Shown here: positions 1 through 64,000 of the stretch, one piece after another | Numbering within the stretch: position 1 is the stretch's first letter | Layout of the letters: each line of letters opens with the position of its first letter | NCBI RefSeq assembly: GCF_958304185.1 | Contig: NZ_OY284433.1 | Location: forward strand, 930,001-994,000 | DNA length: 64,000 nt | Source of the DNA: an uncultured Erythrobacter sp. | Lineage (GTDB): Bacteria; Pseudomonadota; Alphaproteobacteria; Sphingomonadales; Sphingomonadaceae | Direction: 5' to 3' | The notes under the pieces: generated by a model | What the model was told of the DNA's origin: nothing | The model's database searches: none | Seen by the model: only the letters and a program-made list of their open reading frames with translations | Translations under genes and position numbers: made by a program

Positions 1-273
1 GAACAGGGCCGCGCCTTCTTTGTCGAACGCAATGGCTCCAAGGTCGAGGAAGTCGCGTCCGAGGTTGATCGCTATTGCAGCTGGCCTGGGCAGGCCTGCG
101 GCTACAAGATCGGCCACAGCCAGATCCTGCGCCAGCGCGAACGCGCCAAGGCAGAATTGGGCGGCAAATACGACATGCGCGAATTCAACACCGCGCTGGT
201 GCTGGGCGGCAATGCCCCGCTTTCGGTGATGGCGAATACGGTCAGCCGCTACATCGCGGGGGCCAAGGGGTAA
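1..273 (+). CDS. DUF885 family protein, C-terminal 90 residues (partial)
   Basis: The reading frame is open from the first base and stops at TAA 271-273, so only the C-terminus is present. The visible part contains a Tyr-Cys-Ser-Trp-Pro-Gly-Gln-Ala stretch, a Leu-Arg-Gln-Arg-Glu-Arg helix, an Arg-Glu-Phe-Asn segment and a Gly-Asn-Ala-Pro-Leu segment. This is the usual ending of DUF885 proteins, a family with a metallopeptidase-like fold that is often exported. The substrate is unknown. The family call rests on this short tail. The next gene follows after 85 bases on the same strand. Confidence 0.6.
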   Translation, partial: EQGRAFFVERNGSKVEEVASEVDRYCSWPGQACGYKIGHSQILRQRERAKAELGGKYDMREFNTALVLGGNAPLSVMANTVSRYIAGAKG

Positions 274-358
274 GCCGAAGGACGAATTGCAATCCCCCAC
301 CCCTGACCCCATGTTGCAACGCGCGCGTGGCAGGTAGGCGGACGGGCAGGAGGGCCGC

Positions 359-1981
359 ATGGAAACCTTAGGACAAGACCTTGAAACCATGCGCCGGGTG
401 CCGCTCGCGCCTGCGCATGTCGATGCCATCTGCGCAATCGGGGGCGAGGTGTTCTACCCCACCGGTGCGATCGTCATGGACATTGGTGAGCCGATGGACC
501 GGTTCATCTATGTCCTCGAAGGCGATATCGAGGTGGTCGATCCCTATACGGGCGAACGGATGATGCCGTCCTCGCTCGGGCCGACGCAGTTTCTGGGCGA
601 GATCGGGTTCCTAAACCGCGGCACCAACATCATGCGGATGCGCGCCTCGGTCGACACCCGCGTGATCGAGGCACCGCGTGAAGCGATGCTCGAACTGATG
701 AGCCGGGTGCCGGAACTGTCTGACCACCTCATCACCGTGTTCGCGGCGCGGCGGCGCAAGCAATTCGAGGCGCGCAATGACACGATCAAGGTGATCGGCG
801 CGGACCGCGATCCGAAGGTGCAGGCGGTCGAGCGCTTCCTGTCGCGCAACCGCATCCCGTTCCAGAGCTACGATATGGACGCGACCGACCGCGAAACCGC
901 GTCGGTGTGCAGCCTGATCGGGCACACGCCGGGGGTGATCGTCGGCGCGGATACGCGGCTGGATGATCCGACTCCGCGCAAGGTCGCGCAATATCTCGGC
1001 ATGGACCTCGGCATCTGCGCTGACCGGACCTACGAGCTGCTGATCGTGGGCGGGGGGCCGGCGGGCGTGGCGGCGGCGGTCTATGCGGGCTCTGAGGGGA
1101 TCCCGGCGCTGGTGGTCGAGGATACCGCCGTCGGCGGGCAGGCCGGCACGTCGAGCCGGATCGAGAATTACATGGGCTTTCCCACCGGCATCAGCGGTAC
1201 CGATCTCACTTGGCGCGGACAGGTGCAGGCGATGAAGTTCGGCACCCGCTTCGTGATGCCGCGCCGGGTCGAGGCCCTGTCACGGCGCGAGGACGGAGCG
1301 TTCTGCGCGACGCTGGACGATGGCGACGAGCTTTGCGCCCGCGCGGTGCTGGTGGCGACCGGCGTGCAATATCGCCGCCTGCCGCTCGACAATCTGGAGG
1401 AGCTGGAAGGCGCGGGCATCTTCTACTCGGCGACCGAGATGGAAGCGCGCTTCTGCGGCAAGACCGAAGCGGTGGTGATCGGCGGCGGCAATTCGGCAGG
1501 CCAAGCCGCGATGTTCCTCAGCCGCGCGGCGAGCCATGTGCATCTGGTGGTGCGATCGGGCAGTCTGGCAGCGTCGATGTCGAGCTATCTCTCGCAGCGT
1601 TTGGAGGCCGATCCGCGCATCACGATCCACTATCACAGCGCCGTCACCGCGCTGCATGGCGATAGCTGGCTCGAAGCGATCACGCTGCGCACCAAGGACA
1701 CCGAGCAGCGGATCGGCACCCGCGCGCTGTTCATCATGATCGGCGCTGCCCCCAATACCGACTGGCTGTCCGGCATGGCCGAAACCGACGAGAAAGGCTT
1801 CGTGCTGACCGGCGCTGTCGCGGGACAGGCGGACGACTACGCCACCACCGCACCGGGCATCTTCGCGGTCGGCGATGTGCGGGCAAACTCGGTCAAACGC
1901 GTGGCGAGTGCGGTCGGCGAAGGGTCGGTGGTGGTCAGCCGGATCTGGCAATATCTGGAGGATACGCGGGTGGCTGGCTGA
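359..1981 (+). CDS. cNMP-binding domain fused to thioredoxin-reductase-like flavoprotein (no CxxC)
   Basis: 540 residues. Residues 15-130 look like a cyclic-nucleotide-binding domain (YVLEGDIEVV, then FLGEIGFL). Residues 150-215 resemble a small thioredoxin/glutaredoxin-like segment. Residues 225-535 are a pyridine-nucleotide-disulfide oxidoreductase with an FAD motif GGGPAG (231-236), a NADPH motif GGGNSAGQAA (375-384) and a late GD motif (GIFAVGDVR). True thioredoxin reductases have CATC where this protein reads YSATEMEA (356-363), so the redox dithiol is absent and disulfide reduction by the usual route is unlikely. It probably acts as an NAD(P)H-dependent flavoprotein under nucleotide or redox control. 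The start is chosen for an AGGAGG-like site just upstream of ATG 359. Confidence 0.85.
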   Translation: METLGQDLETMRRVPLAPAHVDAICAIGGEVFYPTGAIVMDIGEPMDRFIYVLEGDIEVVDPYTGERMMPSSLGPTQFLGEIGFLNRGTNIMRMRASVDTRVIEAPREAMLELMSRVPELSDHLITVFAARRRKQFEARNDTIKVIGADRDPKVQAVERFLSRNRIPFQSYDMDATDRETASVCSLIGHTPGVIVGADTRLDDPTPRKVAQYLGMDLGICADRTYELLIVGGGPAGVAAAVYAGSEGIPALVVEDTAVGGQAGTSSRIENYMGFPTGISGTDLTWRGQVQAMKFGTRFVMPRRVEALSRREDGAFCATLDDGDELCARAVLVATGVQYRRLPLDNLEELEGAGIFYSATEMEARFCGKTEAVVIGGGNSAGQAAMFLSRAASHVHLVVRSGSLAASMSSYLSQRLEADPRITIHYHSAVTALHGDSWLEAITLRTKDTEQRIGTRALFIMIGAAPNTDWLSGMAETDEKGFVLTGAVAGQADDYATTAPGIFAVGDVRANSVKRVASAVGEGSVVVSRIWQYLEDTRVAG

Positions 1982-2089
1982 GGCCGCACGCAACTATTCG
2001 TCGCAAGCCTCTGGCCAGATGCGGAAATCCCGGTAATCTCAGGCAACTTGCAGTGCAATCGCTGGCACTGTGAACACGGGGGCTTTGCT

Positions 2090-3724
2090 ATGATTACCGC
2101 GCTATTCCGCCTTTGCCTTGCCATTGCCGCACTGGTCGGCCTCGCTGCGCCCGCCGCCGCTGAATGGCACAAAGCGGAAAGCGACCGCTTCGTCATCTAC
2201 GCCGATTCGCGCGCCGAAGACTTGGCCGAATTTGCCCAGATGCTCGAACGCTATCATGTGGCGATGGAGCTTGAGAGCGGGCGGCAGGTGCCGGTGCCCA
2301 GCCCTTCTAACCGCCTCACTATCTATCTGGTCGGCTCGATCGAGGAAGTGCGCGCGATCTATGGTGCGCCGCGCTCAAGCGTAGGTGGGTTCTATATCCC
2401 GCGCGCCAACGGCTCGGTTGCATTCTCGCCCAATATTCGCATCCGCGCTGCAGATGGCGGGCGCGGCGAGATCGGGACTCGCCGCAAACGCGGCACCGAC
2501 ACAGCCGCTTTGCCACGCGAAATGGGCGTGCTGCTGCACGAATATGGCCACCACTTCCTGATCGGTTCCGCCCGCCACGCCATGCCGCGCTGGCTGAGCG
2601 AGGGGGCGGCGGAGTATTTCTCCTCGGCGCGGTTCAACCCCGATGGCTCGGTCGATCTGGGCCTACCGAACAATGAGCGCGCGTGGGAAATCAGCCAGGC
2701 CGCGCCGGTTTCGGTGATCGAATTGCTCGACTACGAGACTTACAGCAAGGACCGGAGCAAGCGTTACGACGCCTATTACGGGCGGAGCTGGCTGTTGTTC
2801 CACTATCTGCGGTTCAACCCACAGCGCGCCGGCCAACTTGTCCGCTACTGGCAGGCGGTGGCTTCAGGGACGGACAGCCTGACGGCGGGTCAGCAGATTT
2901 TCGGCGATCTGGCCGTGCTGGAACGCGAGCTCAACGCTTACAGCCGTCAGCGCAGCATGGCCGGGATGCGGTTTGCTGCTGAGAGTATCCGGACCGGCGC
3001 CGTGAAGGTCGCTCCGATCAGCCAAGGCCATACCGCCATGATGCCTGTGATCATGCGCTCGGAACGCGGGGTCGATAAAGAGCAAGCCGCCGGCCTCGTG
3101 ATCAAGGCGCGCGAGATTGCCGCACGCTTTCCCGGCGATGCAGCAGTGCTGGCCGCGCTAGCCGAGGCGGAATACGACGCCGGCAATGACGAGGCGGCCA
3201 TCGCGGCTGCCGACGCAGCACTGGCCGCTGACCGCATGATGCGCGATGCCTATGTCCAGAAAGGCTATGCGCTGTTCCGCAAGGCCGAGGTGGCCGATGA
3301 CAAGGACTCAGCCTTCGTTGCAGCGATGCGCCCGTTCGAGGCGTTGAACGCGATTGAATCCGATCACACCCAGCCGCTGATCCACTACTACCGCAGCTAC
3401 ACCAAGCGCGGCGTTGCGCCTCCAGACGGTGCCCGTCACGCGCTCGAAAGGGCGAGCGAGCTAGCGCCATTTGACCAGATGCTTGCGATCGAGGTGGCTC
3501 TGCTCAAGGCTTCGGAAGGTGAAAATTCAGTCGCGCGCTTCATGCTCGCGCCTGTGGCGGCCGATCCGCATGGTGGCAAACGCGCCGCTGCAGCACGGAT
3601 GCTGATCGACCGGCTAGCAGCGGTGCCGGATGGGCAAAAGATTTCGGTCACCGGTTTGGCCTTCGATGATACCGAAGACGGCGGCGAAGGCGCGGGAGGC
3701 GGCGAAGGGGGCGACGCCGATTGA
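2090..3724 (+). CDS. Exported gluzincin-type zinc peptidase with C-terminal TPR-like region
   Basis: 544 residues from ATG 2090, which has a GGGGG stretch upstream and opens a clear Sec signal peptide (hydrophobic core to about residue 20, cleavage after PAAA). A TTG 42 bases earlier is also open but would spoil the signal. HEYGH at 150-154 and the glutamate of WLSEGAAEYF (about 171) give a HExxH...E zinc site typical of gluzincin peptidases. Residues 340-480 are Ala-rich helical repeats resembling TPRs, and the tail is Glu/Gly-rich. It probably acts in the periplasm; the substrate is unknown. A trypsin-like or peptidoglycan role is not indicated. Confidence 0.75.
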   Translation: MITALFRLCLAIAALVGLAAPAAAEWHKAESDRFVIYADSRAEDLAEFAQMLERYHVAMELESGRQVPVPSPSNRLTIYLVGSIEEVRAIYGAPRSSVGGFYIPRANGSVAFSPNIRIRAADGGRGEIGTRRKRGTDTAALPREMGVLLHEYGHHFLIGSARHAMPRWLSEGAAEYFSSARFNPDGSVDLGLPNNERAWEISQAAPVSVIELLDYETYSKDRSKRYDAYYGRSWLLFHYLRFNPQRAGQLVRYWQAVASGTDSLTAGQQIFGDLAVLERELNAYSRQRSMAGMRFAAESIRTGAVKVAPISQGHTAMMPVIMRSERGVDKEQAAGLVIKAREIAARFPGDAAVLAALAEAEYDAGNDEAAIAAADAALAADRMMRDAYVQKGYALFRKAEVADDKDSAFVAAMRPFEALNAIESDHTQPLIHYYRSYTKRGVAPPDGARHALERASELAPFDQMLAIEVALLKASEGENSVARFMLAPVAADPHGGKRAAAARMLIDRLAAVPDGQKISVTGLAFDDTEDGGEGAGGGEGGDAD

Positions 3725-3767
3725 ACGCCAGCCCCGCACCGCCGCTACCCTTGCGGTCTGCGCTAGA

Positions 3768-4094
3768 TCAGCTCTTGCCGCCCAGCAGGCCCTTGGCCAT
3801 GTCCATGATGTCGTCCATCGGGTTGCCATCGCCGTCACGGTCGAGGATCGAGGCAAAGTTGCTCAGCGAGCCTTCACCGCCGACAGCGGCGACGATCTGG
3901 TTGAGGATGTCGGGGCTGAGGCCGGTCTTTTCCGCCGCCAGCGTCACCGTATCGCCGTCGAGCTGATGGGTCTTCCCCAGCGCCGCAATCGCCTGTTCGG
4001 CCATCTTGGGATCGATCCCGATCTTGGCCGCGAGGTTCACCACATCGTCCGGCGCGCCGCCGATGTTCTTCAGAATACCGTCAAGAATGCTCAT
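3768..4094 (-). CDS. DUF937-like small protein with EF-hand-type loop
   Basis: 108 residues. The start ATG at 4094 is preceded by GGAGA at a good distance; an in-frame earlier start would add 14 unlikely residues. The body is a set of short helices (GLSPDILNQIVAAVGG) like those of DUF937/YidB-type proteins. Near the C-terminus it has an Asp-rich DRDGDGNPMDD loop, as in calcium-binding EF-hands, followed by a Gly-Leu-Leu-Gly tail. The function is unknown. It lies convergent with the peptidase gene and downstream of pckA on the same strand, behind a hairpin terminator. Confidence 0.7.
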   Translation of the reverse strand: MSILDGILKNIGGAPDDVVNLAAKIGIDPKMAEQAIAALGKTHQLDGDTVTLAAEKTGLSPDILNQIVAAVGGEGSLSNFASILDRDGDGNPMDDIMDMAKGLLGGKS

Positions 4095-4154
4095 GCTGCT
4101 TCTCCTTCGAATCGCATGAGGGAGACAGTGCGCCAACTGCGCGGCGATTCAATG

Positions 4155-4191
4155 AAAAAGCCCCGCTCCGATCTTACGCCGGGCGGGGCTT
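4155..4191 (-). terminator. Rho-independent terminator of pckA
   Basis: Read on the minus strand, a 9-bp stem AAGCCCCGC/GCGGGGCTT (4183-4191 with 4159-4167) with a 15-base loop is followed directly by a T run (complement of the A run at 4155-4159). It lies 27 bases past the pckA stop codon. Confidence 0.85.
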
Positions 4192-4217
4192 CTCCCTCTC
4201 CAACGGGTAATGCGTGC

Positions 4218-5846
4218 TCAGGCGGCGACGGGCGCCGGGGCGGCTTGCAGCACGCCTTCATCGACATGGGCTTCGAACTGGGCGAAGTTGTCGATGAACA
4301 GCTGCACCAGCTTCTTGGCGGTCGCGTCATACTCGGCCGCGTCCGCCCAGGTGCTGCGCGGATCGAGGATGGTCTGATCGATCCCGGCTGCGGCCAGCAC
4401 CGGCACATGCACCGGCACGTCGAAGCCGAAATTGGGGTCCTTGCGGAACTCGACATTGTCCATGTCGCCATCGAGCACGGCGTTCAGCAGCGCGCGGGTC
4501 GCCTTGATCGGCATCCGCGAGCCAGTGCCGTACTTGCCGCCGGTCCAACCGGTGTTGACCAGCCAGCATTCGACTTTGCCATTCGGCCCGCCCTTGGCGA
4601 TCCGCTCTTTCAGCAGATTGCCATAGACGCTCGGGTGACGCGGCATGAAGGCCGCGCCGAAGCAGGTCGAGAAGGTCGCTTCCGGTTCGGTCACGCCGAT
4701 TTCGGTGCCAGCGACCTTGGCGGTGTAGCCCGACAGGAAGTAATACATCGCCTGATCCGCGGTCAGCCGCGCGATCGGGGGCAGCACGCCGAAGGCATCG
4801 GCGGTCAGCATGATCACGTTCGACGGCGCCGGGCCGAGGTTTTTCTCGCTCGTGTTGGGGATGAACTCGATGGGGTAAGCGCCGCGCGTGTTCTCGGTCT
4901 TCGACGAATCCGTGAAGTCGAGCTCGCGCGTATCTTCGTCCATCGCCACGTTTTCGAGGATCGTGCCGAACATCTGGGTGGTGGCGTAGATCTCCGGCTC
5001 GCCTTCAGCGGACAGGTTGATCATCTTGGCGTAGCAGCCGCCTTCGAAGTTGAAGACCGCGGTGTCCGACCAGCCGTGCTCATCATCGCCAATCAAGGTA
5101 CGGCTGGCGTCGGCCGACAGCGTGGTCTTGCCGGTGCCCGACAGGCCGAAGAAGATCGCGCTTTTGCCGTCCGCGCCGATATTGGCCGAACAGTGCATCG
5201 GCATCACGCCCTGCGCCGGCAGGAGATAATTGAGGAGGCCGAACACCCCCTTCTTCATCTCGCCCGAGTATTCGGTGTTGCCGATCAGGATCAGCTTCTC
5301 GGTGAAGCTCACCGCGATCACGGTGTCGCTGCGGCAGCCGTGACGTTCCGGGTTCGCCTTGAAGCTGGGCAGGTTGATGATGGTGTATTCGGGAACGAAA
5401 CTTGCCACTTCTTCCGCCGAGGGACGCACCAGCAACGTGCGCACGAACAGGCTGTGCCATGCCATCTGGGTGATGACACGCACGTTGACGCGATATTCCG
5501 GCTGCGAGCCGCCGAACAGGTCGGCGACGTAAAGTTCACCCGAACCTTCGAGTTCTTTAAGAAAATCAGCCTTCAGCGCGGCGAAGTGTTCCGAGCTCAT
5601 CGGCTGGTTGATCGGGCCCCAGTTGATCGTGTCCTGCGTGGTGTCATCGCGGACGATATACTTGTCCTTGACGCTGCGGCCGGTGAACTTGCCGGTCTCC
5701 ACCAGCAGCGCGCCTTGCTTGGTCAGCTTGCCCTCGCCCTTGGCCAGCGCGTGCTCAACCAGAGCGGCGGTGCCGAGGTTGGCGTGGAGCGTGGCGCCGG
5801 TGTGGAGGTTCTGGGCGGCCAACGGGGTTGCGAGCGAGGTCAACAT
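4218..5846 (-). CDS. pckA: Phosphoenolpyruvate carboxykinase (ATP)
   Basis: 542 residues. Converts oxaloacetate and ATP to PEP, CO2 and ADP, the first committed step of gluconeogenesis, in the cytoplasm. The kinase loop [13 protein letters not shown] and the downstream [13 protein letters not shown] block are the ATP-type PEPCK signatures, and the length matches the family. The start is ATG 5846 behind AGGAGA; a longer frame upstream lacks family similarity. It is divergent from chvI, an arrangement common in alphaproteobacteria. A perfect palindrome at 5962-5973 lies in its upstream region and may be an operator. Confidence 0.97.
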
Positions 5847-6199
5847 TCGTCTCCTGGGCAGGACAGCAGCAAGGTCGTGTTCGGCGGGTGACGGACCGGC
5901 TGATCCCAGCGAATCCCGCTCCCGTTCGTCACGTCCGTAGCACCTGCCCATTAGCATCTGCGCATACGTATGCAACTACGGGCGGAGTTCGGCGTAATCA
6001 GCCGTTCGATCCCTGATCCGGCGCCTTAGGTGGCACAACCCTTGGCGTCAAACGCACTGCGCCATAGCAAATTTGCGGAGCGGCCAAATGCAGCTTTCCC
6101 GTCCGTAAGTTAAGGTCGCCCAGCGCCAGCATTGCGATTGGCGCAGCTTGGCGCTACCCCTTCAGCCATGCAATCGCAGGGGCAGAAAGGATAGGCGCC
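5847..6199. promoter_or_regulatory. pckA/chvI divergent intergenic region with two palindromes
   Basis: A 353-base gap between two divergent starts, so it must carry promoters for both. It holds two perfect palindromes: GCATACGTATGC at 5962-5973 (about 116 bases from the pckA start) and GCAAATTTGC at 6067-6076 (about 124 bases from the chvI start). Both are candidate operators by symmetry and position. The binding protein is not identified. Confidence 0.5.
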
Positions 6200-6979
6200 A
6201 TGTCCGACAGCACCACCGAACAGCTCCCTTTGCCTGCGGCCACCGATCCCGTCAGCGCGGATGCCCGCAAGCTCCAGATCGCGCTGGTCGATGATGATCG
6301 CAACATCCTCACCACGGTGGCGATTGCGTTGCAGGCCGAAGGCTTTGCCACGCGGCTCTATTCCGATGGCGAGACCGCGCTGAAGGCGCTGCTCGACAAT
6401 CCGCCGGACCTCGCCGTGTTCGATATCAAGATGCCCAAGATGGACGGCATGGAGCTGCTGCGCCGCCTGCGCGCCCATTCGCCGCTGCCGGTGATCTTCC
6501 TCACCAGTAAGGATGACGAACGCGACGAGGAGGCCGGGCTGGAACTGGGCGCGGATGATTACATCGCCAAACCGTTCAGCCTCCGCCTCCTGATCGCCCG
6601 CATCCGCGCGATCCTGCGCCGGGCCGAGCCGCTGGTGGCAGGGGCAAGCCCCGCCGCCTCGCCCGAACCTGCGCCCGCGACCCTCAACCGAGGGCGCCTG
6701 TTCATGGACCCGGCGCGCCATCAGGTGATGTGGGATGGCGAGACCGTCAGCCTCACCGTGACCGAATTCCTGATCCTTGAAGCGCTCGCGATCCGCCCCG
6801 GCGTGATCAAGAGCCGCAACCAGTTGATGGACGCGGCCTACCCTGATGACGTCTTCGTCGATGATCGCACCGTCGATAGCCATATCAAGCGGATGCGGCG
6901 CAAGTTCCGGCTGGTCGATCCCACCTTCGATGGCATCGAAACGCTCTACGGCGCGGGCTACAGCTTCACTGATGGCTAA
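6200..6979 (+). CDS. chvI: OmpR-family response regulator ChvI
   Basis: 259 residues. The receiver domain has the acidic pair at 31-32 (LVDDD), the phosphoacceptor Asp75 ([14 protein letters not shown]) and Lys124 (ADDYIAKPF). A Pro/Ala linker leads to an OmpR-type winged helix ([12 protein letters not shown], then GAGYSF). ChvI proteins control envelope, acid and carbon responses in alphaproteobacteria. The call rests on domain type and on the position next to pckA and before chvG/hprK. The 20-residue N-terminal extension is low-complexity. Its last codons overlap the kinase start by 8 bases. Confidence 0.92.
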
Positions 6980-8519
6980 AGGCGCAAGCGGTGAACAGTT
7001 GACTGCCACCGGGCGGTTCGCGCTGACGGGCCGCATTCTGGCGGTCAACATCCTGCCGCTGCTGATCATGGGCGGCGGCCTGCTCTATCTCGATTCGTAC
7101 CGCACGCAGCTGATCAACGAGCGCTTCAAGCTCGCCCGCATAGAAGCGCAGATCACTGCCGAGGCACTGGCAGGCGCCACCCGCGAGCGGCAGGAGGCGC
7201 TGCTGGTGCAGATCGGCAAGGAACAGCGGATGCGGCTGCGGATGTTCGATGCCAAAGGCACGCTGACCGCGGACAGCTTCGCACTGGCCGAGCCATCCTT
7301 CCGGTTCAACGACATCAGTGATGACGACTGGGAACAGCGCTTCTCGCGCTGGCTCGACCGCACGGTCGACACCATCGTCAGCGCCGAGGCGGTGCAGGAC
7401 TATGTCGAGCCCGAGGCGCAAGAAGCCGATGCCTGGCCCGAACTCGCCCGCGCGCGCGAGTTGGGACTGTCGCAGGTCAGGCTCTATGATTGGAGCGATG
7501 GCACGCCGGTGATCACCGCCGCCGTGCCGGTCGGCCTGCAAGGCGCGACACTGCTGACGGTGCGCAACGCGGTCGATATCACCGAAAGTGTGCGCGCGGC
7601 GCGCACCACGCTGGGCTTTGCGATGGTGCTGCTGCTGGCGACCTCGGCGCTGCTCTCGCTGTTTCTGGCACGCACCATCGTCACCCCCCTGCGGCTGCTG
7701 GCGCGCGCAGCGGTGCGGGTGAGGCAGGGCCGCGACCGCGAGGTCGAAGTGCCGCGCCTGCCCCAGCGCAGCGACGAGATCGGGCTGCTCGCCCGTGCGG
7801 TTTCGGACATGACGGGCGCGCTCAGGCAGCGGATCGACGCGGTCGATACCTTTGCGGCGGATGTGGCGCATGAAATCAAGAACCCGCTCGCATCGCTGCG
7901 CAGTGCGATCGACACTTTGCCGCGCGTGGAAGACCCCGAGCTGCGCTCCGAACTGATCCAGATCGCCACCCATGACGTGCGCCGGATCGACCGCCTCGTG
8001 ACCGAAATCGCCGCCGCCAGCCGGGTCGATGCCGAAATCAGCCGCGCGACGCTGGAACGGGTCGATCTGGCCGAATTGTTCGCGAACCTGATCCGCAGCC
8101 GCGAAGATCGCGGGATGAACGGTGGTCGCCGGATCGTGCTCGACGCGGCACCCGGCAGCCACATCGTGATGGGCGTGCCGACCCAGCTGGAGCGGGTGGC
8201 CGAAAACCTGATCGACAACGCCGTGTCCTTCTCACCCGCAGATGGCGTGGTCAGCGTGTCGATCCGCCGGACTGGCGGCCAAAGCATCACCGAGGTCTGC
8301 GACGAAGGCCCCGGCATCGCTGCCGACGCCCGCGAGGCGGTGTTCCGGCGGTTCCATTCTGACCGGCCGGAAGGCGAGAGCTTCGGCAATCACTCCGGCC
8401 TCGGCCTCGCCATCGGGCGCGCGATTGCCGAGGCGCATGACGGCACGCTCAGCGCCGACGCCCGCCCCGATGGCGCACCCGGCGCGTGCCTGCGGCTGCG
8501 TTTGCCCGCCGCGCAATGA
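6972..8519 (+). CDS. chvG: Sensor histidine kinase ChvG
   Basis: 515 residues from ATG 6972, inside the end of chvI. One membrane helix at about 22-40, a periplasmic sensor segment to about 210, a second helix at about 213-232, a HAMP-like linker, then a HisKA domain with His300 ([13 protein letters not shown]). The ATPase domain has the N box ([10 protein letters not shown]) and a glycine-rich box ([11 protein letters not shown]). It senses an envelope or acid-type signal and phosphorylates ChvI. Overlap at both ends (8 bases with chvI, ATGA with hprK) indicates translational coupling. Confidence 0.92.
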
Positions 8520-8992
8520 CCGCTATCGTGCTTCAGGCGAGCGCGGTGGCGATCGCCGGCCGCGCGTTGCTGATCGAAGGCCCTCCCGGCAGCGGGAAAT
8601 CCAGCCTTGCGCTGGCGCTGATGGATCGTGGCGCGGGGCTGATAGGTGATGATGGCGTAACGCTGACAGTGGAGGGTGATGTTCTTATCGCCAACCCGCC
8701 GCCGCATATTGCCGGACTGCTGGAAGTGCGCGGGGTGGGCCTTGTCACTCTCCCCGTCGCGCCGCCCGCGCCGGTTGCGCTGATCCTCTCCCTCGGCGGC
8801 CCGGCACCGGAGCGCCTCCCCCAAACACCGCTCCCCCGGCGCATCATCAACGGGGTCGCCGTGCCAGTGCTCGCCTTCGATCCCGGCACCATCGCCCCTG
8901 CCCCGCGCGCCGAATGGGCGCTCGCCATGCATGGCCTCGTCATCAAACCCGCTTCCCTTTGCGCCGCAGACGCGCCAGATGACAGCGCATGA
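8516..8992 (+). CDS. hprK: HPr kinase/phosphorylase, short alphaproteobacterial form
   Basis: 158 residues, starting in an ATGA overlap with chvG. Only the catalytic domain is present: Walker A GPPGSGKSS at 22-30 and a GLIGDDGV segment. The N-terminal domain found in Firmicutes HPrK is missing, as is usual in alphaproteobacteria. It should phosphorylate a serine of HPr, linking the PTS phosphorelay to ChvG/ChvI signalling. Coupled to rapZ by another ATGA overlap. Confidence 0.92.
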   Translation: MTAIVLQASAVAIAGRALLIEGPPGSGKSSLALALMDRGAGLIGDDGVTLTVEGDVLIANPPPHIAGLLEVRGVGLVTLPVAPPAPVALILSLGGPAPERLPQTPLPRRIINGVAVPVLAFDPGTIAPAPRAEWALAMHGLVIKPASLCAADAPDDSA

Positions 8993-9903
8993 GCGAGCCT
9001 GAAGTCCCTCCTCTCCAGCGCCAACTGCTGCTGGTCACTGGCCTTGCCGGCGCGGGCAAGTCGACCACGCTGGCGGTGCTGGAGGATCTCGGCTGGGAGA
9101 CAATCGACAACTTCCCGGTGCGAATGCTCAAGCGCCTCGTCACCATGCCCGACGAGGCGCGCGGGCCGCTCGCCATCGGGTTCGATTCGCGCACGCGCGG
9201 CTTTGTCCCGGCCGACATCATCGCGCTGGTCAAAGACCTCGCCGCCCGGCCCGACATCGCGCTCACCTTCCTGTTCCTCGATTGCGCCGGGGGCGAGCTG
9301 GAACGCCGCTTCAATGAAACCCGCCGCCGCCACCCGATGGCTGACGGGCGCCCGGTGCAGGAAGGCATTGCCGCCGAGCGCGAGCTGCTCGAACCCCTGC
9401 GCCGCTGGGCCGAGGTGATGATCGACACCACCGCGATGACCAGCAACGATCTGCAAACCCGCATTCGCGAACTGTTCGATCCCGCCAGCGAAGAAGCGGG
9501 CGTGACGATCACCCTGTCGAGTTTCGGCTTTGCCCGCGGGATGCCGCCGCTTGCCGATCTGGTGTTCGACATGCGCTTCCTCGACAATCCGCATTGGGTG
9601 CCAGAGCTGCGCGAACAGACCGGGCAGGACGCCACCGTGGGCGCGCATATCGAGCGTGACCCCGCCTTTGCCGAAGCGTTCGAACGCATCCGTGACCTCT
9701 TGCTGATGCTGCTCCCGCGCTATGCCCGGCAAGGCAAACCCTATGTCCATATCGCCTTTGGCTGTACCGGCGGGAGACACAGATCGGTCTTCACCACCGA
9801 GCGGATGGCTCAGGCCTTGCGCACCGCCGGGTTTTCGCCCACTGTTCGGCACCGCAATCTGGGCTCGCGGGCGGCCGATACCATTGAACGGGATCGCCGC
9901 TAA
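8989..9903 (+). CDS. rapZ: RapZ/YvcJ family nucleotide-binding protein
   Basis: 304 residues. Walker A GLAGAGKST at 18-26, an ETIDNFPV segment, and the C-terminal HIAFGCTGGRHRSVF block that defines the family. RapZ in enterobacteria is an RNA-binding adaptor controlling glucosamine-6-phosphate synthase mRNA; in alphaproteobacteria the role is less clear, so the name marks the family rather than the mechanism. It is coupled to hprK (ATGA) and sits before the PTS genes. An ATG start with no strong separate ribosome site fits translational coupling. Confidence 0.93.
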   Translation: MSEPEVPPLQRQLLLVTGLAGAGKSTTLAVLEDLGWETIDNFPVRMLKRLVTMPDEARGPLAIGFDSRTRGFVPADIIALVKDLAARPDIALTFLFLDCAGGELERRFNETRRRHPMADGRPVQEGIAAERELLEPLRRWAEVMIDTTAMTSNDLQTRIRELFDPASEEAGVTITLSSFGFARGMPPLADLVFDMRFLDNPHWVPELREQTGQDATVGAHIERDPAFAEAFERIRDLLLMLLPRYARQGKPYVHIAFGCTGGRHRSVFTTERMAQALRTAGFSPTVRHRNLGSRAADTIERDRR

Positions 9904-10013
9904 GACCCGGCACGGTAGAATCCGCCGCAATGCACCCCGCACGCATTGTCGGTTAAGGTAGAAACGCGTAAGGCAGCCCCCTTGGCGGGCAGTTAACGGA
10001 CCCCTATTCACGC

Positions 10014-10439
10014 ATGATCGGCTTGATCCTGGTAACCCATGGCCGCCTCGCGGACCAGTTTGTCGAGGCAATGGAGCACGTGGTCGGCCCGCAGGACGGG
10101 ATCGTCACGGTCTGCATCGGCCCCCATGACGATATGGAGCAGCGCCGCGCCGACATCGCGGACGCGATCGCTTCGGTCGACAATGGCAAGGGCGTCATCA
10201 TCCTCACTGACCTGTTCGGCGGCACCCCGTCGAATCTGGCGATCTCGCTGCTTGATGCGGGCCATGTCGAGGTGATCGCGGGCATCAACCTGCCGATGCT
10301 GATCCGCCTCGCCGGTGCGCGCAAGGCGATGGATGTCACCGCTGCGGTCCACGCCGCGCAGACCGCCGGGCGCAATTACATCACCATCGCCAGCGAATTG
10401 CTGGGGCAGGACACTGCCCCTGCACGGGCCAAGGCCTGA
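10014..10439 (+). CDS. PTS EIIA component, mannose (EIIA-Man) family
   Basis: 141 residues. The N-terminal LILVTHGRLA places the phospho-accepting histidine at His9, as in EIIA-Man domains, and a TDLFGGTPSN block follows. No transport partner (EIIC/EIID) is nearby, so it is probably a regulatory phosphorelay member rather than part of a sugar permease. It lies 110 bases after rapZ and 11 bases before the HPr gene, forming one unit with them. Confidence 0.92.
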   Translation: MIGLILVTHGRLADQFVEAMEHVVGPQDGIVTVCIGPHDDMEQRRADIADAIASVDNGKGVIILTDLFGGTPSNLAISLLDAGHVEVIAGINLPMLIRLAGARKAMDVTAAVHAAQTAGRNYITIASELLGQDTAPARAKA

Positions 10440-10450
10440 AGGCTCGCTGC

Positions 10451-10729
10451 GTGGGGGAAGCACGGCAAAGCGTCACCATCGTCAACCGCCGGGGCCTGCA
10501 CGCCCGGGCGAGTGCGAAGTTCGTCGGCGCGGTGGCGACCCTGCCCGATGGCGTGAAGGTCACCGTAACCAAGGCCCCGCACAGCGCGGCGGGCGGATCG
10601 ATCCTCGGGTTGATGATGCTCGGCGCGGCGAAGGGCGACACGGTCGAAGTCGCAGTCGAGGGTGAGAATGCCGAGGCGGTCCTAGCCGATCTGATCGCGC
10701 TGGTCGCTGGCGGCTTCGGGGAAGATTAG
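10451..10729 (+). CDS. ptsH: HPr phosphocarrier protein
   Basis: 92 residues from a GTG start. NRRGLHARASAKF carries the phospho-histidine (His17 here, equivalent to His15), and GGSILGLMML carries the regulatory serine (Ser50, equivalent to Ser46) that HprK would modify. Both sites are intact, so dual control is expected. Together with the EIIA this is an incomplete set; enzyme I is not in the window. Confidence 0.94.
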   Translation: MGEARQSVTIVNRRGLHARASAKFVGAVATLPDGVKVTVTKAPHSAAGGSILGLMMLGAAKGDTVEVAVEGENAEAVLADLIALVAGGFGED

Positions 10730-10739
10730 CGCTTCCACC

Positions 10740-11552
10740 ATGCGCAAGCACATCACCGGTTTCTCTAATCCGACCGTCAAATATCTGCGGTCCTTGCGCG
10801 ACAAGAAGCATCGCAAGCGTACCGGCCAGTTCCTGGTCGAAGGGCTGCGGCTGCTCGAAGACGCGCGCGCCTCGGGCCGGGTGCCGCAGACGCTTGTCAT
10901 GGCCGAGGGGCGCGAACACGCGCTGCTCGCGCGGCTTGAGGCTGACGTTGTGGCAGCAGGCGGCGAGGTGATCGAAACCACGCCCGACATCCTCTCCAAG
11001 ATCACCGGCAAGGACAATGCCCAGAGCGTCACCGGGGTGTTCGACGAATGGGACACGTCGCTGGAGACGCTGGACCGCAGCGCCGCGCCGATCTGGCTGG
11101 TGGCGCAAGCGCTGCGCGATCCGGGCAACCTCGGCACGATGCTGCGCACCTGCGACGCGGTGGGCGCAGGCGGGTTGATCCTCATCGACGACTGCGCCGA
11201 TCCCTTCAGCGCCGAAGCCGTGCGGGCGAGCATGGGGGCGGTGTTCACAGTAGGCGTGGCGCAGGCGCGGTGGGAGGAGTTTCTACCGTGGCTGCGGGGT
11301 GGCGCGGGCCAGTTGGTCGCAGCATCCTTGCGCGATGCGGTGCCCTATCGCGGCGCGCCCTACGCGTCGCCGTGCTTCATTCTGGTCGGCAACGAATCGC
11401 AGGGGCTCCCTGAGGATTACGAGGCGGAGTGCGACCTGCGGGTGACGATGCCGATGCGGGGCCGCGCGGATTCATTGAACGCGGCAGTGGCAGGCGCAGT
11501 GCTGGCTTATGAGGTGCTGGCGGGGTTGGAGCCGCGAAGTTTACAAAGTTGA
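10740..11552 (+). CDS. TrmH/SpoU-family RNA 2'-O-methyltransferase
   Basis: 270 residues. An N-terminal substrate-binding domain (about 1-100, with FLVEGLRLL) is followed by a SPOUT domain with the three family motifs: LRDPGNLGTMLRT, ILVGNESQGLP and the late DSLNAAVAGAVLAYE. It transfers a methyl group from SAM to a ribose in rRNA or tRNA; RlmB-like activity is the most likely, but the target cannot be read from sequence. It starts 10 bases after the HPr stop and may be cotranscribed. Confidence 0.9.
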   Translation: MRKHITGFSNPTVKYLRSLRDKKHRKRTGQFLVEGLRLLEDARASGRVPQTLVMAEGREHALLARLEADVVAAGGEVIETTPDILSKITGKDNAQSVTGVFDEWDTSLETLDRSAAPIWLVAQALRDPGNLGTMLRTCDAVGAGGLILIDDCADPFSAEAVRASMGAVFTVGVAQARWEEFLPWLRGGAGQLVAASLRDAVPYRGAPYASPCFILVGNESQGLPEDYEAECDLRVTMPMRGRADSLNAAVAGAVLAYEVLAGLEPRSLQS

Positions 11553-11794
11553 CAGGGTGTCAACTGCGTTTTCCTGACTTTTTTCCTTTCTATTCAATTG
11601 ATTGTGCCTAGAAAACGAAATTGACACATCGCCCGCTGCCGGGGGGGCACCGGGTAGGAGAGCTGACGCGCGGAGCCTCGCTTGAGGCGGCGGGGTGCGG
11701 ACGATGTCAAAGGGCCGACGGGATCATGACGCGGGCGGTAGCTGTAGGAAAGGCTGGCCTCACTTTCGTGGGAAAGGCTTCCCGAGCGGCTGCG
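11553..11794. other. Intergenic region without a recognised feature
   Basis: About 240 bases between the convergent RNA methyltransferase and rmuC genes. A short AT-rich stretch (11571-11625) with a T run at 11579-11590 could serve termination of the upstream gene, but no clear stem precedes it. I see no supported gene here. Confidence 0.4.
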
Positions 11795-13267
11795 CTACTC
11801 CGCCGCGTCCTTGCGCGGCTCCAGCGCCGGAACGTCGTCCTCCACTCCAGCCGCATCAACTGCGTTATATCGCGGGGCAGATTCGACCAGCGGGACATCC
11901 TCGATCTCGCTTTTGCCAATCTCGATGCCCTTCTCGGCAAGCCGTCTGCCTGACGAAAGGACATTACGTTCAAAGCTACCGACGAAATTGTTGTAGTTCT
12001 TCACTGCCGATTCAAGCCCACCGCCCACGCGCTTGAGATGTTCAGCCGACTTTCTCAGCCGCTCATAAAGCTCCGCGCCCATCCGGCCGATTTCCGCCGC
12101 TTCGCTCGCCATCTTGTCCTGCCGCCACACCTGCGCGACCGTGCGGGCAATTGCAACGAGGTTGGTCGGGGTCGCGAGCAGCACCTTGTTGCGGAAGGCG
12201 AAATCCCACAATTCGGGATCATGTTCCAGCGCGGCGGCGACGAAATGCTCGCCCGGCACAAACATCACCACATAGTCCGGCGCGTCATCGAACTGGCTCT
12301 GGTAGCTTTTCGAGCCCAGCGTCTGCACATGGTTGCGCATCGATTTGGCGTGGAGGTCGAGGTGGCGTTTGCGCTCGCCCTCATCATCCGCCTCGAAGGC
12401 GGCCTGATAGGCGTTCAATGACACCTTGGCGTCAATCACCAGCTTCTTCTGCCCCGGCACATTGACGATCGCATCGGGCCGCAGCCGGCCATCGGCGGTG
12501 TCCATCGACTGTTCGAGGTGGAAATCGGTATGTTCGGCCAGCCCGCATTGTTCGAGGACGTTCTGCAAAGCCCGCTCGCCCCAGCGCCCGCGCGCCTTGG
12601 GGGCGTTGGTGAGCGAATTGCCGAGCCGCTGCGCTTCGCGCCGCACCTGTTCCTGTCCGTCGCGCATCGACTGGATCAGGCCGGAGAGCTGCCCGAAAGC
12701 ATCGGTGCGCTTGGCCTCCAGCTCGGCGACCTGTCGTTCGTAGCTGGCCAGCTTGTCGCCCACCGGAGACAGCAGCGCCTTCAGCTTGGCCTCGCCCGCT
12801 TCTTCGGACTGGCGGAAGCGCGCGTCGGCGCGTTCCAGGAACGCCTTCTGCGCCTGTTCCAGCACCCGGCTTCCGGCGTTTTCGAACTCCTTGCGCAAGG
12901 ACTCCTGCGCGGCGAGCAGTCCGGCCTTCTGTTCGGTAAAGGCCTTCTCGCGCTCGGCCGCAGCACTTTCGAGCGCGGCGAGGCGTTCGGCTAGCGCGGC
13001 TCGGTCAGCCTGCACGGTGTCGAGCCGCGTCAGCAAGCCATCCGCCTGCCCCGCCCGCTCCTTCAGCCCGGCGACCTCAATCCGCGCTTCGCCCAGCTCG
13101 GCAATGGCGCGGGCGAACTTGGCCTCCCCCTCCGCCCCGCTCGCCTCCGCCGCAGTGAGGCGCGCGCGTAGATCGGCGAGCGGGCGCGAGGCAAGGAACC
13201 AGCCCACGCCCCCGCCAAGCGCAGCACCGAGAATCAGGGCGAAAAGCGGCAGAATCGAAGCGTCCAT
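11795..13267 (-). CDS. rmuC: DNA recombination protein RmuC
   Basis: 490 residues. An N-terminal membrane helix (about 5-25) precedes a long Ala/Glu/Arg-rich coiled coil (30-190). The RmuC nuclease-like core follows (KARGRWGERALQNVLE, then KKLVIDAKVSLNAYQ and VVMFVPGEHF). RmuC limits inversions and other rearrangements at short repeats, probably as a nuclease at DNA structures. The C-terminus has an acidic tail. It is convergent with the RNA methyltransferase gene. Confidence 0.93.
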   Translation of the reverse strand: MDASILPLFALILGAALGGGVGWFLASRPLADLRARLTAAEASGAEGEAKFARAIAELGEARIEVAGLKERAGQADGLLTRLDTVQADRAALAERLAALESAAAEREKAFTEQKAGLLAAQESLRKEFENAGSRVLEQAQKAFLERADARFRQSEEAGEAKLKALLSPVGDKLASYERQVAELEAKRTDAFGQLSGLIQSMRDGQEQVRREAQRLGNSLTNAPKARGRWGERALQNVLEQCGLAEHTDFHLEQSMDTADGRLRPDAIVNVPGQKKLVIDAKVSLNAYQAAFEADDEGERKRHLDLHAKSMRNHVQTLGSKSYQSQFDDAPDYVVMFVPGEHFVAAALEHDPELWDFAFRNKVLLATPTNLVAIARTVAQVWRQDKMASEAAEIGRMGAELYERLRKSAEHLKRVGGGLESAVKNYNNFVGSFERNVLSSGRRLAEKGIEIGKSEIEDVPLVESAPRYNAVDAAGVEDDVPALEPRKDAAE

Positions 13268-13473
13268 GTGGCGATCCTACATAGAACGTATGGAGAACGC
13301 TAGGGTTTGCTGTGCGATGTCCGCAAGAAAGCGGGGCCCCGGGTCCCCGGCCTACGCCGGGGCAGGCCAGCTCGGGGAGGCGGGAAGTGGCACTGACAAT
13401 CGGCGCGCAGCGCCGCAAGGGCGACCGCCCGCCCGCAGGGGCCTGTAGCGCAGCGAAAGAACAGCCCCGAGGA

Positions 13474-13495
13474 CGAGCGCGCGGAGGCGCGCTCG
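13474..13495. repeat. Perfect GC hairpin downstream of def
   Basis: CGAGCGCGC (13474-13482), GGAG loop, GCGCGCTCG (13487-13495): a 9-bp perfect stem just past the end of def. The A run (13496-13500) sits on the wrong side for a classic terminator of the minus-strand def gene, so it may act only as a transcript-end hairpin or as a REP element. Confidence 0.5.
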
Positions 13496-13504
13496 AAAAA
13501 CAAG

Positions 13505-14077
13505 CTACGCCGCTCGGCGAATCTTCTCTAGCTTCTTCAACACCATAGCCTTCTTCAGGCGCGACAGGTGGTCGATGAACAGGATGCCCTCCAAGTGGTC
13601 CATCTCGTGCTGCAGGCACGTCGCCATCAGCCCTTCAAGCGCCTCTTCATGCGTGTTGCCGTCCAAGTCCTGATAGCGCACCGTGCAGGTCGCCGGGCGG
13701 TCGACATCGGCGTAGATTTCGGGGACCGAAAGGCAGCCTTCCTGATAGGTCGACACTTCCTCGGCCGGATCAAGGATCACCGGATTGATGAACACGCGCG
13801 GGTCGTTCTTGGTCGCGGGGTGGGTGTGCGAATGGCCGTCATGGCCGCATTCCACCGGCTCGGCGTCCGGGTCTTCGGGCTGGAGGTCGATCACCAGCAC
13901 GCGCTTGGGCACGCCGACTTGGATCGCAGCCAGACCGATGCCGGGAGCGTCGTACATGGTCTCAAACATGTCTTCGACCAGCGTGCGCAGCTCCTCATTG
14001 AACTCTTGCGGTTCAACCGGAGTCGAGATGATCTTCAGCCGGGGGTCCGGCACTTCAAGGATTTCGCGGATAGCCAT
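13505..14077 (-). CDS. def: Peptide deformylase
   Basis: 190 residues. Removes the formyl group from nascent proteins; Fe/Zn enzyme. All three motifs are present: GIGLAA (46-51), EGCLS (113-117, metal Cys) and HEMDH (157-161, metal histidines). An unusual His-rich insert, CGHDGHSHTH at 77-86, lies between the first two motifs and could bind metal. It is in the translation-linked neighbourhood def-recR-fmt-truA, with recR on the same strand and fmt divergent. Confidence 0.96.
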   Translation of the reverse strand: MAIREILEVPDPRLKIISTPVEPQEFNEELRTLVEDMFETMYDAPGIGLAAIQVGVPKRVLVIDLQPEDPDAEPVECGHDGHSHTHPATKNDPRVFINPVILDPAEEVSTYQEGCLSVPEIYADVDRPATCTVRYQDLDGNTHEEALEGLMATCLQHEMDHLEGILFIDHLSRLKKAMVLKKLEKIRRAA

Positions 14078-14117
14078 TTTGGCGATCTAGTGCGCGATCA
14101 CACAAATCTCAAGTGCG

Positions 14118-14175
14118 TCCCCGCGCAGGCGGGGATCTCGTGCCGATCTGCGGGAGGCTCCCGCCTTCGCGGGAG
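14118..14175. repeat. Two REP-like hairpins between recR and def
   Basis: TCCCCGC...GCGGGGA (14118-14135) and CTCCCGC-CTTC-GCGGGAG (14158-14175) in a 110-base gap. Hairpins of this kind recur between genes throughout the window, which marks them as a dispersed chromosomal repeat. The second could help end the recR transcript. Confidence 0.6.
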
Positions 14176-14187
14176 CTCACACCTTCG

Positions 14188-14781
14188 TCACACCGGACGC
14201 CGCGCTCGCAGCGCCTGCGCCAAGGTGCCTTCGTCGAGGTAATCGAGCTCTCCCCCCACCGGCAAGCCGTGGGCGAGCTGGGTGACGCGCAGCGGAAAGG
14301 CTTCGAGCCGCTCGGCGATGTAATGCGCTGTGGTCTGGCCTTCCAATGTGGCGTTCATGGCGAGCACCACCTCGTCGATCCCGCCGCTTTCCACGCGGGC
14401 GAGCAAGCTGGCGATGTTGAGGTTTTCGGGCGCAATGCCGTCCAAGGCCGAGAGCCTGCCACCGAGCACGTGGTAGCGTCCGGGAAACAGCCGTGCGCGG
14501 TCGAGCGCCCAGACGTCCGACACTTCCTCTACCACGCACAGCGCGCGGGCATCGCGGCGCGGGTCGGTGCAGATGGCGCAGGGGTCGGACGTGTCGACAT
14601 TGCCGCAGGTCTGGCATTCGACCAGCGTTTCGGCAACGCCCGCCAACGCTTCGAGCAAGGCGGGCAGCGCGCTCTCGCGGTGCTTGACCAGCCACAGCAC
14701 CGCCCGCCGCGCGGAACGCGGGCCCAGGCCCGGCAGCCGGGCAAGCGCGGAACTCAGCGCCTCGATCTCTTGCGATGCCAT
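14188..14781 (-). CDS. recR: Recombination mediator RecR
   Basis: 197 residues. Works with RecO/RecF to load RecA at gaps. A helix-hairpin-helix ([11 protein letters not shown], 16-26), a C4 zinc finger (Cys56, 59, 68, 71: [16 protein letters not shown]) and a Toprim domain ([12 protein letters not shown], then [15 protein letters not shown]) appear in the family order. The start ATG 14781 lies 54 bases from the divergent fmt start, so both promoters share that short gap. An earlier in-frame start would add residues unlike the family. Confidence 0.95.
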
Positions 14782-14834
14782 GGGGGGAGAGATAGGGGCT
14801 GCGCTTCGCTTCACAAAGGCTTCGGGCACAGCTT

Positions 14835-15740
14835 ATGCGCATCATCTTCATGGGGACGCCGGAATTTGCGGTTCCGGCCCTGCGCGCGCTCCATGTGGCG
14901 GGGCATGAGGTGGTGTGGGTTTACACCCAGCCGCCGCGTCCGGCGGGACGGGGCAAGAGGCTGATGCCGTCGCCCGTACAAGTGGCGGCGGAGGGTTTGG
15001 GAGTGCCGGTGCGTTCGCCCGTGTCGCTGCGGAACGCCGCAGCGCAGGCGGAGTTCGCGGCGCTGGGTGCCGATGTGGCGGTGGTCGCGGCTTACGGTTT
15101 GATCCTGCCGCAAGCGGTGCTCGATGCGCCGGTGCATGGCTGTCTCAATATCCACGCCTCGCTGCTGCCACGCTGGCGCGGGGCGGCGCCGATCCACCGG
15201 GCGGTGATGGCGGGGGATGCCGAGACGGGCGTGACGATCATGCAGATGGAAGCGGGGCTCGATACCGGGCCGATGCTGCACAAGGTCGCCGTGCCAGTCG
15301 GGCGCAAGACGACGGGCGAGCTGTTCGACGAATTGGGCGCGGTGGGCGCCGCGGCGATGATGGAGGTGCTGGCTGATCTTGCCGCCTTCCCGCCCGAGGT
15401 TCAGGACGACGCGGCAGCGATCTACGCGCCCAAGATCGACAAGGCTGAGGCGAAGATCGGTTGGAATGCGCCGGCTGAGGTGATTGAACGCAATGTGCGC
15501 GGGCTCGCCCCCTTCCCCGGCGCGTGGTTCGAACTCGGCGAGGAACGGGTGAAGTTGCTGCTTGCCGAAGTGGTAGGCGGCGCGGGCACCCCCGGCGAAG
15601 TGCTCGACGATGATTTCACCATCGCCTGCGGTGTCGGCGCGATCCGGCCCCTGCGGCTCCAGCGCGCAGGCAAGCCGGTGCTGAGCAGGGAGGAATTCCT
15701 GCGTGGGCGGGCGGTTCCAAGCGGGACGGTGCTTTCGTGA
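14835..15740 (+). CDS. fmt: Methionyl-tRNA formyltransferase
   Basis: 301 residues. Formylates initiator Met-tRNA, the counterpart of def. The signature [15 protein letters not shown] follows the catalytic Asn106 and His108 (CLNIHASLL), and Asp143 lies in GLDTGPM. The C-terminal OB-like domain ends at [10 protein letters not shown]. It is divergent from recR/def, and truA follows after a repeat. Confidence 0.96.
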
Positions 15741-15753
15741 GCAACATCTCCCA

Positions 15754-15839
15754 TCCGTCATCCCAGCGAAAGCTGGGACCCAGGGCGGCACGCGCTGTCC
15801 TTTCCGCCCTAGGCCCCAGCTTTCGCTGGGGTGACGGAT
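15754..15839. repeat. Palindromic repeat element between fmt and truA
   Basis: An 86-base inverted repeat: CCGTCATCCCAGCGAAAGCT at the left and its near reverse complement AGCTTTCGCTGGGGTGACGG at the right, each arm itself containing the hairpin AGCGAAAGCT. This is a REP/BIME-type unit. It might end fmt transcription, but truA on the same strand starts only 8 bases later. Confidence 0.7.
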
Positions 15840-15846
15840 TGGCGCA

Positions 15847-16593
15847 ATGACCCGCTTCGCCCTCACCCTCGAATTCGACGGCACGCCATTCTTCGGCCTG
15901 CAACGCCAGTCCCACGGGCCGAGCGTGCAGCAAAGCATCGAGGATGCCATTGCGCGGATCACCGGCGAGACCGTCACCCTCCACTCCGCCGGGCGCACCG
16001 ATGCAGGCGTGCACGCGCTGGCGATGCGCAGCCATGTGGACATCGAAAAGCCCTTCGACCCCTTCCGCCTAATGGCCGCGATCAACGCGCAAGTGCGGCC
16101 CGATCCCGTCGCAGTGACCGCCTGCGAGGTCGTTCCAGATGATTGGCACGCACGCTTTTCCTGCACCGGGCGGCGCTATCTGTACCGCATCATCAACCGC
16201 CGCGCGCCGCTGACCCTCCAGCGCGACCGGGCGTGGCACGTCGCCCAGCCGCTTGACGCAGACGCGATGCACCGCGCGGCGCAGGCGCTGGTCGGGCATC
16301 ACGATTTCACCACCTTCCGCTCGGTCCATTGTCAGTCAGCCGACCCGGTGAAGTCGCTCGACCTGCTCGACGTGGAGAGGGTCGGCGAGGAAATCCACAT
16401 CCATGCCGCCGCGCGCAGCTTTCTGCATCATCAGGTGCGCAGCATGGTCGGGTGCCTTAAGCTGGTCGGTGCTGGCACATGGCCGGAAACCCGCATGGCC
16501 GAGGCGCTGGCGGCGCGCGACCGCGGCGCTTTGGGGCTGAATGCCCCGCCGCACGGGCTGTATTTCGTCGTAGCGACCTATCCCGAACATTAA
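15847..16593 (+). CDS. truA: tRNA pseudouridine(38-40) synthase TruA
   Basis: 248 residues. Makes pseudouridine at positions 38-40 of tRNA. Catalytic Asp52 lies in [11 protein letters not shown], and the later [11 protein letters not shown] block is also typical. The length matches the family. It starts with ATG 15847 immediately after a palindromic repeat, so its own leader is very short or lies inside the repeat. Confidence 0.96.
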
Positions 16594-16600
16594 CGTCGAG

Positions 16601-16688
16601 CCCCCACCCCCAACCCCTCCCCGAGGGGAGGGGAGCTCGAATGCCGCGCCCATTCTCCCCTCCCTTGAGGGAGGGGTTGGGGGTGGGT
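16601..16688. repeat. Palindromic repeat after truA
   Basis: An 88-base inverted repeat with arms CCCACCCCCAACCCCTCCC and its complement. Each arm carries a GGGGAGGGG-type inner hairpin (CCCTCCCC-GAGGGGAGGG and CCCTCCC-TTGAGGGAGGG). It lies 8 bases after the truA stop and is a REP/BIME-type unit that could also end transcription. Confidence 0.7.
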
Positions 16689-16766
16689 GTTCGGCGCTTG
16701 TAACCGGCACGCCCCCGGCCTAGGTCGCCAACAAGCGAAATGCAGATCGCAATGAAAGGGACGAGA

Positions 16767-17876
16767 ATGACCACCGGAAAGCAGCTCTTCACCACCCTCA
16801 CCGCCGACGGCAAGCTGACGCTGGAGGTGGCCGAAAGCACCTTCCCGGCGCCCACCGGCAATCAGGTGCTGGTCCAGATGGAAGCCGCGCCGATTAACCC
16901 CTCGGACCTCGCGATCCTTACCAGCGCCGCCGATTTCGAGACCGCGGAATACACCCCCGGCAAGGTCGTCGCGACCATGCCCGAGCCATTCCTCACCGGC
17001 AACAAGGGCCGCCACGGTCAGCGCCTGCCTGCGGGCAATGAAGGCGCAGGCACGGTGATCGCCACCGGTGACAGCGACATGGCCAAGGCGCTGATGGGCC
17101 AGCGCGTCGCCTGCGTCCCCGGCAATGCCTTCTCGCAATACGCCATTGCCGACGCGATGATGTGCATTCCGCTGGGCGATCACTCGTCGGAAACCGGCGC
17201 GTCGAGCTTCGTCAACCCGATGACCGCGCTGGGCTTTGTCGAGACCGCCAAGATGGAAGGCCACTCGGCGATCATCCATCTGGCCGCCGCGTCGAACCTC
17301 GGCCAGATGCTCAACCGCATTTGCGTGGAAGATGGGATGAAGCTGGTCAACATCGTGCGCAATGAAAGCCACGTCGAACTGCTCAAGTTGCAGGGCGCGG
17401 AATATGTCGTGAACTCCGCGGCACCGACCTACATGGCCGACCTGCGCGCCGCGATTGCCGAGACCGGTGCGTTCCTCGGCTTCGACCCGATCGGTGGCGG
17501 GCAGGCCTCTGACGGCGTGCTGAAAGCGATGGAACAGGTCGCCGCGTCCCAGATGGGCGAGTTTTCGCGCTATGGCTCGAACCAGCAGAAGAAGATGTAT
17601 ATCTACGGACGACTGGACCTCAGCCCGACGATCCTGACGCCGTCCTACGGGTTGCAATGGAGCATCGCCGGCTGGCTGCTGACGCCGTTCTTGCAGCGCG
17701 CGGGCATGGAAACTGTGGTGCGGATGCGCGGGCGGGTGCAGGCGAACCTCACCACCACCTTTGCCAGCCATTACAAGGCGAAGGTCAGCCTTGAAGGAAT
17801 GCTGGAGAAGGACGCGATCTGCGATTACCGCCAGATGAAGACCGGCGAGAAGTATCTCGTCACGCCCTGGGGGTGA
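16767..17876 (+). CDS. Zinc-independent MDR-family alcohol dehydrogenase/quinone oxidoreductase-like protein
   Basis: 369 residues from ATG 16767 (GGGACG upstream; an ATG 27 bases earlier is possible). The N-terminal GroES-like domain has AAPINPSDLAIL and GNEGAGTVI, and a Rossmann domain follows (AAASNLGQMLNRIC, then GFDPIGGG). The cysteines of the catalytic and structural zinc sites of classic alcohol dehydrogenases are absent, which points to the quinone-reductase branch. An NAD(P)H-dependent reduction is likely; the substrate is unknown. Confidence 0.8.
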   Translation: MTTGKQLFTTLTADGKLTLEVAESTFPAPTGNQVLVQMEAAPINPSDLAILTSAADFETAEYTPGKVVATMPEPFLTGNKGRHGQRLPAGNEGAGTVIATGDSDMAKALMGQRVACVPGNAFSQYAIADAMMCIPLGDHSSETGASSFVNPMTALGFVETAKMEGHSAIIHLAAASNLGQMLNRICVEDGMKLVNIVRNESHVELLKLQGAEYVVNSAAPTYMADLRAAIAETGAFLGFDPIGGGQASDGVLKAMEQVAASQMGEFSRYGSNQQKKMYIYGRLDLSPTILTPSYGLQWSIAGWLLTPFLQRAGMETVVRMRGRVQANLTTTFASHYKAKVSLEGMLEKDAICDYRQMKTGEKYLVTPWG

Positions 17877-17926
17877 GGAGCGCGCGTCCCCCCTCCTCTT
17901 CAGAGGAGGGGGATAAGCACCCCCTG

Positions 17927-18412
17927 TCAGCCGCGCCCGACTTCAGACAACGATCCCGACTCAAGATGCCCGAGAATGCGCTTGAGAGCAGCGATGCTGC
18001 CTTCATCCTCGGTGGATTCGAGCGCTTCTTCCAGCACTTCGCGCAGGTCATCCGCCTCGACCGGCTCCATATCCCAATGCGGATAAAGGCGCTCGCGCAC
18101 TTCAACGCTCTGGTCGAGCGTGACGATGTCATGATGCCGCGTATCGCCATGCAGGTTGGCGATCAGAGTCCGCACCTCGGCGGGAGGCCCTTCGATCCAC
18201 TGGAAGAACACCCCGCTGCCAAACACCAGCACCCCGGTGATCCCGCGTGCGACATTGCGCTTTTGCGAGAACGCGACCAGTCGGCTGACCTCGTCAGCAT
18301 CGATATCATCGGCGGCAAGACTGCAATACACGAAGGTTTCGAGCATGATGGCAGCCGGATCCAGATCGGCATCGTCTGAGAAACCGGGTTCGTCGAACAT
18401 GGGGAAGCTCAC
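17927..18412 (-). CDS. BLUF-domain blue-light sensor
   Basis: 161 residues, a single BLUF domain with short extensions. The flavin-site residues match the AppA spacing: Tyr29 (FVYCS), Asn53 (QKRNVARGITG) and Gln71 (FFQWIEG) are 24 and 42 residues apart, as in AppA Tyr21/Asn45/Gln63. The late Trp113 and Met115 (HWDM) are also present. It binds FAD and reports blue light. There is no fused output domain, so the partner must be another protein. It is convergent with the oxidoreductase gene. Confidence 0.88.
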   Translation of the reverse strand: MSFPMFDEPGFSDDADLDPAAIMLETFVYCSLAADDIDADEVSRLVAFSQKRNVARGITGVLVFGSGVFFQWIEGPPAEVRTLIANLHGDTRHHDIVTLDQSVEVRERLYPHWDMEPVEADDLREVLEEALESTEDEGSIAALKRILGHLESGSLSEVGRG

Positions 18413-18514
18413 TTTATTGATGGCGGGCGGAGTGTGCCGCCCGGTTTCGCGCTGGGGTTAGCGCATCTTTCTGAAATTTGTAAGGAAGCGGTGACGCATC
18501 CCGCCACGCACTGC

Positions 18515-19501
18515 TCACGCGCCGTCGAACGCCGCCTGCACCTCTGCTGCAGCGGTGATCCCATTCGCGATCAGCACCATCAGCAGCATCCGCGCCTTGG
18601 CCGGGCCGAGCGCGCGTGCGGCTACCAGCCCGAGCGCGTCATCATCGACCTCGACATTGCGGTCGACGATGCCTTCATCGACCCGGCTGGAACGCACCAC
18701 CGGCACACCGCGCGCCGCTGCTTGCGACAAGGCAGCGATGACGCTGGCAGGCGCATTGCCCTGCCCCATGCCCGCCAGCACCACGCCCTTGCACCCGATC
18801 CCGAGCAGGGCGTCGACCGGCTGTTCATCCATGCCTGCACCGGCGGTCAGGATCGCCACGCGCGGCAAGGCCTGAGGGAAGGAATAGCGCGCAGGTGCGC
18901 CCGCCCGGTGCGGCGGGCCGAACCAGTCGAGGCTGGCAGGTGTCACGCGCGCCAATGGCCCCCTCGGAAAGCTGCGGAACGCGTCGATTGCGGAGGTCGC
19001 CGCCTTGCGCGCGTCGCGGGCCGAGAGCACCGCATCGCCCATCACCAGCATCACCCCGCGTCCGGCTGCGGAAGGATCGCTCGCGACCTTTACCGCATTG
19101 GCGAAGTTGCGCATTCCGTCCGCGCCCACCGCATCGGCGGGCCGCATCGCGCCGACCAGCACGATGGGCTTGGGGCTCGGCAGGGTGAGATCGAGCAGGA
19201 AGCCGGTCTCCTCCGCCGTATCCGTGCCGTGGGTGATAATCACGGCGTCGACCGCCGGATCGGCAAGCGCCCGCTTGCAAGCCGCATGGAGCGCCTGCCA
19301 CTCGGCCCAGCCGATATCCTGCGAGCCGATCCGGGCCACATCCTGCGGCACCAGCTCCGCCGCCAGCCCCAGCGCATCAAGGTGCGCAATCAGCGTCTCC
19401 AGCGCCAGCCCGCCGGGGCGATAGGCCGCGCCGGTGGCGCCGCTGCCCGCGCCAGCAATCGTGCCGCCGGTGCCTAGAACGAGGATGTGTGGGGGTGTCA
19501 T
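18515..19501 (-). CDS. L-asparaginase family protein
   Basis: 328 residues. Hydrolyses asparagine to aspartate and ammonia. The first active-site Thr lies in LGTGGTIAGAG (Thr14), and the second site is ITHGTDTAEET, followed by VLVGAMRPADAVGADG. No signal peptide is seen, so it is probably cytoplasmic. The start ATG 19501 follows the upstream GNAT gene by 20 bases, suggesting one transcript. Confidence 0.93.
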   Translation of the reverse strand: MTPPHILVLGTGGTIAGAGSGATGAAYRPGGLALETLIAHLDALGLAAELVPQDVARIGSQDIGWAEWQALHAACKRALADPAVDAVIITHGTDTAEETGFLLDLTLPSPKPIVLVGAMRPADAVGADGMRNFANAVKVASDPSAAGRGVMLVMGDAVLSARDARKAATSAIDAFRSFPRGPLARVTPASLDWFGPPHRAGAPARYSFPQALPRVAILTAGAGMDEQPVDALLGIGCKGVVLAGMGQGNAPASVIAALSQAAARGVPVVRSSRVDEGIVDRNVEVDDDALGLVAARALGPAKARMLLMVLIANGITAAAEVQAAFDGA

Positions 19502-19521
19502 GCGCCCGGCCCTAGAGCCTG

Positions 19522-20145
19522 TCAGTCCGCGGGGGAAGCGTTGAACTGGTCGAACACTGCCGCCAGCCCCGGCACCTCGCTCTCCGCCCGCAGCGACGCG
19601 AGCGCTTCGCCGATGTCGATTTCGAGCTGCGTGATCCCGGCCTCGTACCCCGTGCCCTCCGCCCCGAGCGAGCGGGCCAGCGTCAGCGCCGGGCGATTTT
19701 CGGGCAGGATATTGACCGACAGATGGCCCAGCCCCTCGCGTTGGCAATCGAGCAGCAGCACCGCGCACAAGAGCCGCGCGAGGCCCCGCCCGTGATATTC
19801 GTCGACCACCGCGACCGAGAATTCTGCCGTGCCGGGATCATCCGCCTCACGGAAGGCATGAACCACACCCAGCGCGGGCGCATCCGGCAGGTCGGAGCGC
19901 AGCGCGCCCCAGGCGATGTGATCATGCCCGTCGACTGTCACCAGCGCACGCAGCACCTGCGGCGGCGCCTCGCGCATCCCGGAAAAGAACCGCAGATAGC
20001 GCGACTGGGGGGATAGCTGGGCGATCCCGTCCTTGATGCGCTGCTCGTCATCCTTGCGCACCCGGCGGATGCAAACCGGGGTTCCGTCATTGAGCTGCGT
20101 CTCGATGATCATGCCGTCGGCGTCCTGCTGCGGTTGCGGCGGCAT
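19522..20145 (-). CDS. GNAT family N-acetyltransferase
   Basis: 207 residues. A GNAT fold with the acetyl-CoA loop EYHGRGLARLLCAVL, followed by NRPALTLARSLGA. Similar proteins occur as stand-alone domains or at the end of acyl-CoA synthetases. The substrate cannot be read from sequence. Two starts are possible: ATG 20145 (used here) or ATG 20112, which sits behind an AGGAC and opens directly at the conserved MIIETQLNDG. It is probably cotranscribed with the asparaginase gene. Confidence 0.85.
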   Translation of the reverse strand: MPPQPQQDADGMIIETQLNDGTPVCIRRVRKDDEQRIKDGIAQLSPQSRYLRFFSGMREAPPQVLRALVTVDGHDHIAWGALRSDLPDAPALGVVHAFREADDPGTAEFSVAVVDEYHGRGLARLLCAVLLLDCQREGLGHLSVNILPENRPALTLARSLGAEGTGYEAGITQLEIDIGEALASLRAESEVPGLAAVFDQFNASPAD

Positions 20146-20236
20146 TCTAGCATCTTTGACCGGCTGGGGGCAAAGGCAGCAAAGGCCGCTTGACCCCCGC
20201 CCGCTTGTCGCTAAATCGCACCCACCTGCACTGCGC

Positions 20237-20312
20237 GGGCGGTTAGCTCAGTTGGTAGAGCATCTCGTTTACACCGAGAGGGTCAGCGGTTCGAGCCCGT
20301 TACCGCCCACCA
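20237..20312 (+). tRNA. tRNA-Val (anticodon TAC)
   Basis: 76 nt. Acceptor GGGCGGT/ACCGCCC, D-arm GCTCAGTTGGTAGAGC, anticodon stem TCTCG/CGAGA with loop TTTACAC (anticodon TAC) and T-loop TTCGAGC. The CCA (20310-20312) is encoded. Confidence 0.97.
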
Positions 20313-20324
20313 GTTTTCACCAGA

Positions 20325-20349
20325 CAAAACCATCCGGGGGATGGTTTTG
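20325..20349 (+). repeat. Hairpin after tRNA-Val, with a diverged second copy
   Basis: CAAAACCATCC-GGG-GGATGGTTTTG: an 11-bp perfect stem with a 3-base loop, 12 bases after the tRNA. A related hairpin follows at about 20391-20413 (AAATCCTTCC/GGACGGATTT, one mismatch), and both are followed by a similar AAAACTCCCGA segment. It may terminate or process the tRNA transcript, though no T run follows. Confidence 0.6.
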
Positions 20350-20535
20350 CGTGAAAACTCCCGAGCGCAAGCGACGGGGTGACGCTGGATAAATCCTTCC
20401 GGGGGACGGATTTGCGCAAAAACTCCCGAACGAGGCGAAGGGGTGACACCGCCCCCACCCCGCCCATACTATCAGGCGCGCGCCGCCAACAATTCGGGCA
20501 GGCTGGCGCCGAAACCATTTTCACGGAGAACGGCG

Positions 20536-21288
20536 ATGGATCTGCAACTTGACGGCAAGACCGCTCTGGTGCTCGGCGCGAGTAAGGGGTTGGGGCGCGC
20601 CATTGCTGTGTCGCTCGCCGATGAAGGCGTGGATGTGATCACCGTAGCACGCTCGGCGGATGGGCCGCAGGGGCTTGCTCACATTGTCGCTGATCTCGAT
20701 GATCCTGCCGCTCCCGCCCAGATCATCGCCAGCGTGCGCGATACGGGCAAGCCGGTCGATATCCTCGTCCTCAACGCAGGCGGCCCGCCCACCGGGGCGG
20801 CGGCGACAACCACGCCGGGCGACTTTGCCGCCGTGATGGACCGGATGTTCAATGCCCAACTGACGCTCGCTCAGGCGTTCCTGCCGGAGATGCGGGCGCG
20901 CGGGTTCGGTCGGATTCTCGCGGTCGCCTCAACCAGCCTGATCACGCCGATCCCCGGCCTCGTGCTGTCCAATGCGGTCCGGGCGATGCTGGCGTCGTGG
21001 TGCAAGACGCTTGCGGCAGAAGTCGCGGCGGACGGTGTGACGGTTAATCTGCTGCTCCCCGGCCAGATTGCGACAGACCGGCTCACCAGCCTCCACGGCG
21101 CGATGGCGGCGGGGAGCGGGATGACGCATGAGCAGATCACCGCCCGCTCGATTGCGGCAATCCCGGCCGGGCGGCTGGGGCGACCCGAGGAGTTTGGCGA
21201 CATGGCCGCCTTCCTCGCCTCCCCGCGCGCCAGCTTCATCACCGGCTGCGCGATCAAGGTCGATGGCGGGCAAACCGCAACGCTCTGA
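20536..21288 (+). CDS. Short-chain dehydrogenase/reductase (SDR)
   Basis: 250 residues. NAD(P) motif GASKGLGRAIA (about 14-24), VLNAGGPP (the NAG-type motif) and a C-terminal GCAIKVDGGQ. The usual catalytic YxxxK is not obvious: after the Ser region (AVASTS) the sequence reads VLSNAVRAM, so a tyrosine is not where expected. It resembles 3-oxoacyl-ACP reductase-like SDRs with such a change. Catalytic activity is therefore uncertain. The start is ATG 20536, behind GGAGAA. Confidence 0.82.
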   Translation: MDLQLDGKTALVLGASKGLGRAIAVSLADEGVDVITVARSADGPQGLAHIVADLDDPAAPAQIIASVRDTGKPVDILVLNAGGPPTGAAATTTPGDFAAVMDRMFNAQLTLAQAFLPEMRARGFGRILAVASTSLITPIPGLVLSNAVRAMLASWCKTLAAEVAADGVTVNLLLPGQIATDRLTSLHGAMAAGSGMTHEQITARSIAAIPAGRLGRPEEFGDMAAFLASPRASFITGCAIKVDGGQTATL

Positions 21289-21334
21289 CCCGCATCGCTT
21301 GCGCCGCCCGCCGCAGGCCGGTAGCGCGGGGGGC

Positions 21335-22183
21335 ATGTCCTCTGCCTTCATCGCGCTCCAGCATATCGTGCCCCAGCACGCCCTCTCGCGCCTCGCCGGG
21401 AGCCTTGCCGCAAGCGAGACGCCGTGGCTGCGTGACCGGCTGATCCGCCGCTTTGTCGCGGCCTACGGCGTCGACCTCAGCGAAGCGGCACGCGGGATCG
21501 GGCAGTTTTCGAGCTTCAACGACTTCTTCACCCGCGAGCTGAAACCCGGCGCACGGCCGCTCGCGGATAGCGCGGCATTCATCCTGTCTCCCGCCGATGG
21601 TGCGGTCAGCCAGCTTGGCCCGATCAGTGGCGGGCGGATCATTCAGGCGAAGGGGCGCGATTACTCGGTCGCGGAGATCCTCGGCTGCTCCGCCGCAGAG
21701 GCCGCGCGGTTCGAGGGCGGGCGGTTCATGACCATTTACCTCAGCCCCAAGGATTACCACCGCGTCCATATGCCCGCCGCCGGCACCTTGCAGGCGACCA
21801 GCTACATTCCGGGTGACCTCTACTCGGTCAATGTCGCGACCGCCGCCGGGGTCGACCGATTGTTCGCGCGGAACGAGCGGCTGTCGTGCCGGTTCGACGG
21901 CCCGGACGGGCATTTCGCCAGCGTCATGGTCGGCGCGATGATTGTCGCCGGGATCGACACCGTGTGGCCGAACGCCTTCCGTACGCACGCCTCAGCCCCC
22001 GTGCACGAGGACTTCGCGGGCAAGGGGCATGGATTCGCCGCCGGGGACGAGATGGGCCGCTTCTACTTGGGCTCAACCGTGGTGCTGTTATTCGAGCCGG
22101 GCCGCGTGGAGTGGCTCGAAAGCCTCAAGCCAGGCGACCCCCTGCGCATGGGTCAGGCTATCGCTAATCGGCTGAGCGCCTGA
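21335..22183 (+). CDS. psd: Phosphatidylserine decarboxylase proenzyme
   Basis: 282 residues. Makes phosphatidylethanolamine from phosphatidylserine at the inner membrane. The LGST self-cleavage motif (about 245-248, FYLGSTVVLLFE) generates the pyruvoyl group on the serine. The YLSPKDYHRVHMP block is also typical. The length fits the large proteobacterial form. It starts 47 bases after the SDR gene and may be cotranscribed. Confidence 0.94.
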   Translation: MSSAFIALQHIVPQHALSRLAGSLAASETPWLRDRLIRRFVAAYGVDLSEAARGIGQFSSFNDFFTRELKPGARPLADSAAFILSPADGAVSQLGPISGGRIIQAKGRDYSVAEILGCSAAEAARFEGGRFMTIYLSPKDYHRVHMPAAGTLQATSYIPGDLYSVNVATAAGVDRLFARNERLSCRFDGPDGHFASVMVGAMIVAGIDTVWPNAFRTHASAPVHEDFAGKGHGFAAGDEMGRFYLGSTVVLLFEPGRVEWLESLKPGDPLRMGQAIANRLSA

Positions 22184-22184
22184 C

Positions 22185-22751
22185 CTACTTCGCAGTCAGG
22201 CTCTCGCGAATCAGCGCCGCCGCCTCGGGGCTGTCCCACTCATAGCCGCCCGCCACCCGCAGCACTTCCTTGCCGCTGGCGTCGAACAGGATCGTCAGCG
22301 GCAGCGCGCCCTCGGGCGTGAACTGCGCCGACAGCGCGGTTTCGGGATCGAGCCACGGTTCGAGCTGCTTCAGCCCGGCGCGCGCGAAGAACGGCGTCAC
22401 CACCTCGGCCCCGCGTAAATCCTGACTGACGGTGATGACGCGCACCTCGCCGTCCAGCTCTGCGGCCAGCGCATCGAGCTGCGGCATTTCCTTGACGCAG
22501 GGCGCGCACCAGGTCGCCCACAGGTTGAGCAGCACCGGCCCGTCCTGCGCGCCCAGATCAAGGCTCTTGCCGGCCGGATCCGCGACCGTAATCGCCGGGA
22601 TGGGCGTCCCGGCGAACTGGCGGGTCATCAGACCTGTCGGAGACTTGGCCGCTTCGCCCTGCGCAACCGGTTGCGCCGGGGCCTCGGCAGCCCTATCGCA
22701 TCCCGCCAGCAGCAGGAACGGTAGTGCCAGAATGAGCGACGAGCGGGACAT
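22185..22751 (-). CDS. TlpA-like thioredoxin-fold lipoprotein
   Basis: 188 residues. A lipobox LLLAGC puts the lipidated cysteine at Cys18. The thioredoxin fold has WCAPC with redox cysteines 82 and 85, followed by [13 protein letters not shown]. It is probably a membrane-anchored periplasmic thiol-disulfide reductase of the TlpA/ResA type, as used in cytochrome maturation or general reduction. Convergent with psd, and its start codon overlaps the divergent argH start within a shared CATG. Confidence 0.9.
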
Positions 22752-24159
22752 GACAGGCTCCGATACGGGTGCGACCAACGCCATGTGGGGCGGGCGCTTC
22801 GCTGACGGCCCTAGCGCGATCATGCGTGAAATCAATGCCTCGATACCGTTCGACAAGGCGCTGTGGCGGCAGGATATCGCCGCCAGCAAAGCGCACGTTG
22901 CAATGCTGGGCGCGGCGGGGATCATCGCGGCTGACGATGCGCTGGTGATCGCCAATGGCCTTGATGCTGTTGCCGCAGAGTATGAAGCCGATGGCGTGCC
23001 CGAGGATTGGGACCGCGAAGACATCCACATGACCACCGAAGCGCGGCTGGCCGAGTTGATCGGCCCGGTTGCCGGACGCCTCCACACCGCGCGCAGCCGC
23101 AATGACCAGGTGGCGACCGATTTCCGCCTCTGGGTGCGCGATGCCGCCGCGCAGATGGACGAGGGGCTGGCGGCCTTGCAGCGCGCGCTCGTCACCCGCG
23201 CGGGAGAGCACGCGGACAGCATCATGCCCGGCTTCACCCATTTGCAGACAGCGCAGCCAGTGACGCTGGGCCACCACCTGATGGCCTATTACGAGATGTT
23301 CCGGCGTGACCGGGGGCGAATGGCCGATGCGGCTAAGAGGATGAATGAGTGTCCGCTCGGCTCTGCGGCGCTGGCCGGGACTGGCTTCCCGATTGACCGC
23401 GAGGCAACGGCCGCAGCGCTCGGATTCGACCGACCCACCGCCAATTCACTCGACGCTGTCTCCGACCGCGATTTCGCGCTCGATTTCCTGTGGTGCTGTT
23501 CCTCCACTGCCCTGCACCTTTCACGCCTCGCTGAGGAACTGATCCTGTGGGCCAGCCAGCCCTTCGGCTTCATCCGCCTGCCCGACAGCCTTTCGACCGG
23601 CTCGTCGATCATGCCGCAGAAAAAGAACCCCGATGCCGCCGAACTGGTGCGCGGGCATTCGGGGCGCGTGATCGGGGCGCTCACCAGCCTGATGATCACA
23701 ATGAAGGGCCTGCCGCTCGCCTATTCCAAGGACATGCAGGACGACAAGCCGCCGGTGTTCGAGGCGGCCAGCCTGATGGCGCTGAGCATCGCGGCGATGA
23801 CCGGGATGATCGCGGGCGCCACCTTCAACACCGCCCGGATGCGCTCCGCCGCCGAACTCGGCTATGCCACCGCGACCGATCTGGCCGACTGGTTGGTGCG
23901 GGCGCGCGGCATTCCGTTCCGCGAGGCGCATCACATCACCGGGGCGGCAGTAAAACTGGCGGAAACGCGCGGAATTGCGCTCGACGCCCTGCCGCTCGAT
24001 GACCTCAAGGCGATTGATGCGCGGATCGACGAAAGCGTCTATGCTGCGCTGTCGGTCGACGCCTCGGTCGCGGCGCGTGCGTCCTATGGCGGAACCGCGC
24101 CCGATCAGGTCCGTTGGCAAGTCGCCCGTGCGCGCGCTGCGCTGGGTATGGAGGAATGA
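22750..24159 (+). CDS. argH: Argininosuccinate lyase
   Basis: 469 residues from ATG 22750; an ATG at 22732 would add 6 residues. Last step of arginine synthesis: argininosuccinate to arginine and fumarate. The N-terminal [11 protein letters not shown], the [13 protein letters not shown] segment and the fumarase-superfamily signature [12 protein letters not shown] are present. Its start codon overlaps that of the divergent TlpA-like gene by two bases, so the promoters of each gene lie within the coding start of the other. It is followed by lptM and lysA. Confidence 0.96.
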
Positions 24160-24395
24160 TGCGCAAGCTTGCCATATTGGGCCTTGCGGGCCTGCTTTCG
24201 GCCTGTGGCACCGTCTCGCCGTTGACCCCGCCCGAAGGCGCGACCCTGCCGGATGCGCCCTATGGCGCGCCCGACAAGCCGTCCGCGCAGGAACTGCTCC
24301 GCCGCGATGCCCTTTCCGCGCCCGAACGCTCGGTCGAATTGCGCCGGCGCTCGGAGGAGCGCGAGGACGATCCCTTCGATCTGCCGCCTGAATAG
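24159..24395 (+). CDS. lptM: LptM-like small lipoprotein
   Basis: 78 residues. Signal with lipobox LLSACG, then a Pro-rich stretch ending in LRRRSEEREDDPFDLPPE. LptM (YifL) in Escherichia coli helps assemble the LptD LPS transporter; the position between argH and lysA and the C-terminal RRSEER-D-FDLPP pattern are typical of alphaproteobacteria. The start could be the ATG at 24156 or 24159. A GGAGG ending at 24154 favours the latter. Confidence 0.78.
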   Translation: MRKLAILGLAGLLSACGTVSPLTPPEGATLPDAPYGAPDKPSAQELLRRDALSAPERSVELRRRSEEREDDPFDLPPE

Positions 24396-24406
24396 AAGCG
24401 AAGACC

Positions 24407-25666
24407 ATGGACCATTTTGCCTATCGTGACGGCGTGATGCACGCCGAAGATGTGCCGCTGCCGCTGATCGCCGAGACGGTCGGCACGCCGGTCTATGTCT
24501 ATTCGCGCGCCACGCTGGAACGCCATGCGCGGGTGTTCCGTGAGGCGCTGGCGGATGTGCCGGACAAGCTGATCGCCTTTGCGGTGAAATCGAACCCTAA
24601 CCTCGCGGTGCTCAAGGTGCTGGGCAAGCAGGGCATGGGCGCGGATGTGGTCTCCGTCGGCGAAATGCGCCGCGCGCTGGCGGCGGGCATCGCGCCGGAG
24701 ATGATCGTGTTCTCGGGCGTGGGCAAGACCGCCGCCGAAATGGTCGCGGCGCTCGACGCCGGGATCGGCCAATTCAATATCGAGAGCGAGGAAGAGGGCA
24801 TCGAACTCGCCGCGATCGCCGCTGCCAAGGGCATGACCGCGCAATGCACGCTGCGGATCAACCCCGATGTCGACGCAGGCACGCATGACAAGATCTCGAC
24901 CGGGAAGGCCGACAACAAGTTCGGCGTGCCGATTAGCGAGGCTGGCCAGATTTTCGGTGCGCTGGCAGGCCTGCCGGGGGTTAAGCTGCGCGGCGTGGCG
25001 GTGCATATCGGCAGCCAGCTCGCTGATCTCGCACCGCTGGAAACCGCGTTCGAAAAGCTCGGAGCGCTGGTGCAGGCGCTGCGCGGGGCGGGCCATGTCA
25101 TCACCCATGTCGATCTGGGCGGCGGTCTCGGCGTGCCGTACCGGGTGGGCGAAGTGCTCCCGCCCCCGTCCGAATATGGCGCGATGGTGGCGCGGGTGAC
25201 GCAGGGTTGGGGCGTGAAGCTGATCTTTGAGCCCGGCCGGGTGATTGCGGGCAACGCCGGCGTGCTCCTGACCCGCGTGGTGCGGGTGAAGCGCGGGATC
25301 AATGATCCCTTCGTGATCGTCGATGCGGCGATGAACGATCTCGCCCGTCCCGCCCTCTATGGCGCGTATCACCACTTCGAAGCGGTCGAGCCGACTGGCG
25401 CGCAGATGACCGCCAATATCGTCGGCCCGATCTGCGAGACGGGGGACACCTTCGCGATGGGCCGGGATTGCGACAAGTTGGAAGCCGGCGACCTCGCCGT
25501 ATTCCGCACCGCGGGGGCTTACGGCGCGACGATGGCTTCGTCCTACAACTCGCGTGGGTTTGTGGCCGAGGTGCTGGTCGATGGCGACAAGTTCGCCGTG
25601 GTCGCTGACCGGATCGAGGCAGGCGCAATCATGGATGCCGAGCGCGTGCCCGAATGGCTCGCCTGA
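24407..25666 (+). CDS. lysA: Diaminopimelate decarboxylase
   Basis: 419 residues. Final step of lysine synthesis: meso-diaminopimelate to lysine, using PLP. Lys61 (FAVKSNPN) binds the cofactor, HIGSQL and the GGGLG phosphate-binding loop follow, and GPICETGDTF supplies the dimer-partner residues. It starts 11 bases after lptM, and cysG-like follows 7 bases downstream, so argH-lptM-lysA-cysG-like look like one operon. Confidence 0.96.
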   Translation: MDHFAYRDGVMHAEDVPLPLIAETVGTPVYVYSRATLERHARVFREALADVPDKLIAFAVKSNPNLAVLKVLGKQGMGADVVSVGEMRRALAAGIAPEMIVFSGVGKTAAEMVAALDAGIGQFNIESEEEGIELAAIAAAKGMTAQCTLRINPDVDAGTHDKISTGKADNKFGVPISEAGQIFGALAGLPGVKLRGVAVHIGSQLADLAPLETAFEKLGALVQALRGAGHVITHVDLGGGLGVPYRVGEVLPPPSEYGAMVARVTQGWGVKLIFEPGRVIAGNAGVLLTRVVRVKRGINDPFVIVDAAMNDLARPALYGAYHHFEAVEPTGAQMTANIVGPICETGDTFAMGRDCDKLEAGDLAVFRTAGAYGATMASSYNSRGFVAEVLVDGDKFAVVADRIEAGAIMDAERVPEWLA

Positions 25667-25673
25667 GGGGGCG

Positions 25674-26486
25674 ATGAGCCAGATCGCCAGCCTGCCGCTG
25701 TTTCATCAGATCGCCGGACAGCAAGTGTTGGTGCTGGGCGATGGCGCGGCGGCGGAGCCCAAGCGGCGGCTGGTCGAGCGTGCGGGCGGCGTGATCGTCG
25801 ATGATCTGGCCCGTGCGGTGGATGAGGGGGTGCGGCTCGCCTTCATCGCCTATGATGATGCCCGCGCCTGCGAAGTGGCGGCGATCAATGCGCGCTGTGC
25901 CGGAATGCTGGTCAATGTCGTTGATCGGCCGGAACTGTGCGATTTTACCACGCCTTCGATCCTCGACCGTGATCCACTGCTGGTGGCGATTGGCACCGGC
26001 GGAGCGTCTGCGGGACTGGCAAAGCATGTGCGGCTGCGGCTGGAGCGGGTGCTGCCCGAAACGCTTGGGCTGCTCGCCAAAGCGCTGGAGGCCGCACGGC
26101 CTGGCCTGCGGTTGAAGTTTCCCGAGGGCCCCGACCGGCGGCGCGCGGTGGATGCGGCGCTGCGCGAGGGCGGCGCGCTTGATCCATTTGATCCTGCGTC
26201 TTTTCAGAAGGTTGATGATTGGGTGGAGGGCATGGCCCTTCCCGCGTCCGGTGCGATCTTCGACGTTACCCTCACCAGCGCCGACCCTGAGGACCTGACC
26301 TTGCGGCAGGCGCGCCTGCTGGGTGAAGCGGATGTCCTGCTGATCGACGGCGCGGTTCCGTCCGCCATTCTGGCCCGCGCCCGGGCCGATGCAGCGCGCG
26401 AGCCTATGCGAGAGGGCAACGCCAACGGGCCGGGCCTCACCCTGATCCTGCGCTGGCGGCCTGCCGCGCCTGAAACGGACTTTTAG
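25674..26486 (+). CDS. Precorrin-2 dehydrogenase/ferrochelatase-like protein with SUMT-like tail
   Basis: 270 residues. Residues 5-185 match the CysG-B/Met8 type (SLPLFHQIAGQQVLVLGDG, NVVDRPELCDFTTPS, IGTGGASAGLAKHVR), which oxidises precorrin-2 and inserts iron to make siroheme. Residues 196-240 resemble the first part of uroporphyrinogen-III methyltransferase (ADPEDLTLRQARLLGEADV), but its glycine-rich GAGPGD loop has become TSADPED and the rest of that domain is missing. Its stop overlaps the convergent stop of the next gene. Siroheme or sulfite-assimilation roles are inferred. Confidence 0.8.
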   Translation: MSQIASLPLFHQIAGQQVLVLGDGAAAEPKRRLVERAGGVIVDDLARAVDEGVRLAFIAYDDARACEVAAINARCAGMLVNVVDRPELCDFTTPSILDRDPLLVAIGTGGASAGLAKHVRLRLERVLPETLGLLAKALEAARPGLRLKFPEGPDRRRAVDAALREGGALDPFDPASFQKVDDWVEGMALPASGAIFDVTLTSADPEDLTLRQARLLGEADVLLIDGAVPSAILARARADAAREPMREGNANGPGLTLILRWRPAAPETDF

Positions 26487-27478
26487 GCGGCCTGCAACAC
26501 CGGTGCAGGCAGGCTGGCGAAATAGGCGGACATCGCGGCGATTGCCTTGTCACCCATCGCAATGAAGGCGCGGCGGCGGTCCGCCGGATCGGGCACGCGC
26601 TGGAAGATCCCGCTTTCAACCATCTGGGTCAGCCAGCGCAGCGCCGTCGTCGCCGGAACGCCTGCCGCGATGCACAGCGACGTGACCGAGACCTGCGCGC
26701 TTTCTCCATGCGCAGCGGTCAGATCTAGCAGCATGTCCCACGCCGGATCGCCAAACAGCGCTGGATCGAAGAACCGCGCGCGTGCCTGACGGTTGGCGAT
26801 CATTTGTCGCACCATCTGCGGATCAGGCAGCGGCGGCTGCGCAACCCCAAAACCGCTGACCAAACCAGCCTCGGGCGCGTGATAATCCCGTTTGTGCTCG
26901 CCCAGCTTCGGCGCGAGCGCCGCGGCGCCGTGGCCCATCCGGTCGAGCGAATGGGCAATCGCTTCAACCTGCTGCGACAGCCGCAGCAAGGCTACGCGAT
27001 CTTCCTCACCCATTTCGCGTAAGCGCGCCGCGCCCGCTTCACCCATGACCCGCCCGACCGCGATTAACCGTTCGGCGCGGGTGGGCGCGATCAGGATGTG
27101 CGGATTGGACTGATCGAGCACCGCAAACACATCATCGAGCCCAGCGAGCGTGGTCGCCACGATCAGCTTGGCCCCGGACCGCGCCACCCGCATATCCAGC
27201 CGCGCAAGGCCCGCCAGCATCATCCCGTCGATCTCGCGCGCGCCAACCCCTGCGCAATCGACCACCACCACATCGCCCAGCAAGGCAATCGGCCCTTCGA
27301 GCAGCGACCGCAGCGATCCGCCATCAATGCTCCGAAACCCTGCCCCCCCAAGGTCCGCGCCGATCTGGCGGCGCAAGCCTTCATTCTCGGCAAAGATCGC
27401 CACGCGGGCAGGCAGGCCCGATCCGTCGTCAGCGATGTCATAGGAAAAATCGGCCAGATCGGCAGCGTCGTTCAACAT
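26483..27478 (-). CDS. Winged-helix regulator with receiver-like N-terminus
   Basis: 331 residues from ATG 27478 (a TTG 39 bases earlier is open but less likely). Residues 20-140 show alternating hydrophobic strands and helices (RVAIFAENEGL, then DVVVVDCAGVG) resembling a response-regulator receiver with a changed phosphorylation site. A linker leads to a MarR-like winged helix near the C-terminus (SVTSLCIAAGVPATTALRWLTQMVESG, then RRRAFIAM). It is probably a DNA-binding regulator. A 13-base palindrome just upstream (27489-27501) could be its own operator. Confidence 0.65.
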   Translation of the reverse strand: MLNDAADLADFSYDIADDGSGLPARVAIFAENEGLRRQIGADLGGAGFRSIDGGSLRSLLEGPIALLGDVVVVDCAGVGAREIDGMMLAGLARLDMRVARSGAKLIVATTLAGLDDVFAVLDQSNPHILIAPTRAERLIAVGRVMGEAGAARLREMGEEDRVALLRLSQQVEAIAHSLDRMGHGAAALAPKLGEHKRDYHAPEAGLVSGFGVAQPPLPDPQMVRQMIANRQARARFFDPALFGDPAWDMLLDLTAAHGESAQVSVTSLCIAAGVPATTALRWLTQMVESGIFQRVPDPADRRRAFIAMGDKAIAAMSAYFASLPAPVLQAA

Positions 27479-27488
27479 CAGGGCGACT

Positions 27489-27501
27489 CCAACAATGTTG
27501 G
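27489..27501. promoter_or_regulatory. Candidate operator upstream of the winged-helix gene
   Basis: CCAACA-A-TGTTGG, a perfect inverted repeat with one central base, 11 bases before the start codon at 27478. Its position suggests autoregulation of the winged-helix gene. Confidence 0.45.
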
Positions 27502-27546
27502 AACGTGTGTAGAACAAAAACGGATCAGGTCAAGTAAATCGGTGTA

Positions 27547-28104
27547 TTAGGGGCGGATTTCAATCACCGTGCCATCGGGAACGATCCGCCACAGCTCCTC
27601 GATTTCATCGTTGGATAAGGCGATGCAGCCGTCAGTCCAGTCGCCCGGCATCCGGCCCATCGGCAAGGCATTGGGCTGGCCGTGAAGGAAGATATCGCCG
27701 CCGGGCGAGCGGCCATATTGGCGAGCAAAGGCGCGGTCTGCGGCGTTGGGGTAGGAGACCTTGAGGCTCAGGTGATAGGCGCTGCCGGGATTGCGGCCTT
27801 CGATCACATAGCGGCCTTCGGGGGTGCGTTCGTCGCCTTCGAACTGCTTGTGCCCCTGCGGCGCGTCGCCGAATTGCAGGCCGCGCCACGCCTTGACAGG
27901 CTGGCCGCCCGCATAGGCGATCATCAGCCGTTCGGACTTGTCGACGATGAGGTAATCGACCGTTGAGAAGCGCCGCTCCGGCACAATCCGCGCCGCCTCG
28001 CGCGCCAGCGAGGGCTGCTGCGAGAACGGTGCCTCGGCCTGCTTCACCGGCGGGTTGGCGCAGGCGGCAAGGGCCAGGAGTGGGAGGACGGCGGCGCGCT
28101 TCAT
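27547..28104 (-). CDS. L,D-transpeptidase (YkuD) family lipoprotein
   Basis: 185 residues from ATG 28104 (ATG 28113 also possible). Signal with lipobox LALAAC, then a YkuD domain with FLHGQPNA and the catalytic DWTDGCIALSN (Cys nucleophile). L,D-transpeptidases cross-link peptidoglycan or attach proteins to it, in the periplasm. The specific activity is not determined by sequence. Confidence 0.9.
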   Translation of the reverse strand: MKRAAVLPLLALAACANPPVKQAEAPFSQQPSLAREAARIVPERRFSTVDYLIVDKSERLMIAYAGGQPVKAWRGLQFGDAPQGHKQFEGDERTPEGRYVIEGRNPGSAYHLSLKVSYPNAADRAFARQYGRSPGGDIFLHGQPNALPMGRMPGDWTDGCIALSNDEIEELWRIVPDGTVIEIRP

Positions 28105-28196
28105 CACTGCCATTCTATGGCGCTGACCCGTGAACGGCAATGATCGCAATCGCCTTCAGAATGTAGAAGTGTTCGCGGCTGCGCCGCAGATTATGT

Positions 28197-28278
28197 CACA
28201 CGAAGACACGAAGAGGGCGTTTCTGGTTGCGGCCTTGCCGAGCATCTTCGTGTCTTCGTGTCTTCGTGTCTTCGTGTG
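28197..28278. repeat. Inverted repeat with four tandem CTTCGTGT units
   Basis: Left arm CACACGAAGACACGAAG (28197-28213) is complementary to the right side, which carries four tandem copies of CTTCGTGT (28246-28277). A related CTCTGCG doublet follows at about 28315-28327. It fills the gap between purA and the transpeptidase gene, and may be a mobile palindromic unit that also ends purA transcription. Confidence 0.65.
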
Positions 28279-28340
28279 AAGAAAATCAAGACCGCTGCGC
28301 GGCGGGACGCTCCTCTGCGCCTCTGCGTGAAACCCGCTTC

Positions 28341-29630
28341 TCAATCCACAAATGGATCGCGCATCAGGATCGTGTCGTCGCGCTCGGGGCTGGTCGAGAC
28401 CAGCGCGACGGGGCATTCGATCAGTTCCTGGATGCGCTGGATATACTTGATCGCATTCGCTGGAAGATCGGCATAGGATCGCGCGCCAGCGGTGCTTTCA
28501 TGCCAGCCGGGCATATCTTCATAGATCGGCTCGCACGCAGCCTGATCAGCGGCGTGGCTGGGGAGGTAGTCGTAAACCTTCCCGTGCAGGCGGTAACCCG
28601 TGCAGATGCTCACCCGGTCCAACCCGTCGAGCACGTCGATCTTGGTGAGCGCGATGCCGGTGACGCCGCTGATCGCGCAGGACTGGCGCACCAGCACGGC
28701 ATCGAACCAGCCGACGCGGCGCTTGCGGCCAGTGACGGTGCCGAATTCATGGCCGCGCTCGCCGAGCCGCTGGCCGATGTCGTCCTCCAGTTCCGTCGGG
28801 AACGGGCCGGAACCGACGCGGGTGGTATAGGCCTTGACGATGCCGAGCACAAAGCCGGTCGAATTGGGGCCAAGGCCGGAACCCGATGCCGCCGTGCCGC
28901 TGACCGTGTTCGACGAGGTGACGAAGGGATAGGTCCCGTGATCGACATCGAGCAGCACGCCCTGCGCGCCTTCGAACAGGATCTTCGCGCCCGCGCGGCG
29001 CACCTTCTTCAACCGCTTCCACACCGGTTGCGCAAATTTCAGCACGAAGGGCGCGATTTCGCGCAGTTCTTCGAGCAGCGCGGCGCGGTCCACCGGGGGC
29101 TGGCCGAAGCCCGCCCGCAGCGCGTCGTGGTGGGCGCACAGCCGATCAAGCTGCGGCTCGAGGCTTTCAAGATGCGCCAGATCGCACACGCGGATCGCCC
29201 GCCTGCCGACCTTATCCTCGTAAGCCGGGCCGATGCCGCGTCCAGTGGTGCCGATCTTGCCTTTGCCCGCCGCGGTCTCGCGCAGGCCATCCAGATCGCG
29301 GTGGAGCGGCAGAATCAGCGGGCAGTTGTCGGCAATCGCGAGGTTCTCGTCCGTGATCGAAACGCCCTGCCCTTCGACCTTGGCGACCTCGTCACGCAAG
29401 GCCCAAGGATCAAGCACCACGCCATTGCCGATCACCGATAGCGTGCCCGACACGATGCCCGAAGGCAGCAGGCTGAGCTTGTAGGTCTTGCCGTCGATCA
29501 CCAGCGTGTGGCCGGCATTGTGCCCGCCCTGGAAGCGCACCACCACATCGGCGCGGCTGGCGAGCCAGTCGACAATCTTGCCCTTGCCCTCATCGCCCCA
29601 CTGGGCGCCGATCACGGTGACGTTGGCCAT
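28341..29630 (-). CDS. purA: Adenylosuccinate synthetase
   Basis: 429 residues. First step from IMP to AMP: IMP, aspartate and GTP give adenylosuccinate. [14 protein letters not shown] (catalytic Asp13), GGHNAGHT (His41) and [15 protein letters not shown] match the family, as does the length. It is on the minus strand with hisZ/serA/serC further upstream, as in related genomes, but an esterase and a RidA-like gene lie between. Confidence 0.97.
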
Positions 29631-29771
29631 GTGTATCCTTGTAAACTGGTGGCGAGAAAAGCCGCGCGGGGCCTAGGCGTTTGGGGCGGGAGTGGCAAGG
29701 GTCGGGGCCGGGCGCGAAGGGTTTTGCGGGCGGCGTCGTTGAGCGGACGACAATTCACGAGGATATTGCCC

Positions 29772-30827
29772 ATGAACACCCCAGCCAAAGCCCTGATCGC
29801 CGCCGCCGCTGTTGCGGTGCTCGCCAGCCCGATCCTCGCCCAGCAGCGGCGCGGAGGCGAGCGGATCGCGGGCGAATGCCGCGCCGAGATCGCTGCCCTG
29901 TGCGGGAGCGATCGGAGCCAGATGCGCAGCTGTCTGCGCGAAAAATATGCCGAGCTGTCGGACGGTTGCCAGTCGGAGCTGCGCGCGCGGATGGAAGCGC
30001 GTGGCGGAGAGCAGGGTAAGCGCGGTGGGGGCGCGGCGGCTCAGGCGCTCGCGCCGCAGACGCTGGCCTATGGCAGCGATGCGCTTCAGGGGCTTGACCT
30101 ATGGGTGCCCGAAGGCGCCAGGCCCGCGCCGCTGGTGCTGTTCGTTCACGGCGGCGGGTGGAAGCGCGGATCCAAGAGCAACGCGGTGGGCCGCGCGCTG
30201 CCGGGACACATGCTGGCGCAGGGCTATGCCTTTGCCTCGATCGACTATCGGCTGGTTCCGGCTGCCACGGTGGAGGAGCAGGCGGCGGATGTCGCCGCCG
30301 CGCTCGCCTATCTGCTGAAGCGCGCGGACGCGCTCGGCATTGATCGCAGCCGCGTGGTGCTGACCGGCCATAGCGCGGGCGCGCATCTTGTGGCGCTGGT
30401 AGGGACGGACGAGCGCTATCTGCGCGCCGTCGGCCTCAGCTTTGCCGATATCGACGGGGTGATGCCCAATGACGGCGCGGCCTATGACGTGGAGAAACAG
30501 GTCGCGCAGGCCGGGCGGTTCATGGCTGGCACGTACAAGGAGGCGTTCGGCACCGATCCCGCGCGCCAGCGGGCACTCTCCCCCACCGCCCATGCATCCG
30601 CGCCCAATGCGCCTGCATTCTTGCTGATCCACGTCCAGCGCGAGGATGGCGTGGCGCAGAACACAGCGCTCGCCGAAGCCCTGGGGCGCGCTGGCACGGC
30701 GGTAGAGGTGGGCAGCTTCCCCGGCGAAGGGTTGCGCGGTCACATGGAGATCAACCGCAAGCTGGGCGAGCCGGACTATCCGGCCACCCCGGTGATGGTT
30801 GCGTGGCTGAAAAAGGTGCTGGGGTAA
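29772..30827 (+). CDS. Exported alpha/beta hydrolase with N-terminal Cys-rich domain
   Basis: 351 residues. A Sec signal (1-23, ending ILA-QQ) is followed by a small four-cysteine helical segment (Cys36, 44, 54, 66; CRAEIAALCG, then CLREKYAELSDGC) like the GLG1-type cysteine-rich repeat. The esterase domain has HGGGW (126-130, oxyanion hole) and GHSAG (199-203, nucleophile Ser). The late Asp and His are plausible (QREDGV; GHMEIN). It is probably a periplasmic esterase; the Cys-rich domain is an unusual addition. The start is ATG 29772, with GAGG upstream. Confidence 0.82.
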   Translation: MNTPAKALIAAAAVAVLASPILAQQRRGGERIAGECRAEIAALCGSDRSQMRSCLREKYAELSDGCQSELRARMEARGGEQGKRGGGAAAQALAPQTLAYGSDALQGLDLWVPEGARPAPLVLFVHGGGWKRGSKSNAVGRALPGHMLAQGYAFASIDYRLVPAATVEEQAADVAAALAYLLKRADALGIDRSRVVLTGHSAGAHLVALVGTDERYLRAVGLSFADIDGVMPNDGAAYDVEKQVAQAGRFMAGTYKEAFGTDPARQRALSPTAHASAPNAPAFLLIHVQREDGVAQNTALAEALGRAGTAVEVGSFPGEGLRGHMEINRKLGEPDYPATPVMVAWLKKVLG

Positions 30828-30840
30828 GGACCTCCCCCAC

Positions 30841-30867
30841 CCCATCCCGGGCTTGACCCGGGATGGG
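30841..30867. repeat. Perfect REP-type hairpin after the esterase gene
   Basis: CCCATCCCGGG-CTTGA-CCCGGGATGGG: an 11-bp perfect stem, between convergent genes, 13 bases after the esterase stop. The same family as the hairpins at 32414-32489. Confidence 0.75.
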
Positions 30868-30885
30868 GATTGGGAACGGGCCAGC

Positions 30886-31275
30886 TTACGCCGCCGCGAT
30901 CACGTCGATTTCGACCATCAGCTCGGGCAAGGCGAGACTGCGCACTTCAACCGTCGTGTCTGCCGGATAGGGCGGCGTGAACCAGCGTTGCCGCGCTTCG
31001 ACGATCTTGGGGAAGTTCGCCATGTCGGTGAGGTAGATTGTGACCTTGACCACCTTGGACAGATCGCTCCCACCCGCCGCCAGCACGCGCTCGATATTGG
31101 CGAAGGTCTGCGCCAGCTGCGCGTCGAAATCGCCTGTCCCTAAGATGCTGCCATCCGCGCCAATGCTCGCCTGCCCGGACAGGAACAGCAGACCGCCGAC
31201 CTGCCACGCGGGCGAGAAGCAATAGGCCGCGAGGGGATCATTTTCGAGCGTGATGGCCTTGGGCGCGTCGGTCAT
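30886..31275 (-). CDS. RidA-family protein lacking the catalytic arginine
   Basis: 129 residues. The fold motifs match RidA/YjgF (GGLLFLSGQASIGADG, then VKVTIYLTDMANFPK and VEIDVIA). Where active RidA enamine deaminases have PAR-S/T, this protein reads ADTT (105-108), so the arginine that binds the 2-aminoacrylate carboxylate is replaced. It may belong to a Rid subfamily with another role. Its ATG overlaps the hisZ stop (TGATG), implying coupling. Confidence 0.85.
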   Translation of the reverse strand: MTDAPKAITLENDPLAAYCFSPAWQVGGLLFLSGQASIGADGSILGTGDFDAQLAQTFANIERVLAAGGSDLSKVVKVTIYLTDMANFPKIVEARQRWFTPPYPADTTVEVRSLALPELMVEIDVIAAA

Positions 31276-32399
31276 CACGGCTGCCCCAGTTGGGCGGGGC
31301 CAATGGCTGTGAGGATGTAGCCGCAGCCCAGTGCGCGTGCGTCCTCACCCTCGGCCAGCTGCGCCCGCGTGCGCCAGCCTTCTGACCGCAGGCTCGCCGC
31401 CGCCGCCCGGTCATGGCCGAGCGGGAGGTAGCAGGTGCGCGCCGCCTCGGGCTGAGGGGCTGCGTCGGCCAGGCGGTCGAGATAGAGCGTGAAGCCCGTT
31501 GCCGGCTCGTCACTGCCCGCGATGCGGTAGGTGCCGCCGCGCCCGGCCGCGCGGCGCAGGCCTTCGGCATACAAGGTGAAGCCGAACCATGTCTGATATT
31601 CGAACCCGTGCCGCTCGGTCGGGTCGAGCGTAATGCGCGCGGCGTGGCCGATATGGGCCGCGATCTGCTCCAGCCCGTCGAGCCGCGATTTCAGCGCCCC
31701 GCCCGCATCGACTTCGCGCAGCGCGGCCAGCGCCTGATCGAACGGCCCGGTGGCATAGAGCAGCGGCAGATAGGCCGCGCCGCCCGCTGCCTTCAACCCA
31801 CCTGCATCCTTGGTGTCGAGTTCGCGGCGCACCGCTTCGATCTGGTCGTCGGACAGCGGGAAGGCCTTGGCCGACAGCGTATCGACGAGGTCGGGCAGCG
31901 TGAAATCGACCGAAATGCCGGTCAGCCCCGCCGCGGTCAGCGCCTCAATCGCGAGCATCACCGCTTCGCTTGCGGCTGCGACCGAATCCGACCCGATCAG
32001 TTCAGCGCCCAATTGCAGACGCTCGCGCGCGGGATCGAGCTGGCTCGCCTTGATCACCACGGTGTCGCCGCAATAGGCGAGGCGCAGCGGGCGCGCGGCA
32101 GTATTGAGGCTGGTGGCGGCGATCCGTCCGACCTGCGGGGTCATGTCCGAGCGCAGCGCGAGGGTGCGCAGGCTCGCCGGATCGACAAAGCGGAACATCG
32201 CCCGCGCCTCGCCCGCGACGGCCCCGGCCATGCGGCCCGCGAGCGACGCTTCGAATTCGAGCAGCGGCGGTCGCACCCGGTCATAGCCATGCGCGTCCAA
32301 CACATCGAGGCAAGCGCGCATCATCGCCGTGATCCGCGCCGCTTCGAGCGGCAGGCGGTCTTCGAGGCCTTCGGGAAGGAGGTCGTTGGGTTGGGTCAT
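31275..32399 (-). CDS. hisZ: ATP phosphoribosyltransferase regulatory subunit
   Basis: 374 residues. HisZ is a histidyl-tRNA-synthetase-like protein that activates the short HisG in histidine synthesis. It has the class II motifs (FRFVDPASLRTLALRSDMTPQ, then LQLGAELIGSDS) but lacks an anticodon-binding domain. No hisG is in the window. The start is ATG 32399; a GTG three codons earlier is possible. It lies downstream of serA on the same strand, past two hairpin repeats. Confidence 0.9.
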   Translation of the reverse strand: MTQPNDLLPEGLEDRLPLEAARITAMMRACLDVLDAHGYDRVRPPLLEFEASLAGRMAGAVAGEARAMFRFVDPASLRTLALRSDMTPQVGRIAATSLNTAARPLRLAYCGDTVVIKASQLDPARERLQLGAELIGSDSVAAASEAVMLAIEALTAAGLTGISVDFTLPDLVDTLSAKAFPLSDDQIEAVRRELDTKDAGGLKAAGGAAYLPLLYATGPFDQALAALREVDAGGALKSRLDGLEQIAAHIGHAARITLDPTERHGFEYQTWFGFTLYAEGLRRAAGRGGTYRIAGSDEPATGFTLYLDRLADAAPQPEAARTCYLPLGHDRAAAASLRSEGWRTRAQLAEGEDARALGCGYILTAIGPAQLGQP

Positions 32400-32413
32400 G
32401 TCACTCACACGTC

Positions 32414-32489
32414 ATCCCGGACTTGATCCGGGATCGCTATCGTCCGGCACCCGACTGAGCCGACAGCGGCCCCGGGTCAAGCCCGGGGC
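32414..32489. repeat. Pair of REP-type hairpins between serA and hisZ
   Basis: ATCCCGG-ACTTGAT-CCGGGAT (32414-32434) and GCCCCGGG-TCAAG-CCCGGGGC (32469-32489), facing each other in the 103-base gap. They share the CTTGA/TCAAG loop with the repeat at 30841. Confidence 0.75.
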
Positions 32490-32502
32490 GACGCCATCAT
32501 TC

Positions 32503-34089
32503 TTAAAACGCCAAAGCCTTGACCAGCTTCACGCCTTCGACCTTCTCGGCCTCGGCGATCACCTCAGGCGTCAGGGCTTCGTCGAGGCTCAAGAGCAGCA
32601 CCGCTTCCCCACCCGCTTCGCGGCGGCCGAGGTTGAAGGTGCCGATATTGATCCCGCGCGCACCCAGCAGTGTGCCGATCCGGCCAATGAAGCCCGGCTT
32701 ATCGTCATTGACGATGTAGAGCATGTGGCCCGACAGTTCCGCCTCGATCCCGATGCCGAAGATTTCGACCAGACGCGGCGATTCCGTCCCGAACAGCGTG
32801 CCCGCGACCGAACGCGGTCCCTGCGCGGTTTCCACCGTCACCCGCACCAGCGTGTTGAACGCACCGTCGCGGTCATGGCGGATTTCGCTCACATCAAGCC
32901 CGCGCTCTTTCGCCAGGAACGGCGCGTTGACCATATTCACCGTGTCGGAATAGCGGCGCATGAAGCCCGACAGGACGGCGGCGGTGATCGGCTTGCCGTT
33001 GAGGTCAGCCGCCGCGCCTTCACGCTCGATGCTGATGTGGGTGAGGTTGCCGTGCGCCAGCTGGCCGACAAGGCTGCCGAGCTTTTCGGCGAGCGACATA
33101 TAGGGGCGCAGCTTGGGCGCTTCCTCGGCCGAGAGCGACGGCACGTTCAGCGCATTGGTGACGCCGCCATTGACGAGGTAATCGGCGAGCTGCTCGGCCA
33201 CTTGCAGCGCGACATTGACCTGCGCTTCGGTGGTCGAAGCGCCAAGGTGCGGCGTGCAGATGAAGTTCGGCGCACCAAACAGCGGGTGATCGGCAGCGGG
33301 CGGCTCGGTCTCGAACACGTCGAGCGCCGCGCCTGCCACCTGGCCGCTTTCGAGGCAGTCCTTCAATGCCGCCTCGTCGATCAACCCGCCGCGGGCGCAG
33401 TTGATGATGCGGATGCCCTTCTTGGCATTCTCCAGCCGTTCGCGGCTGAGGATGTTGCGGGTTTCCTCGGTCAGCGGGGTGTGCAGCGTGACGAAATCGG
33501 CGCGGCTCAAGAGCGTGTCGAGATCGACCTTTTCGACGCCCATTTCGACCGCGCGTTCCTCGGTCAGGAAGGGGTCATAGGCGATCACCTTCATCTTGAG
33601 GCCGAGCGCGCGGGTGGCGACGATCGAGCCGATATTGCCCGCACCGATCAGGCCAAGGGTCTTGGCCGTGAGTTCGACGCCCATGAACCCGCTTTTCGGC
33701 CACTTGCCCGCCTGCGTCTGCGCATTGGCTTCCGGGATCTGCCGCGCGAGCGCGAACATCAGCGCGATGGCGTGTTCGGCGGTGGTGATCGAGTTGCCGA
33801 ACGGGGTGTTCATCACCACCACGCCCTTGGACGAGGCATAGGGGATGTCGACGTTATCGACACCAATCCCGGCGCGGCCGATGACCTTGAGGTTGGTCGC
33901 GGCATCGAGGATCGCCTTGGTCACCTTGGTCGAGGAGCGGATGGCGAGGCCATCATACTCGCCGATGCGGGCGATCAATTGCTCAGGCGTTTCACCGGTG
34001 ATGACATCAACATCGCAGCCGCGCTCTTCGAAAATGCGCGCGGCGTTGGGGTCCATCTTGTCGGAAATGAGAACTTTGGGACGGGTCAT
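32503..34089 (-). CDS. serA: D-3-phosphoglycerate dehydrogenase
   Basis: 528 residues. First step of serine synthesis. Long form: catalytic/NAD domain with GRAGIGVDNVD, LGLIGAGNIG, CARGGLIDE and HLGASTTEAQ, then an intervening domain and a C-terminal ACT domain (about 455-528; VNDDKPGFIGRIGTLLG). ACT domains in this enzyme usually sense serine. The start is ATG 34089 behind GGGAAGA. It follows serC on the same strand across a repeat-filled gap. Confidence 0.96.
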   Translation of the reverse strand: MTRPKVLISDKMDPNAARIFEERGCDVDVITGETPEQLIARIGEYDGLAIRSSTKVTKAILDAATNLKVIGRAGIGVDNVDIPYASSKGVVVMNTPFGNSITTAEHAIALMFALARQIPEANAQTQAGKWPKSGFMGVELTAKTLGLIGAGNIGSIVATRALGLKMKVIAYDPFLTEERAVEMGVEKVDLDTLLSRADFVTLHTPLTEETRNILSRERLENAKKGIRIINCARGGLIDEAALKDCLESGQVAGAALDVFETEPPAADHPLFGAPNFICTPHLGASTTEAQVNVALQVAEQLADYLVNGGVTNALNVPSLSAEEAPKLRPYMSLAEKLGSLVGQLAHGNLTHISIEREGAAADLNGKPITAAVLSGFMRRYSDTVNMVNAPFLAKERGLDVSEIRHDRDGAFNTLVRVTVETAQGPRSVAGTLFGTESPRLVEIFGIGIEAELSGHMLYIVNDDKPGFIGRIGTLLGARGINIGTFNLGRREAGGEAVLLLSLDEALTPEVIAEAEKVEGVKLVKALAF

Positions 34090-34111
34090 GTTGGTCTTCC
34101 CTGAATTCGTC

Positions 34112-34193
34112 ATGCTGAACTTGTTTCAGCATCCATCGAGCCTCCGAAAGCGGAGCTCGATGGGGAGAAATGGACCCTGAAACAAGTTCAGGG
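34112..34193. repeat. Composite palindromic repeat between serC and serA
   Basis: Three nested parts: hairpin ATGCTGAA-CTTGT-TTCAGCAT (34112-34132), a middle inverted repeat CATCGAGC...GCTCGATG (34134-34162) and hairpin CCCTGAA-ACAAG-TTCAGGG (34175-34193). The two outer hairpins are inverse relatives (CTTGT and ACAAG loops), giving a BIME-like unit. Confidence 0.75.
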
Positions 34194-34224
34194 TGACGGG
34201 ATAAATAAGCGGAAACGGCGAAAA

Positions 34225-35403
34225 TCAGCCGTTCTTGACCTTCTCGTAGGCCCATTCGATCCACGGCAGCAGGCGCTTCAGGTCCTCCTGCTCGACGGTC
34301 GAGCCGCACCAGATGCGCAAGGACGGCGGCGCGTCGCGGTAGCCGTTGAAGTCGAAGCCGACATTGCGTTCTTCGAGCAGCTTGACGATCTTCTTGGGCA
34401 CGCCAGCCTTGTCGTCATCCGATAGCGCGTCGTACCATTCGCCCTGGAACACCATGCAGACGCCGGTGTTGGTCTGCTGCGCCGGATCGGATGCCATATT
34501 CCGCAGCCACGGGGTGGCCTCGATCCAATCTTTGACGATGCCCGCATTGGCATTGGCCCGCTCGACCAGCGCCTTGCGCCCACCGATGCTCTTGGCCCAT
34601 TCCAGCGCCGCGATGTAATCTTCGGTCGCCAGCATCGAAGGCGTGTTGATCGTCTCACCAGCGAAGATGCCGAGATTGATCTTGTTGCCCTTCTTCATGC
34701 GGAACAGCTTGGGCATCGGCCACGGCGGATCGTAGCTTTCGATGCGCGCGACCGCCTTCGGGCTGAGGATCAGCATCCCGTGCTGCGCTTCGCTGCCCAT
34801 TACCTTCTGCCACGAATAGGTGGTCGCATCGAGTTTCGACCAGTCCATTTCCTGCGCGAAGATCGCGCTGGTGGCGTCGTTGATGGTAATGCCCTCGCGG
34901 CCCGGCTCCAACCAGTCGGTGTTCGGGATCATGGCGCCAGAGGTCGTGCCGTTCCAGGTGAACACCACGTCATTGCGCTGCGGGATGGTGGTGAGATCGG
35001 GAATCTCGCCATAATCGGCGGTGAGGACTTGCAGGTTGGGCAGCTTCAGTTGCTTCACCGCGTCCTGAATCCAGATATTGCCAAAGCTTTCCCACGCCGC
35101 GACCGTGACCGGACGCGCGGGATCGAGCATCGCCCACATCGCGGCTTCAATCGCCCCGGTGTCAGACGCGGGCATGATGCCGATCAGGTAATCATCGGGG
35201 ATGCCGAGCAATTCGCGCGACAGGTCAATCGCGTACTTCAGACGCGCCTTGCCCAGCGCCGAACGGTGCGAGCGGCCGAGAACTTCGGTTTTGAGGGTGT
35301 CCAGCGACCAGCCGGGGAATTTCGCAGTCGGGCCCGAGGAAAAGAACGGGCGTTCAGGCTTAAGCGTCGGCTCGTGTGCGAGCCCGCGTGCATACTCAGT
35401 CAT
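34225..35403 (-). CDS. serC: Phosphoserine aminotransferase
   Basis: 392 residues. Second step of serine synthesis, also used in vitamin B6 synthesis; PLP-dependent. GIMPASDTGAIEAAMW, FTWNGTTSGAMIPN and the PLP-lysine region DATTYSWQKVMGSEAQHG fit the alphaproteobacterial type. The start is ATG 35403 behind GGAGAGAATAC. This ribosome site lies within a hairpin (35409-35424), so translation may be controlled by the leader. Confidence 0.95.
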   Translation of the reverse strand: MTEYARGLAHEPTLKPERPFFSSGPTAKFPGWSLDTLKTEVLGRSHRSALGKARLKYAIDLSRELLGIPDDYLIGIMPASDTGAIEAAMWAMLDPARPVTVAAWESFGNIWIQDAVKQLKLPNLQVLTADYGEIPDLTTIPQRNDVVFTWNGTTSGAMIPNTDWLEPGREGITINDATSAIFAQEMDWSKLDATTYSWQKVMGSEAQHGMLILSPKAVARIESYDPPWPMPKLFRMKKGNKINLGIFAGETINTPSMLATEDYIAALEWAKSIGGRKALVERANANAGIVKDWIEATPWLRNMASDPAQQTNTGVCMVFQGEWYDALSDDDKAGVPKKIVKLLEERNVGFDFNGYRDAPPSLRIWCGSTVEQEDLKRLLPWIEWAYEKVKNG

Positions 35404-35480
35404 GTATTCTCTCCTTGCAGAGAGCTCGCGCGGCGTTGGGACCGCGTGGCCCGTGGGCGGCTTTAGGGGCCGCCAGCGAG
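35404..35480 (-). promoter_or_regulatory. Structured serC leader, possible serC RNA motif
   Basis: Read on the minus strand, three hairpins precede serC: GGCGGC/GCCGCC (35469-35474 with 35456-35461), CGCGG/CCGCG (35442-35446 with 35429-35433) and CTCTC/GAGAG (35420-35424 with 35409-35413). The last hairpin buries the GGAGAG ribosome site. Alphaproteobacteria are known to carry a conserved serC RNA motif at this place; this is a candidate by position and structure, and I have not matched its consensus. Confidence 0.5.
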
Positions 35481-35616
35481 GAGTCAATCACGAAAGGGGG
35501 CGGCGAGCGATTTGATCCCTCCCCGTCCTGAAAGGATGGGAAGGTGGCGCGCGCTGACCGAAAGCCTCACGCTTCCCCTCGCCAAGCGCTGCAAATCTTA
35601 CTAATCAGGCTGTTCC

Positions 35617-36807
35617 ATGGACATTTCCGATCTGCGCATTGCCCTGTTCAGCGGCAACTACAACTACACCCGCGACGGGGCGAATCAGGCGCTGAACCGT
35701 CTGGTCGGCTCGCTGCTGGCCAAGGGCGCCAAGGTGCGCGTCTATTCGCCCAAGGTCGCCAATCCCGATTTTCCGGCGACGGGTGATCTGGTCGGCCTGC
35801 CCAATGTGCCGATGCCAGTGAAGGGGCGCGGCGAATACCGGATGCCGACCCATCTGGGCGCTGAGGTGAAGCGTGACCTTGCCGAGTTCGGGCCGAACAT
35901 CGTCCACCTGTCCTCGCCCGATCCCGCCGCGCATAATGCGCTCCGCTGGGCGCGCGCGCATGGTATTCCGGTGCTGGCCAGCGTCCACACCCGGTTTGAG
36001 ACCTATCCGCGTTATTACAACATGGCCTTCCTAGAACCGTTGATCGTCAAGGGCCTGCGCCGGTTCTACCATCGCTGCGATGCGCTGGTGGCGCCGTCGC
36101 AGTCGATGATCGACGAATTGCTGGCAATGGGAATGCACACCCGCATCGGGCTGTGGAGCCGGGGGGTGGATCGCACGATCTTCTCCTCCGCCCGCCGCGA
36201 TCCCGAATGGCGCCGCAGTCTCGGCCTGGCCGACGATGACGTCGCCATCGTGTTTCTCGGGCGGCTGGTGATGGAGAAAGGCCTCGATGTCTTCGCAGAA
36301 ACCATCGTGCGCCTGCGCGCCGCGGGCGCGCCGCACAAGGTGCTGGTGATCGGCGACGGCCCGGCACGCGGCTGGTTCGAAGCGAACTTGCCCGGCGCGA
36401 TCTTTGCCGGGTTCAAGACTGGCGATGCTTTGGGACAGGCGCTCGCCAGCGGGGACGTGTTCTTCAACCCCAGCGTCACCGAGACGTTCGGGAATGTCAC
36501 GCTGGAAGCGATGGCGAGCGGGCTTCCCGTGGTTGCCGCCGGGGCCACCGGCAGTGCCAGTCTGGTCGCCGATGGCGTCACCGGCCGCCTCGTCGCGCCG
36601 TCAGGTGCCAAGGACAGCGATGCCGCCGCCTTTGCCGCCGCCCTCGCTCCCTATTGCACCGATCCGGCACTGCGGATCGCGCACGGTGCGGCGGGCGAAA
36701 CGCGGGCCTGCGAATATAGCTGGGAGGCAATCAATCAGGTCGTCGCCGACACTTATGTCCGGCTGGTCGAGGAACGCCGCGCGGGGCAGGTAGCGCGGGC
36801 CGCCTGA
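35617..36807 (+). CDS. Glycosyltransferase family 4 (GT-B) protein
   Basis: 396 residues. The N-terminal domain starts RIALFSGNYNYTRDGANQAL. The C-terminal domain has the retaining GT4 motif ETFGNVTLEAMASG with its two glutamates, and FLGRLVMEKGLD. It resembles the mannosyl/glucosyl transferases that build glycolipids in alphaproteobacteria. Donor and acceptor cannot be read from sequence. It is divergent from serC. Confidence 0.88.
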   Translation: MDISDLRIALFSGNYNYTRDGANQALNRLVGSLLAKGAKVRVYSPKVANPDFPATGDLVGLPNVPMPVKGRGEYRMPTHLGAEVKRDLAEFGPNIVHLSSPDPAAHNALRWARAHGIPVLASVHTRFETYPRYYNMAFLEPLIVKGLRRFYHRCDALVAPSQSMIDELLAMGMHTRIGLWSRGVDRTIFSSARRDPEWRRSLGLADDDVAIVFLGRLVMEKGLDVFAETIVRLRAAGAPHKVLVIGDGPARGWFEANLPGAIFAGFKTGDALGQALASGDVFFNPSVTETFGNVTLEAMASGLPVVAAGATGSASLVADGVTGRLVAPSGAKDSDAAAFAAALAPYCTDPALRIAHGAAGETRACEYSWEAINQVVADTYVRLVEERRAGQVARAA

Positions 36808-36820
36808 TTAGCGCGCGGGG

Positions 36821-37255
36821 TTACTTGAGCACTCCGGCAGCCGCCATCCGGCGCACGTACAGCAGCAGCGAAAGCGTCACCGCCCAGATCGCGATGTCGA
36901 GCGCAGGCGCTTCCATCGCGGCGGGCACTTCGATCAGGCCGTAGTTGTAAACCGTCGTCCCGACGAGGCCGATGGTCGCCGCCACCATCGCCGGGACCGC
37001 AAAGCGCGACCGCAGCAGTAACAGCACCGATCCGGCAAATGCCGCCCACACGCCAAGCGCCCAGAAGGCGCTGGCCCAGGCGGGATAGGCATTCATGAAA
37101 GCGATCTGATCCGCCGTCATCCCGGCTTCGGCGAGCATATCGAGCTTGGTCATGGTGTAGCTGATTACACCCATCGCATTGAACAGCAGCGACAATCCGC
37201 CAATCAGCCACAGATGCCACGGTGCCTTGGCCGCGCCGAGTGTCGTATCGTTCAT
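36821..37255 (-). CDS. Small membrane protein with four predicted helices
   Basis: 144 residues. Hydrophobic segments at about 13-34, 58-80, 86-108 and 118-137, and no recognised catalytic motif. A conserved sphingomonad membrane protein of unknown role is the most that can be said. It is convergent with the glycosyltransferase gene and lies downstream of the PadR regulator gene on the same strand, 85 bases away. Confidence 0.7.
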   Translation of the reverse strand: MNDTTLGAAKAPWHLWLIGGLSLLFNAMGVISYTMTKLDMLAEAGMTADQIAFMNAYPAWASAFWALGVWAAFAGSVLLLLRSRFAVPAMVAATIGLVGTTVYNYGLIEVPAAMEAPALDIAIWAVTLSLLLYVRRMAAAGVLK

Positions 37256-37340
37256 GGGTGCCCCTCCCCCGTCCGGCGCGACCCGGTCGGGGGAGAGTGT
37301 ATTCCTGACTTACTTTAATCGCAATCGCGGCTCCGCAAGC

Positions 37341-37985
37341 TCACAAGCGTTCGATGCGCTTGGCCATCTCGTCGATCATGTCGACGATTTCATTGATGGT
37401 GGCCTCGTCAAGCTTGCCCGCCTTGGCGCGGTTCTTGAGCACCGAGCCGAGGTTGCCCATCGCCCGGAACACATCGTGCGAGCGGACCGTGCTGGTGCGC
37501 TCCCCGTGACGTCCCAAGCGGCGCAGCAGTTCGGCAACTTCGACCTTGCGTTCTTCCAGCTCGGCCTCGCCCTGCGGTGTGACCGCGTAAGGCTTTTTCG
37601 AGCCTTCGGCGTCGGCCTCGGCAATGGCGCCTTCGTCTTCGAGCAATTGCAGCGTCGGATAGACCGCGCCCGGGCTCGGGGCATAGCCGCCGCCGGTCAT
37701 CTCTTCGATGCCCTTGATCAGCTCGTAGCCGTGCGAGGGATTTTCCGCGATCAGCGCCAGCAGCGCGAGCCGCAATTCACCGGTGCCGAACATCCGCCCG
37801 CGACGCTGACGGCGGCTACGCTCTTCGCCTTCACCGTCACGGTCGCCCTCGTTCTCGCTGTCCCAGCGCCAGCGCGCCTTGAAGGCCGGGCCGCCCATGT
37901 TGGCATTGCCGCTCATCGCCATCATCGCGATTGCTTCGCCGAGCTTGTCCCAGCCATTACCGCGACCATATTTGTTCCACGTCAT
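37341..37985 (-). CDS. PadR-family transcriptional regulator
   Basis: 214 residues from ATG 37985, behind AAGGAG. Residues 60-75 are charged and low-complexity, followed by the PadR winged helix (ALIAENPSHGYELIKGIEEMTGG, then PSPGAVYPTLQLLEDEGAI) and a C-terminal helical part. PadR proteins repress genes for detoxification or transport, often their own operon. A perfect palindrome at 38017-38028 lies 32 bases upstream. The membrane-protein gene downstream may be a target. Confidence 0.9.
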   Translation of the reverse strand: MTWNKYGRGNGWDKLGEAIAMMAMSGNANMGGPAFKARWRWDSENEGDRDGEGEERSRRQRRGRMFGTGELRLALLALIAENPSHGYELIKGIEEMTGGGYAPSPGAVYPTLQLLEDEGAIAEADAEGSKKPYAVTPQGEAELEERKVEVAELLRRLGRHGERTSTVRSHDVFRAMGNLGSVLKNRAKAGKLDEATINEIVDMIDEMAKRIERL

Positions 37986-38016
37986 GTCACGCTCCTTTGT
38001 GCGTTTCGATGTATCC

Positions 38017-38028
38017 AAGATATATCTT
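38017..38028. promoter_or_regulatory. Candidate PadR operator
   Basis: AAGATATATCTT, a 12-base perfect palindrome in the 115-base gap between the divergent padR-like and rarA genes. A second half-site-like CTATCTT follows at 38032-38038. Likely to be bound by the adjacent regulator; not tested. Confidence 0.5.
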
Positions 38029-38100
38029 AGACCTATCTTTGCAAGTCGTGCGCCTGCGGAGATTTCACTTTTCCGCCGACAGGCCTATCACGCCCGATGA

Positions 38101-39414
38101 ATGACTGATCTGTTCGGACAAGATGCATCCCCGCCCCCGTCCGGCGCGCCCGCAGGTGACGCGCCGCTGGCTGACCGTCTGCGCCCGGCATCGCTGGGCG
38201 AGGTGGTCGGGCAGGAACACCTGACCGGCCCCGAAGGCGCGATCGGGCGGATGGTGGCGGCGGGCAAGCTCGCCAGCATGATCCTGTGGGGGCCGCCCGG
38301 CACTGGCAAGACCAGCATCGCCCGCCTGCTCGCCGATGCGGTGGGGATGCGCTATGTCGCGATCAGCGCGGTGTTTTCGGGCGTGGCGGATTTGAAGAAG
38401 GCCTTTGCCGAGGCCGAGAAGATGGCGGGCGCAGGGCGCAAGACGCTGTTGTTCGTGGACGAGATCCACCGCTTCAACCGCGCGCAGCAAGACGGCTTCC
38501 TCCCCTATGTCGAGCGCGGGGTGGTGACGCTGGTCGGCGCGACGACGGAGAACCCGAGCTTCGCCCTCAACGCCGCGCTGCTCAGCCGCGCGCAGGTGCT
38601 GGTGCTGAACCGGCTGGAAGAAGCCGCGTTGGCGGCGCTGCTCGAAAAGGCGGAGGGTTTGGAAGGCCCCCTCCCCGTCACCCCCGAAGCGCGCACCGCG
38701 CTGATCGCCCAGGCCGATGGCGACGGGCGGTTTCTGCTGGGTCAGGCCGAAACGCTCTATGCTGCGGGCCTCACGGAACCGCTCGACCCGGCGGCGCTCG
38801 GTAGCTTTCTGCAACGCCGCGTGGCGGTTTACGACAAGGACCGCGATGGGCATTACAACCTCATCAGCGCCTTGCACAAAGCCGTGCGCGGCAGCGATCC
38901 GCAGGCGGCGCTCTACTACCTCGCGCGGATGCTGACCGCTGGCGAAGAGCCGCTGTTCCTCGCCCGGCGGCTGGTGCGGATGGCGGTGGAGGACATCGGC
39001 CTCGCCGATCCCCACGCCCTGACGCAGTGCATGGCCGCGATGGAGGCCTACCGCTTCCTCGGCAGCCCCGAGGGTGAATTGGCGCTGGCGCAGGCGTGCC
39101 TCTATCTGGCGACCGCGCCGAAATCGAACGCCGTCTATCTGGCGCAAAAGGCGGCTTGGAAAAGCGCGAAAGAGACCGGCAGCCTCATGCCGCCGATGAA
39201 CATAGTCAACCCGGCGACCGGCCTGATGGAGAGCCTCGGCTACGGCAAAGGCTACACCTATGATCACGACACGCCCGAGGGCTTTTCCGGCGACAATTAC
39301 TGGCCGGAGGAGATGGCACCGCAGACGTTCTACACCCCCGTGGAACGCGGGTTCGAGCGCGAGGTGAAGAAGCGGCTCGACTACTGGGACAAGCTCCGGG
39401 CCGAACGGGGGTGA
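38101..39414 (+). CDS. rarA: Replication-associated recombination protein A
   Basis: 437 residues. AAA+ ATPase of the RarA/MgsA/WRNIP1 family that acts at stalled forks. Walker A GPPGTGKTS at 64-72, Walker B LLFVDEIHRF, sensor GATTENPSF, then the MgsA C-terminal tetramerisation region (about 250-437; MPPMNIVNPATGL). The stop overlaps the next GTG start, so the two genes are coupled. Confidence 0.95.
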   Translation: MTDLFGQDASPPPSGAPAGDAPLADRLRPASLGEVVGQEHLTGPEGAIGRMVAAGKLASMILWGPPGTGKTSIARLLADAVGMRYVAISAVFSGVADLKKAFAEAEKMAGAGRKTLLFVDEIHRFNRAQQDGFLPYVERGVVTLVGATTENPSFALNAALLSRAQVLVLNRLEEAALAALLEKAEGLEGPLPVTPEARTALIAQADGDGRFLLGQAETLYAAGLTEPLDPAALGSFLQRRVAVYDKDRDGHYNLISALHKAVRGSDPQAALYYLARMLTAGEEPLFLARRLVRMAVEDIGLADPHALTQCMAAMEAYRFLGSPEGELALAQACLYLATAPKSNAVYLAQKAAWKSAKETGSLMPPMNIVNPATGLMESLGYGKGYTYDHDTPEGFSGDNYWPEEMAPQTFYTPVERGFEREVKKRLDYWDKLRAERG

Positions 39415-40295
39415 CCCGCTTCACTCACTTCCTCGCGGTTGATTGGTCGGGCGCGAAGGGCGCGCGGCAAAAAGGCATCGCGCTGGCCTTCGCACAGGCC
39501 GAGGGCGGCGCGCCGGTGCTACTCCCCCCGCCCGATCCGAAAGGCTGGGCGCGGAGCGAGGTGCTGGCGCTGCTGCGCGATCTGCCGGGCGTGACGTTGG
39601 TCGGGCTCGACCTCGGCATTTCGCTGCCATTTGCCGATGTTGGGGCGTTCTTTCCTGAATGGGACGCTTCGCCTGCCGATGCGCGCGGATTATGGGCGCT
39701 TATCGATGGGTTATGTGCAGGTTATCCGCACCTTGAAGCGGGCGGATTTGTAATCCATCCCGAGGCCTCGCGTTATTTCCGCCACGGCGCGGGGTCGACA
39801 GGCGACCGCTTCCTCCTCCCCGGAGCCGCCACCCGCGAAGGCCGCTTCCGTGTGGCCGAGGCGGCCCAACGCCAGCAAGGGGTGCGGCCAGTGAGCAATT
39901 TCAACCTTGTCGGCGCAGCCCAAGTCGGCAAGTCGAGCCTCACAGGAATGCGGATGCTCCACCGGCTCAGCAGGACAGTGCCGGTCTGGCCGGTCGATCC
40001 GCTGCCGGAGGAAGGCTCAGTCGTGACCGAGATCTACACCTCGATGGCCGCGCGCCTCGGCGGCGTGACAGGGTCGGCGACCAAGATCAGGAGCTACGAG
40101 GCACTCAATGACGCACTGGACGCCCTCGGCTCGCCGCCGGTGCAAGGGACGGGCGCAATCGACGACCACTCCTCCGACGCACTGCTAACCGCCGCCTGGC
40201 TGCGCCGCGTGCATGGAGAGCGCGATCTATGGCACCCGCCCACCCTCACCCCCGACATCGCGCGCACCGAAGGCTGGACTTTCGGTGCATTCTAG
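39411..40295 (+). CDS. DUF429-like RNase H-fold protein
   Basis: 294 residues from GTG 39411, in a GTGA overlap with rarA. HFLAVDWSGAKGA at the start and LVGLDLGISLPF supply the two acidic strands of an RNase-H-type fold, and a late DDHSSDALLTA gives the last acidic residues. This fits DUF429 proteins, which are suspected nucleases or nucleotide-binding proteins. The function is unknown; coupling to rarA suggests a DNA-related role. Confidence 0.7.
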   Translation: MTRFTHFLAVDWSGAKGARQKGIALAFAQAEGGAPVLLPPPDPKGWARSEVLALLRDLPGVTLVGLDLGISLPFADVGAFFPEWDASPADARGLWALIDGLCAGYPHLEAGGFVIHPEASRYFRHGAGSTGDRFLLPGAATREGRFRVAEAAQRQQGVRPVSNFNLVGAAQVGKSSLTGMRMLHRLSRTVPVWPVDPLPEEGSVVTEIYTSMAARLGGVTGSATKIRSYEALNDALDALGSPPVQGTGAIDDHSSDALLTAAWLRRVHGERDLWHPPTLTPDIARTEGWTFGAF

Positions 40296-40357
40296 TCGCC
40301 CTATCGCTTCGCTACTTGAGGGCGACGGGTTTTGCGATTAAGGCGCGCTCACGGTCA

Positions 40358-40433
<76 letters not shown>

Positions 40434-40476
40434 TTTTTCAGTCACTTAGATTATCCGCTCAGACCCATATCTTACT

Positions 40477-40500
40477 GCGGGGTCCCATCGGGGCATCAGA
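40477..40500 (+). repeat. Att-associated motif, copy 1
   Basis: GCGGGGTCCCATCGGGGCAT then CAGA, 43 bases after the tRNA-Thr end. Related to 40631-40654 (same strand), to 53251-53273 (opposite strand) and more weakly to 61431-61452. The position suggests an integrase arm-type binding site. Confidence 0.6.
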
Positions 40501-40540
40501 GAATCGAAAGAATCTGGGCATAGGAAAACGGGGCGGAGGC

Positions 40541-40583
40541 CTTTTAATCAACGGGTCACTGGTTCGAATCCTGTCAGGTCCAC
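40541..40583 (+). other. 3' half of a tRNA-Lys-like gene (attachment-site remnant)
   Basis: The stretch starts in the anticodon loop (CTTTTAA, anticodon TTT) and runs through variable loop GGGTC, T-stem ACTGG, T-loop TTCGAAT, CCTGT, acceptor CAGGTCC and ACC. No D-arm or 5' acceptor precedes it. One T-stem pair is mismatched. A tRNA 3' half beginning at the anticodon loop is what many tyrosine integrases leave as an att copy. Confidence 0.65.
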
Positions 40584-40630
40584 CGTTATTTCAATAACTT
40601 AGGCAGGTATAGGCACCTTTGGAACCCAAA

Positions 40631-40654
40631 TTGGGGTACCAATGGGGCATCAGA
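40631..40654 (+). repeat. Att-associated motif, copy 2
   Basis: TTGGGGTACCAATGGGGCAT then CAGA, 47 bases after the tRNA-Lys-like fragment, the same arrangement as copy 1 after tRNA-Thr. The sequence right after each tRNA end is also similar (TTTCA-T-ACTTAG). Confidence 0.6.
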
Positions 40655-40664
40655 CTTCTTCAAG

Positions 40665-42038
40665 TTACGAGACGTGAACCTGAACATCATAACCCAGTGA
40701 TCTCAGGGCTTTCGACGTTCGACCGTTCCTGGGAGGGAATTTGTCAGGCATCGCCCAGCCGACAAGTTCACCATAGGCGCTGATGCCCATACATTCGAGT
40801 TTCCACTTCGGGTCGGCGACTGCGTCCCAAAGGCGTTCCGGGAGCAGGTCCTCAGACCCTTCGTATAGGATGTGGTGAATCACATCGGTCACTCCAGACC
40901 CGTTTTCAGACCTTGCCTTCCATACGTGCTTGCTCAACGCATCGAGCTTTTCGGGTATCGTGTATTTTACGCCGCTGGTTTGTAGGCCGACGATGCTGTT
41001 TCGCACACGACGCGAAAATTCGATCATTGCATGAACGTCGCTCGCTACCTGGTGGAAATCTGTCTGCGACATTTTTCGAAGCGATTCTTCCTTCAACATC
41101 TCTTGCAGGCGATTGGCGGTCACATTGATCGCCACATCCTCATTGGTGGGCGCACTCGGTAGGTTACGCCACCACTCGATCGCTTGCTCTAGAGCACCGA
41201 CTGGATTGCTTTTGTTTAGCTCAAAGAACCGCTCGTAATCGGCGCGCTTTCCATCGAAGGTTCGATGATAATAGTGCGCGTGAAGGAACTGATCGGCCTG
41301 GGCGCCGTGTGAAGCGGTTGCATTGACCCACTGCGGTCGATTTTCGGCCTGGCTGACGTTAGATCCAATGTCCCGCAGGATTTGTAGCGTGGAATGCCAC
41401 TCCGCGAGAAATGCCGATCTTCTCCGGTCTTCGGCCTTCTTTGGCGATGTATGAACAAGGCCCGACCAATGCTTGATGCTCGGATGCTGCCAAAAGCTCT
41501 CTGAGGGTACTTTCTTAGCCTCTAAGGCCTTAGCCCTGCTGATCATGAGATCGCGTAGCTCTTCGGTGAGCATCGTCGCGTTTTGGTCAAGCTCAACAAA
41601 TAGTCGATTGAGATCTCCTTCAAGCTGGCTGTCAAACTCAGATTCATAAAAGAAACATCCGGCCTCGACGTTGGAGTTCCACGCCGAATATGTGAGATTG
41701 GCCGATCCAATGTAGACCCCAAAACCACGCCACCAGATAACCTTTGCATGGTGATGCTTTACCAGCTTGCAAACGAATTCTGGTGAACGTTTATTGAGAA
41801 ATAGATTCAATATTTCAACTCGAACTGGGACCTCTTCATCGAGGCGACCCCAGAACTTGAGAGGAATGCCTTTGTCAAAACACCAACGGATCAGAGATCC
41901 AGAGTCTGTGGCGTCAGTCGCATAGGCTACCGCAGCCCAAACAGACTCGGTTGCGATCCCATTTTCGCCAACAGCGCCCGCCTCCTCGATTATATCTCGA
42001 AGATAGTTCCCATTGATGCTTCCGAGGATTAGTCGCAA
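40665..42038 (-). CDS. Phospholipase D-fold nuclease-like protein
   Basis: 457 residues from TTG 42038, behind AGGAGA. The N-terminal domain carries one HKD motif (HHAKVIWWRGFGVYIGSANLT, about 93-113: His, Lys, then Gly-Ser-Ala-Asn). A single HKD motif means a dimer is needed for a complete site, as in the PLD nucleases of restriction systems. The rest is helical with no recognised domain. It is divergent from hsdR, so a defence role is likely but inferred. Its codon use is less GC-biased than in the core genes. Confidence 0.75.
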   Translation of the reverse strand: MRLILGSINGNYLRDIIEEAGAVGENGIATESVWAAVAYATDATDSGSLIRWCFDKGIPLKFWGRLDEEVPVRVEILNLFLNKRSPEFVCKLVKHHHAKVIWWRGFGVYIGSANLTYSAWNSNVEAGCFFYESEFDSQLEGDLNRLFVELDQNATMLTEELRDLMISRAKALEAKKVPSESFWQHPSIKHWSGLVHTSPKKAEDRRRSAFLAEWHSTLQILRDIGSNVSQAENRPQWVNATASHGAQADQFLHAHYYHRTFDGKRADYERFFELNKSNPVGALEQAIEWWRNLPSAPTNEDVAINVTANRLQEMLKEESLRKMSQTDFHQVASDVHAMIEFSRRVRNSIVGLQTSGVKYTIPEKLDALSKHVWKARSENGSGVTDVIHHILYEGSEDLLPERLWDAVADPKWKLECMGISAYGELVGWAMPDKFPPRNGRTSKALRSLGYDVQVHVS

Positions 42039-42233
42039 CTTCGAGTTCTCCTATGGGCTCTGACGTGACCGATTGATTTTTCTCCGGAAGGCATAGGGTA
42101 TGCCCACCCCTCTGTAGCCCCTTGAGAGCGGTGTATGTCTTAGCTGATCCTAAATTTCCTTTTACGATAGGCGTGATTTTTGAGTAATTTAAATCCGATG
42201 GTAGGATGCGAAAAGGTCGGCTAGCTTGCCTGC

Positions 42234-45200
42234 ATGAGGACGCAATTCTCAAACTTCCAATTTCTGGAAAAAGCCGAGCCGCAGCTTTATCGGCTAGGGG
42301 CGCTGGCCGAGACGTATTTTTCGGACGATCCCAACACATGTTTGATCAAGTTGCGTCAGCTTTCGGAACTGACCGCGCAGCTGACGGCCTCCCGCTTCGG
42401 CTTGGAGGTTTCTCCGGCCGACAATTTGGCAGACGTGTTGAGGCGCTTGAGATTCGAATGCAGCCTGCCTCGGGAGGTCGGCGATTTGTTTCATTCGCTT
42501 CGGATTGCGGGAAATCAGGCGGCGCATGGGACGGCAGACGATTATTCTGGAGCTCTCAACTCGCTAAAGTTGGCGAGGCAGCTTTCGATCTGGTATTTTA
42601 GGACTTTCCATCGGCCTGCTGAGAAGGTCGGGCCTTTTGTGCCACCTTCCGCGCCGAGCGATGCCAATGAGCAGCTTACCGAAGAACTGAACCGGTTGAG
42701 GGCTGAGCTTTTTGCGACGCAGACAGAGGCTGAACGACTGAAGGCGGAAGCCGAAGCAGCTGCCGAGCAACGAAAATCCGCCGAGGAAATCGCTGCGAGC
42801 GAGCGAGAAGAGCGCACAGTCTGGGAGGCGTTGGCAGAGGAAGCGGAGCGTGCGCGGTTGCACCTCTCTGCTCAACTCCAGGCGGCACTTGCTTCTGCAC
42901 GCAGCGATGATGCGCCAGCGACTGAAATAGTTGCTGAACTCGCGCGTGACGCAGCAGGTCAAATCAGCCTCGATGAGGCGGGGACCCGTGCGATCATCGA
43001 CCAGCAGCTTCGCGACGCCGGTTGGGAGGCGGACACTCCCATACTGCGGTATTCCAATGGCACCAGACCGGTCAAAGGCCGGAATCGGGCAATAGCCGAG
43101 TGGCCAACATTGACCGGGCCAGCGGACTATGCCCTCTTTTGCGGAAAGACGCTTGTCGGGGCGATTGAGGCGAAGCGCCGAAACAAGAATGTTATGGCCG
43201 TCCTGCGACAGGCAGAGCGCTACGCTTCAGACATTCACATGCAGGAAGCGGAGTTTGCCGAGGGCGGACCGTGGGACGAGTTCAAGGCTCCATTTGCATT
43301 CTCGACTAATGGCCGACCTTACCTCAAACAGATCGAAGCGCTGTCAGGCATCTGGCGGCGGGATTTACGAGATCCAATCAACCCCGCCGAAGTGTTGGCG
43401 GGATGGCCGTCGCCGCAAGGCCTCCTCGAGCGTCTTTCAGTCGATTGGAAAGCCGCGACCAATGAGTTGGCCACACGTCCATTCGACTTCGGCTTTCCCC
43501 TTCGCCATTATCAGCGCAACGCCATTGAGGCCGTTGAAGAAGGCTTGGCCGAAGGCCGCAAAGCCATGCTTGTCGCAATGGCCACGGGTACCGGCAAAAC
43601 CAAGTTTGCCATCGCCATGCTCTATCGTCTGATTTCAGCGAAGCGCTTTCGGCGGGTCTGCTTTGTTGTCGACCGCAGCGCGCTAGGGCGTCAGACGAAG
43701 GATGAGTTCACCACCACAAAGGTCGTAAATGGCAAAGCCTTCGCCGATATCTTCGGCCTCAAGGGCCTCGCCGATGTCGCGCCGGATGAAGACACCCGCG
43801 TTCATATCTGCACGATTCAGGGCTTGGTGCGTCGGGTGCTCTATTCCGAGAGTGCCCAGGATGCGCCACCGATTGATCAATATGATCTGCTGGTGGTCGA
43901 CGAATGCCATCGTGGCTACCTCCTGGATCGCGAAATGTCGGACAGCGATCTCAGCTTCCGAGACCAATCTGACTACGTGTCGAAGTATCGGCGCGTGCTG
44001 GAGCATTTCGATGCCGTCAAAATCGGGCTGACAGCCACCCCCGCGCTCCACACCACTGACATCTTCGGCGAACCGATCTTCACCTATTCCTACCGCGAAG
44101 CGGTCGTCGATGGCTTCCTCAACGACCATGAGCCACCAATCCGGATTGCCACCAAGCTGTCAGAGGGCGGTATCCAGTTCGTACGCGACGAAGCCGTAGA
44201 TTTCGTGCACCCGGGCACGGGCCAGGTGGAAACCGTAACCCTGCCCGATGAAATCGGGTTTGAGGTCGAGCAGTTCAACAAGAGTGTCGTGACGGTTCCG
44301 TTCAACCGGGCAATTGCCCGGGAGCTGGTCAAATACATCGACCCTGCCGATCCTGACAAAACCTTGATCTTCGCTGTCTCGAAGGCGCATGCCGACATCC
44401 TTGTAAAGGAGCTGCGCGACGCATTCCGCGATGCCTATGGCCCAATGAAGGATGAAACAGTCCAGCGCTTGACCGGCGATGTCGACAAGATCGAAAATCT
44501 CATCCTCGCGTTCCGCAATGATCCCCTGCCAAAGGTCGCGGTCACGGTCGATTTGCTCACCACCGGTATCGACGTCCCCAAGATCACCAACCTCGTGTTC
44601 ATGCGGCGGGTGAACAGCCGCATCCTCTACGAGCAAATGTTGGGGCGCGCGACGCGCCTCTGCCCGGAGATCGGCAAGGAGGGCTTCCGCATTTTCGATG
44701 CGGTTGACCTCTATGCGCACCTCCAGAACATGACGGACATGAAGCCGGTCGCGGCTGATCCCGAGTTCACGCTGACCAAACTGTTCGAAGAGCTGCAGGG
44801 GCGCGGTGATGCCGAGCACAAGAACCGTGTCCGCGAGCAAATCATCGTCCGCCTGCGCCGCCGGCTCAAAAAGCTGTCGCCTGAGGCGCGGGCCAAGTTT
44901 GAGATTGAAGCTGGCGAAACGCCCGAAGCCAGCCTTGATCGCTTTGTCAAAGGCGATCCGATTGATTTGGCAATCTGGGCTGCCGACCGGCCCAATCTGG
45001 GCCCGATCCTCGACTGGACGAACGAGGACGGAACCCCTCGCATGCTCCCGATATCGGAGCATCCCGACGAAGTGACCAGCGTGACGCGCGGCTATGGCTC
45101 CGCTGACAAGCCGGAAGACTTTCTCGACAAGTTTGCCCAGTTCGTCCGTGACAACGTTAACCGGATTGCCGCGCTGCGAATCATAGTCCAGCGCCCGCAA

Positions 45201-45614
45201 GAACTAACCCGCGAGGAGTTGCGGCAGCTCAGGCTCGCGCTCGACGCAGAAGGTTTCACCGACAGCAAGATCAAGCGCGCCTGGGTCGATGCCACCAATC
45301 AGGACATTGCCGCTTCTATCGTGGGCTACATCCGCCAGGCTGCTATTGGCGACCCGCTCGTTCCCTATGCAGACCGCGTGCGCCTCGCCGTTGATGCGAT
45401 CTTGCGCAAGCGTGACTGGACGGACGTGCAGCGCAAATGGATCGAACGGATCGGCCGCCAGCTTGAGCTTGAAATCGTGGTGGATCGGTCCGCGTTCGAT
45501 GCCGAGCCTTTTGCCTCGCTTGGTGGCTGGCCACGCATCGACCGGGTGTTTAATGGCGATCTGGAACAGGTCGTTCGCGACCTCAATGAGAGCATTTGGA
45601 AAGAGGCAGGATAA
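42234..45614 (+). CDS. hsdR: Type I restriction enzyme R subunit (HsdR)
   Basis: 1126 residues. A DUF4145-like helical N-terminus (about 10-125), a coiled coil (140-215), the HSDR_N nuclease region (about 240-340; GAIEAKRRNKNV has the Lys of the PD-ExK site) and an SF2 translocase with Walker A MATGTGKTKF (about 447-456), DECH (about 552) and late QMLGRATRL. A helical C-terminal domain follows. It cleaves DNA that lacks the host methylation after ATP-driven translocation. The stop overlaps the hsdM start by one base. Confidence 0.95.
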   Translation: MRTQFSNFQFLEKAEPQLYRLGALAETYFSDDPNTCLIKLRQLSELTAQLTASRFGLEVSPADNLADVLRRLRFECSLPREVGDLFHSLRIAGNQAAHGTADDYSGALNSLKLARQLSIWYFRTFHRPAEKVGPFVPPSAPSDANEQLTEELNRLRAELFATQTEAERLKAEAEAAAEQRKSAEEIAASEREERTVWEALAEEAERARLHLSAQLQAALASARSDDAPATEIVAELARDAAGQISLDEAGTRAIIDQQLRDAGWEADTPILRYSNGTRPVKGRNRAIAEWPTLTGPADYALFCGKTLVGAIEAKRRNKNVMAVLRQAERYASDIHMQEAEFAEGGPWDEFKAPFAFSTNGRPYLKQIEALSGIWRRDLRDPINPAEVLAGWPSPQGLLERLSVDWKAATNELATRPFDFGFPLRHYQRNAIEAVEEGLAEGRKAMLVAMATGTGKTKFAIAMLYRLISAKRFRRVCFVVDRSALGRQTKDEFTTTKVVNGKAFADIFGLKGLADVAPDEDTRVHICTIQGLVRRVLYSESAQDAPPIDQYDLLVVDECHRGYLLDREMSDSDLSFRDQSDYVSKYRRVLEHFDAVKIGLTATPALHTTDIFGEPIFTYSYREAVVDGFLNDHEPPIRIATKLSEGGIQFVRDEAVDFVHPGTGQVETVTLPDEIGFEVEQFNKSVVTVPFNRAIARELVKYIDPADPDKTLIFAVSKAHADILVKELRDAFRDAYGPMKDETVQRLTGDVDKIENLILAFRNDPLPKVAVTVDLLTTGIDVPKITNLVFMRRVNSRILYEQMLGRATRLCPEIGKEGFRIFDAVDLYAHLQNMTDMKPVAADPEFTLTKLFEELQGRGDAEHKNRVREQIIVRLRRRLKKLSPEARAKFEIEAGETPEASLDRFVKGDPIDLAIWAADRPNLGPILDWTNEDGTPRMLPISEHPDEVTSVTRGYGSADKPEDFLDKFAQFVRDNVNRIAALRIIVQRPQELTREELRQLRLALDAEGFTDSKIKRAWVDATNQDIAASIVGYIRQAAIGDPLVPYADRVRLAVDAILRKRDWTDVQRKWIERIGRQLELEIVVDRSAFDAEPFASLGGWPRIDRVFNGDLEQVVRDLNESIWKEAG

Positions 45615-47083
45615 TGAACGGACCCAGGGCGCGCGAGACCGTTCAAAAGCTTTGGAACGCCAGCAAGAGCCTGCAGGGCGGTGGCGTCAGCTACTACGAA
45701 TACGTCACCGAATTGACCTATCTTTTGCTGCTCAAGATGCTGGAGGAGGTTTCTAGGGACGGCAAGAAACTCGAGGAGCGGCTTCCCGCAGAGTACAGGT
45801 GGAAGGCGTTGAAGGCCAAGGAAGGGGAAGAGCGTCTACAATTCTACCGGACGCTTCTGGTGACCCTTGGCGACAAATCGAAGGTCAATTTCACATTGGT
45901 CAATCAGGTCTTCACTGATGCGAAAACCTCGCTGACCAAGGCCACCGCACTCACCTCTCTCATTACCACGATCGACAATGTGGACTGGTATGCGGCGGAA
46001 GAGGACGGGCTAGGCGACCTCTACGAAGGCCTGCTCGAACGGACTACTTCGGAACGCAAATCTAAAGCCGGGCAGTACTTCACGCCGCGCCCGTTGATCG
46101 ACACCATCATCAAGCTGGTGCAGCCGAAGGCCGGGGAGATTATCCAAGACCCGGCAGCTGGAACCGGCGGCTTCCTGATCTCAGCGCATAGCGCAATCTT
46201 GCGCGACACTGATGACCTGATGAAGCTGAGCCCGGAAATGGCTCATTTTCAGCGCAACAACGCCTTCCAGGGCGCGGAGTTGATCACTGGCACGCATCGG
46301 CTCAATACGATGAACCTACTGCTGCACGGAATCGACCAACCGATCGACTGCATCGACGCCCTTACGGCGGACGCGGAGAAGTTTGACCCCGCCGATCTGA
46401 TCCTCACCAATCCGCCGTTCAACAAGTTTCCCGAAAGCACCACACGCAGCGACTTTGTGATCACTGCGGAATCACGCAAAGGTCCGCTGCCGTTCATGGA
46501 ACATGTCGTGCGGGGCCTGAAGGTCGGTGGCCGCGCAGCCATCGTCATTCCCGACAACATCCTGTTCGAAGACAATATGGGCCGCGATCTGCGCAATTGG
46601 CTGATGGACCTGTGCGACCTGCACACCATCCTTCGCCTTCCCACCGGCATTTTCTATGCGCAGGGCGTGAAGACCAATGTGATGTTCCTCACCAAGAAAT
46701 CCGAGGCACGGATCGGAGCAACCAAGCAGGTCTGGTTCTATGACCTGCGCGCGCAAATGCCGAACTTCGGCAAAAGCCGTGTGTTGACCGCTGAAGATTT
46801 TGCACCCTTCATCAAGGCTTATGGCGCTGACCCTCTGGGGGCCGCCAAGCGCGAGGATGAGGGCGAAAACGGGCGTTTTCGGGTCTTTACCCGGGAAGAG
46901 ATCGCAAAGCGCAATGACAATCTCGATATCAGTTGGCTTCGCGAAGACGAGGAAGTTGTAGAGGAAGGACTGACCGAACCCGACGACATTGCCGCCGCCA
47001 TCCTTGGCCACCTTCGCGCCGCTCTGGAGGAGATTGAGTCAGTGGCTGATGAGCTGGCCGAGACTGCCGAGGTCGATGCATGA
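45614..47083 (+). CDS. hsdM: Type I DNA methyltransferase M subunit (HsdM)
   Basis: 489 residues. N6-adenine methyltransferase of the type I system. Helical N-domain (1-140), SAM motif DPAAGTGGFLI, catalytic TNPPFNKFPE (about 265) and a long C-terminal tail. With HsdS it forms the modification enzyme, and with HsdR the restriction enzyme. The start in TAATG is coupled to hsdR. The order R-M-x-S, with a GIY-YIG gene between M and S, is uncommon but known. Confidence 0.95.
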   Translation: MNGPRARETVQKLWNASKSLQGGGVSYYEYVTELTYLLLLKMLEEVSRDGKKLEERLPAEYRWKALKAKEGEERLQFYRTLLVTLGDKSKVNFTLVNQVFTDAKTSLTKATALTSLITTIDNVDWYAAEEDGLGDLYEGLLERTTSERKSKAGQYFTPRPLIDTIIKLVQPKAGEIIQDPAAGTGGFLISAHSAILRDTDDLMKLSPEMAHFQRNNAFQGAELITGTHRLNTMNLLLHGIDQPIDCIDALTADAEKFDPADLILTNPPFNKFPESTTRSDFVITAESRKGPLPFMEHVVRGLKVGGRAAIVIPDNILFEDNMGRDLRNWLMDLCDLHTILRLPTGIFYAQGVKTNVMFLTKKSEARIGATKQVWFYDLRAQMPNFGKSRVLTAEDFAPFIKAYGADPLGAAKREDEGENGRFRVFTREEIAKRNDNLDISWLREDEEVVEEGLTEPDDIAAAILGHLRAALEEIESVADELAETAEVDA

Positions 47084-48003
47084 CCGCTGAAATCTTCGGC
47101 CGCACTATTCAGCTTTTCCTCGTCGATGGCACGCCCACAGGCCTGCGCAAGGCGACCATCCATGGCTGGACCGGGCTCACCTTCGTCGCCACCGGCACCA
47201 CCTTTGCCGCGCTCACCGCCCGGCCAGAACTGGACCGCACGGGCATCTACATCCTCTCCGGCCCAGATGCCGAAGCGGTGGGCGGCACGCGCGCCTATAT
47301 CGGCTCAGCCAATAGCGTGCGGGAGCGGATCAAGCAGAGCGCGGCGCAGCGCGAGTTCTGGGAAACTGCAATTGCCGTCACCACCAGCGATGATGATCTT
47401 TCCAAGGGCCATGTCGAGTATCTGGAGGCGCGGCTTATTCAGATGGCAACTGAGGCGAACCGCGTCACGCTCGACAACAGCACCAGCCCCGCCGGGCAGC
47501 GCCGCCGCCTGCCAGAGGCGGATCAGGCGAATATGGAACAGTTCCTCGCCAATCTGAAAATCATCCTGCCGGTGGTCGGGCTCGACCTGCTCAAGCCGCA
47601 GCCGCGCGCGGTGACCCAGGCGGCCACCCCGGTGGCGCAGCGCACCAGCGGCGAGATGACTTTCGAAATCCGCCACAAGTCCGGCGTGCAGGCGCAGGCG
47701 GTGGAGGAAGATGGCGAATTCGTAGTGCTGGAGGGCTCCCAGGCGCTGAAGGACACCGGCTATGTTCAGCAGAGCTATGGCGCGTTGAAAGGCAATCTGG
47801 TCAAGCAAGGCGTGCTGCAACCTGGTGCAGATGGCCGTTACACCTTCGTCAAGCCTTACAGCTTTTCCAGCCCCTCCGCCGCTGCTGCCGTCGTGCTGGA
47901 TCGCAACAGCAATGGCCTGTCAGAATGGAAGGTGAAGGGTGAGAAGCGGACCTATAATGACGTGAAGCAGGGTCGGATTGCCGCCGATGGGGTGGGCGCA
48001 TGA
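47080..48003 (+). CDS. GIY-YIG nuclease-like protein with DUF4357 domain
   Basis: 307 residues, starting in an ATGA overlap with hsdM. Residues 53-95 show a GIY-YIG signature (TGIYILSG, then AYIGSANSVRERI), with a following Glu (EYLEARL) as the metal ligand. The C-terminal 60 residues (SFSSPSAAAAVVLDRNSNG) match DUF4357, a domain found in proteins encoded within type I restriction operons. It may be an accessory nuclease or control factor. It overlaps hsdS by ATGA. Confidence 0.85.
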   Translation: MTAEIFGRTIQLFLVDGTPTGLRKATIHGWTGLTFVATGTTFAALTARPELDRTGIYILSGPDAEAVGGTRAYIGSANSVRERIKQSAAQREFWETAIAVTTSDDDLSKGHVEYLEARLIQMATEANRVTLDNSTSPAGQRRRLPEADQANMEQFLANLKIILPVVGLDLLKPQPRAVTQAATPVAQRTSGEMTFEIRHKSGVQAQAVEEDGEFVVLEGSQALKDTGYVQQSYGALKGNLVKQGVLQPGADGRYTFVKPYSFSSPSAAAAVVLDRNSNGLSEWKVKGEKRTYNDVKQGRIAADGVGA

Positions 48004-49580
48004 CCGACTTGCCAACTGGCTGGGCTGAAGCCACGGTTCTGGAGCTTGCTGGTCACAACAGCGTCGTAACTGACGGTGACTGGGTCGAAAGCAAGGATCA
48101 GGATCCTTTGGGACCCGTGCGGCTGATTCAACTAGCGGACATTGGCGATGGGTTCTTCGTCAATAAATCACAGCGGTTCATGAATTCTGAGACGGTTGAG
48201 CGTTTGAACTGCACCCACCTTCATGAGGGCGATGTTCTTATCGCTCGAATGCCCGATCCGCTAGGCCGGGCCTGCATCTTCCCTGACATAGGGCAACAAG
48301 CGGTAACCGCGGTAGACGTTTTTGTTTGGCGTCCCGATCACAAGTTGGCGGGCGCGGAACCCCGTTGGCTCATGCACACCATTAACTCCCCTGTCGTTCG
48401 GTCGGCGATACAGAGCGAAGCGGGCGGAACTACAAGGCAGCGGATTGCAGGCGGCAAGCTGAAGCAGCTTCGATTGCCGGTGCCACCGATCCCCGAACAG
48501 CGGAGGATTGTGGCGAAGGTGGATGGATTGACCGCGCGCACCGCCCGCGCCCGCAAAGAGCTGGATCGCATCCCCACCCTCATCGCCCGCTACAAGCGGA
48601 CATTGTTAGAAGAGACCTTCGAACGCCTTGCCATCGAACACGGCACATTTCCTTTGATCGAGCTAACGACAAAAATTGGTAGTGGAGCCACCCCTAGAGG
48701 CGGTTCGAGCGTCTATGTGCCGACCGGAACACCCTTCATTCGCTCTCAGAACGTCTATTTCGAGGGCTTCGATTACGACGGACTGGTCTACATAGACGAG
48801 GCAGCCGCAAACGCCCTTTCAAACGTTACGACTGAGGCTGATGATGTCCTCCTTAACATAACTGGGGCATCAATTGGCAGGGCCACGATTCTTCCCAGTG
48901 AATTGGTAGGCGCGCGAGTGAACCAGCACGTATCGATTCTTCGCTGCAAACCGAGGTTGCTGAACTCTTTCCTTCTGTATTTTCTGTGGTCGCCGGAAAT
49001 GCAAAAAATGATCAACGACGAAAACTATGGTGTCACGCGGCAGGCGCTAACTAAGGGCATGATCGAAAATTTTGCTGTTCCTTTGCCGACCCTTGAAGAA
49101 CAAGCCGAGATCGTCCGCCGCATCGAGGCCGCTTTTGGTTGGCTGGACCGCGTCACTGCAGATCACGCCGCAGCCGTCCACCTCCTGCCAAAATTCGACA
49201 CTGCCATCCTCGCCAAAGCATTCCGCGGCGAACTCGTTGCCCAGGACCCGAACGATGAACCGGCTAGTGTGCTGCTGGACCGGATCAAGCGAGAGCGGGA
49301 GGCCGACGGCAATAAGCCGAAGATCGGGCGTGGACGTAAGCCGAATGGATCGAAAGCAATGACAGAAAAGCCGCTATTGCCGCGGGACCGGCTCCTGAAA
49401 GACAGCGAAAAGTGGCCCGCTGTTGGCCTTCCTTTTGAAGACATCGCCATGCGCAACCCAATACCCCACGATGAATTGCGAGATGCCTTGTTTGAGCTGC
49501 TATCCGGCTCGTCACCCATTTTGCAGCAGCGCTTCGATGCCGCAGCAGAAGTAATGGTCATCCAACGGGTCGCAGCGTGA
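48000..49580 (+). CDS. hsdS: Type I restriction-modification specificity subunit (HsdS)
   Basis: 526 residues. Two target-recognition domains (about 1-160 and 210-375), each followed by a conserved helical spacer (PPIPEQRRIVAKVDGLTARTARAR, then PTLEEQAEIVRRIEAAFGWLDRVTADH). The domains decide which half-sites are recognised; the site cannot be predicted. About 100 residues at the C-terminus (from ~430, MTEKPLLPRDRLLK) form an extra basic then helical domain not usual in HsdS. The stop overlaps the next GTG start. Confidence 0.93.
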   Translation: MTDLPTGWAEATVLELAGHNSVVTDGDWVESKDQDPLGPVRLIQLADIGDGFFVNKSQRFMNSETVERLNCTHLHEGDVLIARMPDPLGRACIFPDIGQQAVTAVDVFVWRPDHKLAGAEPRWLMHTINSPVVRSAIQSEAGGTTRQRIAGGKLKQLRLPVPPIPEQRRIVAKVDGLTARTARARKELDRIPTLIARYKRTLLEETFERLAIEHGTFPLIELTTKIGSGATPRGGSSVYVPTGTPFIRSQNVYFEGFDYDGLVYIDEAAANALSNVTTEADDVLLNITGASIGRATILPSELVGARVNQHVSILRCKPRLLNSFLLYFLWSPEMQKMINDENYGVTRQALTKGMIENFAVPLPTLEEQAEIVRRIEAAFGWLDRVTADHAAAVHLLPKFDTAILAKAFRGELVAQDPNDEPASVLLDRIKREREADGNKPKIGRGRKPNGSKAMTEKPLLPRDRLLKDSEKWPAVGLPFEDIAMRNPIPHDELRDALFELLSGSSPILQQRFDAAAEVMVIQRVAA

Positions 49581-51193
49581 GGCTCCGACGGCTTCAAGTT
49601 ACCCGCGCTTCGACATGCGGTGGTCTGCTTGACGGGGCCGACATTTGGCTGGGCCGAGCAGAGACGGAAACGAACAACGAGCCGCTGGAGCCGCTTTGCC
49701 TGCTTGGGCCGAATGGTTCCGGCAAATCCCAGTTTCTACAACTGGTGGCTGAGATATTCCAAGCGGCTTGGCATGCCCATGCCCCTGAGGAAGAGCGAGA
49801 TTCAGCCAACTCCGATGCGATCTTCGAACTCGAATACCTGATCAAGCCCATTAAGGGCGATCCCCATGCTCTGGTGAAGTTGTCTCGCGGGGTTATGGGC
49901 AAGTCCGTCGGGCCTATCGAGCTCCATGTTCAGAAAGATGGCGACTGGGTTTCCATCAAGCCTGGAACCCCAGAGTTTGGTAAGCATTTGCCCTCGCTGA
50001 TCATCGGTTACACGTCCGGCGACAATGAGACGATGAGCCTGCCGTTCATGGTCAGCCGGGCGGGCTATGCCAAAGATGTGCGGGAAAGCGCTTTGGGGAA
50101 AAAGAAAGCTCCAAAGAAGCCCCTCGATAATAGAACTATGCTGATTGACTATGGCACGAACCTAGAGGTTTTGTTCGCCAATTTGACGATGGGCGGATCA
50201 GATCTTCGCAAGGATATCTTCAAGCACGCCCGCCTTGAGGATCTTGCCTCGTGCCGGTGCACCATCCGATTAGCGCATTCCGCAGCGCCCAAAGCTCCGG
50301 CTTCGGTCAAGAAAATCGGGGGCCGTAAGGGCATCCAGCTCACGGGTGAGCTTGAGGTTATCCTGAAGAAGCTGAAGCGCTCTGCCACCTGTTGGCATTT
50401 GGACGAGAAGACGGAGACTTATAAGTTCGATTATCTCGTCGATGGTGCGACGCGGCAAGCATTGTCGCACTTTTTCACCAATGCGCTCGACCTCTATAGA
50501 TCGTTGCACAAGCTCGCTTTGCTTAATGATCTTGTAATTCCAAAAGCGGCACGAGACCGAATGCGCAAGGCGGTCAACGAACGTAAATTCGCGACCCGGC
50601 TGCCCGAGCCGCAGCAGGAGGACATGGTTTTTGCGTTTGAGGAGGTGCAGTTCCATCCGTCATCCGACAAGGCCGACCGCACTCCAGTTGACTATGTCGC
50701 ATTGTCTGACGGCGAGCATCAGCAGTCCCTGATCCTTGGCCTGTTCTCAATGATCACTGATCATAACGCGCTGTTTTTGCTCGACGAGCCAGAATCGCAC
50801 TTCAACCCGCAATGGCGCGTGCAGTTCGTGAAGCGCTTGCTCAGTCTGCAGGTCGGCCGGGGGGAGCAGGATGTGTTGCTCACGTCGCATGCGCCATTCG
50901 TACCGGCAGACATTTCACGCGAACAGGTGCTGATCTTCAAGCGGCATGGCGACACCATCGAAGTCGGCAATCCGGAAATCGAAACATTCGGAGCGAACTT
51001 CGACCGCATCCTGGAGCATTGCTTCGAGATCAGGCCGCCGCTTTCGCAGATGGCGCAGGATAGGATCGAGGAACTCCTCGACAGCAGTGACATTGAAAAG
51101 CTTGAAGCCGCACTTCCGCAGCTAGGTGCGTCTGTCGAAAAGTCCTTCGTCGCCGACCATTTAAGGCAGTTGAAGAAGGGGCAGGCGAGCTAG
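49577..51193 (+). CDS. Restriction-associated AAA/ABC-type ATPase (PtuA-like)
   Basis: 538 residues from GTG 49577, in a GTGA overlap with hsdS. An ABC/SMC-like ATPase: Walker A GPNGSGKS (44-51), signature LSDGEHQQ (about 376), Walker B LFLLDEPE (about 399), H-loop TSHAP (about 436). Such ATPases pair with an HNH nuclease in Septu (PtuA/PtuB) systems and are also found attached to type I operons. Its job may be to sense phage or control the nuclease. It overlaps the following HNH gene by one base. Confidence 0.88.
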   Translation: MRLRRLQVTRASTCGGLLDGADIWLGRAETETNNEPLEPLCLLGPNGSGKSQFLQLVAEIFQAAWHAHAPEEERDSANSDAIFELEYLIKPIKGDPHALVKLSRGVMGKSVGPIELHVQKDGDWVSIKPGTPEFGKHLPSLIIGYTSGDNETMSLPFMVSRAGYAKDVRESALGKKKAPKKPLDNRTMLIDYGTNLEVLFANLTMGGSDLRKDIFKHARLEDLASCRCTIRLAHSAAPKAPASVKKIGGRKGIQLTGELEVILKKLKRSATCWHLDEKTETYKFDYLVDGATRQALSHFFTNALDLYRSLHKLALLNDLVIPKAARDRMRKAVNERKFATRLPEPQQEDMVFAFEEVQFHPSSDKADRTPVDYVALSDGEHQQSLILGLFSMITDHNALFLLDEPESHFNPQWRVQFVKRLLSLQVGRGEQDVLLTSHAPFVPADISREQVLIFKRHGDTIEVGNPEIETFGANFDRILEHCFEIRPPLSQMAQDRIEELLDSSDIEKLEAALPQLGASVEKSFVADHLRQLKKGQAS

Positions 51194-52278
51194 TGCTGTT
51201 TTCTTATTCGCCGGTCGGATTTCAGGATAACTGGCTTCATGACACCCTGATCGAAATGCTGACCACCGATATGGCAAGGGTGGACGGGGGACTGGCGCGC
51301 TTAGCTTGGCCAGCCTGCATTCCACCAGATCACACGGAAGCGCTCCGGCGAAAGTACGGGCTGAGAAATCGGCGGGCCACATTTCTTGATCGTTATGAGG
51401 CCTTGGGTGTGCCTGATCGAACTGATGTCCGTGGTGCGGTGGCTCGACACAATTCGTTTCCGGCAATTTTTGACGACGTACTGCCTTGCGTCTGCCTGGC
51501 CGATCTCGCGGCTGCTATTCGTGACCCAATCAAAAGCCTTTTCGAGTTTGCGTTCAACCTCCTGACAGACCTCGGATTGCGCGACACTAACTACAAGCGG
51601 CTGTATGATGAGTTGGATTATAAGGTTTGCGGCTTTTGTGGCGTGGAATTGCTCGATGCACCGGGCCAGAAGCGGGAAGCACTGGATCACTATCTTCCTA
51701 TTGCTGCCTACCCTTTTGCAGGCACGAACTTTCGTAATCTCTCGCCGATGGGTACAAAGTGTAATTCACGCTATAAGCTTCAGCAAAACATCCTTTTCGA
51801 TCCAGCTACAGGCAATCGCCGCGTGTGTTGCGATCCCTATGATAGCCCAACAATCTCATTATCTTTGAACGGTAGTCGCCCGTTCGACGGCCCGCGCGTC
51901 AATCTCGTGACCTGCCCGGAGTGGGCCTTTCAATGGGAAGGCGGCGATCCTGAAAAACTTCGGACCTGGGAATCAGTCTTCTCGATATCCGAGCGCTATC
52001 GGGAGTCGTCGCTTAACCCAAATTTCCGAAGCTGGATTGACCATTTTTGCCAATGGGCAGCGCGCCAGCCAAATGAAGCCAACGTTCCTCATTTGATGCG
52101 TGATCTACTAGATGAATTTGCTGAAATCATCGTCCCCGAAGGGTTCGCGGAAGCGGCCTTCCTAAAGCGGGCCACATTTCAGATGTTCGCTAACCATTGC
52201 AACACAACGGAAGGCGGCACTCGCCTTCATGAACGGTTGTATGGTCAGATCGCCGAGCGTCGAAACTTGGCTGCCTAG
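51193..52278 (+). CDS. HNH-type endonuclease (PtuB-like)
   Basis: 361 residues from GTG 51193 (TAGTG overlap with the ATPase gene). CGFCG (about 146-150) and a late CNSRYK bracket DHYLPIAAYPFAGTNFRNL (from about 165), the pattern of an HNH nuclease with an HNH/zinc finger. It probably forms a toxin-like nuclease controlled by the ATPase. It is the last gene of the six-gene chain; the next gene starts after 184 bases. Confidence 0.82.
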   Translation: MLFSYSPVGFQDNWLHDTLIEMLTTDMARVDGGLARLAWPACIPPDHTEALRRKYGLRNRRATFLDRYEALGVPDRTDVRGAVARHNSFPAIFDDVLPCVCLADLAAAIRDPIKSLFEFAFNLLTDLGLRDTNYKRLYDELDYKVCGFCGVELLDAPGQKREALDHYLPIAAYPFAGTNFRNLSPMGTKCNSRYKLQQNILFDPATGNRRVCCDPYDSPTISLSLNGSRPFDGPRVNLVTCPEWAFQWEGGDPEKLRTWESVFSISERYRESSLNPNFRSWIDHFCQWAARQPNEANVPHLMRDLLDEFAEIIVPEGFAEAAFLKRATFQMFANHCNTTEGGTRLHERLYGQIAERRNLAA

Positions 52279-52462
52279 GCCTCGTCACCGAAGCACATTT
52301 AGCTGGCCGACTTGGGACGTACGCAGACTGCACCTGGCCGTAGGATTTCGGAGAAACAGATTCTCCAGAGACGCACAAACCGGTTGAGCGAGCGTCCGGA
52401 GACTGGCCCTGAGATGCGGCTCACCTTGCTGTATGTTACTACCTCAAAGGCAGGAGACTAAC

Positions 52463-53065
52463 GTGGGTGGAATAGGATCGGGAGCTAAGCGATCGGCGCG
52501 CGTGGCTGACGTGGAGGAAATGCTGGCGCTCGACGTTCGCACCCTACGGCGATTAGGCGCGCTTCAGGCCGGTGAATGCATCATCTACACGGTGCAGTGG
52601 TCACAACGCGGCCTGAGAGGTGCCAGCGTGCGCCTACGCAGCGATTTGAGCGACATGGAGCGTGGCGGGGTCATCACGATCGCTGGGACGATGCCAGATG
52701 ACCCTATCAGGCAGGATATCGCCATAGAGCCAGTGTCAGCAGGCTTTGGCGGCTACCGCCTCTATTTCATTTGCCCGGTGACCGCCGATCGGTGCGAGGT
52801 GCTGTATTATGCCAGAGGCAGGTTCGCGTCCCGCCGCGCCCATCGCCTGAGCTACATGAGCCAGAACCTGACCGACCTCTCCCGCGCGCGACGCAAGGTC
52901 GCCAAACTCAGCGCACGCCTTGAAGGTAGGGCAGGGTTTCGCCGCCCACGTGGGGGCAACCGAACCGAAATGGTCGATCGGCTGCATGACGCCGCGCTCG
53001 ATGCGCACGCGCTGTATGTTGAAAAGCTGAGATCACGCGTTGAAGGGTCTGGTACCCGATTGTGA
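52463..53065 (+). CDS. MGGIGSG-type hypothetical protein with degraded zinc-ribbon
   Basis: 200 residues from GTG 52463, behind AGGAGA. The opening GGIGSG and the late CP...CEVLYYARGRFASRRAHRLSYMSQ block resemble a family common in sphingomonads and mobile elements, whose members have CxxC pairs there. In this copy the second pair reads S-RR-A, so zinc binding is probably lost. The function is unknown; a nucleic-acid-binding role for the family is inferred only. Confidence 0.65.
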   Translation: MGGIGSGAKRSARVADVEEMLALDVRTLRRLGALQAGECIIYTVQWSQRGLRGASVRLRSDLSDMERGGVITIAGTMPDDPIRQDIAIEPVSAGFGGYRLYFICPVTADRCEVLYYARGRFASRRAHRLSYMSQNLTDLSRARRKVAKLSARLEGRAGFRRPRGGNRTEMVDRLHDAALDAHALYVEKLRSRVEGSGTRL

Positions 53066-53250
53066 CCCAGCTGAAGGCATAGGGCATCCGAGACCGCGAA
53101 AATTTGCGCGGTGGGCGCCGATCCGAGGCTGATTGTATATCAGCGGGTCGCAACAGAGTTTCAAAGCCTTAAGTTTTGGGGACCCACCGCATCATCGTCA
53201 AAAATGAAGTCAGAGGATTGTTTTTGCTTCACAAAATACAAGCTTTGCTC

Positions 53251-53273
53251 CTGATGCCCCATTGGGACCCCGC
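53251..53273 (-). repeat. Att-associated motif, inverted copy 3
   Basis: On the minus strand, GCGGGGTCCCAATGGGGCAT then CAG. It matches the copies at 40477 and 40631 but is inverted, closing the restriction block. It may mark an old element end. Confidence 0.6.
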
Positions 53274-53304
53274 GACCCTCTTCAATGTTCTTTGAGCGCC
53301 ACGT

Positions 53305-53631
53305 TCATCGTGAACTATCGCGCCACTCGCGATATTCCGGAATGCAAGAATAGGCCGCCTCGACGTTCCTCAGGGGAATGCGATGAGTTCGAACCATGAG
53401 CCGTTTGATCATGTTTAACTGACTGATCAGCTCCGCAACCGATTGCTCAGCCCACCACGAATAAGACGCGCCATCGGTCATGTGGTACGCCAGCTCTCCA
53501 AGGTCGCGCGGTCGAAATATTGCAACTTCTCCCGGTTCTGCGCCGTGCGGAGCACGCGGACAGCATCGAGGTTGCCACGCAACGACAGCTAATTTGATCG
53601 GGATGTCGATAAGTGATGACGGAGGTTTCAT
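53305..53631 (-). CDS. Small hypothetical protein
   Basis: 108 residues from ATG 53631 (a GTG two codons earlier is possible). No recognised domain; mixed composition with YSCIPEYREW near the end. No strong ribosome site is seen. It lies alone between the restriction block and the replication module, so it may be a real small gene or a chance frame. Confidence 0.45.
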   Translation of the reverse strand: MKPPSSLIDIPIKLAVVAWQPRCCPRAPHGAEPGEVAIFRPRDLGELAYHMTDGASYSWWAEQSVAELISQLNMIKRLMVRTHRIPLRNVEAAYSCIPEYREWRDSSR

Positions 53632-53751
53632 GATCACAATACTACCCGAATGATTTGAAGAGAAATCTCAGGCTTCCTGGGATTTTGCCTGACAGCCTCT
53701 CCGAACCCGTCTTAATGGGTCGGTCGTTCCAACAACCAAGGAGAGAACGAC

Positions 53752-54030
53752 ATGACCAATACCTCTACCGACCTTGGCGCCAAGGCGCAGTCCAAGATCA
53801 ACACTGAGCAAGCCGACAATGGCGCGCCCGATGTGATCACGCTCGAGCAGCTTGCCCACGAGGCTGGGGTTTCGCCACGCGATGCCCGGATGCTGCTTCG
53901 CCTCGCGGCCAAGCAAACGAAGCAGTACCCGAACCTAGGCAAGGAACATTCCGCTCGCCAACCTTGGCAATGGGCACAGGGATCAAAGGCATTAGCAGAA
54001 GCGCAAAAGGCTCTTGCACCTCAACCGTGA
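53752..54030 (+). CDS. Small helix-turn-helix-like protein of the replication module
   Basis: 92 residues, behind AAGGAG with ATG 53752. The centre (VITLEQLAHEAGVSPRDARMLLRLAA) looks like a helix-turn-helix, and a QPWQWAQGS segment follows. It may regulate the element. It is convergent with the RepA-like ATPase gene (gap of 50 bases). Confidence 0.65.
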   Translation: MTNTSTDLGAKAQSKINTEQADNGAPDVITLEQLAHEAGVSPRDARMLLRLAAKQTKQYPNLGKEHSARQPWQWAQGSKALAEAQKALAPQP

Positions 54031-54080
54031 TCACAAATGAGCGCCAAGCACATATATACAAATGTTTGGCGCTCATTCGC

Positions 54081-55259
54081 TCATTTTAATTTCCACTCCG
54101 CGCCCGGTCCCTTGCCGGAAATAACGCCCGCAATCTTTTTTGCCCTATCGATGGTTCGATCACTGTACCCCTCAGATAGAAGACGATTAATCGCATCCCG
54201 CGCCTTCATCGGAAGTGGTGTGAGAAGTGCAGTAATTCGAGCCGCCGCCATTTCATCAACCTTCAGCTTTTCCGAGCCTTGTCTGATTTGATCGGCTGTT
54301 TCGTCGAGTTCGGCGAGCCACTTAATCGTCGGCACAGAGCCGCTAGGGCTTGGGCAGATTTCAAATGTCAGTGATGGCCCTGTCGCTGACCAATTGGCCT
54401 TGGGGTGCGCTAAGACCCTTGTGCTTGGGTCTACTGGATGTGGAAAGACTATGAGGCCTGACCGCACAGCCGCGATGAAGTCCATTGAACCCTGACCCGC
54501 CTCAATCGCGAGATCACCACTCCCTTTCCGTAAGTGCCGCACAATTAGGATGGCGATGTTCAATTCACGGGCAAGCAGAGCAAGCGGTTGCATAAATCCT
54601 CTAACTTCCGTCGCTTTGTAGGAGTTTGTGTCTGGCGCTAAAAAGGGAGGTAAAGGATCAATCACCACTAGCTGTGCCGGATAATCAGTCAGCTCTTTTC
54701 TAAGCAGCTCGCGTCCATACTCATCGAGGCAGTGAGGGGTGGCCATGAATCGGATGCCATTGAGTTTGGCCCCATGCGCCTCAAGGCGTGGCCGAAGGAC
54801 GCGATCAGCATCGTCCTCGGGTGCCATAAAAAGAACACGCCCCTTCCGCACGTTATGCCTTCCAGCAAACTGGCCACCACTTGAGACTGCCGCTGCCAAT
54901 TGTGTGGTCACCAACGATTTACCTTGGCCGGGGTGACCATCGAGCATCGTCAACGCACCAAGCGGTATAAACGGATCGACCAAAAATTCGGGAGTTTTGC
55001 ATTCAACTTCGTGAAGGTTCGCAAAATATTCCTCATTGCTATCAGCCTTCACAATCTTCCAAGCTTCTTGGAACGCTTTCCTGAAATCTTCGTCATCAAG
55101 TGGCGGTGCGTTGACTTGTTCATCAAGCACGATCGCCATGTTTTGCGCTTGATCCCTGCTCATACCTCGAGCGCCCCAAGCGGAGACAGAGGCCACAAGT
55201 TCGCGCGTCCGCCCAGAATCTTTGAGCCGCAAACGCCGACGGCTGCTTTGCCCACTCAT
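54081..55259 (-). CDS. RepA-like hexameric helicase/ATPase (AAA_25 type)
   Basis: 392 residues. A RecA-fold ATPase with Walker A DGHPGQGKS (about 106-114), a VVIDPLPPFL Walker B strand and IAILIVRHLRKGSG. Such proteins serve as replicative helicases in plasmids of the RSF1010 type and in phage satellites. A winged-helix-like C-terminus follows (about 340-385). The start overlaps the primase stop by ATGA, so helicase and primase are made together. Confidence 0.82.
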   Translation of the reverse strand: MSGQSSRRRLRLKDSGRTRELVASVSAWGARGMSRDQAQNMAIVLDEQVNAPPLDDEDFRKAFQEAWKIVKADSNEEYFANLHEVECKTPEFLVDPFIPLGALTMLDGHPGQGKSLVTTQLAAAVSSGGQFAGRHNVRKGRVLFMAPEDDADRVLRPRLEAHGAKLNGIRFMATPHCLDEYGRELLRKELTDYPAQLVVIDPLPPFLAPDTNSYKATEVRGFMQPLALLARELNIAILIVRHLRKGSGDLAIEAGQGSMDFIAAVRSGLIVFPHPVDPSTRVLAHPKANWSATGPSLTFEICPSPSGSVPTIKWLAELDETADQIRQGSEKLKVDEMAAARITALLTPLPMKARDAINRLLSEGYSDRTIDRAKKIAGVISGKGPGAEWKLK

Positions 55260-56173
55260 TGTCCCGCCTCCAGCTTTGCACGAACGCGAGCGATTTCTTG
55301 CTCTGCTACATCAATGTCCGGGCCATGCTTATCGAGAAAATAAACATTGACCAAAAGCACCGCTGCGATTTCGGAATCGGTTGCCTTAGCTTGGACGAGT
55401 CCGGATATGATCATGAAAATCGCCTTTGATCGATCTGCCATCATCATCCGTTTCGCGGTCATCAGCGTTCTCGCTGAAAGACCGACCGCACGCCGATATT
55501 TTCTCATGACATCGTTCGCGGAAACCCCATCCAGGTTCACGGAAACAACTTCGGGCAGTGCCTTCATCGAGACATGCTTCGATAGAACCGGCGGCAAAGC
55601 TTGAGGTTCGCTATTCAAAGCTACCAGCTTGACGAAGGGGTTATCGTAGTCCGGCTTGTGATTTATAGTGCCCGGAAGGCGAAGGAGTTTCGTGACGGAC
55701 CAACCGCCAAGGTCACCCCCGCATCGGTATACAAGGTTCTTCGAATACTGCTCAGCGATAAGGCCGGGCGCTGTATCGTTCCAAATCCAAATGCCCTGAT
55801 GCCGACCGGGTGATGTGCGCCAAAGAATGTTGGCTTTCGGACTATAGCCGTTTGGATCAGCGTCATCGATGTCGCAATGAGCATACTTTGTCGGCAGCGC
55901 GAATTCCTTACGACGCTCTGGCCTGCTAAAGGCATAGGGACAGAAGTAGACATCGTGCTGCTCTGGAGAGAACTGCTCAAGGATCTCGGCAATCTCAGGC
56001 GCACGGTCACCATTGACCGAGTGCGTGTTCCAACCGGCAGCGCCTCGGGTCATCAAAAACGTATAGGCGTCAGATTCATAGTCCCAAAGTGTCGTCAGAA
56101 ACCTGGTAGCAACCCGAACAGCTGTGTGATTCCAGCGACCCAGAGCGAGTGGGCGATATTGGAAGGGAACCAT
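55256..56173 (-). CDS. RepB-like DNA primase
   Basis: 305 residues from ATG 56173. The archaeo-eukaryotic-type primase core shows the metal DxD in AHCDIDDADP, then SPGRHQGIWIW and LLRLPGTINHK, a pattern found in primases of plasmids and mobile elements. The C-terminal part (about 200-305) is helical. It would prime replication initiated with the RepA-like helicase. The stop overlaps the helicase start, and its own start overlaps the AlpA-like stop (TGATG). Confidence 0.8.
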   Translation of the reverse strand: MVPFQYRPLALGRWNHTAVRVATRFLTTLWDYESDAYTFLMTRGAAGWNTHSVNGDRAPEIAEILEQFSPEQHDVYFCPYAFSRPERRKEFALPTKYAHCDIDDADPNGYSPKANILWRTSPGRHQGIWIWNDTAPGLIAEQYSKNLVYRCGGDLGGWSVTKLLRLPGTINHKPDYDNPFVKLVALNSEPQALPPVLSKHVSMKALPEVVSVNLDGVSANDVMRKYRRAVGLSARTLMTAKRMMMADRSKAIFMIISGLVQAKATDSEIAAVLLVNVYFLDKHGPDIDVAEQEIARVRAKLEAGQ

Positions 56174-56382
56174 CACGCCGCCTCCCGCGCAGATGCTAGC
56201 GTTTCAACATGCGCCAGAACCTCATGCGCCAGCCATGCGACCGATCGATCCCCAAGGCGCAGGCGCTTGGGAAATTGGCCGTGGGCTTCAAGCCGAAGCA
56301 AAGTTGAGGGCGACAGGGTAATGCCGAGGCGCGGGAGGTCGTCCCGCGTCAATAGGATCTTATTTGAATTTAGTGCCGTCAT
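56173..56382 (-). CDS. AlpA-family excisionase/regulator
   Basis: 69 residues. A small winged helix (LLTRDDLPRLGITLSPSTLLRLEAHGQFPKR) with an RSVAWLAHEV end, as in AlpA/Xis-type proteins. In P4-like elements these proteins promote excision or activate the integrase. First gene of the AlpA-primase-helicase chain, on the minus strand. The 111-base gap upstream probably holds its promoter. Confidence 0.85.
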   Translation of the reverse strand: MTALNSNKILLTRDDLPRLGITLSPSTLLRLEAHGQFPKRLRLGDRSVAWLAHEVLAHVETLASAREAA

Positions 56383-56493
56383 GATCGTAACCTTTCGTCG
56401 TCGTTATTGACGGCGAATTATTAGGACCATGGCGCCAAGAGATTCTACAGAGGCAAATGAAAGCGTTACCGTGCAACCTGGTGGCAATTTCAT

Positions 56494-57093
56494 TTACCTG
56501 CGGCGTTCGTCGACTTGCTCCTTGATCAATGCATCCAATTGCTCATAGGTGCCTGTAATCTCTTGGAAAATACGGCGCATTACCTCCGGGTAAGGTCCAT
56601 GGAATCGCTTGGTGTTCGGATCGAATGTCCCTCGGCTTGCTCGAAGTGTAGGGAGATTTTCGTCCAGCACAGCCGCGATGGCAGCGACGATGTTGTACCG
56701 GATCATGGGTCCCGGCTGCAGATCGTGGTAGCGGTACTTCGCGAGAATGATCGCGAGATTCTGGCCAAGAAGCTTCATGCTCCGCAATCCCTCAGCAATG
56801 TCGTCGTAGTCAGGGATCAGTTCGGGGTCAGGCTCTTCCGGCCACAACGAAAGCAGATGCCGATTCTCGGGGTCAAGCGCTTCGAGCAATCGTTCGATCG
56901 GATTCAATACCTGCGCATCTACCCAATCCAATCTTTGAGACAGTGTATGTGTCGAGGGTGCGCCCCGCAAGCTACTGGGTGTGATTGAAATGATCCGGCG
57001 ATATTCCTCGCCGACCTTTTGAAGTTTGGCTTGCAGAATGGTGATAGCGTCTTGATCGTCGTCGGTCCTCGCCAACTTGGCAATCTCAGCCAT
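56494..57093 (-). CDS. Hypothetical protein after the integrase
   Basis: 199 residues from ATG 57093, 8 bases past the integrase stop; the frame is open further up, inside the integrase. The sequence is helical with several charged stretches (TDDDQDAITILQAKLQKVGEEYRR, then EPDPELIPDYDDIAEGL). No domain is recognised. It is probably cotranscribed with the integrase gene, now broken. Confidence 0.6.
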   Translation of the reverse strand: MAEIAKLARTDDDQDAITILQAKLQKVGEEYRRIISITPSSLRGAPSTHTLSQRLDWVDAQVLNPIERLLEALDPENRHLLSLWPEEPDPELIPDYDDIAEGLRSMKLLGQNLAIILAKYRYHDLQPGPMIRYNIVAAIAAVLDENLPTLRASRGTFDPNTKRFHGPYPEVMRRIFQEITGTYEQLDALIKEQVDERRR

Positions 57094-57926
57094 TGCAGCA
57101 TCATCGAACAGTCCACCCGGCTCGTTCGCTGTGTCCTTCAAGCAGTCGTCCCCATTTGTCCAAGGCTTCGCGCTTCTCGTCATCGTACCCATAGCGGTTA
57201 TAGACCGCTGCCACACCGGAAATCGTGCCGGAGACATGGTTCAAAACTTTTTCCACGACATGAGGAGCGACGCCCGTACGAGCCATGTTGGACGCGGCGG
57301 TTCGCCGCAGGTCATGAAGACGCCAATCGAACGTTTCGGATGTTTGGGACAGGCGACGGAGCAGCTTTGAGAACCCGCCAATGGGTGATTTCCGCGTCGT
57401 AGTAAAAACGTAATCGCTGTCGAGGAAGCGTGGAACATCGCTGAGGATAGCGAGCGCAAACGCACTGAGCGGAACCACATGCGCTTTTCCATTCTTGCAT
57501 CGTTCGGCGGGGATTACCCACTGCTTCGTTTCGAAGTCGATTTCGCTCCAACGCATTGCCGCCACTTCACTGCGACGCTGGGCGGTTGCCAACAGCACTG
57601 GGACGAATTGGCGGAAAGGATAAGCTTCGTTTCGGCAGGCCCGAAGCAAACGGACTATCTCATCGTCATCTAACACACGGTCGCGCGACGTCTCTTTCGT
57701 CGGCGCTTTTAAGCCGACGATTGGGTTCGCGTCGACAATGCCGCGTTCGAGGCACCAGTTCAGGAGCTTTCGAACGTGGGCGAGAATTCTGTTGGCCTGA
57801 TAGGCTGCCCCTCTCGCGACAGCGGCATCCATGACTTCAAGCACGTCAAAGCGGGTAATATCGCGAATGTCGCGCTGACCGAAAGCGCTAACAAACTCGC
57901 TGACGTGCTCCCCTGATTGTTACCAT

Positions 57927-58817
57927 TCAGAGGTAGAGTCTCGCTCCTTCATGATGGTTGTTTGATGGGTTGGCAACGTGTCTGGGGGCATGCCCCCAGA
58001 CACGTTGGCCGGCGATCTCGGCGGGGGTCTTGCCGCCCAGTTTGGAGTGTGGCCTGACCGTGTTGTAATCGTGCCGCCAGGCAGCGAGCACGAACCGGGC
58101 ATGGGCCAGCGAGGTGAACAGGGTCTCGTTGAGGCATTCATCCCGCAGGCGGCCATTGAAGCTCTCCACGAAGCCGTTCTGCATCGGCTTGCCCGGCGCG
58201 ATGTAGTGCCACTCGACCCGCCGCTCCTGCGACCAGCGCAGGATCGCCGACGAGGTCAGTTCGGTGCCGTTGTCGCTGACCACCGTGTGCGGCTTGCCGC
58301 GGCTGCCCATCAAGCTGGTCAGTTCCCGGGCAACTCGAGCCCCGGACAGGGACGTATCGGCCACCAGCGCCAAGCACTCCCGCGTGTAGTCATCGACCAC
58401 GCACAGGATGCGGAAGCGCCTACCGCAGATCAGGCTGTCAGAGACGAAGTCGAGCGACCAACGCTGGTTCGGACCATCGGGCAGCACCATCGGTCTGCGC
58501 GTGCCCAACGCCCTCTTGCGCCCGCCACGGCGCCGCACGCGCAGTCCTTCCTCGCGATAGATGCGCAGCAGCTTCTTGTGGTTGGGTGTGATGCCCTCCC
58601 GCGCCAGCAGATAGCCCAGGCGGCGATAGCCGAACCGGCGACGCTCCGCCGCCAGCTCGCGCAACCTTTGCCGCAGAGCCCCGTCATCCGGCCTTGTCGG
58701 CTCGTAACGGATCACCCTGCGGCTCACACCAACCAATGCACACGCCCGACGCTCGCTCACCCCGTGATGCTCCCGGGCATGGGCGACGGCTTCCCGCTTA
58801 GCGCCGGGCGTTACCAT
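57927..58817 (-). CDS. IS3-family transposase OrfB (catalytic part)
   Basis: 296 residues from ATG 58817. An rve-type integrase core with the three acidic residues: Asp in SLDFVSDS, Asp in VVSDNGTEL and Glu in [12 protein letters not shown]. It is made by -1 frameshifting at seven A (complement of 58817-58823), fusing it to OrfA, as in other IS3 elements; the ATG lies inside that slippery run. Confidence 0.92.
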
Positions 58818-59077
58818 TTTTTTGATGCCAGATCCTTCAACACGGCATTGTCCAGCATGGCCTCGGCCAGCAGCTTCTTCAGCCGGGAGTTCTCCTCCTC
58901 GAGCGACCGCAGTCGCCGGGCTTCGGACACATCCAGACCGCCGAACTTCGACTTCCACTTGTAGAATGTCGCCGAGCTGATCCCGTGACGGCGGCAGACC
59001 TCCGCCGTCGCCATCCCAGCTTCCTGCTCCTTCAAGATCGCAATGATCTGCTCTTCGTTGAACCTGCTTCGCTTCAT
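58811..59077 (-). CDS. IS3-family transposase OrfA
   Basis: 88 residues. Helix-turn-helix DNA-binding part ([18 protein letters not shown], then [20 protein letters not shown]) and a leucine-zipper-like end ([20 protein letters not shown]). It ends just past the A7 slippery site at 58817-58823. Confidence 0.92.
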
Positions 59078-59454
59078 ATCGTCCGACTCCTTGCGTCAGA
59101 CTCTACCAAAAAGCGGTCACATTTCAGGGGAGCACGTCAGCGGATAAACTCGCTACACACTGTTTCGACCTTCATATCAACTCTGCGCCTGCGCTTGGTG
59201 GGATCAATCCCCTCATCAACCTGACGCATGACGTCGAGTGCTTTTTCGCGTGCCGTAGCCAATGAAATACGCGGGTAGGTGCCGAGCTTCATGCGCTTCT
59301 GCGCAAGTCCGTACCGAAACTTCACGCTGAAAATTTTCTGTCCTGTTGCCGACACTCGCACGCTCATGCCGGGACAGTAGATGTCGTGAACCTCGTAGCG
59401 CTTCGCCTGAGGCTTCAGTGCGTCGAGTGACTTCGATGTAAGTGCCTGTTGCAT

Positions 59455-59742
59455 GTACCATCCCTTCGAATGGCATTCTAATGAACATGAAAACCTTCTG
59501 ATCTCAAAGGTTTTCTTTGCACCAGCAGCTAATGCATCAGGAAAGTTCAGCATGACGCGATATGATAGGCTTGCCGACGACCGGGGGTCGATCGGTTCGA
59601 CTTACTTGCCCCTATGTCCGACCATGTCGCGCAACACCGATTCTAGGTTTTAGAGAGGCATTCGATTACGTTAAGCGGAGCATCCGACTGGAACATTATC
59701 ACAGCATGCTTAGGCATCAAGCGAACGATCCAAAAGGGTTGG
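59455..59742. other. Gap upstream of the integrase start, no gene seen
   Basis: About 290 bases between the broken integrase start and the membrane-protein gene. It must hold the integrase promoter and, by analogy to P4-type elements, could hold an attachment site, but no tRNA end or copy of the 40477 motif was found. Confidence 0.4.
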
Positions 59743-60309
59743 TCAATTATTACTACGCCCTCGAACTTTCCGTTGTGAGTGTGCGTAACTTATAGCGGTA
59801 CCATAGGTAGCCGACGCAAAAAATAAGGTCCATACGATCAGAAATGTCAGCTGCACAACCCTAATGGAGGATGACGTCCAAATCGCTTCGGGTTTATACG
59901 CCGCACTTTCTAAAGCTGTGCTTGGCAAAAACGGGCATTCACCTGAAATCTCACCAGCCGATATCAAATATTGTGCTTCAGCGGTACAGGCATAACCACT
60001 GACAATTTTTGAGCCCGTCGTTGGCTCTTCGTATACAAAAAAGGCAAATAGAAAAAAATAAGTCAACATGGAAATTATGCAAACAAAAAGTGCAATAACC
60101 TGCCTTAATCTCAATTTATATTTTTGAATTATTGGTGTTGAAAAACAAATAAATATAATAAGTCCATCAAGGAAGCCCGCTATATATCCCGGCTCATCTG
60201 GCCATGGTGGCTCAAACCCAAAAACCTTTCCTAATGCAAATGGAAAGATAACTGGGATCAATATTGTAGGGATGCTTGCGCGGTCAAAACCCTTCATCTC
60301 GGTGTCCAT
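59743..60309 (-). CDS. Membrane protein of an AT-rich pair
   Basis: 188 residues from ATG 60309 (TTG 60315 also open). Hydrophobic segments at about 14-28, 45-62, 68-95 and 150-175 suggest four membrane helices, with an aqueous loop holding CTAEAQYL...CPFLP. No domain is recognised. It starts two bases after the upstream lipoprotein stop, so the two are one operon. The base composition is AT-richer than the core, a sign of transfer. Confidence 0.65.
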   Translation of the reverse strand: MDTEMKGFDRASIPTILIPVIFPFALGKVFGFEPPWPDEPGYIAGFLDGLIIFICFSTPIIQKYKLRLRQVIALFVCIISMLTYFFLFAFFVYEEPTTGSKIVSGYACTAEAQYLISAGEISGECPFLPSTALESAAYKPEAIWTSSSIRVVQLTFLIVWTLFFASATYGTAISYAHSQRKVRGRSNN

Positions 60310-60311
60310 GA

Positions 60312-61298
60312 TCAATCCCGCCCTTTATCGGATCGACTATACCGCACACCTTCTGGAGAGATTTCGACCTTATAAAGACCCTCCCTTCTACCCTCAAATT
60401 GAATTTCTCCGGTTTCGCGAGTTCCATCGCTCCAATTCACCACATAATAATAAGAGCCTACTACTTCCGTGGTTGGCACAGCGATCCGTCGCCAACCGTT
60501 GCACGCTTGAAAGTCAAAAAGTTCGCGGCCTTGAGCGCGGCAAACCGACGCCCCCCATACTCCGATGAGGCTAAGCGAGGTTGGCTTCGGTCTTGCGGTT
60601 ATGTCAAATTCGGCAAACCCACTTCCCCCGCACTCGAGGGCGAGTGAGAAGCCGCTAACTCCAGATGGAAGAGGTCCCTTGTTTAAGTTCTGCTTCAGCC
60701 TATCCAATTCCTGTAGCGCAAAAGAACTATACTCGTCTAAAATTTGCTCTACATTCGAATCATAATTTGGTAGCAAAAAATGACTTGAGTATTCGATGTT
60801 GTTCCTTAGATAATTTCTATCTTTTTTTAGCGTTTCTTCGATAGATTCAAAAAATTTATTAAATAGTAGAGCTTCCGAATTCTTAATTTTCTCTTGAAGT
60901 TCAGGTGCTATTTTCCCACCTTCTGGTGTCAGTGCGTACTCAGTTCGCGCGAATACGTTGGCCAGCCAGACAAGATCGTGCCCGCCGATAGACGAAAAGA
61001 AGGAAACAAAGGGTGCGCTTGAGTCACACACCACCACCCATATGCGCCCATCTCGTCCAATCTGATTTGACTGGTCACCATCTTCTTTAAGTGTATGGAT
61101 GAATTGTGATTTCATCCCGTTATATTCGGATAGTAACTCCTGTTTCAACGAAATTTCACTCGATACGATATTCGAATTTACAAGAGTCAATTTCTTAGGA
61201 TTGCCATCAGTCTCGTCAGATGGACCACAGGAAATAAGGAAAATGCATCCGAAAGCTGTTGCTACACACACTTTCAGCCCAACGGCATTCACAACCAT
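60312..61298 (-). CDS. Putative lipoprotein of an AT-rich pair
   Basis: 328 residues. Signal with lipobox IFLISC, then a charged helical domain (about 45-220; EISLKQELLSEYNG, LDEYSSFALQELDRLKQ) and a C-terminal beta-like region (about 220-320; YYYVVNWSDGTRETGEIQF). No family is recognised. A membrane-anchored protein paired with a four-helix membrane protein could act as a sensor/effector pair, but this is only a guess. Confidence 0.65.
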   Translation of the reverse strand: MVVNAVGLKVCVATAFGCIFLISCGPSDETDGNPKKLTLVNSNIVSSEISLKQELLSEYNGMKSQFIHTLKEDGDQSNQIGRDGRIWVVVCDSSAPFVSFFSSIGGHDLVWLANVFARTEYALTPEGGKIAPELQEKIKNSEALLFNKFFESIEETLKKDRNYLRNNIEYSSHFLLPNYDSNVEQILDEYSSFALQELDRLKQNLNKGPLPSGVSGFSLALECGGSGFAEFDITARPKPTSLSLIGVWGASVCRAQGRELFDFQACNGWRRIAVPTTEVVGSYYYVVNWSDGTRETGEIQFEGRREGLYKVEISPEGVRYSRSDKGRD

Positions 61299-61678
61299 GG
61301 CGCATGACCCTCAATGCGAATTTTAGAAAGCCCCATTAAGACGAGCCGAGACATCATCTTTGCCTATCAGGCCCGATGCAGCAATAGTTTTCCGAGCATC
61401 TGGTGCCCGAAAATTTATCGGCCTTTCGTGTGGGTACCAAGGGGGTATCGGGCGTCCGAACTTACCTGCTTGGACATGACACGATGTGCTTCGAAATGAT
61501 GGCGCCGAAAGCTCGGATTTGCATTCCCTAAGAAGTGACCCGACCAATCCAATCTCCGCTGCTAGTCTTAGCCTCAAGGCAGCCGCGCTTGCTGCGTTTT
61601 GGCTATGACTGACGGCCTGGGCCTTTTGCCGAAGGCAGGAATATTCAAGTAAACTGGTTCAGTCGGTGTCAGGGCATG
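61299..61678. other. Gap of 380 bases with a weak att-like motif
   Basis: No supported gene. It holds TGGGTACCAAGGGGGTATCG at 61431-61450, which resembles the att-associated motif at 40631 (same strand) with four or so changes. An 84-codon minus frame here has no ribosome site or recognisable features. Confidence 0.4.
61431..61452 (+). repeat. Weak fourth copy of the att-associated motif
   Basis: TGGGTACCAAGGGGGTATCG then GG, compared with TTGGGGTACCAATGGGGCAT then CAGA. The similarity could be a diverged copy or chance. Confidence 0.3.
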
Positions 61679-62623
61679 TTATGGTCGAGAGGTTCTTTGC
61701 GCTGAGGCCTGTTGCCGACTGCGCTTGCCTTGCTGTGCCACCTCGAACATGGGGTTGAATAATGGGTTATTGTAAATATGCACTGGCATTGCTTGGTCGT
61801 CGCTCCGAGTGGCGCTTACATTGAAGGTGATGGGCGGCGAAGAAGGCTGACTGCGCTTGCCTTGCTGTGCCACCTCGAACATGGGGTTGAATAACGGACT
61901 ATTCGCAATGTGCGCTGGGACTGCTTGGTCGTCGCTCTCTTTGGCACTCACATCGAAGGTGATGGGCGGCGAAGAAGGCTGACTGCGCTTGCCTTGCTGT
62001 GCCACCTCGAACATGGGGTTGAATAACGGACTATTCGCAATGTGCGCTGGGACTGCTTGGTCGTCGCTCTCTTTGGCACTCACATCGAAGATGTTGGACG
62101 GCGAAGAAGGCCTTGGCCGTGGGGCGTTGGCTCGAGCCGGAGCCGCAGTTGCAGGCGGGGCATTCGCAGTGGATGCAAAAGAGGCCCACAATAACTCCTT
62201 GGCCTCGGCATCACTAATGGCAAATTCACGTTCGGGTGTCGCAGCCGGAGTCGCGGACGATCGTAGCCGGTCTCGAACTTCAAACATCTTCTCGAGTTGC
62301 TTGATCGGGTCGTTGGGCCACGTCTGCACGATGGCATGACAAGCCTTGGCATAGAGGTCGAGATCGAACCAACCTTCCGTTCCTTCCGCATTGATGATGA
62401 CGTCAGTGCGGGAGGTACCTCGGGAGCGATCCGCCCCGAGCCCGAAGCCAGGAAGTTGCAGATTGACTCCTCCCTGCCTGGTGCTGACGACATCTGCGGT
62501 CGGCGGCGGGTCTTCGCACGGGATATTGCGGCTCTGTGGCCCGGAGCGGGCGAATGCCGGAGTCGCACATGCGACTCCGGTCACCGTCGCAATCACGGCC
62601 AGAAGCGTAAAAGCGCGTCGCAT
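61679..62623 (-). CDS. Exported protein with three 44-residue tandem repeats
   Basis: 314 residues. Sec signal (1-25, cleavage near AFA-RS), an N-terminal domain (GWFDLDLYAKACHAIVQTW), then three 44-residue repeats of the type PSSPPITFDVSAKESDDQAV...NPLFNPMFEVAQQGK near residues 168-305. The DNA period is 132 bases. Two repeats are almost identical in DNA, so they duplicated recently; the third is diverged. The function is unknown. The start overlaps the upstream stop (TGATG). Confidence 0.75.
   Translation of the reverse strand: MRRAFTLLAVIATVTGVACATPAFARSGPQSRNIPCEDPPPTADVVSTRQGGVNLQLPGFGLGADRSRGTSRTDVIINAEGTEGWFDLDLYAKACHAIVQTWPNDPIKQLEKMFEVRDRLRSSATPAATPEREFAISDAEAKELLWASFASTANAPPATAAPARANAPRPRPSSPSNIFDVSAKESDDQAVPAHIANSPLFNPMFEVAQQGKRSQPSSPPITFDVSAKESDDQAVPAHIANSPLFNPMFEVAQQGKRSQPSSPPITFNVSATRSDDQAMPVHIYNNPLFNPMFEVAQQGKRSRQQASAQRTSRP
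61717..62112. repeat. Three tandem 132-bp repeats in the exported-protein gene
   Basis: Copies start with GACTGCGCTTGCCTTGCTGT at 61717, 61849 and 61981, exactly 132 bases apart. The second and third on the plus strand are nearly identical; the first is diverged. In-frame, coding for 44-residue repeats. Confidence 0.9.
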
Positions 62624-62913
62624 CAGCGATCATCCCGCTTGCGAAGGCGACGGCCAACACGCTGGATACGTTCGGCACCCGCACGCGACGCCTTTTGGGC
62701 CCCCGAGTAAATCGCCTCACCTGCCCGTGCCGCAGGAGCAGCACACCGTGCTCGGCATACGATGTAACCTGTTCCACCGTAGATGGTGCGAATGGCTGTT
62801 CGAGCGGCTTTGTCTGCCTGCTGGGCTGCCGGAGAGTTGGACTGGCTCTGGGCTGCAGCTGGGACGGCGAGCAAGGCCAGTCCCATTGCTGCGAAGGTGG
62901 AGATTTTAATCAT
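62623..62913 (-). CDS. Small exported protein
   Basis: 96 residues from ATG 62913 behind GAGGAAG. Sec signal with cleavage after PAAA, then an Ala/Gln-rich part, a YGGTGYIVCRARCAAPAARA block with two cysteines and a basic C-terminus. No family recognised. The stop overlaps the start of the repeat protein, so the two exported proteins are coupled. Confidence 0.7.
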   Translation of the reverse strand: MIKISTFAAMGLALLAVPAAAQSQSNSPAAQQADKAARTAIRTIYGGTGYIVCRARCAAPAARAGEAIYSGAQKASRAGAERIQRVGRRLRKRDDR

Positions 62914-63145
62914 AGTGTGCTTCCTCGAAAAGCTCCGCATCAACATCGCGGAGGGTTGATGCCTCGGCACTGATTGCCTTGGCAGAGGACGAGGTACCGC
63001 AGGCCAGTTCCCAACGCATCGGCAAGGTTTCGATGATGGAAAGATCACGAACCCTATCTTTCTCTTTCCGAAAACTTCCGAAATGTTAACTATCACCGAT
63101 CGGAGCCCTATGAGTAGGCTTTGGTATGCGTTGCGAGGGGGCGGC

Positions 63146-64000
63146 ATGACAGCAGAAGAGAGTATCAAAGCCTATCTCCGCGCGCTCGGTCGGCGTGGAT
63201 GCAAGGTCGAGTTTGGCCGGAGTACTCCATTCCTAGGTCAACCAAGGAAGCATCGTAAGGTCGATGAGCTATGGACCGCTCTTGACCTAGACAAAGATTA
63301 CAAGGGTGATTGGCTTAACTTCAAACCAGGATCCCCGTATAGAGGGACCACCTTGGCAGAAGTTGGCGAGGATATTCTGAAATTGCTGCGGAATCAGTGC
63401 CAGGAGAGCTGGCGCCGCAAGGCGTATGATGGCTCAATAAGCAAGGGTCAACTTCTCGATGCTATTCACCAGCTCTGGCTGGACGATCCAGATAGCGAAT
63501 TGTCTGCATGCATCCAACTCGTCGAGCAGGTTCACAAGGCGCGTCTTGCGACTTCGCCATCCCCGAAATCATCTGGCGTTTCCGTCGTTGCGGACCAGAA
63601 AAGTGCCGCTGGGCTACCGAGTAAATTTGCCGATCCAGGCCTCATTGCCGAAGGGCGCGATGCAGAATTCATCGCTCGCCAGCTCTTTGATTTGTGCGGG
63701 GACTGGGTGCAGGGAGCAAACATACTTGGCTCCAAGAAGCTGTTAGGCATTTTTGCTGTTGCCACCATTGAAATAAAGGCTTCAAATGGCCGCCGCGTTA
63801 TTTCAGTAAAGATTGCAGATTTATTCGAAAGCTCGCTTGAAATTCATTTGGAAGATTTGATTAAAGGCAGCAATAGCGTCGTTGATATTGAGAGATTATT
63901 GCCAGATGGCAAGCCTGAAATGAGCGAAGACGATTTTTCAAAATATATCTTAAGCATCTACGACTTAGACTTCGAGCAGAATATTAATCACGATTTATTA
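63146..64000 (+). CDS. Unrecognised protein, N-terminal 285 residues (partial)
   Basis: ATG 63146, behind GAGGGGG, opens a frame that stays open to the last base of the window, 285 codons. It starts MTAEESIKAYLRALGRRGC and includes a short basic stretch (PRKHRKVDELW), a long charged helical middle and EMSEDDFSKYILSIYDLDFE near the edge. It is not related to any family I recognise, and the composition is AT-richer than the core. The C-terminus is outside the window. It is divergent from the exported-protein pair. Confidence 0.7.
   Translation, partial: MTAEESIKAYLRALGRRGCKVEFGRSTPFLGQPRKHRKVDELWTALDLDKDYKGDWLNFKPGSPYRGTTLAEVGEDILKLLRNQCQESWRRKAYDGSISKGQLLDAIHQLWLDDPDSELSACIQLVEQVHKARLATSPSPKSSGVSVVADQKSAAGLPSKFADPGLIAEGRDAEFIARQLFDLCGDWVQGANILGSKKLLGIFAVATIEIKASNGRRVISVKIADLFESSLEIHLEDLIKGSNSVVDIERLLPDGKPEMSEDDFSKYILSIYDLDFEQNINHDLL

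What the first reader, a model, noticed from the sequence alone, without database searches (positions are those of the whole stretch)
42234..52278. Type I restriction system translationally fused to a GIY-YIG protein and a Septu-like ATPase/HNH pair
Six genes run hsdR-hsdM-GIY-YIG/DUF4357-hsdS-ATPase-HNH. Every junction overlaps: TAATG, ATGA, ATGA, GTGA and TAGTG. The last two genes resemble PtuA/PtuB. Tight coupling suggests that the nuclease pair acts together with, or as a back-up to, the restriction enzyme, for example as a response to restriction failure or to anti-restriction proteins.
Basis: partly seen in the sequence, partly recalled or inferred. Interest (0 to 1): 0.75.

Follow-up and report, generated by a model that had tools for sequence, protein, structure and literature searches.

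The report
Type I methyltransferase with Septu-like nuclease
A bacterial DNA-labelling enzyme appears to come with its own built-in ATPase-and-nuclease weapon, related to those of Septu and retron defences, and many relatives lack the usual DNA-cutting motor, which suggests that the labelling enzyme itself controls the weapon.

Summary

The six-gene order is not the conserved unit. In 48 TIGR04435-type loci (47 plus the window), HsdS lies directly upstream in 46 of 47 evaluable and HNH directly downstream in 46 of 46. HsdR is present in 18, absent in 23, unscored in 7.

HsdS ends in a predicted winged-helix tail. It was found only beside this ATPase: 2 of 385 and 2 of 219 genomes, the same genomes both ways. 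It diverges with the ATPase rather than with its own target-recognition domains.

Best reading: M-S-ATPase-HNH is one machine, methyltransferase complex as sensor, PtuAB-like pair as effector, HsdR and GIY-YIG optional. Trigger and substrate are inferred. ATPase/HNH pairs beside restriction systems are in print; I found no print record of the HsdR-less core or the tail.

The parts
42234..45614 (+). hsdR, type I restriction subunit (1126 aa); optional in relatives
   Evidence: NF008521 1515 bits; Walker GTGKT at 452 and DECH at 556; HsdR in 18 of 41 scorable loci
45614..47083 (+). hsdM, N6-adenine methyltransferase (489 aa), DPAAGTGG and NPPF motifs present
   Evidence: N6_Mtase 4.9e-69; PADLOC MTase_I 6e-189; motifs
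47080..48003 (+). GIY-YIG / DUF4357 protein (307 aa), optional accessory
   Evidence: DUF4357 4.3e-15; PADLOC PDC-S14 4.2e-111; inside the operon in L001, L009 (54-aa fragment), L011, L012, L041
48000..49580 (+). hsdS, specificity subunit (526 aa) with two target-recognition stretches and a C-terminal tail
   Evidence: Methylase_S 9.2e-23, two stretches
49380..49568 (+). Winged-helix tail of HsdS (about aa 461-523), proposed dock for the ATPase
49577..51193 (+). PtuA-like ABC ATPase, TIGR04435 (538 aa)
   Evidence: TIGR04435 387 bits, cut-off 300; PADLOC PtuA1 2.6e-39; best solved relatives retron Ec78 PtuA 2.8e-13 and Septu PtuA 2e-10
51193..52278 (+). PtuB-like HNH protein (361 aa)

Best explanation
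The conserved machine is hsdM-hsdS-ATPase-HNH. HsdM and HsdS form a sequence-specific methyltransferase that marks the host's own sites and recognises unmarked ones. HsdS carries at its C-terminus a dedicated winged-helix domain on which the PtuA-like ATPase with its PtuB-like HNH partner is held (inferred). When the M-S complex meets unmethylated target sites, as on incoming phage DNA, it licenses the ATPase/HNH pair to act (inferred). The pair may then cut DNA, or cut tRNA and abort the infection, as related PtuAB pairs have been reported to do (not tested here). In effect the pair stands where HsdR stands in an ordinary type I system, or where the reverse-transcriptase/msDNA sensor stands in retron Ec78. 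In this window a true HsdR and a GIY-YIG protein are added, so the system probably has two effector arms on one sensor. Shown here: gene order and junctions, families, the tail and its exclusivity within the genomes searched, loss or gain of HsdR, and the PtuB-like fold of the model. Inferred: docking, trigger and substrate.
For: HsdS directly upstream of the ATPase in 46 of 47 and HNH directly downstream in 46 of 46 evaluable loci, while HsdR is absent in 23 of 41 scorable. On a tree of 40 ATPases HsdR presence needs 10 changes, at least 7 forced by supported branches, shuffled mean 11.3. Seven whole genomes and two plasmid records with the core gave no hit to two HsdR models. Catalytic HsdM motif NPPF kept in 19 of 21 HsdR-less hsdM genes examined. 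In 8 of 14 close pairs compared both recognition domains are replaced (23-40% identity) while ATPase (74-87%) and tail (57-88%) are kept. Tail distances track the ATPase (r 0.85; 0.71 with HsdM held fixed) and not the same protein's recognition domains (0.04 with ATPase held fixed), 0 of 2000 permutations as high. Tail strong hits and TIGR04435 coincide: 2 and 2 of 385, 2 and 2 of 219. Tail folds as a winged helix. HNH model resembles retron Ec78 PtuB.
Against: No binding, cleavage or phage assay exists. Tail and ATPase gene are neighbours, so shared inheritance by linkage could give the same correlation. HsdR is kept in 18 loci, so where it is present the pair cannot be its replacement. Foldseek alone did not rank PtuB significantly (best E of any chain 0.51), and sequence profiles gave no PtuB hit for this HNH family. 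HsdR absence rests on two models and my own profile; PF04313 sees the window's own HsdR only weakly. The five most divergent HsdS (L035, L042, L043, L044, L057) did not match the tail profile, and tails of still more distant relatives show no detectable sequence kinship with it. One locus, L036, has a broken ATPase with no HsdS or HsdM.
Confidence: 0.5

Rival explanations
1. The M-S complex holds the PtuAB-like toxin pair inactive; a phage anti-restriction protein that binds the M-S complex (a DNA mimic or Stp-like factor) releases it, and the pair kills the infected cell, perhaps by cutting tRNA.
For: PrrC precedent: embedded in a type IC locus and activated when T4 Stp inhibits the enzyme (passage of PMC12707154). 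Retron-Eco7 PtuAB is toxic when expressed without its sensor and depletes tRNA-Tyr (passages of PMC11555353); Septu EcB88 cuts tRNA-Tyr (passages of PMC13096335). The pair is tied to HsdS, which DNA mimics bind (recalled).
Against: With no HsdR there is no restriction to guard in 23 of 41 scorable loci. Kept HsdM catalysis (19 of 21) and replaced recognition domains in an HsdR-less pair (L027/L029) are not needed for a mere bait.
Confidence: 0.25
2. Independent passenger: a Septu-like module that hitch-hikes in type I operons for co-expression and transfer, with no physical link to M-S.
For: Defence genes cluster, and the V. cholerae TgvAB pair embedded in a type I locus acts as its own type IV system and occurs mostly outside such loci (PMC11411939 abstract and section 10).
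Against: Unlike TgvAB, this family was not seen intact without HsdM and HsdS in 46 of 47 evaluable loci. The HsdS tail is exclusive to the pair in the genomes searched, and the S-ATPase overlap is nearly invariant.
Confidence: 0.15
3. Auxiliary nuclease of a conventional type I enzyme: HsdR cuts as usual and the pair degrades the products or sharpens HsdR's action; HsdR-less loci use an HsdR encoded elsewhere.
For: HsdR is present in the window and 17 other loci; 16 of 25 genomes or records with loci lacking (or cut before) HsdR have some HSDR_N gene elsewhere.
Against: 9 of those 25 have none by PF04313 and none by NF008521; HsdR presence is scattered over the ATPase tree almost at random.
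Confidence: 0.1

Closest known systems
Retron Ec78 / Eco7 (type I-A retron; 'Septu type II' in PADLOC), PtuA-PtuB effector with RT-msDNA sensor
   Different: No reverse transcriptase among the operon's genes by Pfam; the partner is a type I methyltransferase with a winged-helix-tailed HsdS.
Septu type I (PtuA-PtuB alone)
   Same: ATPase plus HNH pair; PADLOC PtuA1 2.6e-39. H-to-N spacing in the HNH core is 16 residues here (H166-N182) as in Septu EcB88 (H75, N91, passage of PMC13096335).
   Different: Not a two-gene stand-alone system: HsdS directly upstream in 46 of 47 evaluable loci; below the NCBIfam PtuA cut-off (26 of 500 bits).
TIGR04435 'restriction system-associated AAA family ATPase' and OLD-ABC/HNH dyads beside RM and BREX systems
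   Same: Same ATPase family over its cut-off. [quoted passage not shown]
   Different: Those passages do not mention the HsdS tail, the loss of HsdR, or a role as main effector of the methyltransferase; I could not read Krishnan 2020.
PrrC in EcoprrI
   Same: ABC ATPase-linked toxin inside a type I locus (PMC12707154 passage).
   Different: PrrC carries a HEPN anticodon nuclease in one chain (recalled); here a separate HNH partner, and HsdR is often absent.
TgvAB in the V. cholerae VPI-2 type I cluster
   Same: Two-gene nuclease system embedded in a type I RM locus (PMC11411939, abstract and section 10).
   Different: GmrSD family; 1,341 stand-alone hits against 79 five-gene clusters in that paper, whereas this pair was tied to HsdM/HsdS in 46 of 47 evaluable loci.

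Membership tests
TIGR04435 restriction system-associated AAA ATPase | score over the curated cut-off (300 bits) | tested here: met
   387 bits over residues 1-533
Type I restriction-modification | HsdM with AdoMet and NPPF motifs | tested here: met
   N6_Mtase 4.9e-69; motifs
Type I restriction-modification | HsdS with two target-recognition domains | tested here: met
   two Methylase_S stretches; both vary between close relatives in 8 of 14 pairs
Type I restriction-modification | HsdR translocase/nuclease | tested here: met
   met in the window; absent in 23 of 41 scorable relatives
Septu (PtuAB) | PtuA-type ABC ATPase | tested here: met
   PADLOC PtuA1 2.6e-39; solved PtuA 2e-10; but only 26 of the 500 bits needed for NCBIfam PtuA
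Septu (PtuAB) | PtuB-type HNH nuclease next to PtuA | tested here: inconclusive
Septu (PtuAB) | stand-alone two-gene system | tested here: not met
   HsdS directly upstream in 46 of 47 evaluable loci
Retron type I-A | reverse transcriptase beside ptuAB | tested here: not met
   no RT family in the Pfam scan of the operon and its neighbours
PrrC-type guard | nuclease silenced by the RM complex and released by an anti-restriction factor | not testable with these tools
   needs an experiment
PARIS | Toprim nuclease AriB beside the ATPase | tested here: not met
   the partner carries a C..C-DH-N-CN-K core, no Toprim hit

The most novel reading that the evidence does not exclude
M-S-ATPase-HNH is a separate class of restriction system in which a type I methyltransferase, through a winged-helix tail on HsdS, directly commands a PtuAB-like nuclease and needs no HsdR motor. 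Retron I-A, Septu and this system would then be one effector plugged into different sensors. The same plan (tailed HsdS, ATPase, HNH) seems to exist in further, sequence-unrelated tail families.
Probability: 0.4. Interest if true: 0.78.

Novelty: new variant of a known kind. Interest (0 to 1): 0.62.

Why it matters
What switches PtuAB-type nucleases on is only partly known. If a methyltransferase of known site specificity is the switch, the trigger can be controlled at will by methylating or not methylating the DNA. It would also show that the costly HsdR translocase can be dropped from type I immunity, and would explain why PtuA-like ATPases so often sit beside hsdS.

Tried and rejected
Six-gene order as the unit: rejected, since the exact order was seen only in the window and L011 (L041 has one extra gene). 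HsdR partner or back-up role: weakened. Tail as a general HsdS feature: rejected for the genomes searched. Of 385 genomes of the window's class, 90 have an HsdS at PF01420 E 1e-5; the tail's two strong hits are in G000 and G348, and G348's HsdS is itself below that PF01420 threshold. The two weak tail hits there (G116 0.0032, G169 0.0062) are an ABC transporter and a ferritin. These searches score a limited number of first-look candidates per genome. Stand-alone origin on phages: no match in the phage records; three full loci in viral contigs (L055-L057) may be prophage or misassigned. DNA of the closest enterobacterial ATPase: no match in E. coli genomes. Homology between this tail and the tails of more distant ATPase-linked HsdS: not detected (hhalign probability 0.8% and 0.4%; 20% between the two distant sets). 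Sequence search for solved relatives of tail and HNH: nothing convincing. Foldseek alone: nothing significant for either model. Literature searches for TIGR04435, Septu with HsdM/HsdS, HsdR-less systems and HsdS winged helices gave no paper that, in what I saw, describes this system; Krishnan 2020 (PMC7544218), the likeliest, is not held.

Full report
Observation. The six genes lie where stated, on the + strand, and the five junctions read as described. Family scans give HsdR, HsdM, a GIY-YIG/DUF4357 protein (PADLOC candidate PDC-S14), HsdS, a TIGR04435 ATPase and an HNH-like protein. The HNH protein has no Pfam or NCBIfam hit at E 0.01, but shows C146, C149, D165, H166, N182, C190, N191 and K195 in 40 of 40 aligned sequences. 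The ATPase's SDGEHQ and DEP motifs are likewise in 40 of 40, and its Walker G-NG-GKS in 39.

What is conserved. I collected 47 TIGR04435-type loci besides the window: 37 from the genome scan, 4 plasmids, G487, G348 and G940 from whole-genome searches and 3 viral contigs. With the window that is 48. HsdS is directly upstream of the ATPase in 46 of 47 evaluable loci (L032 starts at the ATPase; L036 has a broken ATPase and no HsdS). HNH is directly downstream in 46 of 46. HsdR is present in 18, absent in 23 with at least 3.5 kb upstream of hsdM, and unscored in 7 (recounted in 111). In two of the 23, L006 and L014, less than 3 kb follows the ATPase. On a tree of 40 ATPases HsdR needs 10 changes, at least 7 of them forced by supported branches, against a shuffled mean of 11.3, so it comes and goes almost freely. 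Among 25 genomes or records whose locus lacks HsdR or is cut before it, 9 gave no hit to PF04313 or NF008521: 7 genomes, two of whose locus records are titled complete chromosomes (L002, L007), and 2 plasmids. PF04313 sees the window's own HsdR only weakly, so absence is model-dependent. The HsdS-ATPase overlap is -4 nt in 34 of 38 loci measured and -1 in 2.

Tail evolves with the ATPase. In 30 loci with all parts, tail distances correlate with ATPase distances at 0.85, HNH 0.74, HsdM 0.69 and the recognition domains of the same protein 0.42; with HsdM held fixed tail-ATPase is 0.71, with ATPase held fixed tail-HsdM is 0.20 and tail-recognition domains 0.04; 0 of 2000 permutations reach the tail-ATPase value. 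In 8 of 14 close pairs both recognition domains have been replaced while ATPase (74-87%) and tail (57-88%) stay; in the other 6 pairs the recognition domains are still alike. One replaced pair, L027/L029, is HsdR-less on both sides. Because tail and ATPase gene adjoin, linkage could produce the same correlation; it is support, not proof, of contact.

Mechanism. HsdR-less loci keep the HsdM catalytic NPPF motif in 19 of 21 hsdM genes examined (L004 and L007 have split ORFs) and keep the HNH core. A methyltransferase, a varying recognition subunit and an intact nuclease pair, without HsdR, are best read as self/non-self discrimination in which the pair is the effector and the HsdS tail its dock. 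Whether activation is by unmethylated sites (preferred, 0.5) or by capture of the M-S complex by an anti-restriction protein (0.25) cannot be told from sequence. Substrate: retron-Eco7 PtuAB depletes tRNA-Tyr and an earlier Septu was described as cutting DNA (passages of PMC11555353); Septu EcB88 cuts tRNA-Tyr in the variable loop (passages of PMC13096335). Either is possible here.

Wider family. Nine sub-cut-off TIGR04435 matches in the 219 genomes were fetched. Eight sit directly behind an HsdS (L069 is cut at the contig end), and a HNH-type protein follows: by profile or NCBIfam in L067, L068, L070, L073 and L074, by eye only in L069, L071, L072 and L075 (L067's ATPase is split, with another ORF between). 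L070, L071 and L072 show no HsdR in the fetched stretch. Their HsdS C-ends also look like small helical domains, but hhalign finds no kinship with the A1 tail, and their fold was not predicted.

Known or new. NCBI already names the ATPase 'restriction system-associated', so the association is known at the level of annotation. PMC12839542 (section 35, part 1 of 2 read) describes OLD-ABC/HNH dyads as backup effectors in BREX and says that such couplings were reported in RM-like systems by Krishnan 2020, which I could not read. Embedded defence pairs in type I loci are also known: PrrC (passage of PMC12707154) and TgvAB (PMC11411939, abstract and section 10). Apparently new, within searches, are the HsdR-less four-gene core, the dedicated winged-helix tail on HsdS and its joint divergence with the ATPase. 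I file it as a new variant of a known kind.

Noticed in passing
window 40665-42038 (-): PLD-domain gene (PF13091; weak DrmC similarity, far below the NCBIfam cut-off), divergent from hsdR and next to tRNA-Thr; no homologue turned up by phmmer in the loci fetched.
   Followed up: partly
window 40358-58958: Mobile island signs: tRNA-Thr 40358-40433, RepB-primase/AAA_25 genes 54081-56176 (-), tyrosine integrase 57101-57844 (-), IS3-type transposase 57927-58958 (-). No direct repeat of 18 nt or more marking its ends was found.
   Followed up: partly
window 61714-62109: Three tandem copies of a 132-nt repeat, 84-86% alike, inside a (-) ORF.
   Followed up: no
L054 9415-11696 (own genome, contig C2): A second PtuA/AriA-like ATPase followed by a 283-aa gene with a weak AriB match; PARIS-like.
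   Followed up: partly
L041 8710-9507; L001 6704-7504: An extra gene between hsdM and the GIY-YIG gene; in L041 it matches Pfam 8xMP (octameric membrane protein, 6.3e-36), and L001 has a homologue.
   Followed up: partly
L053 11573-12382: HsdS of this locus is interrupted by an opposite-strand 269-aa ORF with no Pfam or PADLOC match.
   Followed up: no
L058-L062, L068, L070-L075: Other ATPase families behind HsdS in type I clusters with HNH-type partners and different HsdS C-terminal tails; some in R-S-ATPase-HNH-M order.
   Followed up: partly
L002-L006, L008, L030: A gap of 85-154 nt between hsdM and hsdS in this HsdR-less group, against a 4-nt overlap in many others; a promoter or small ORF was not looked for.
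   Followed up: no
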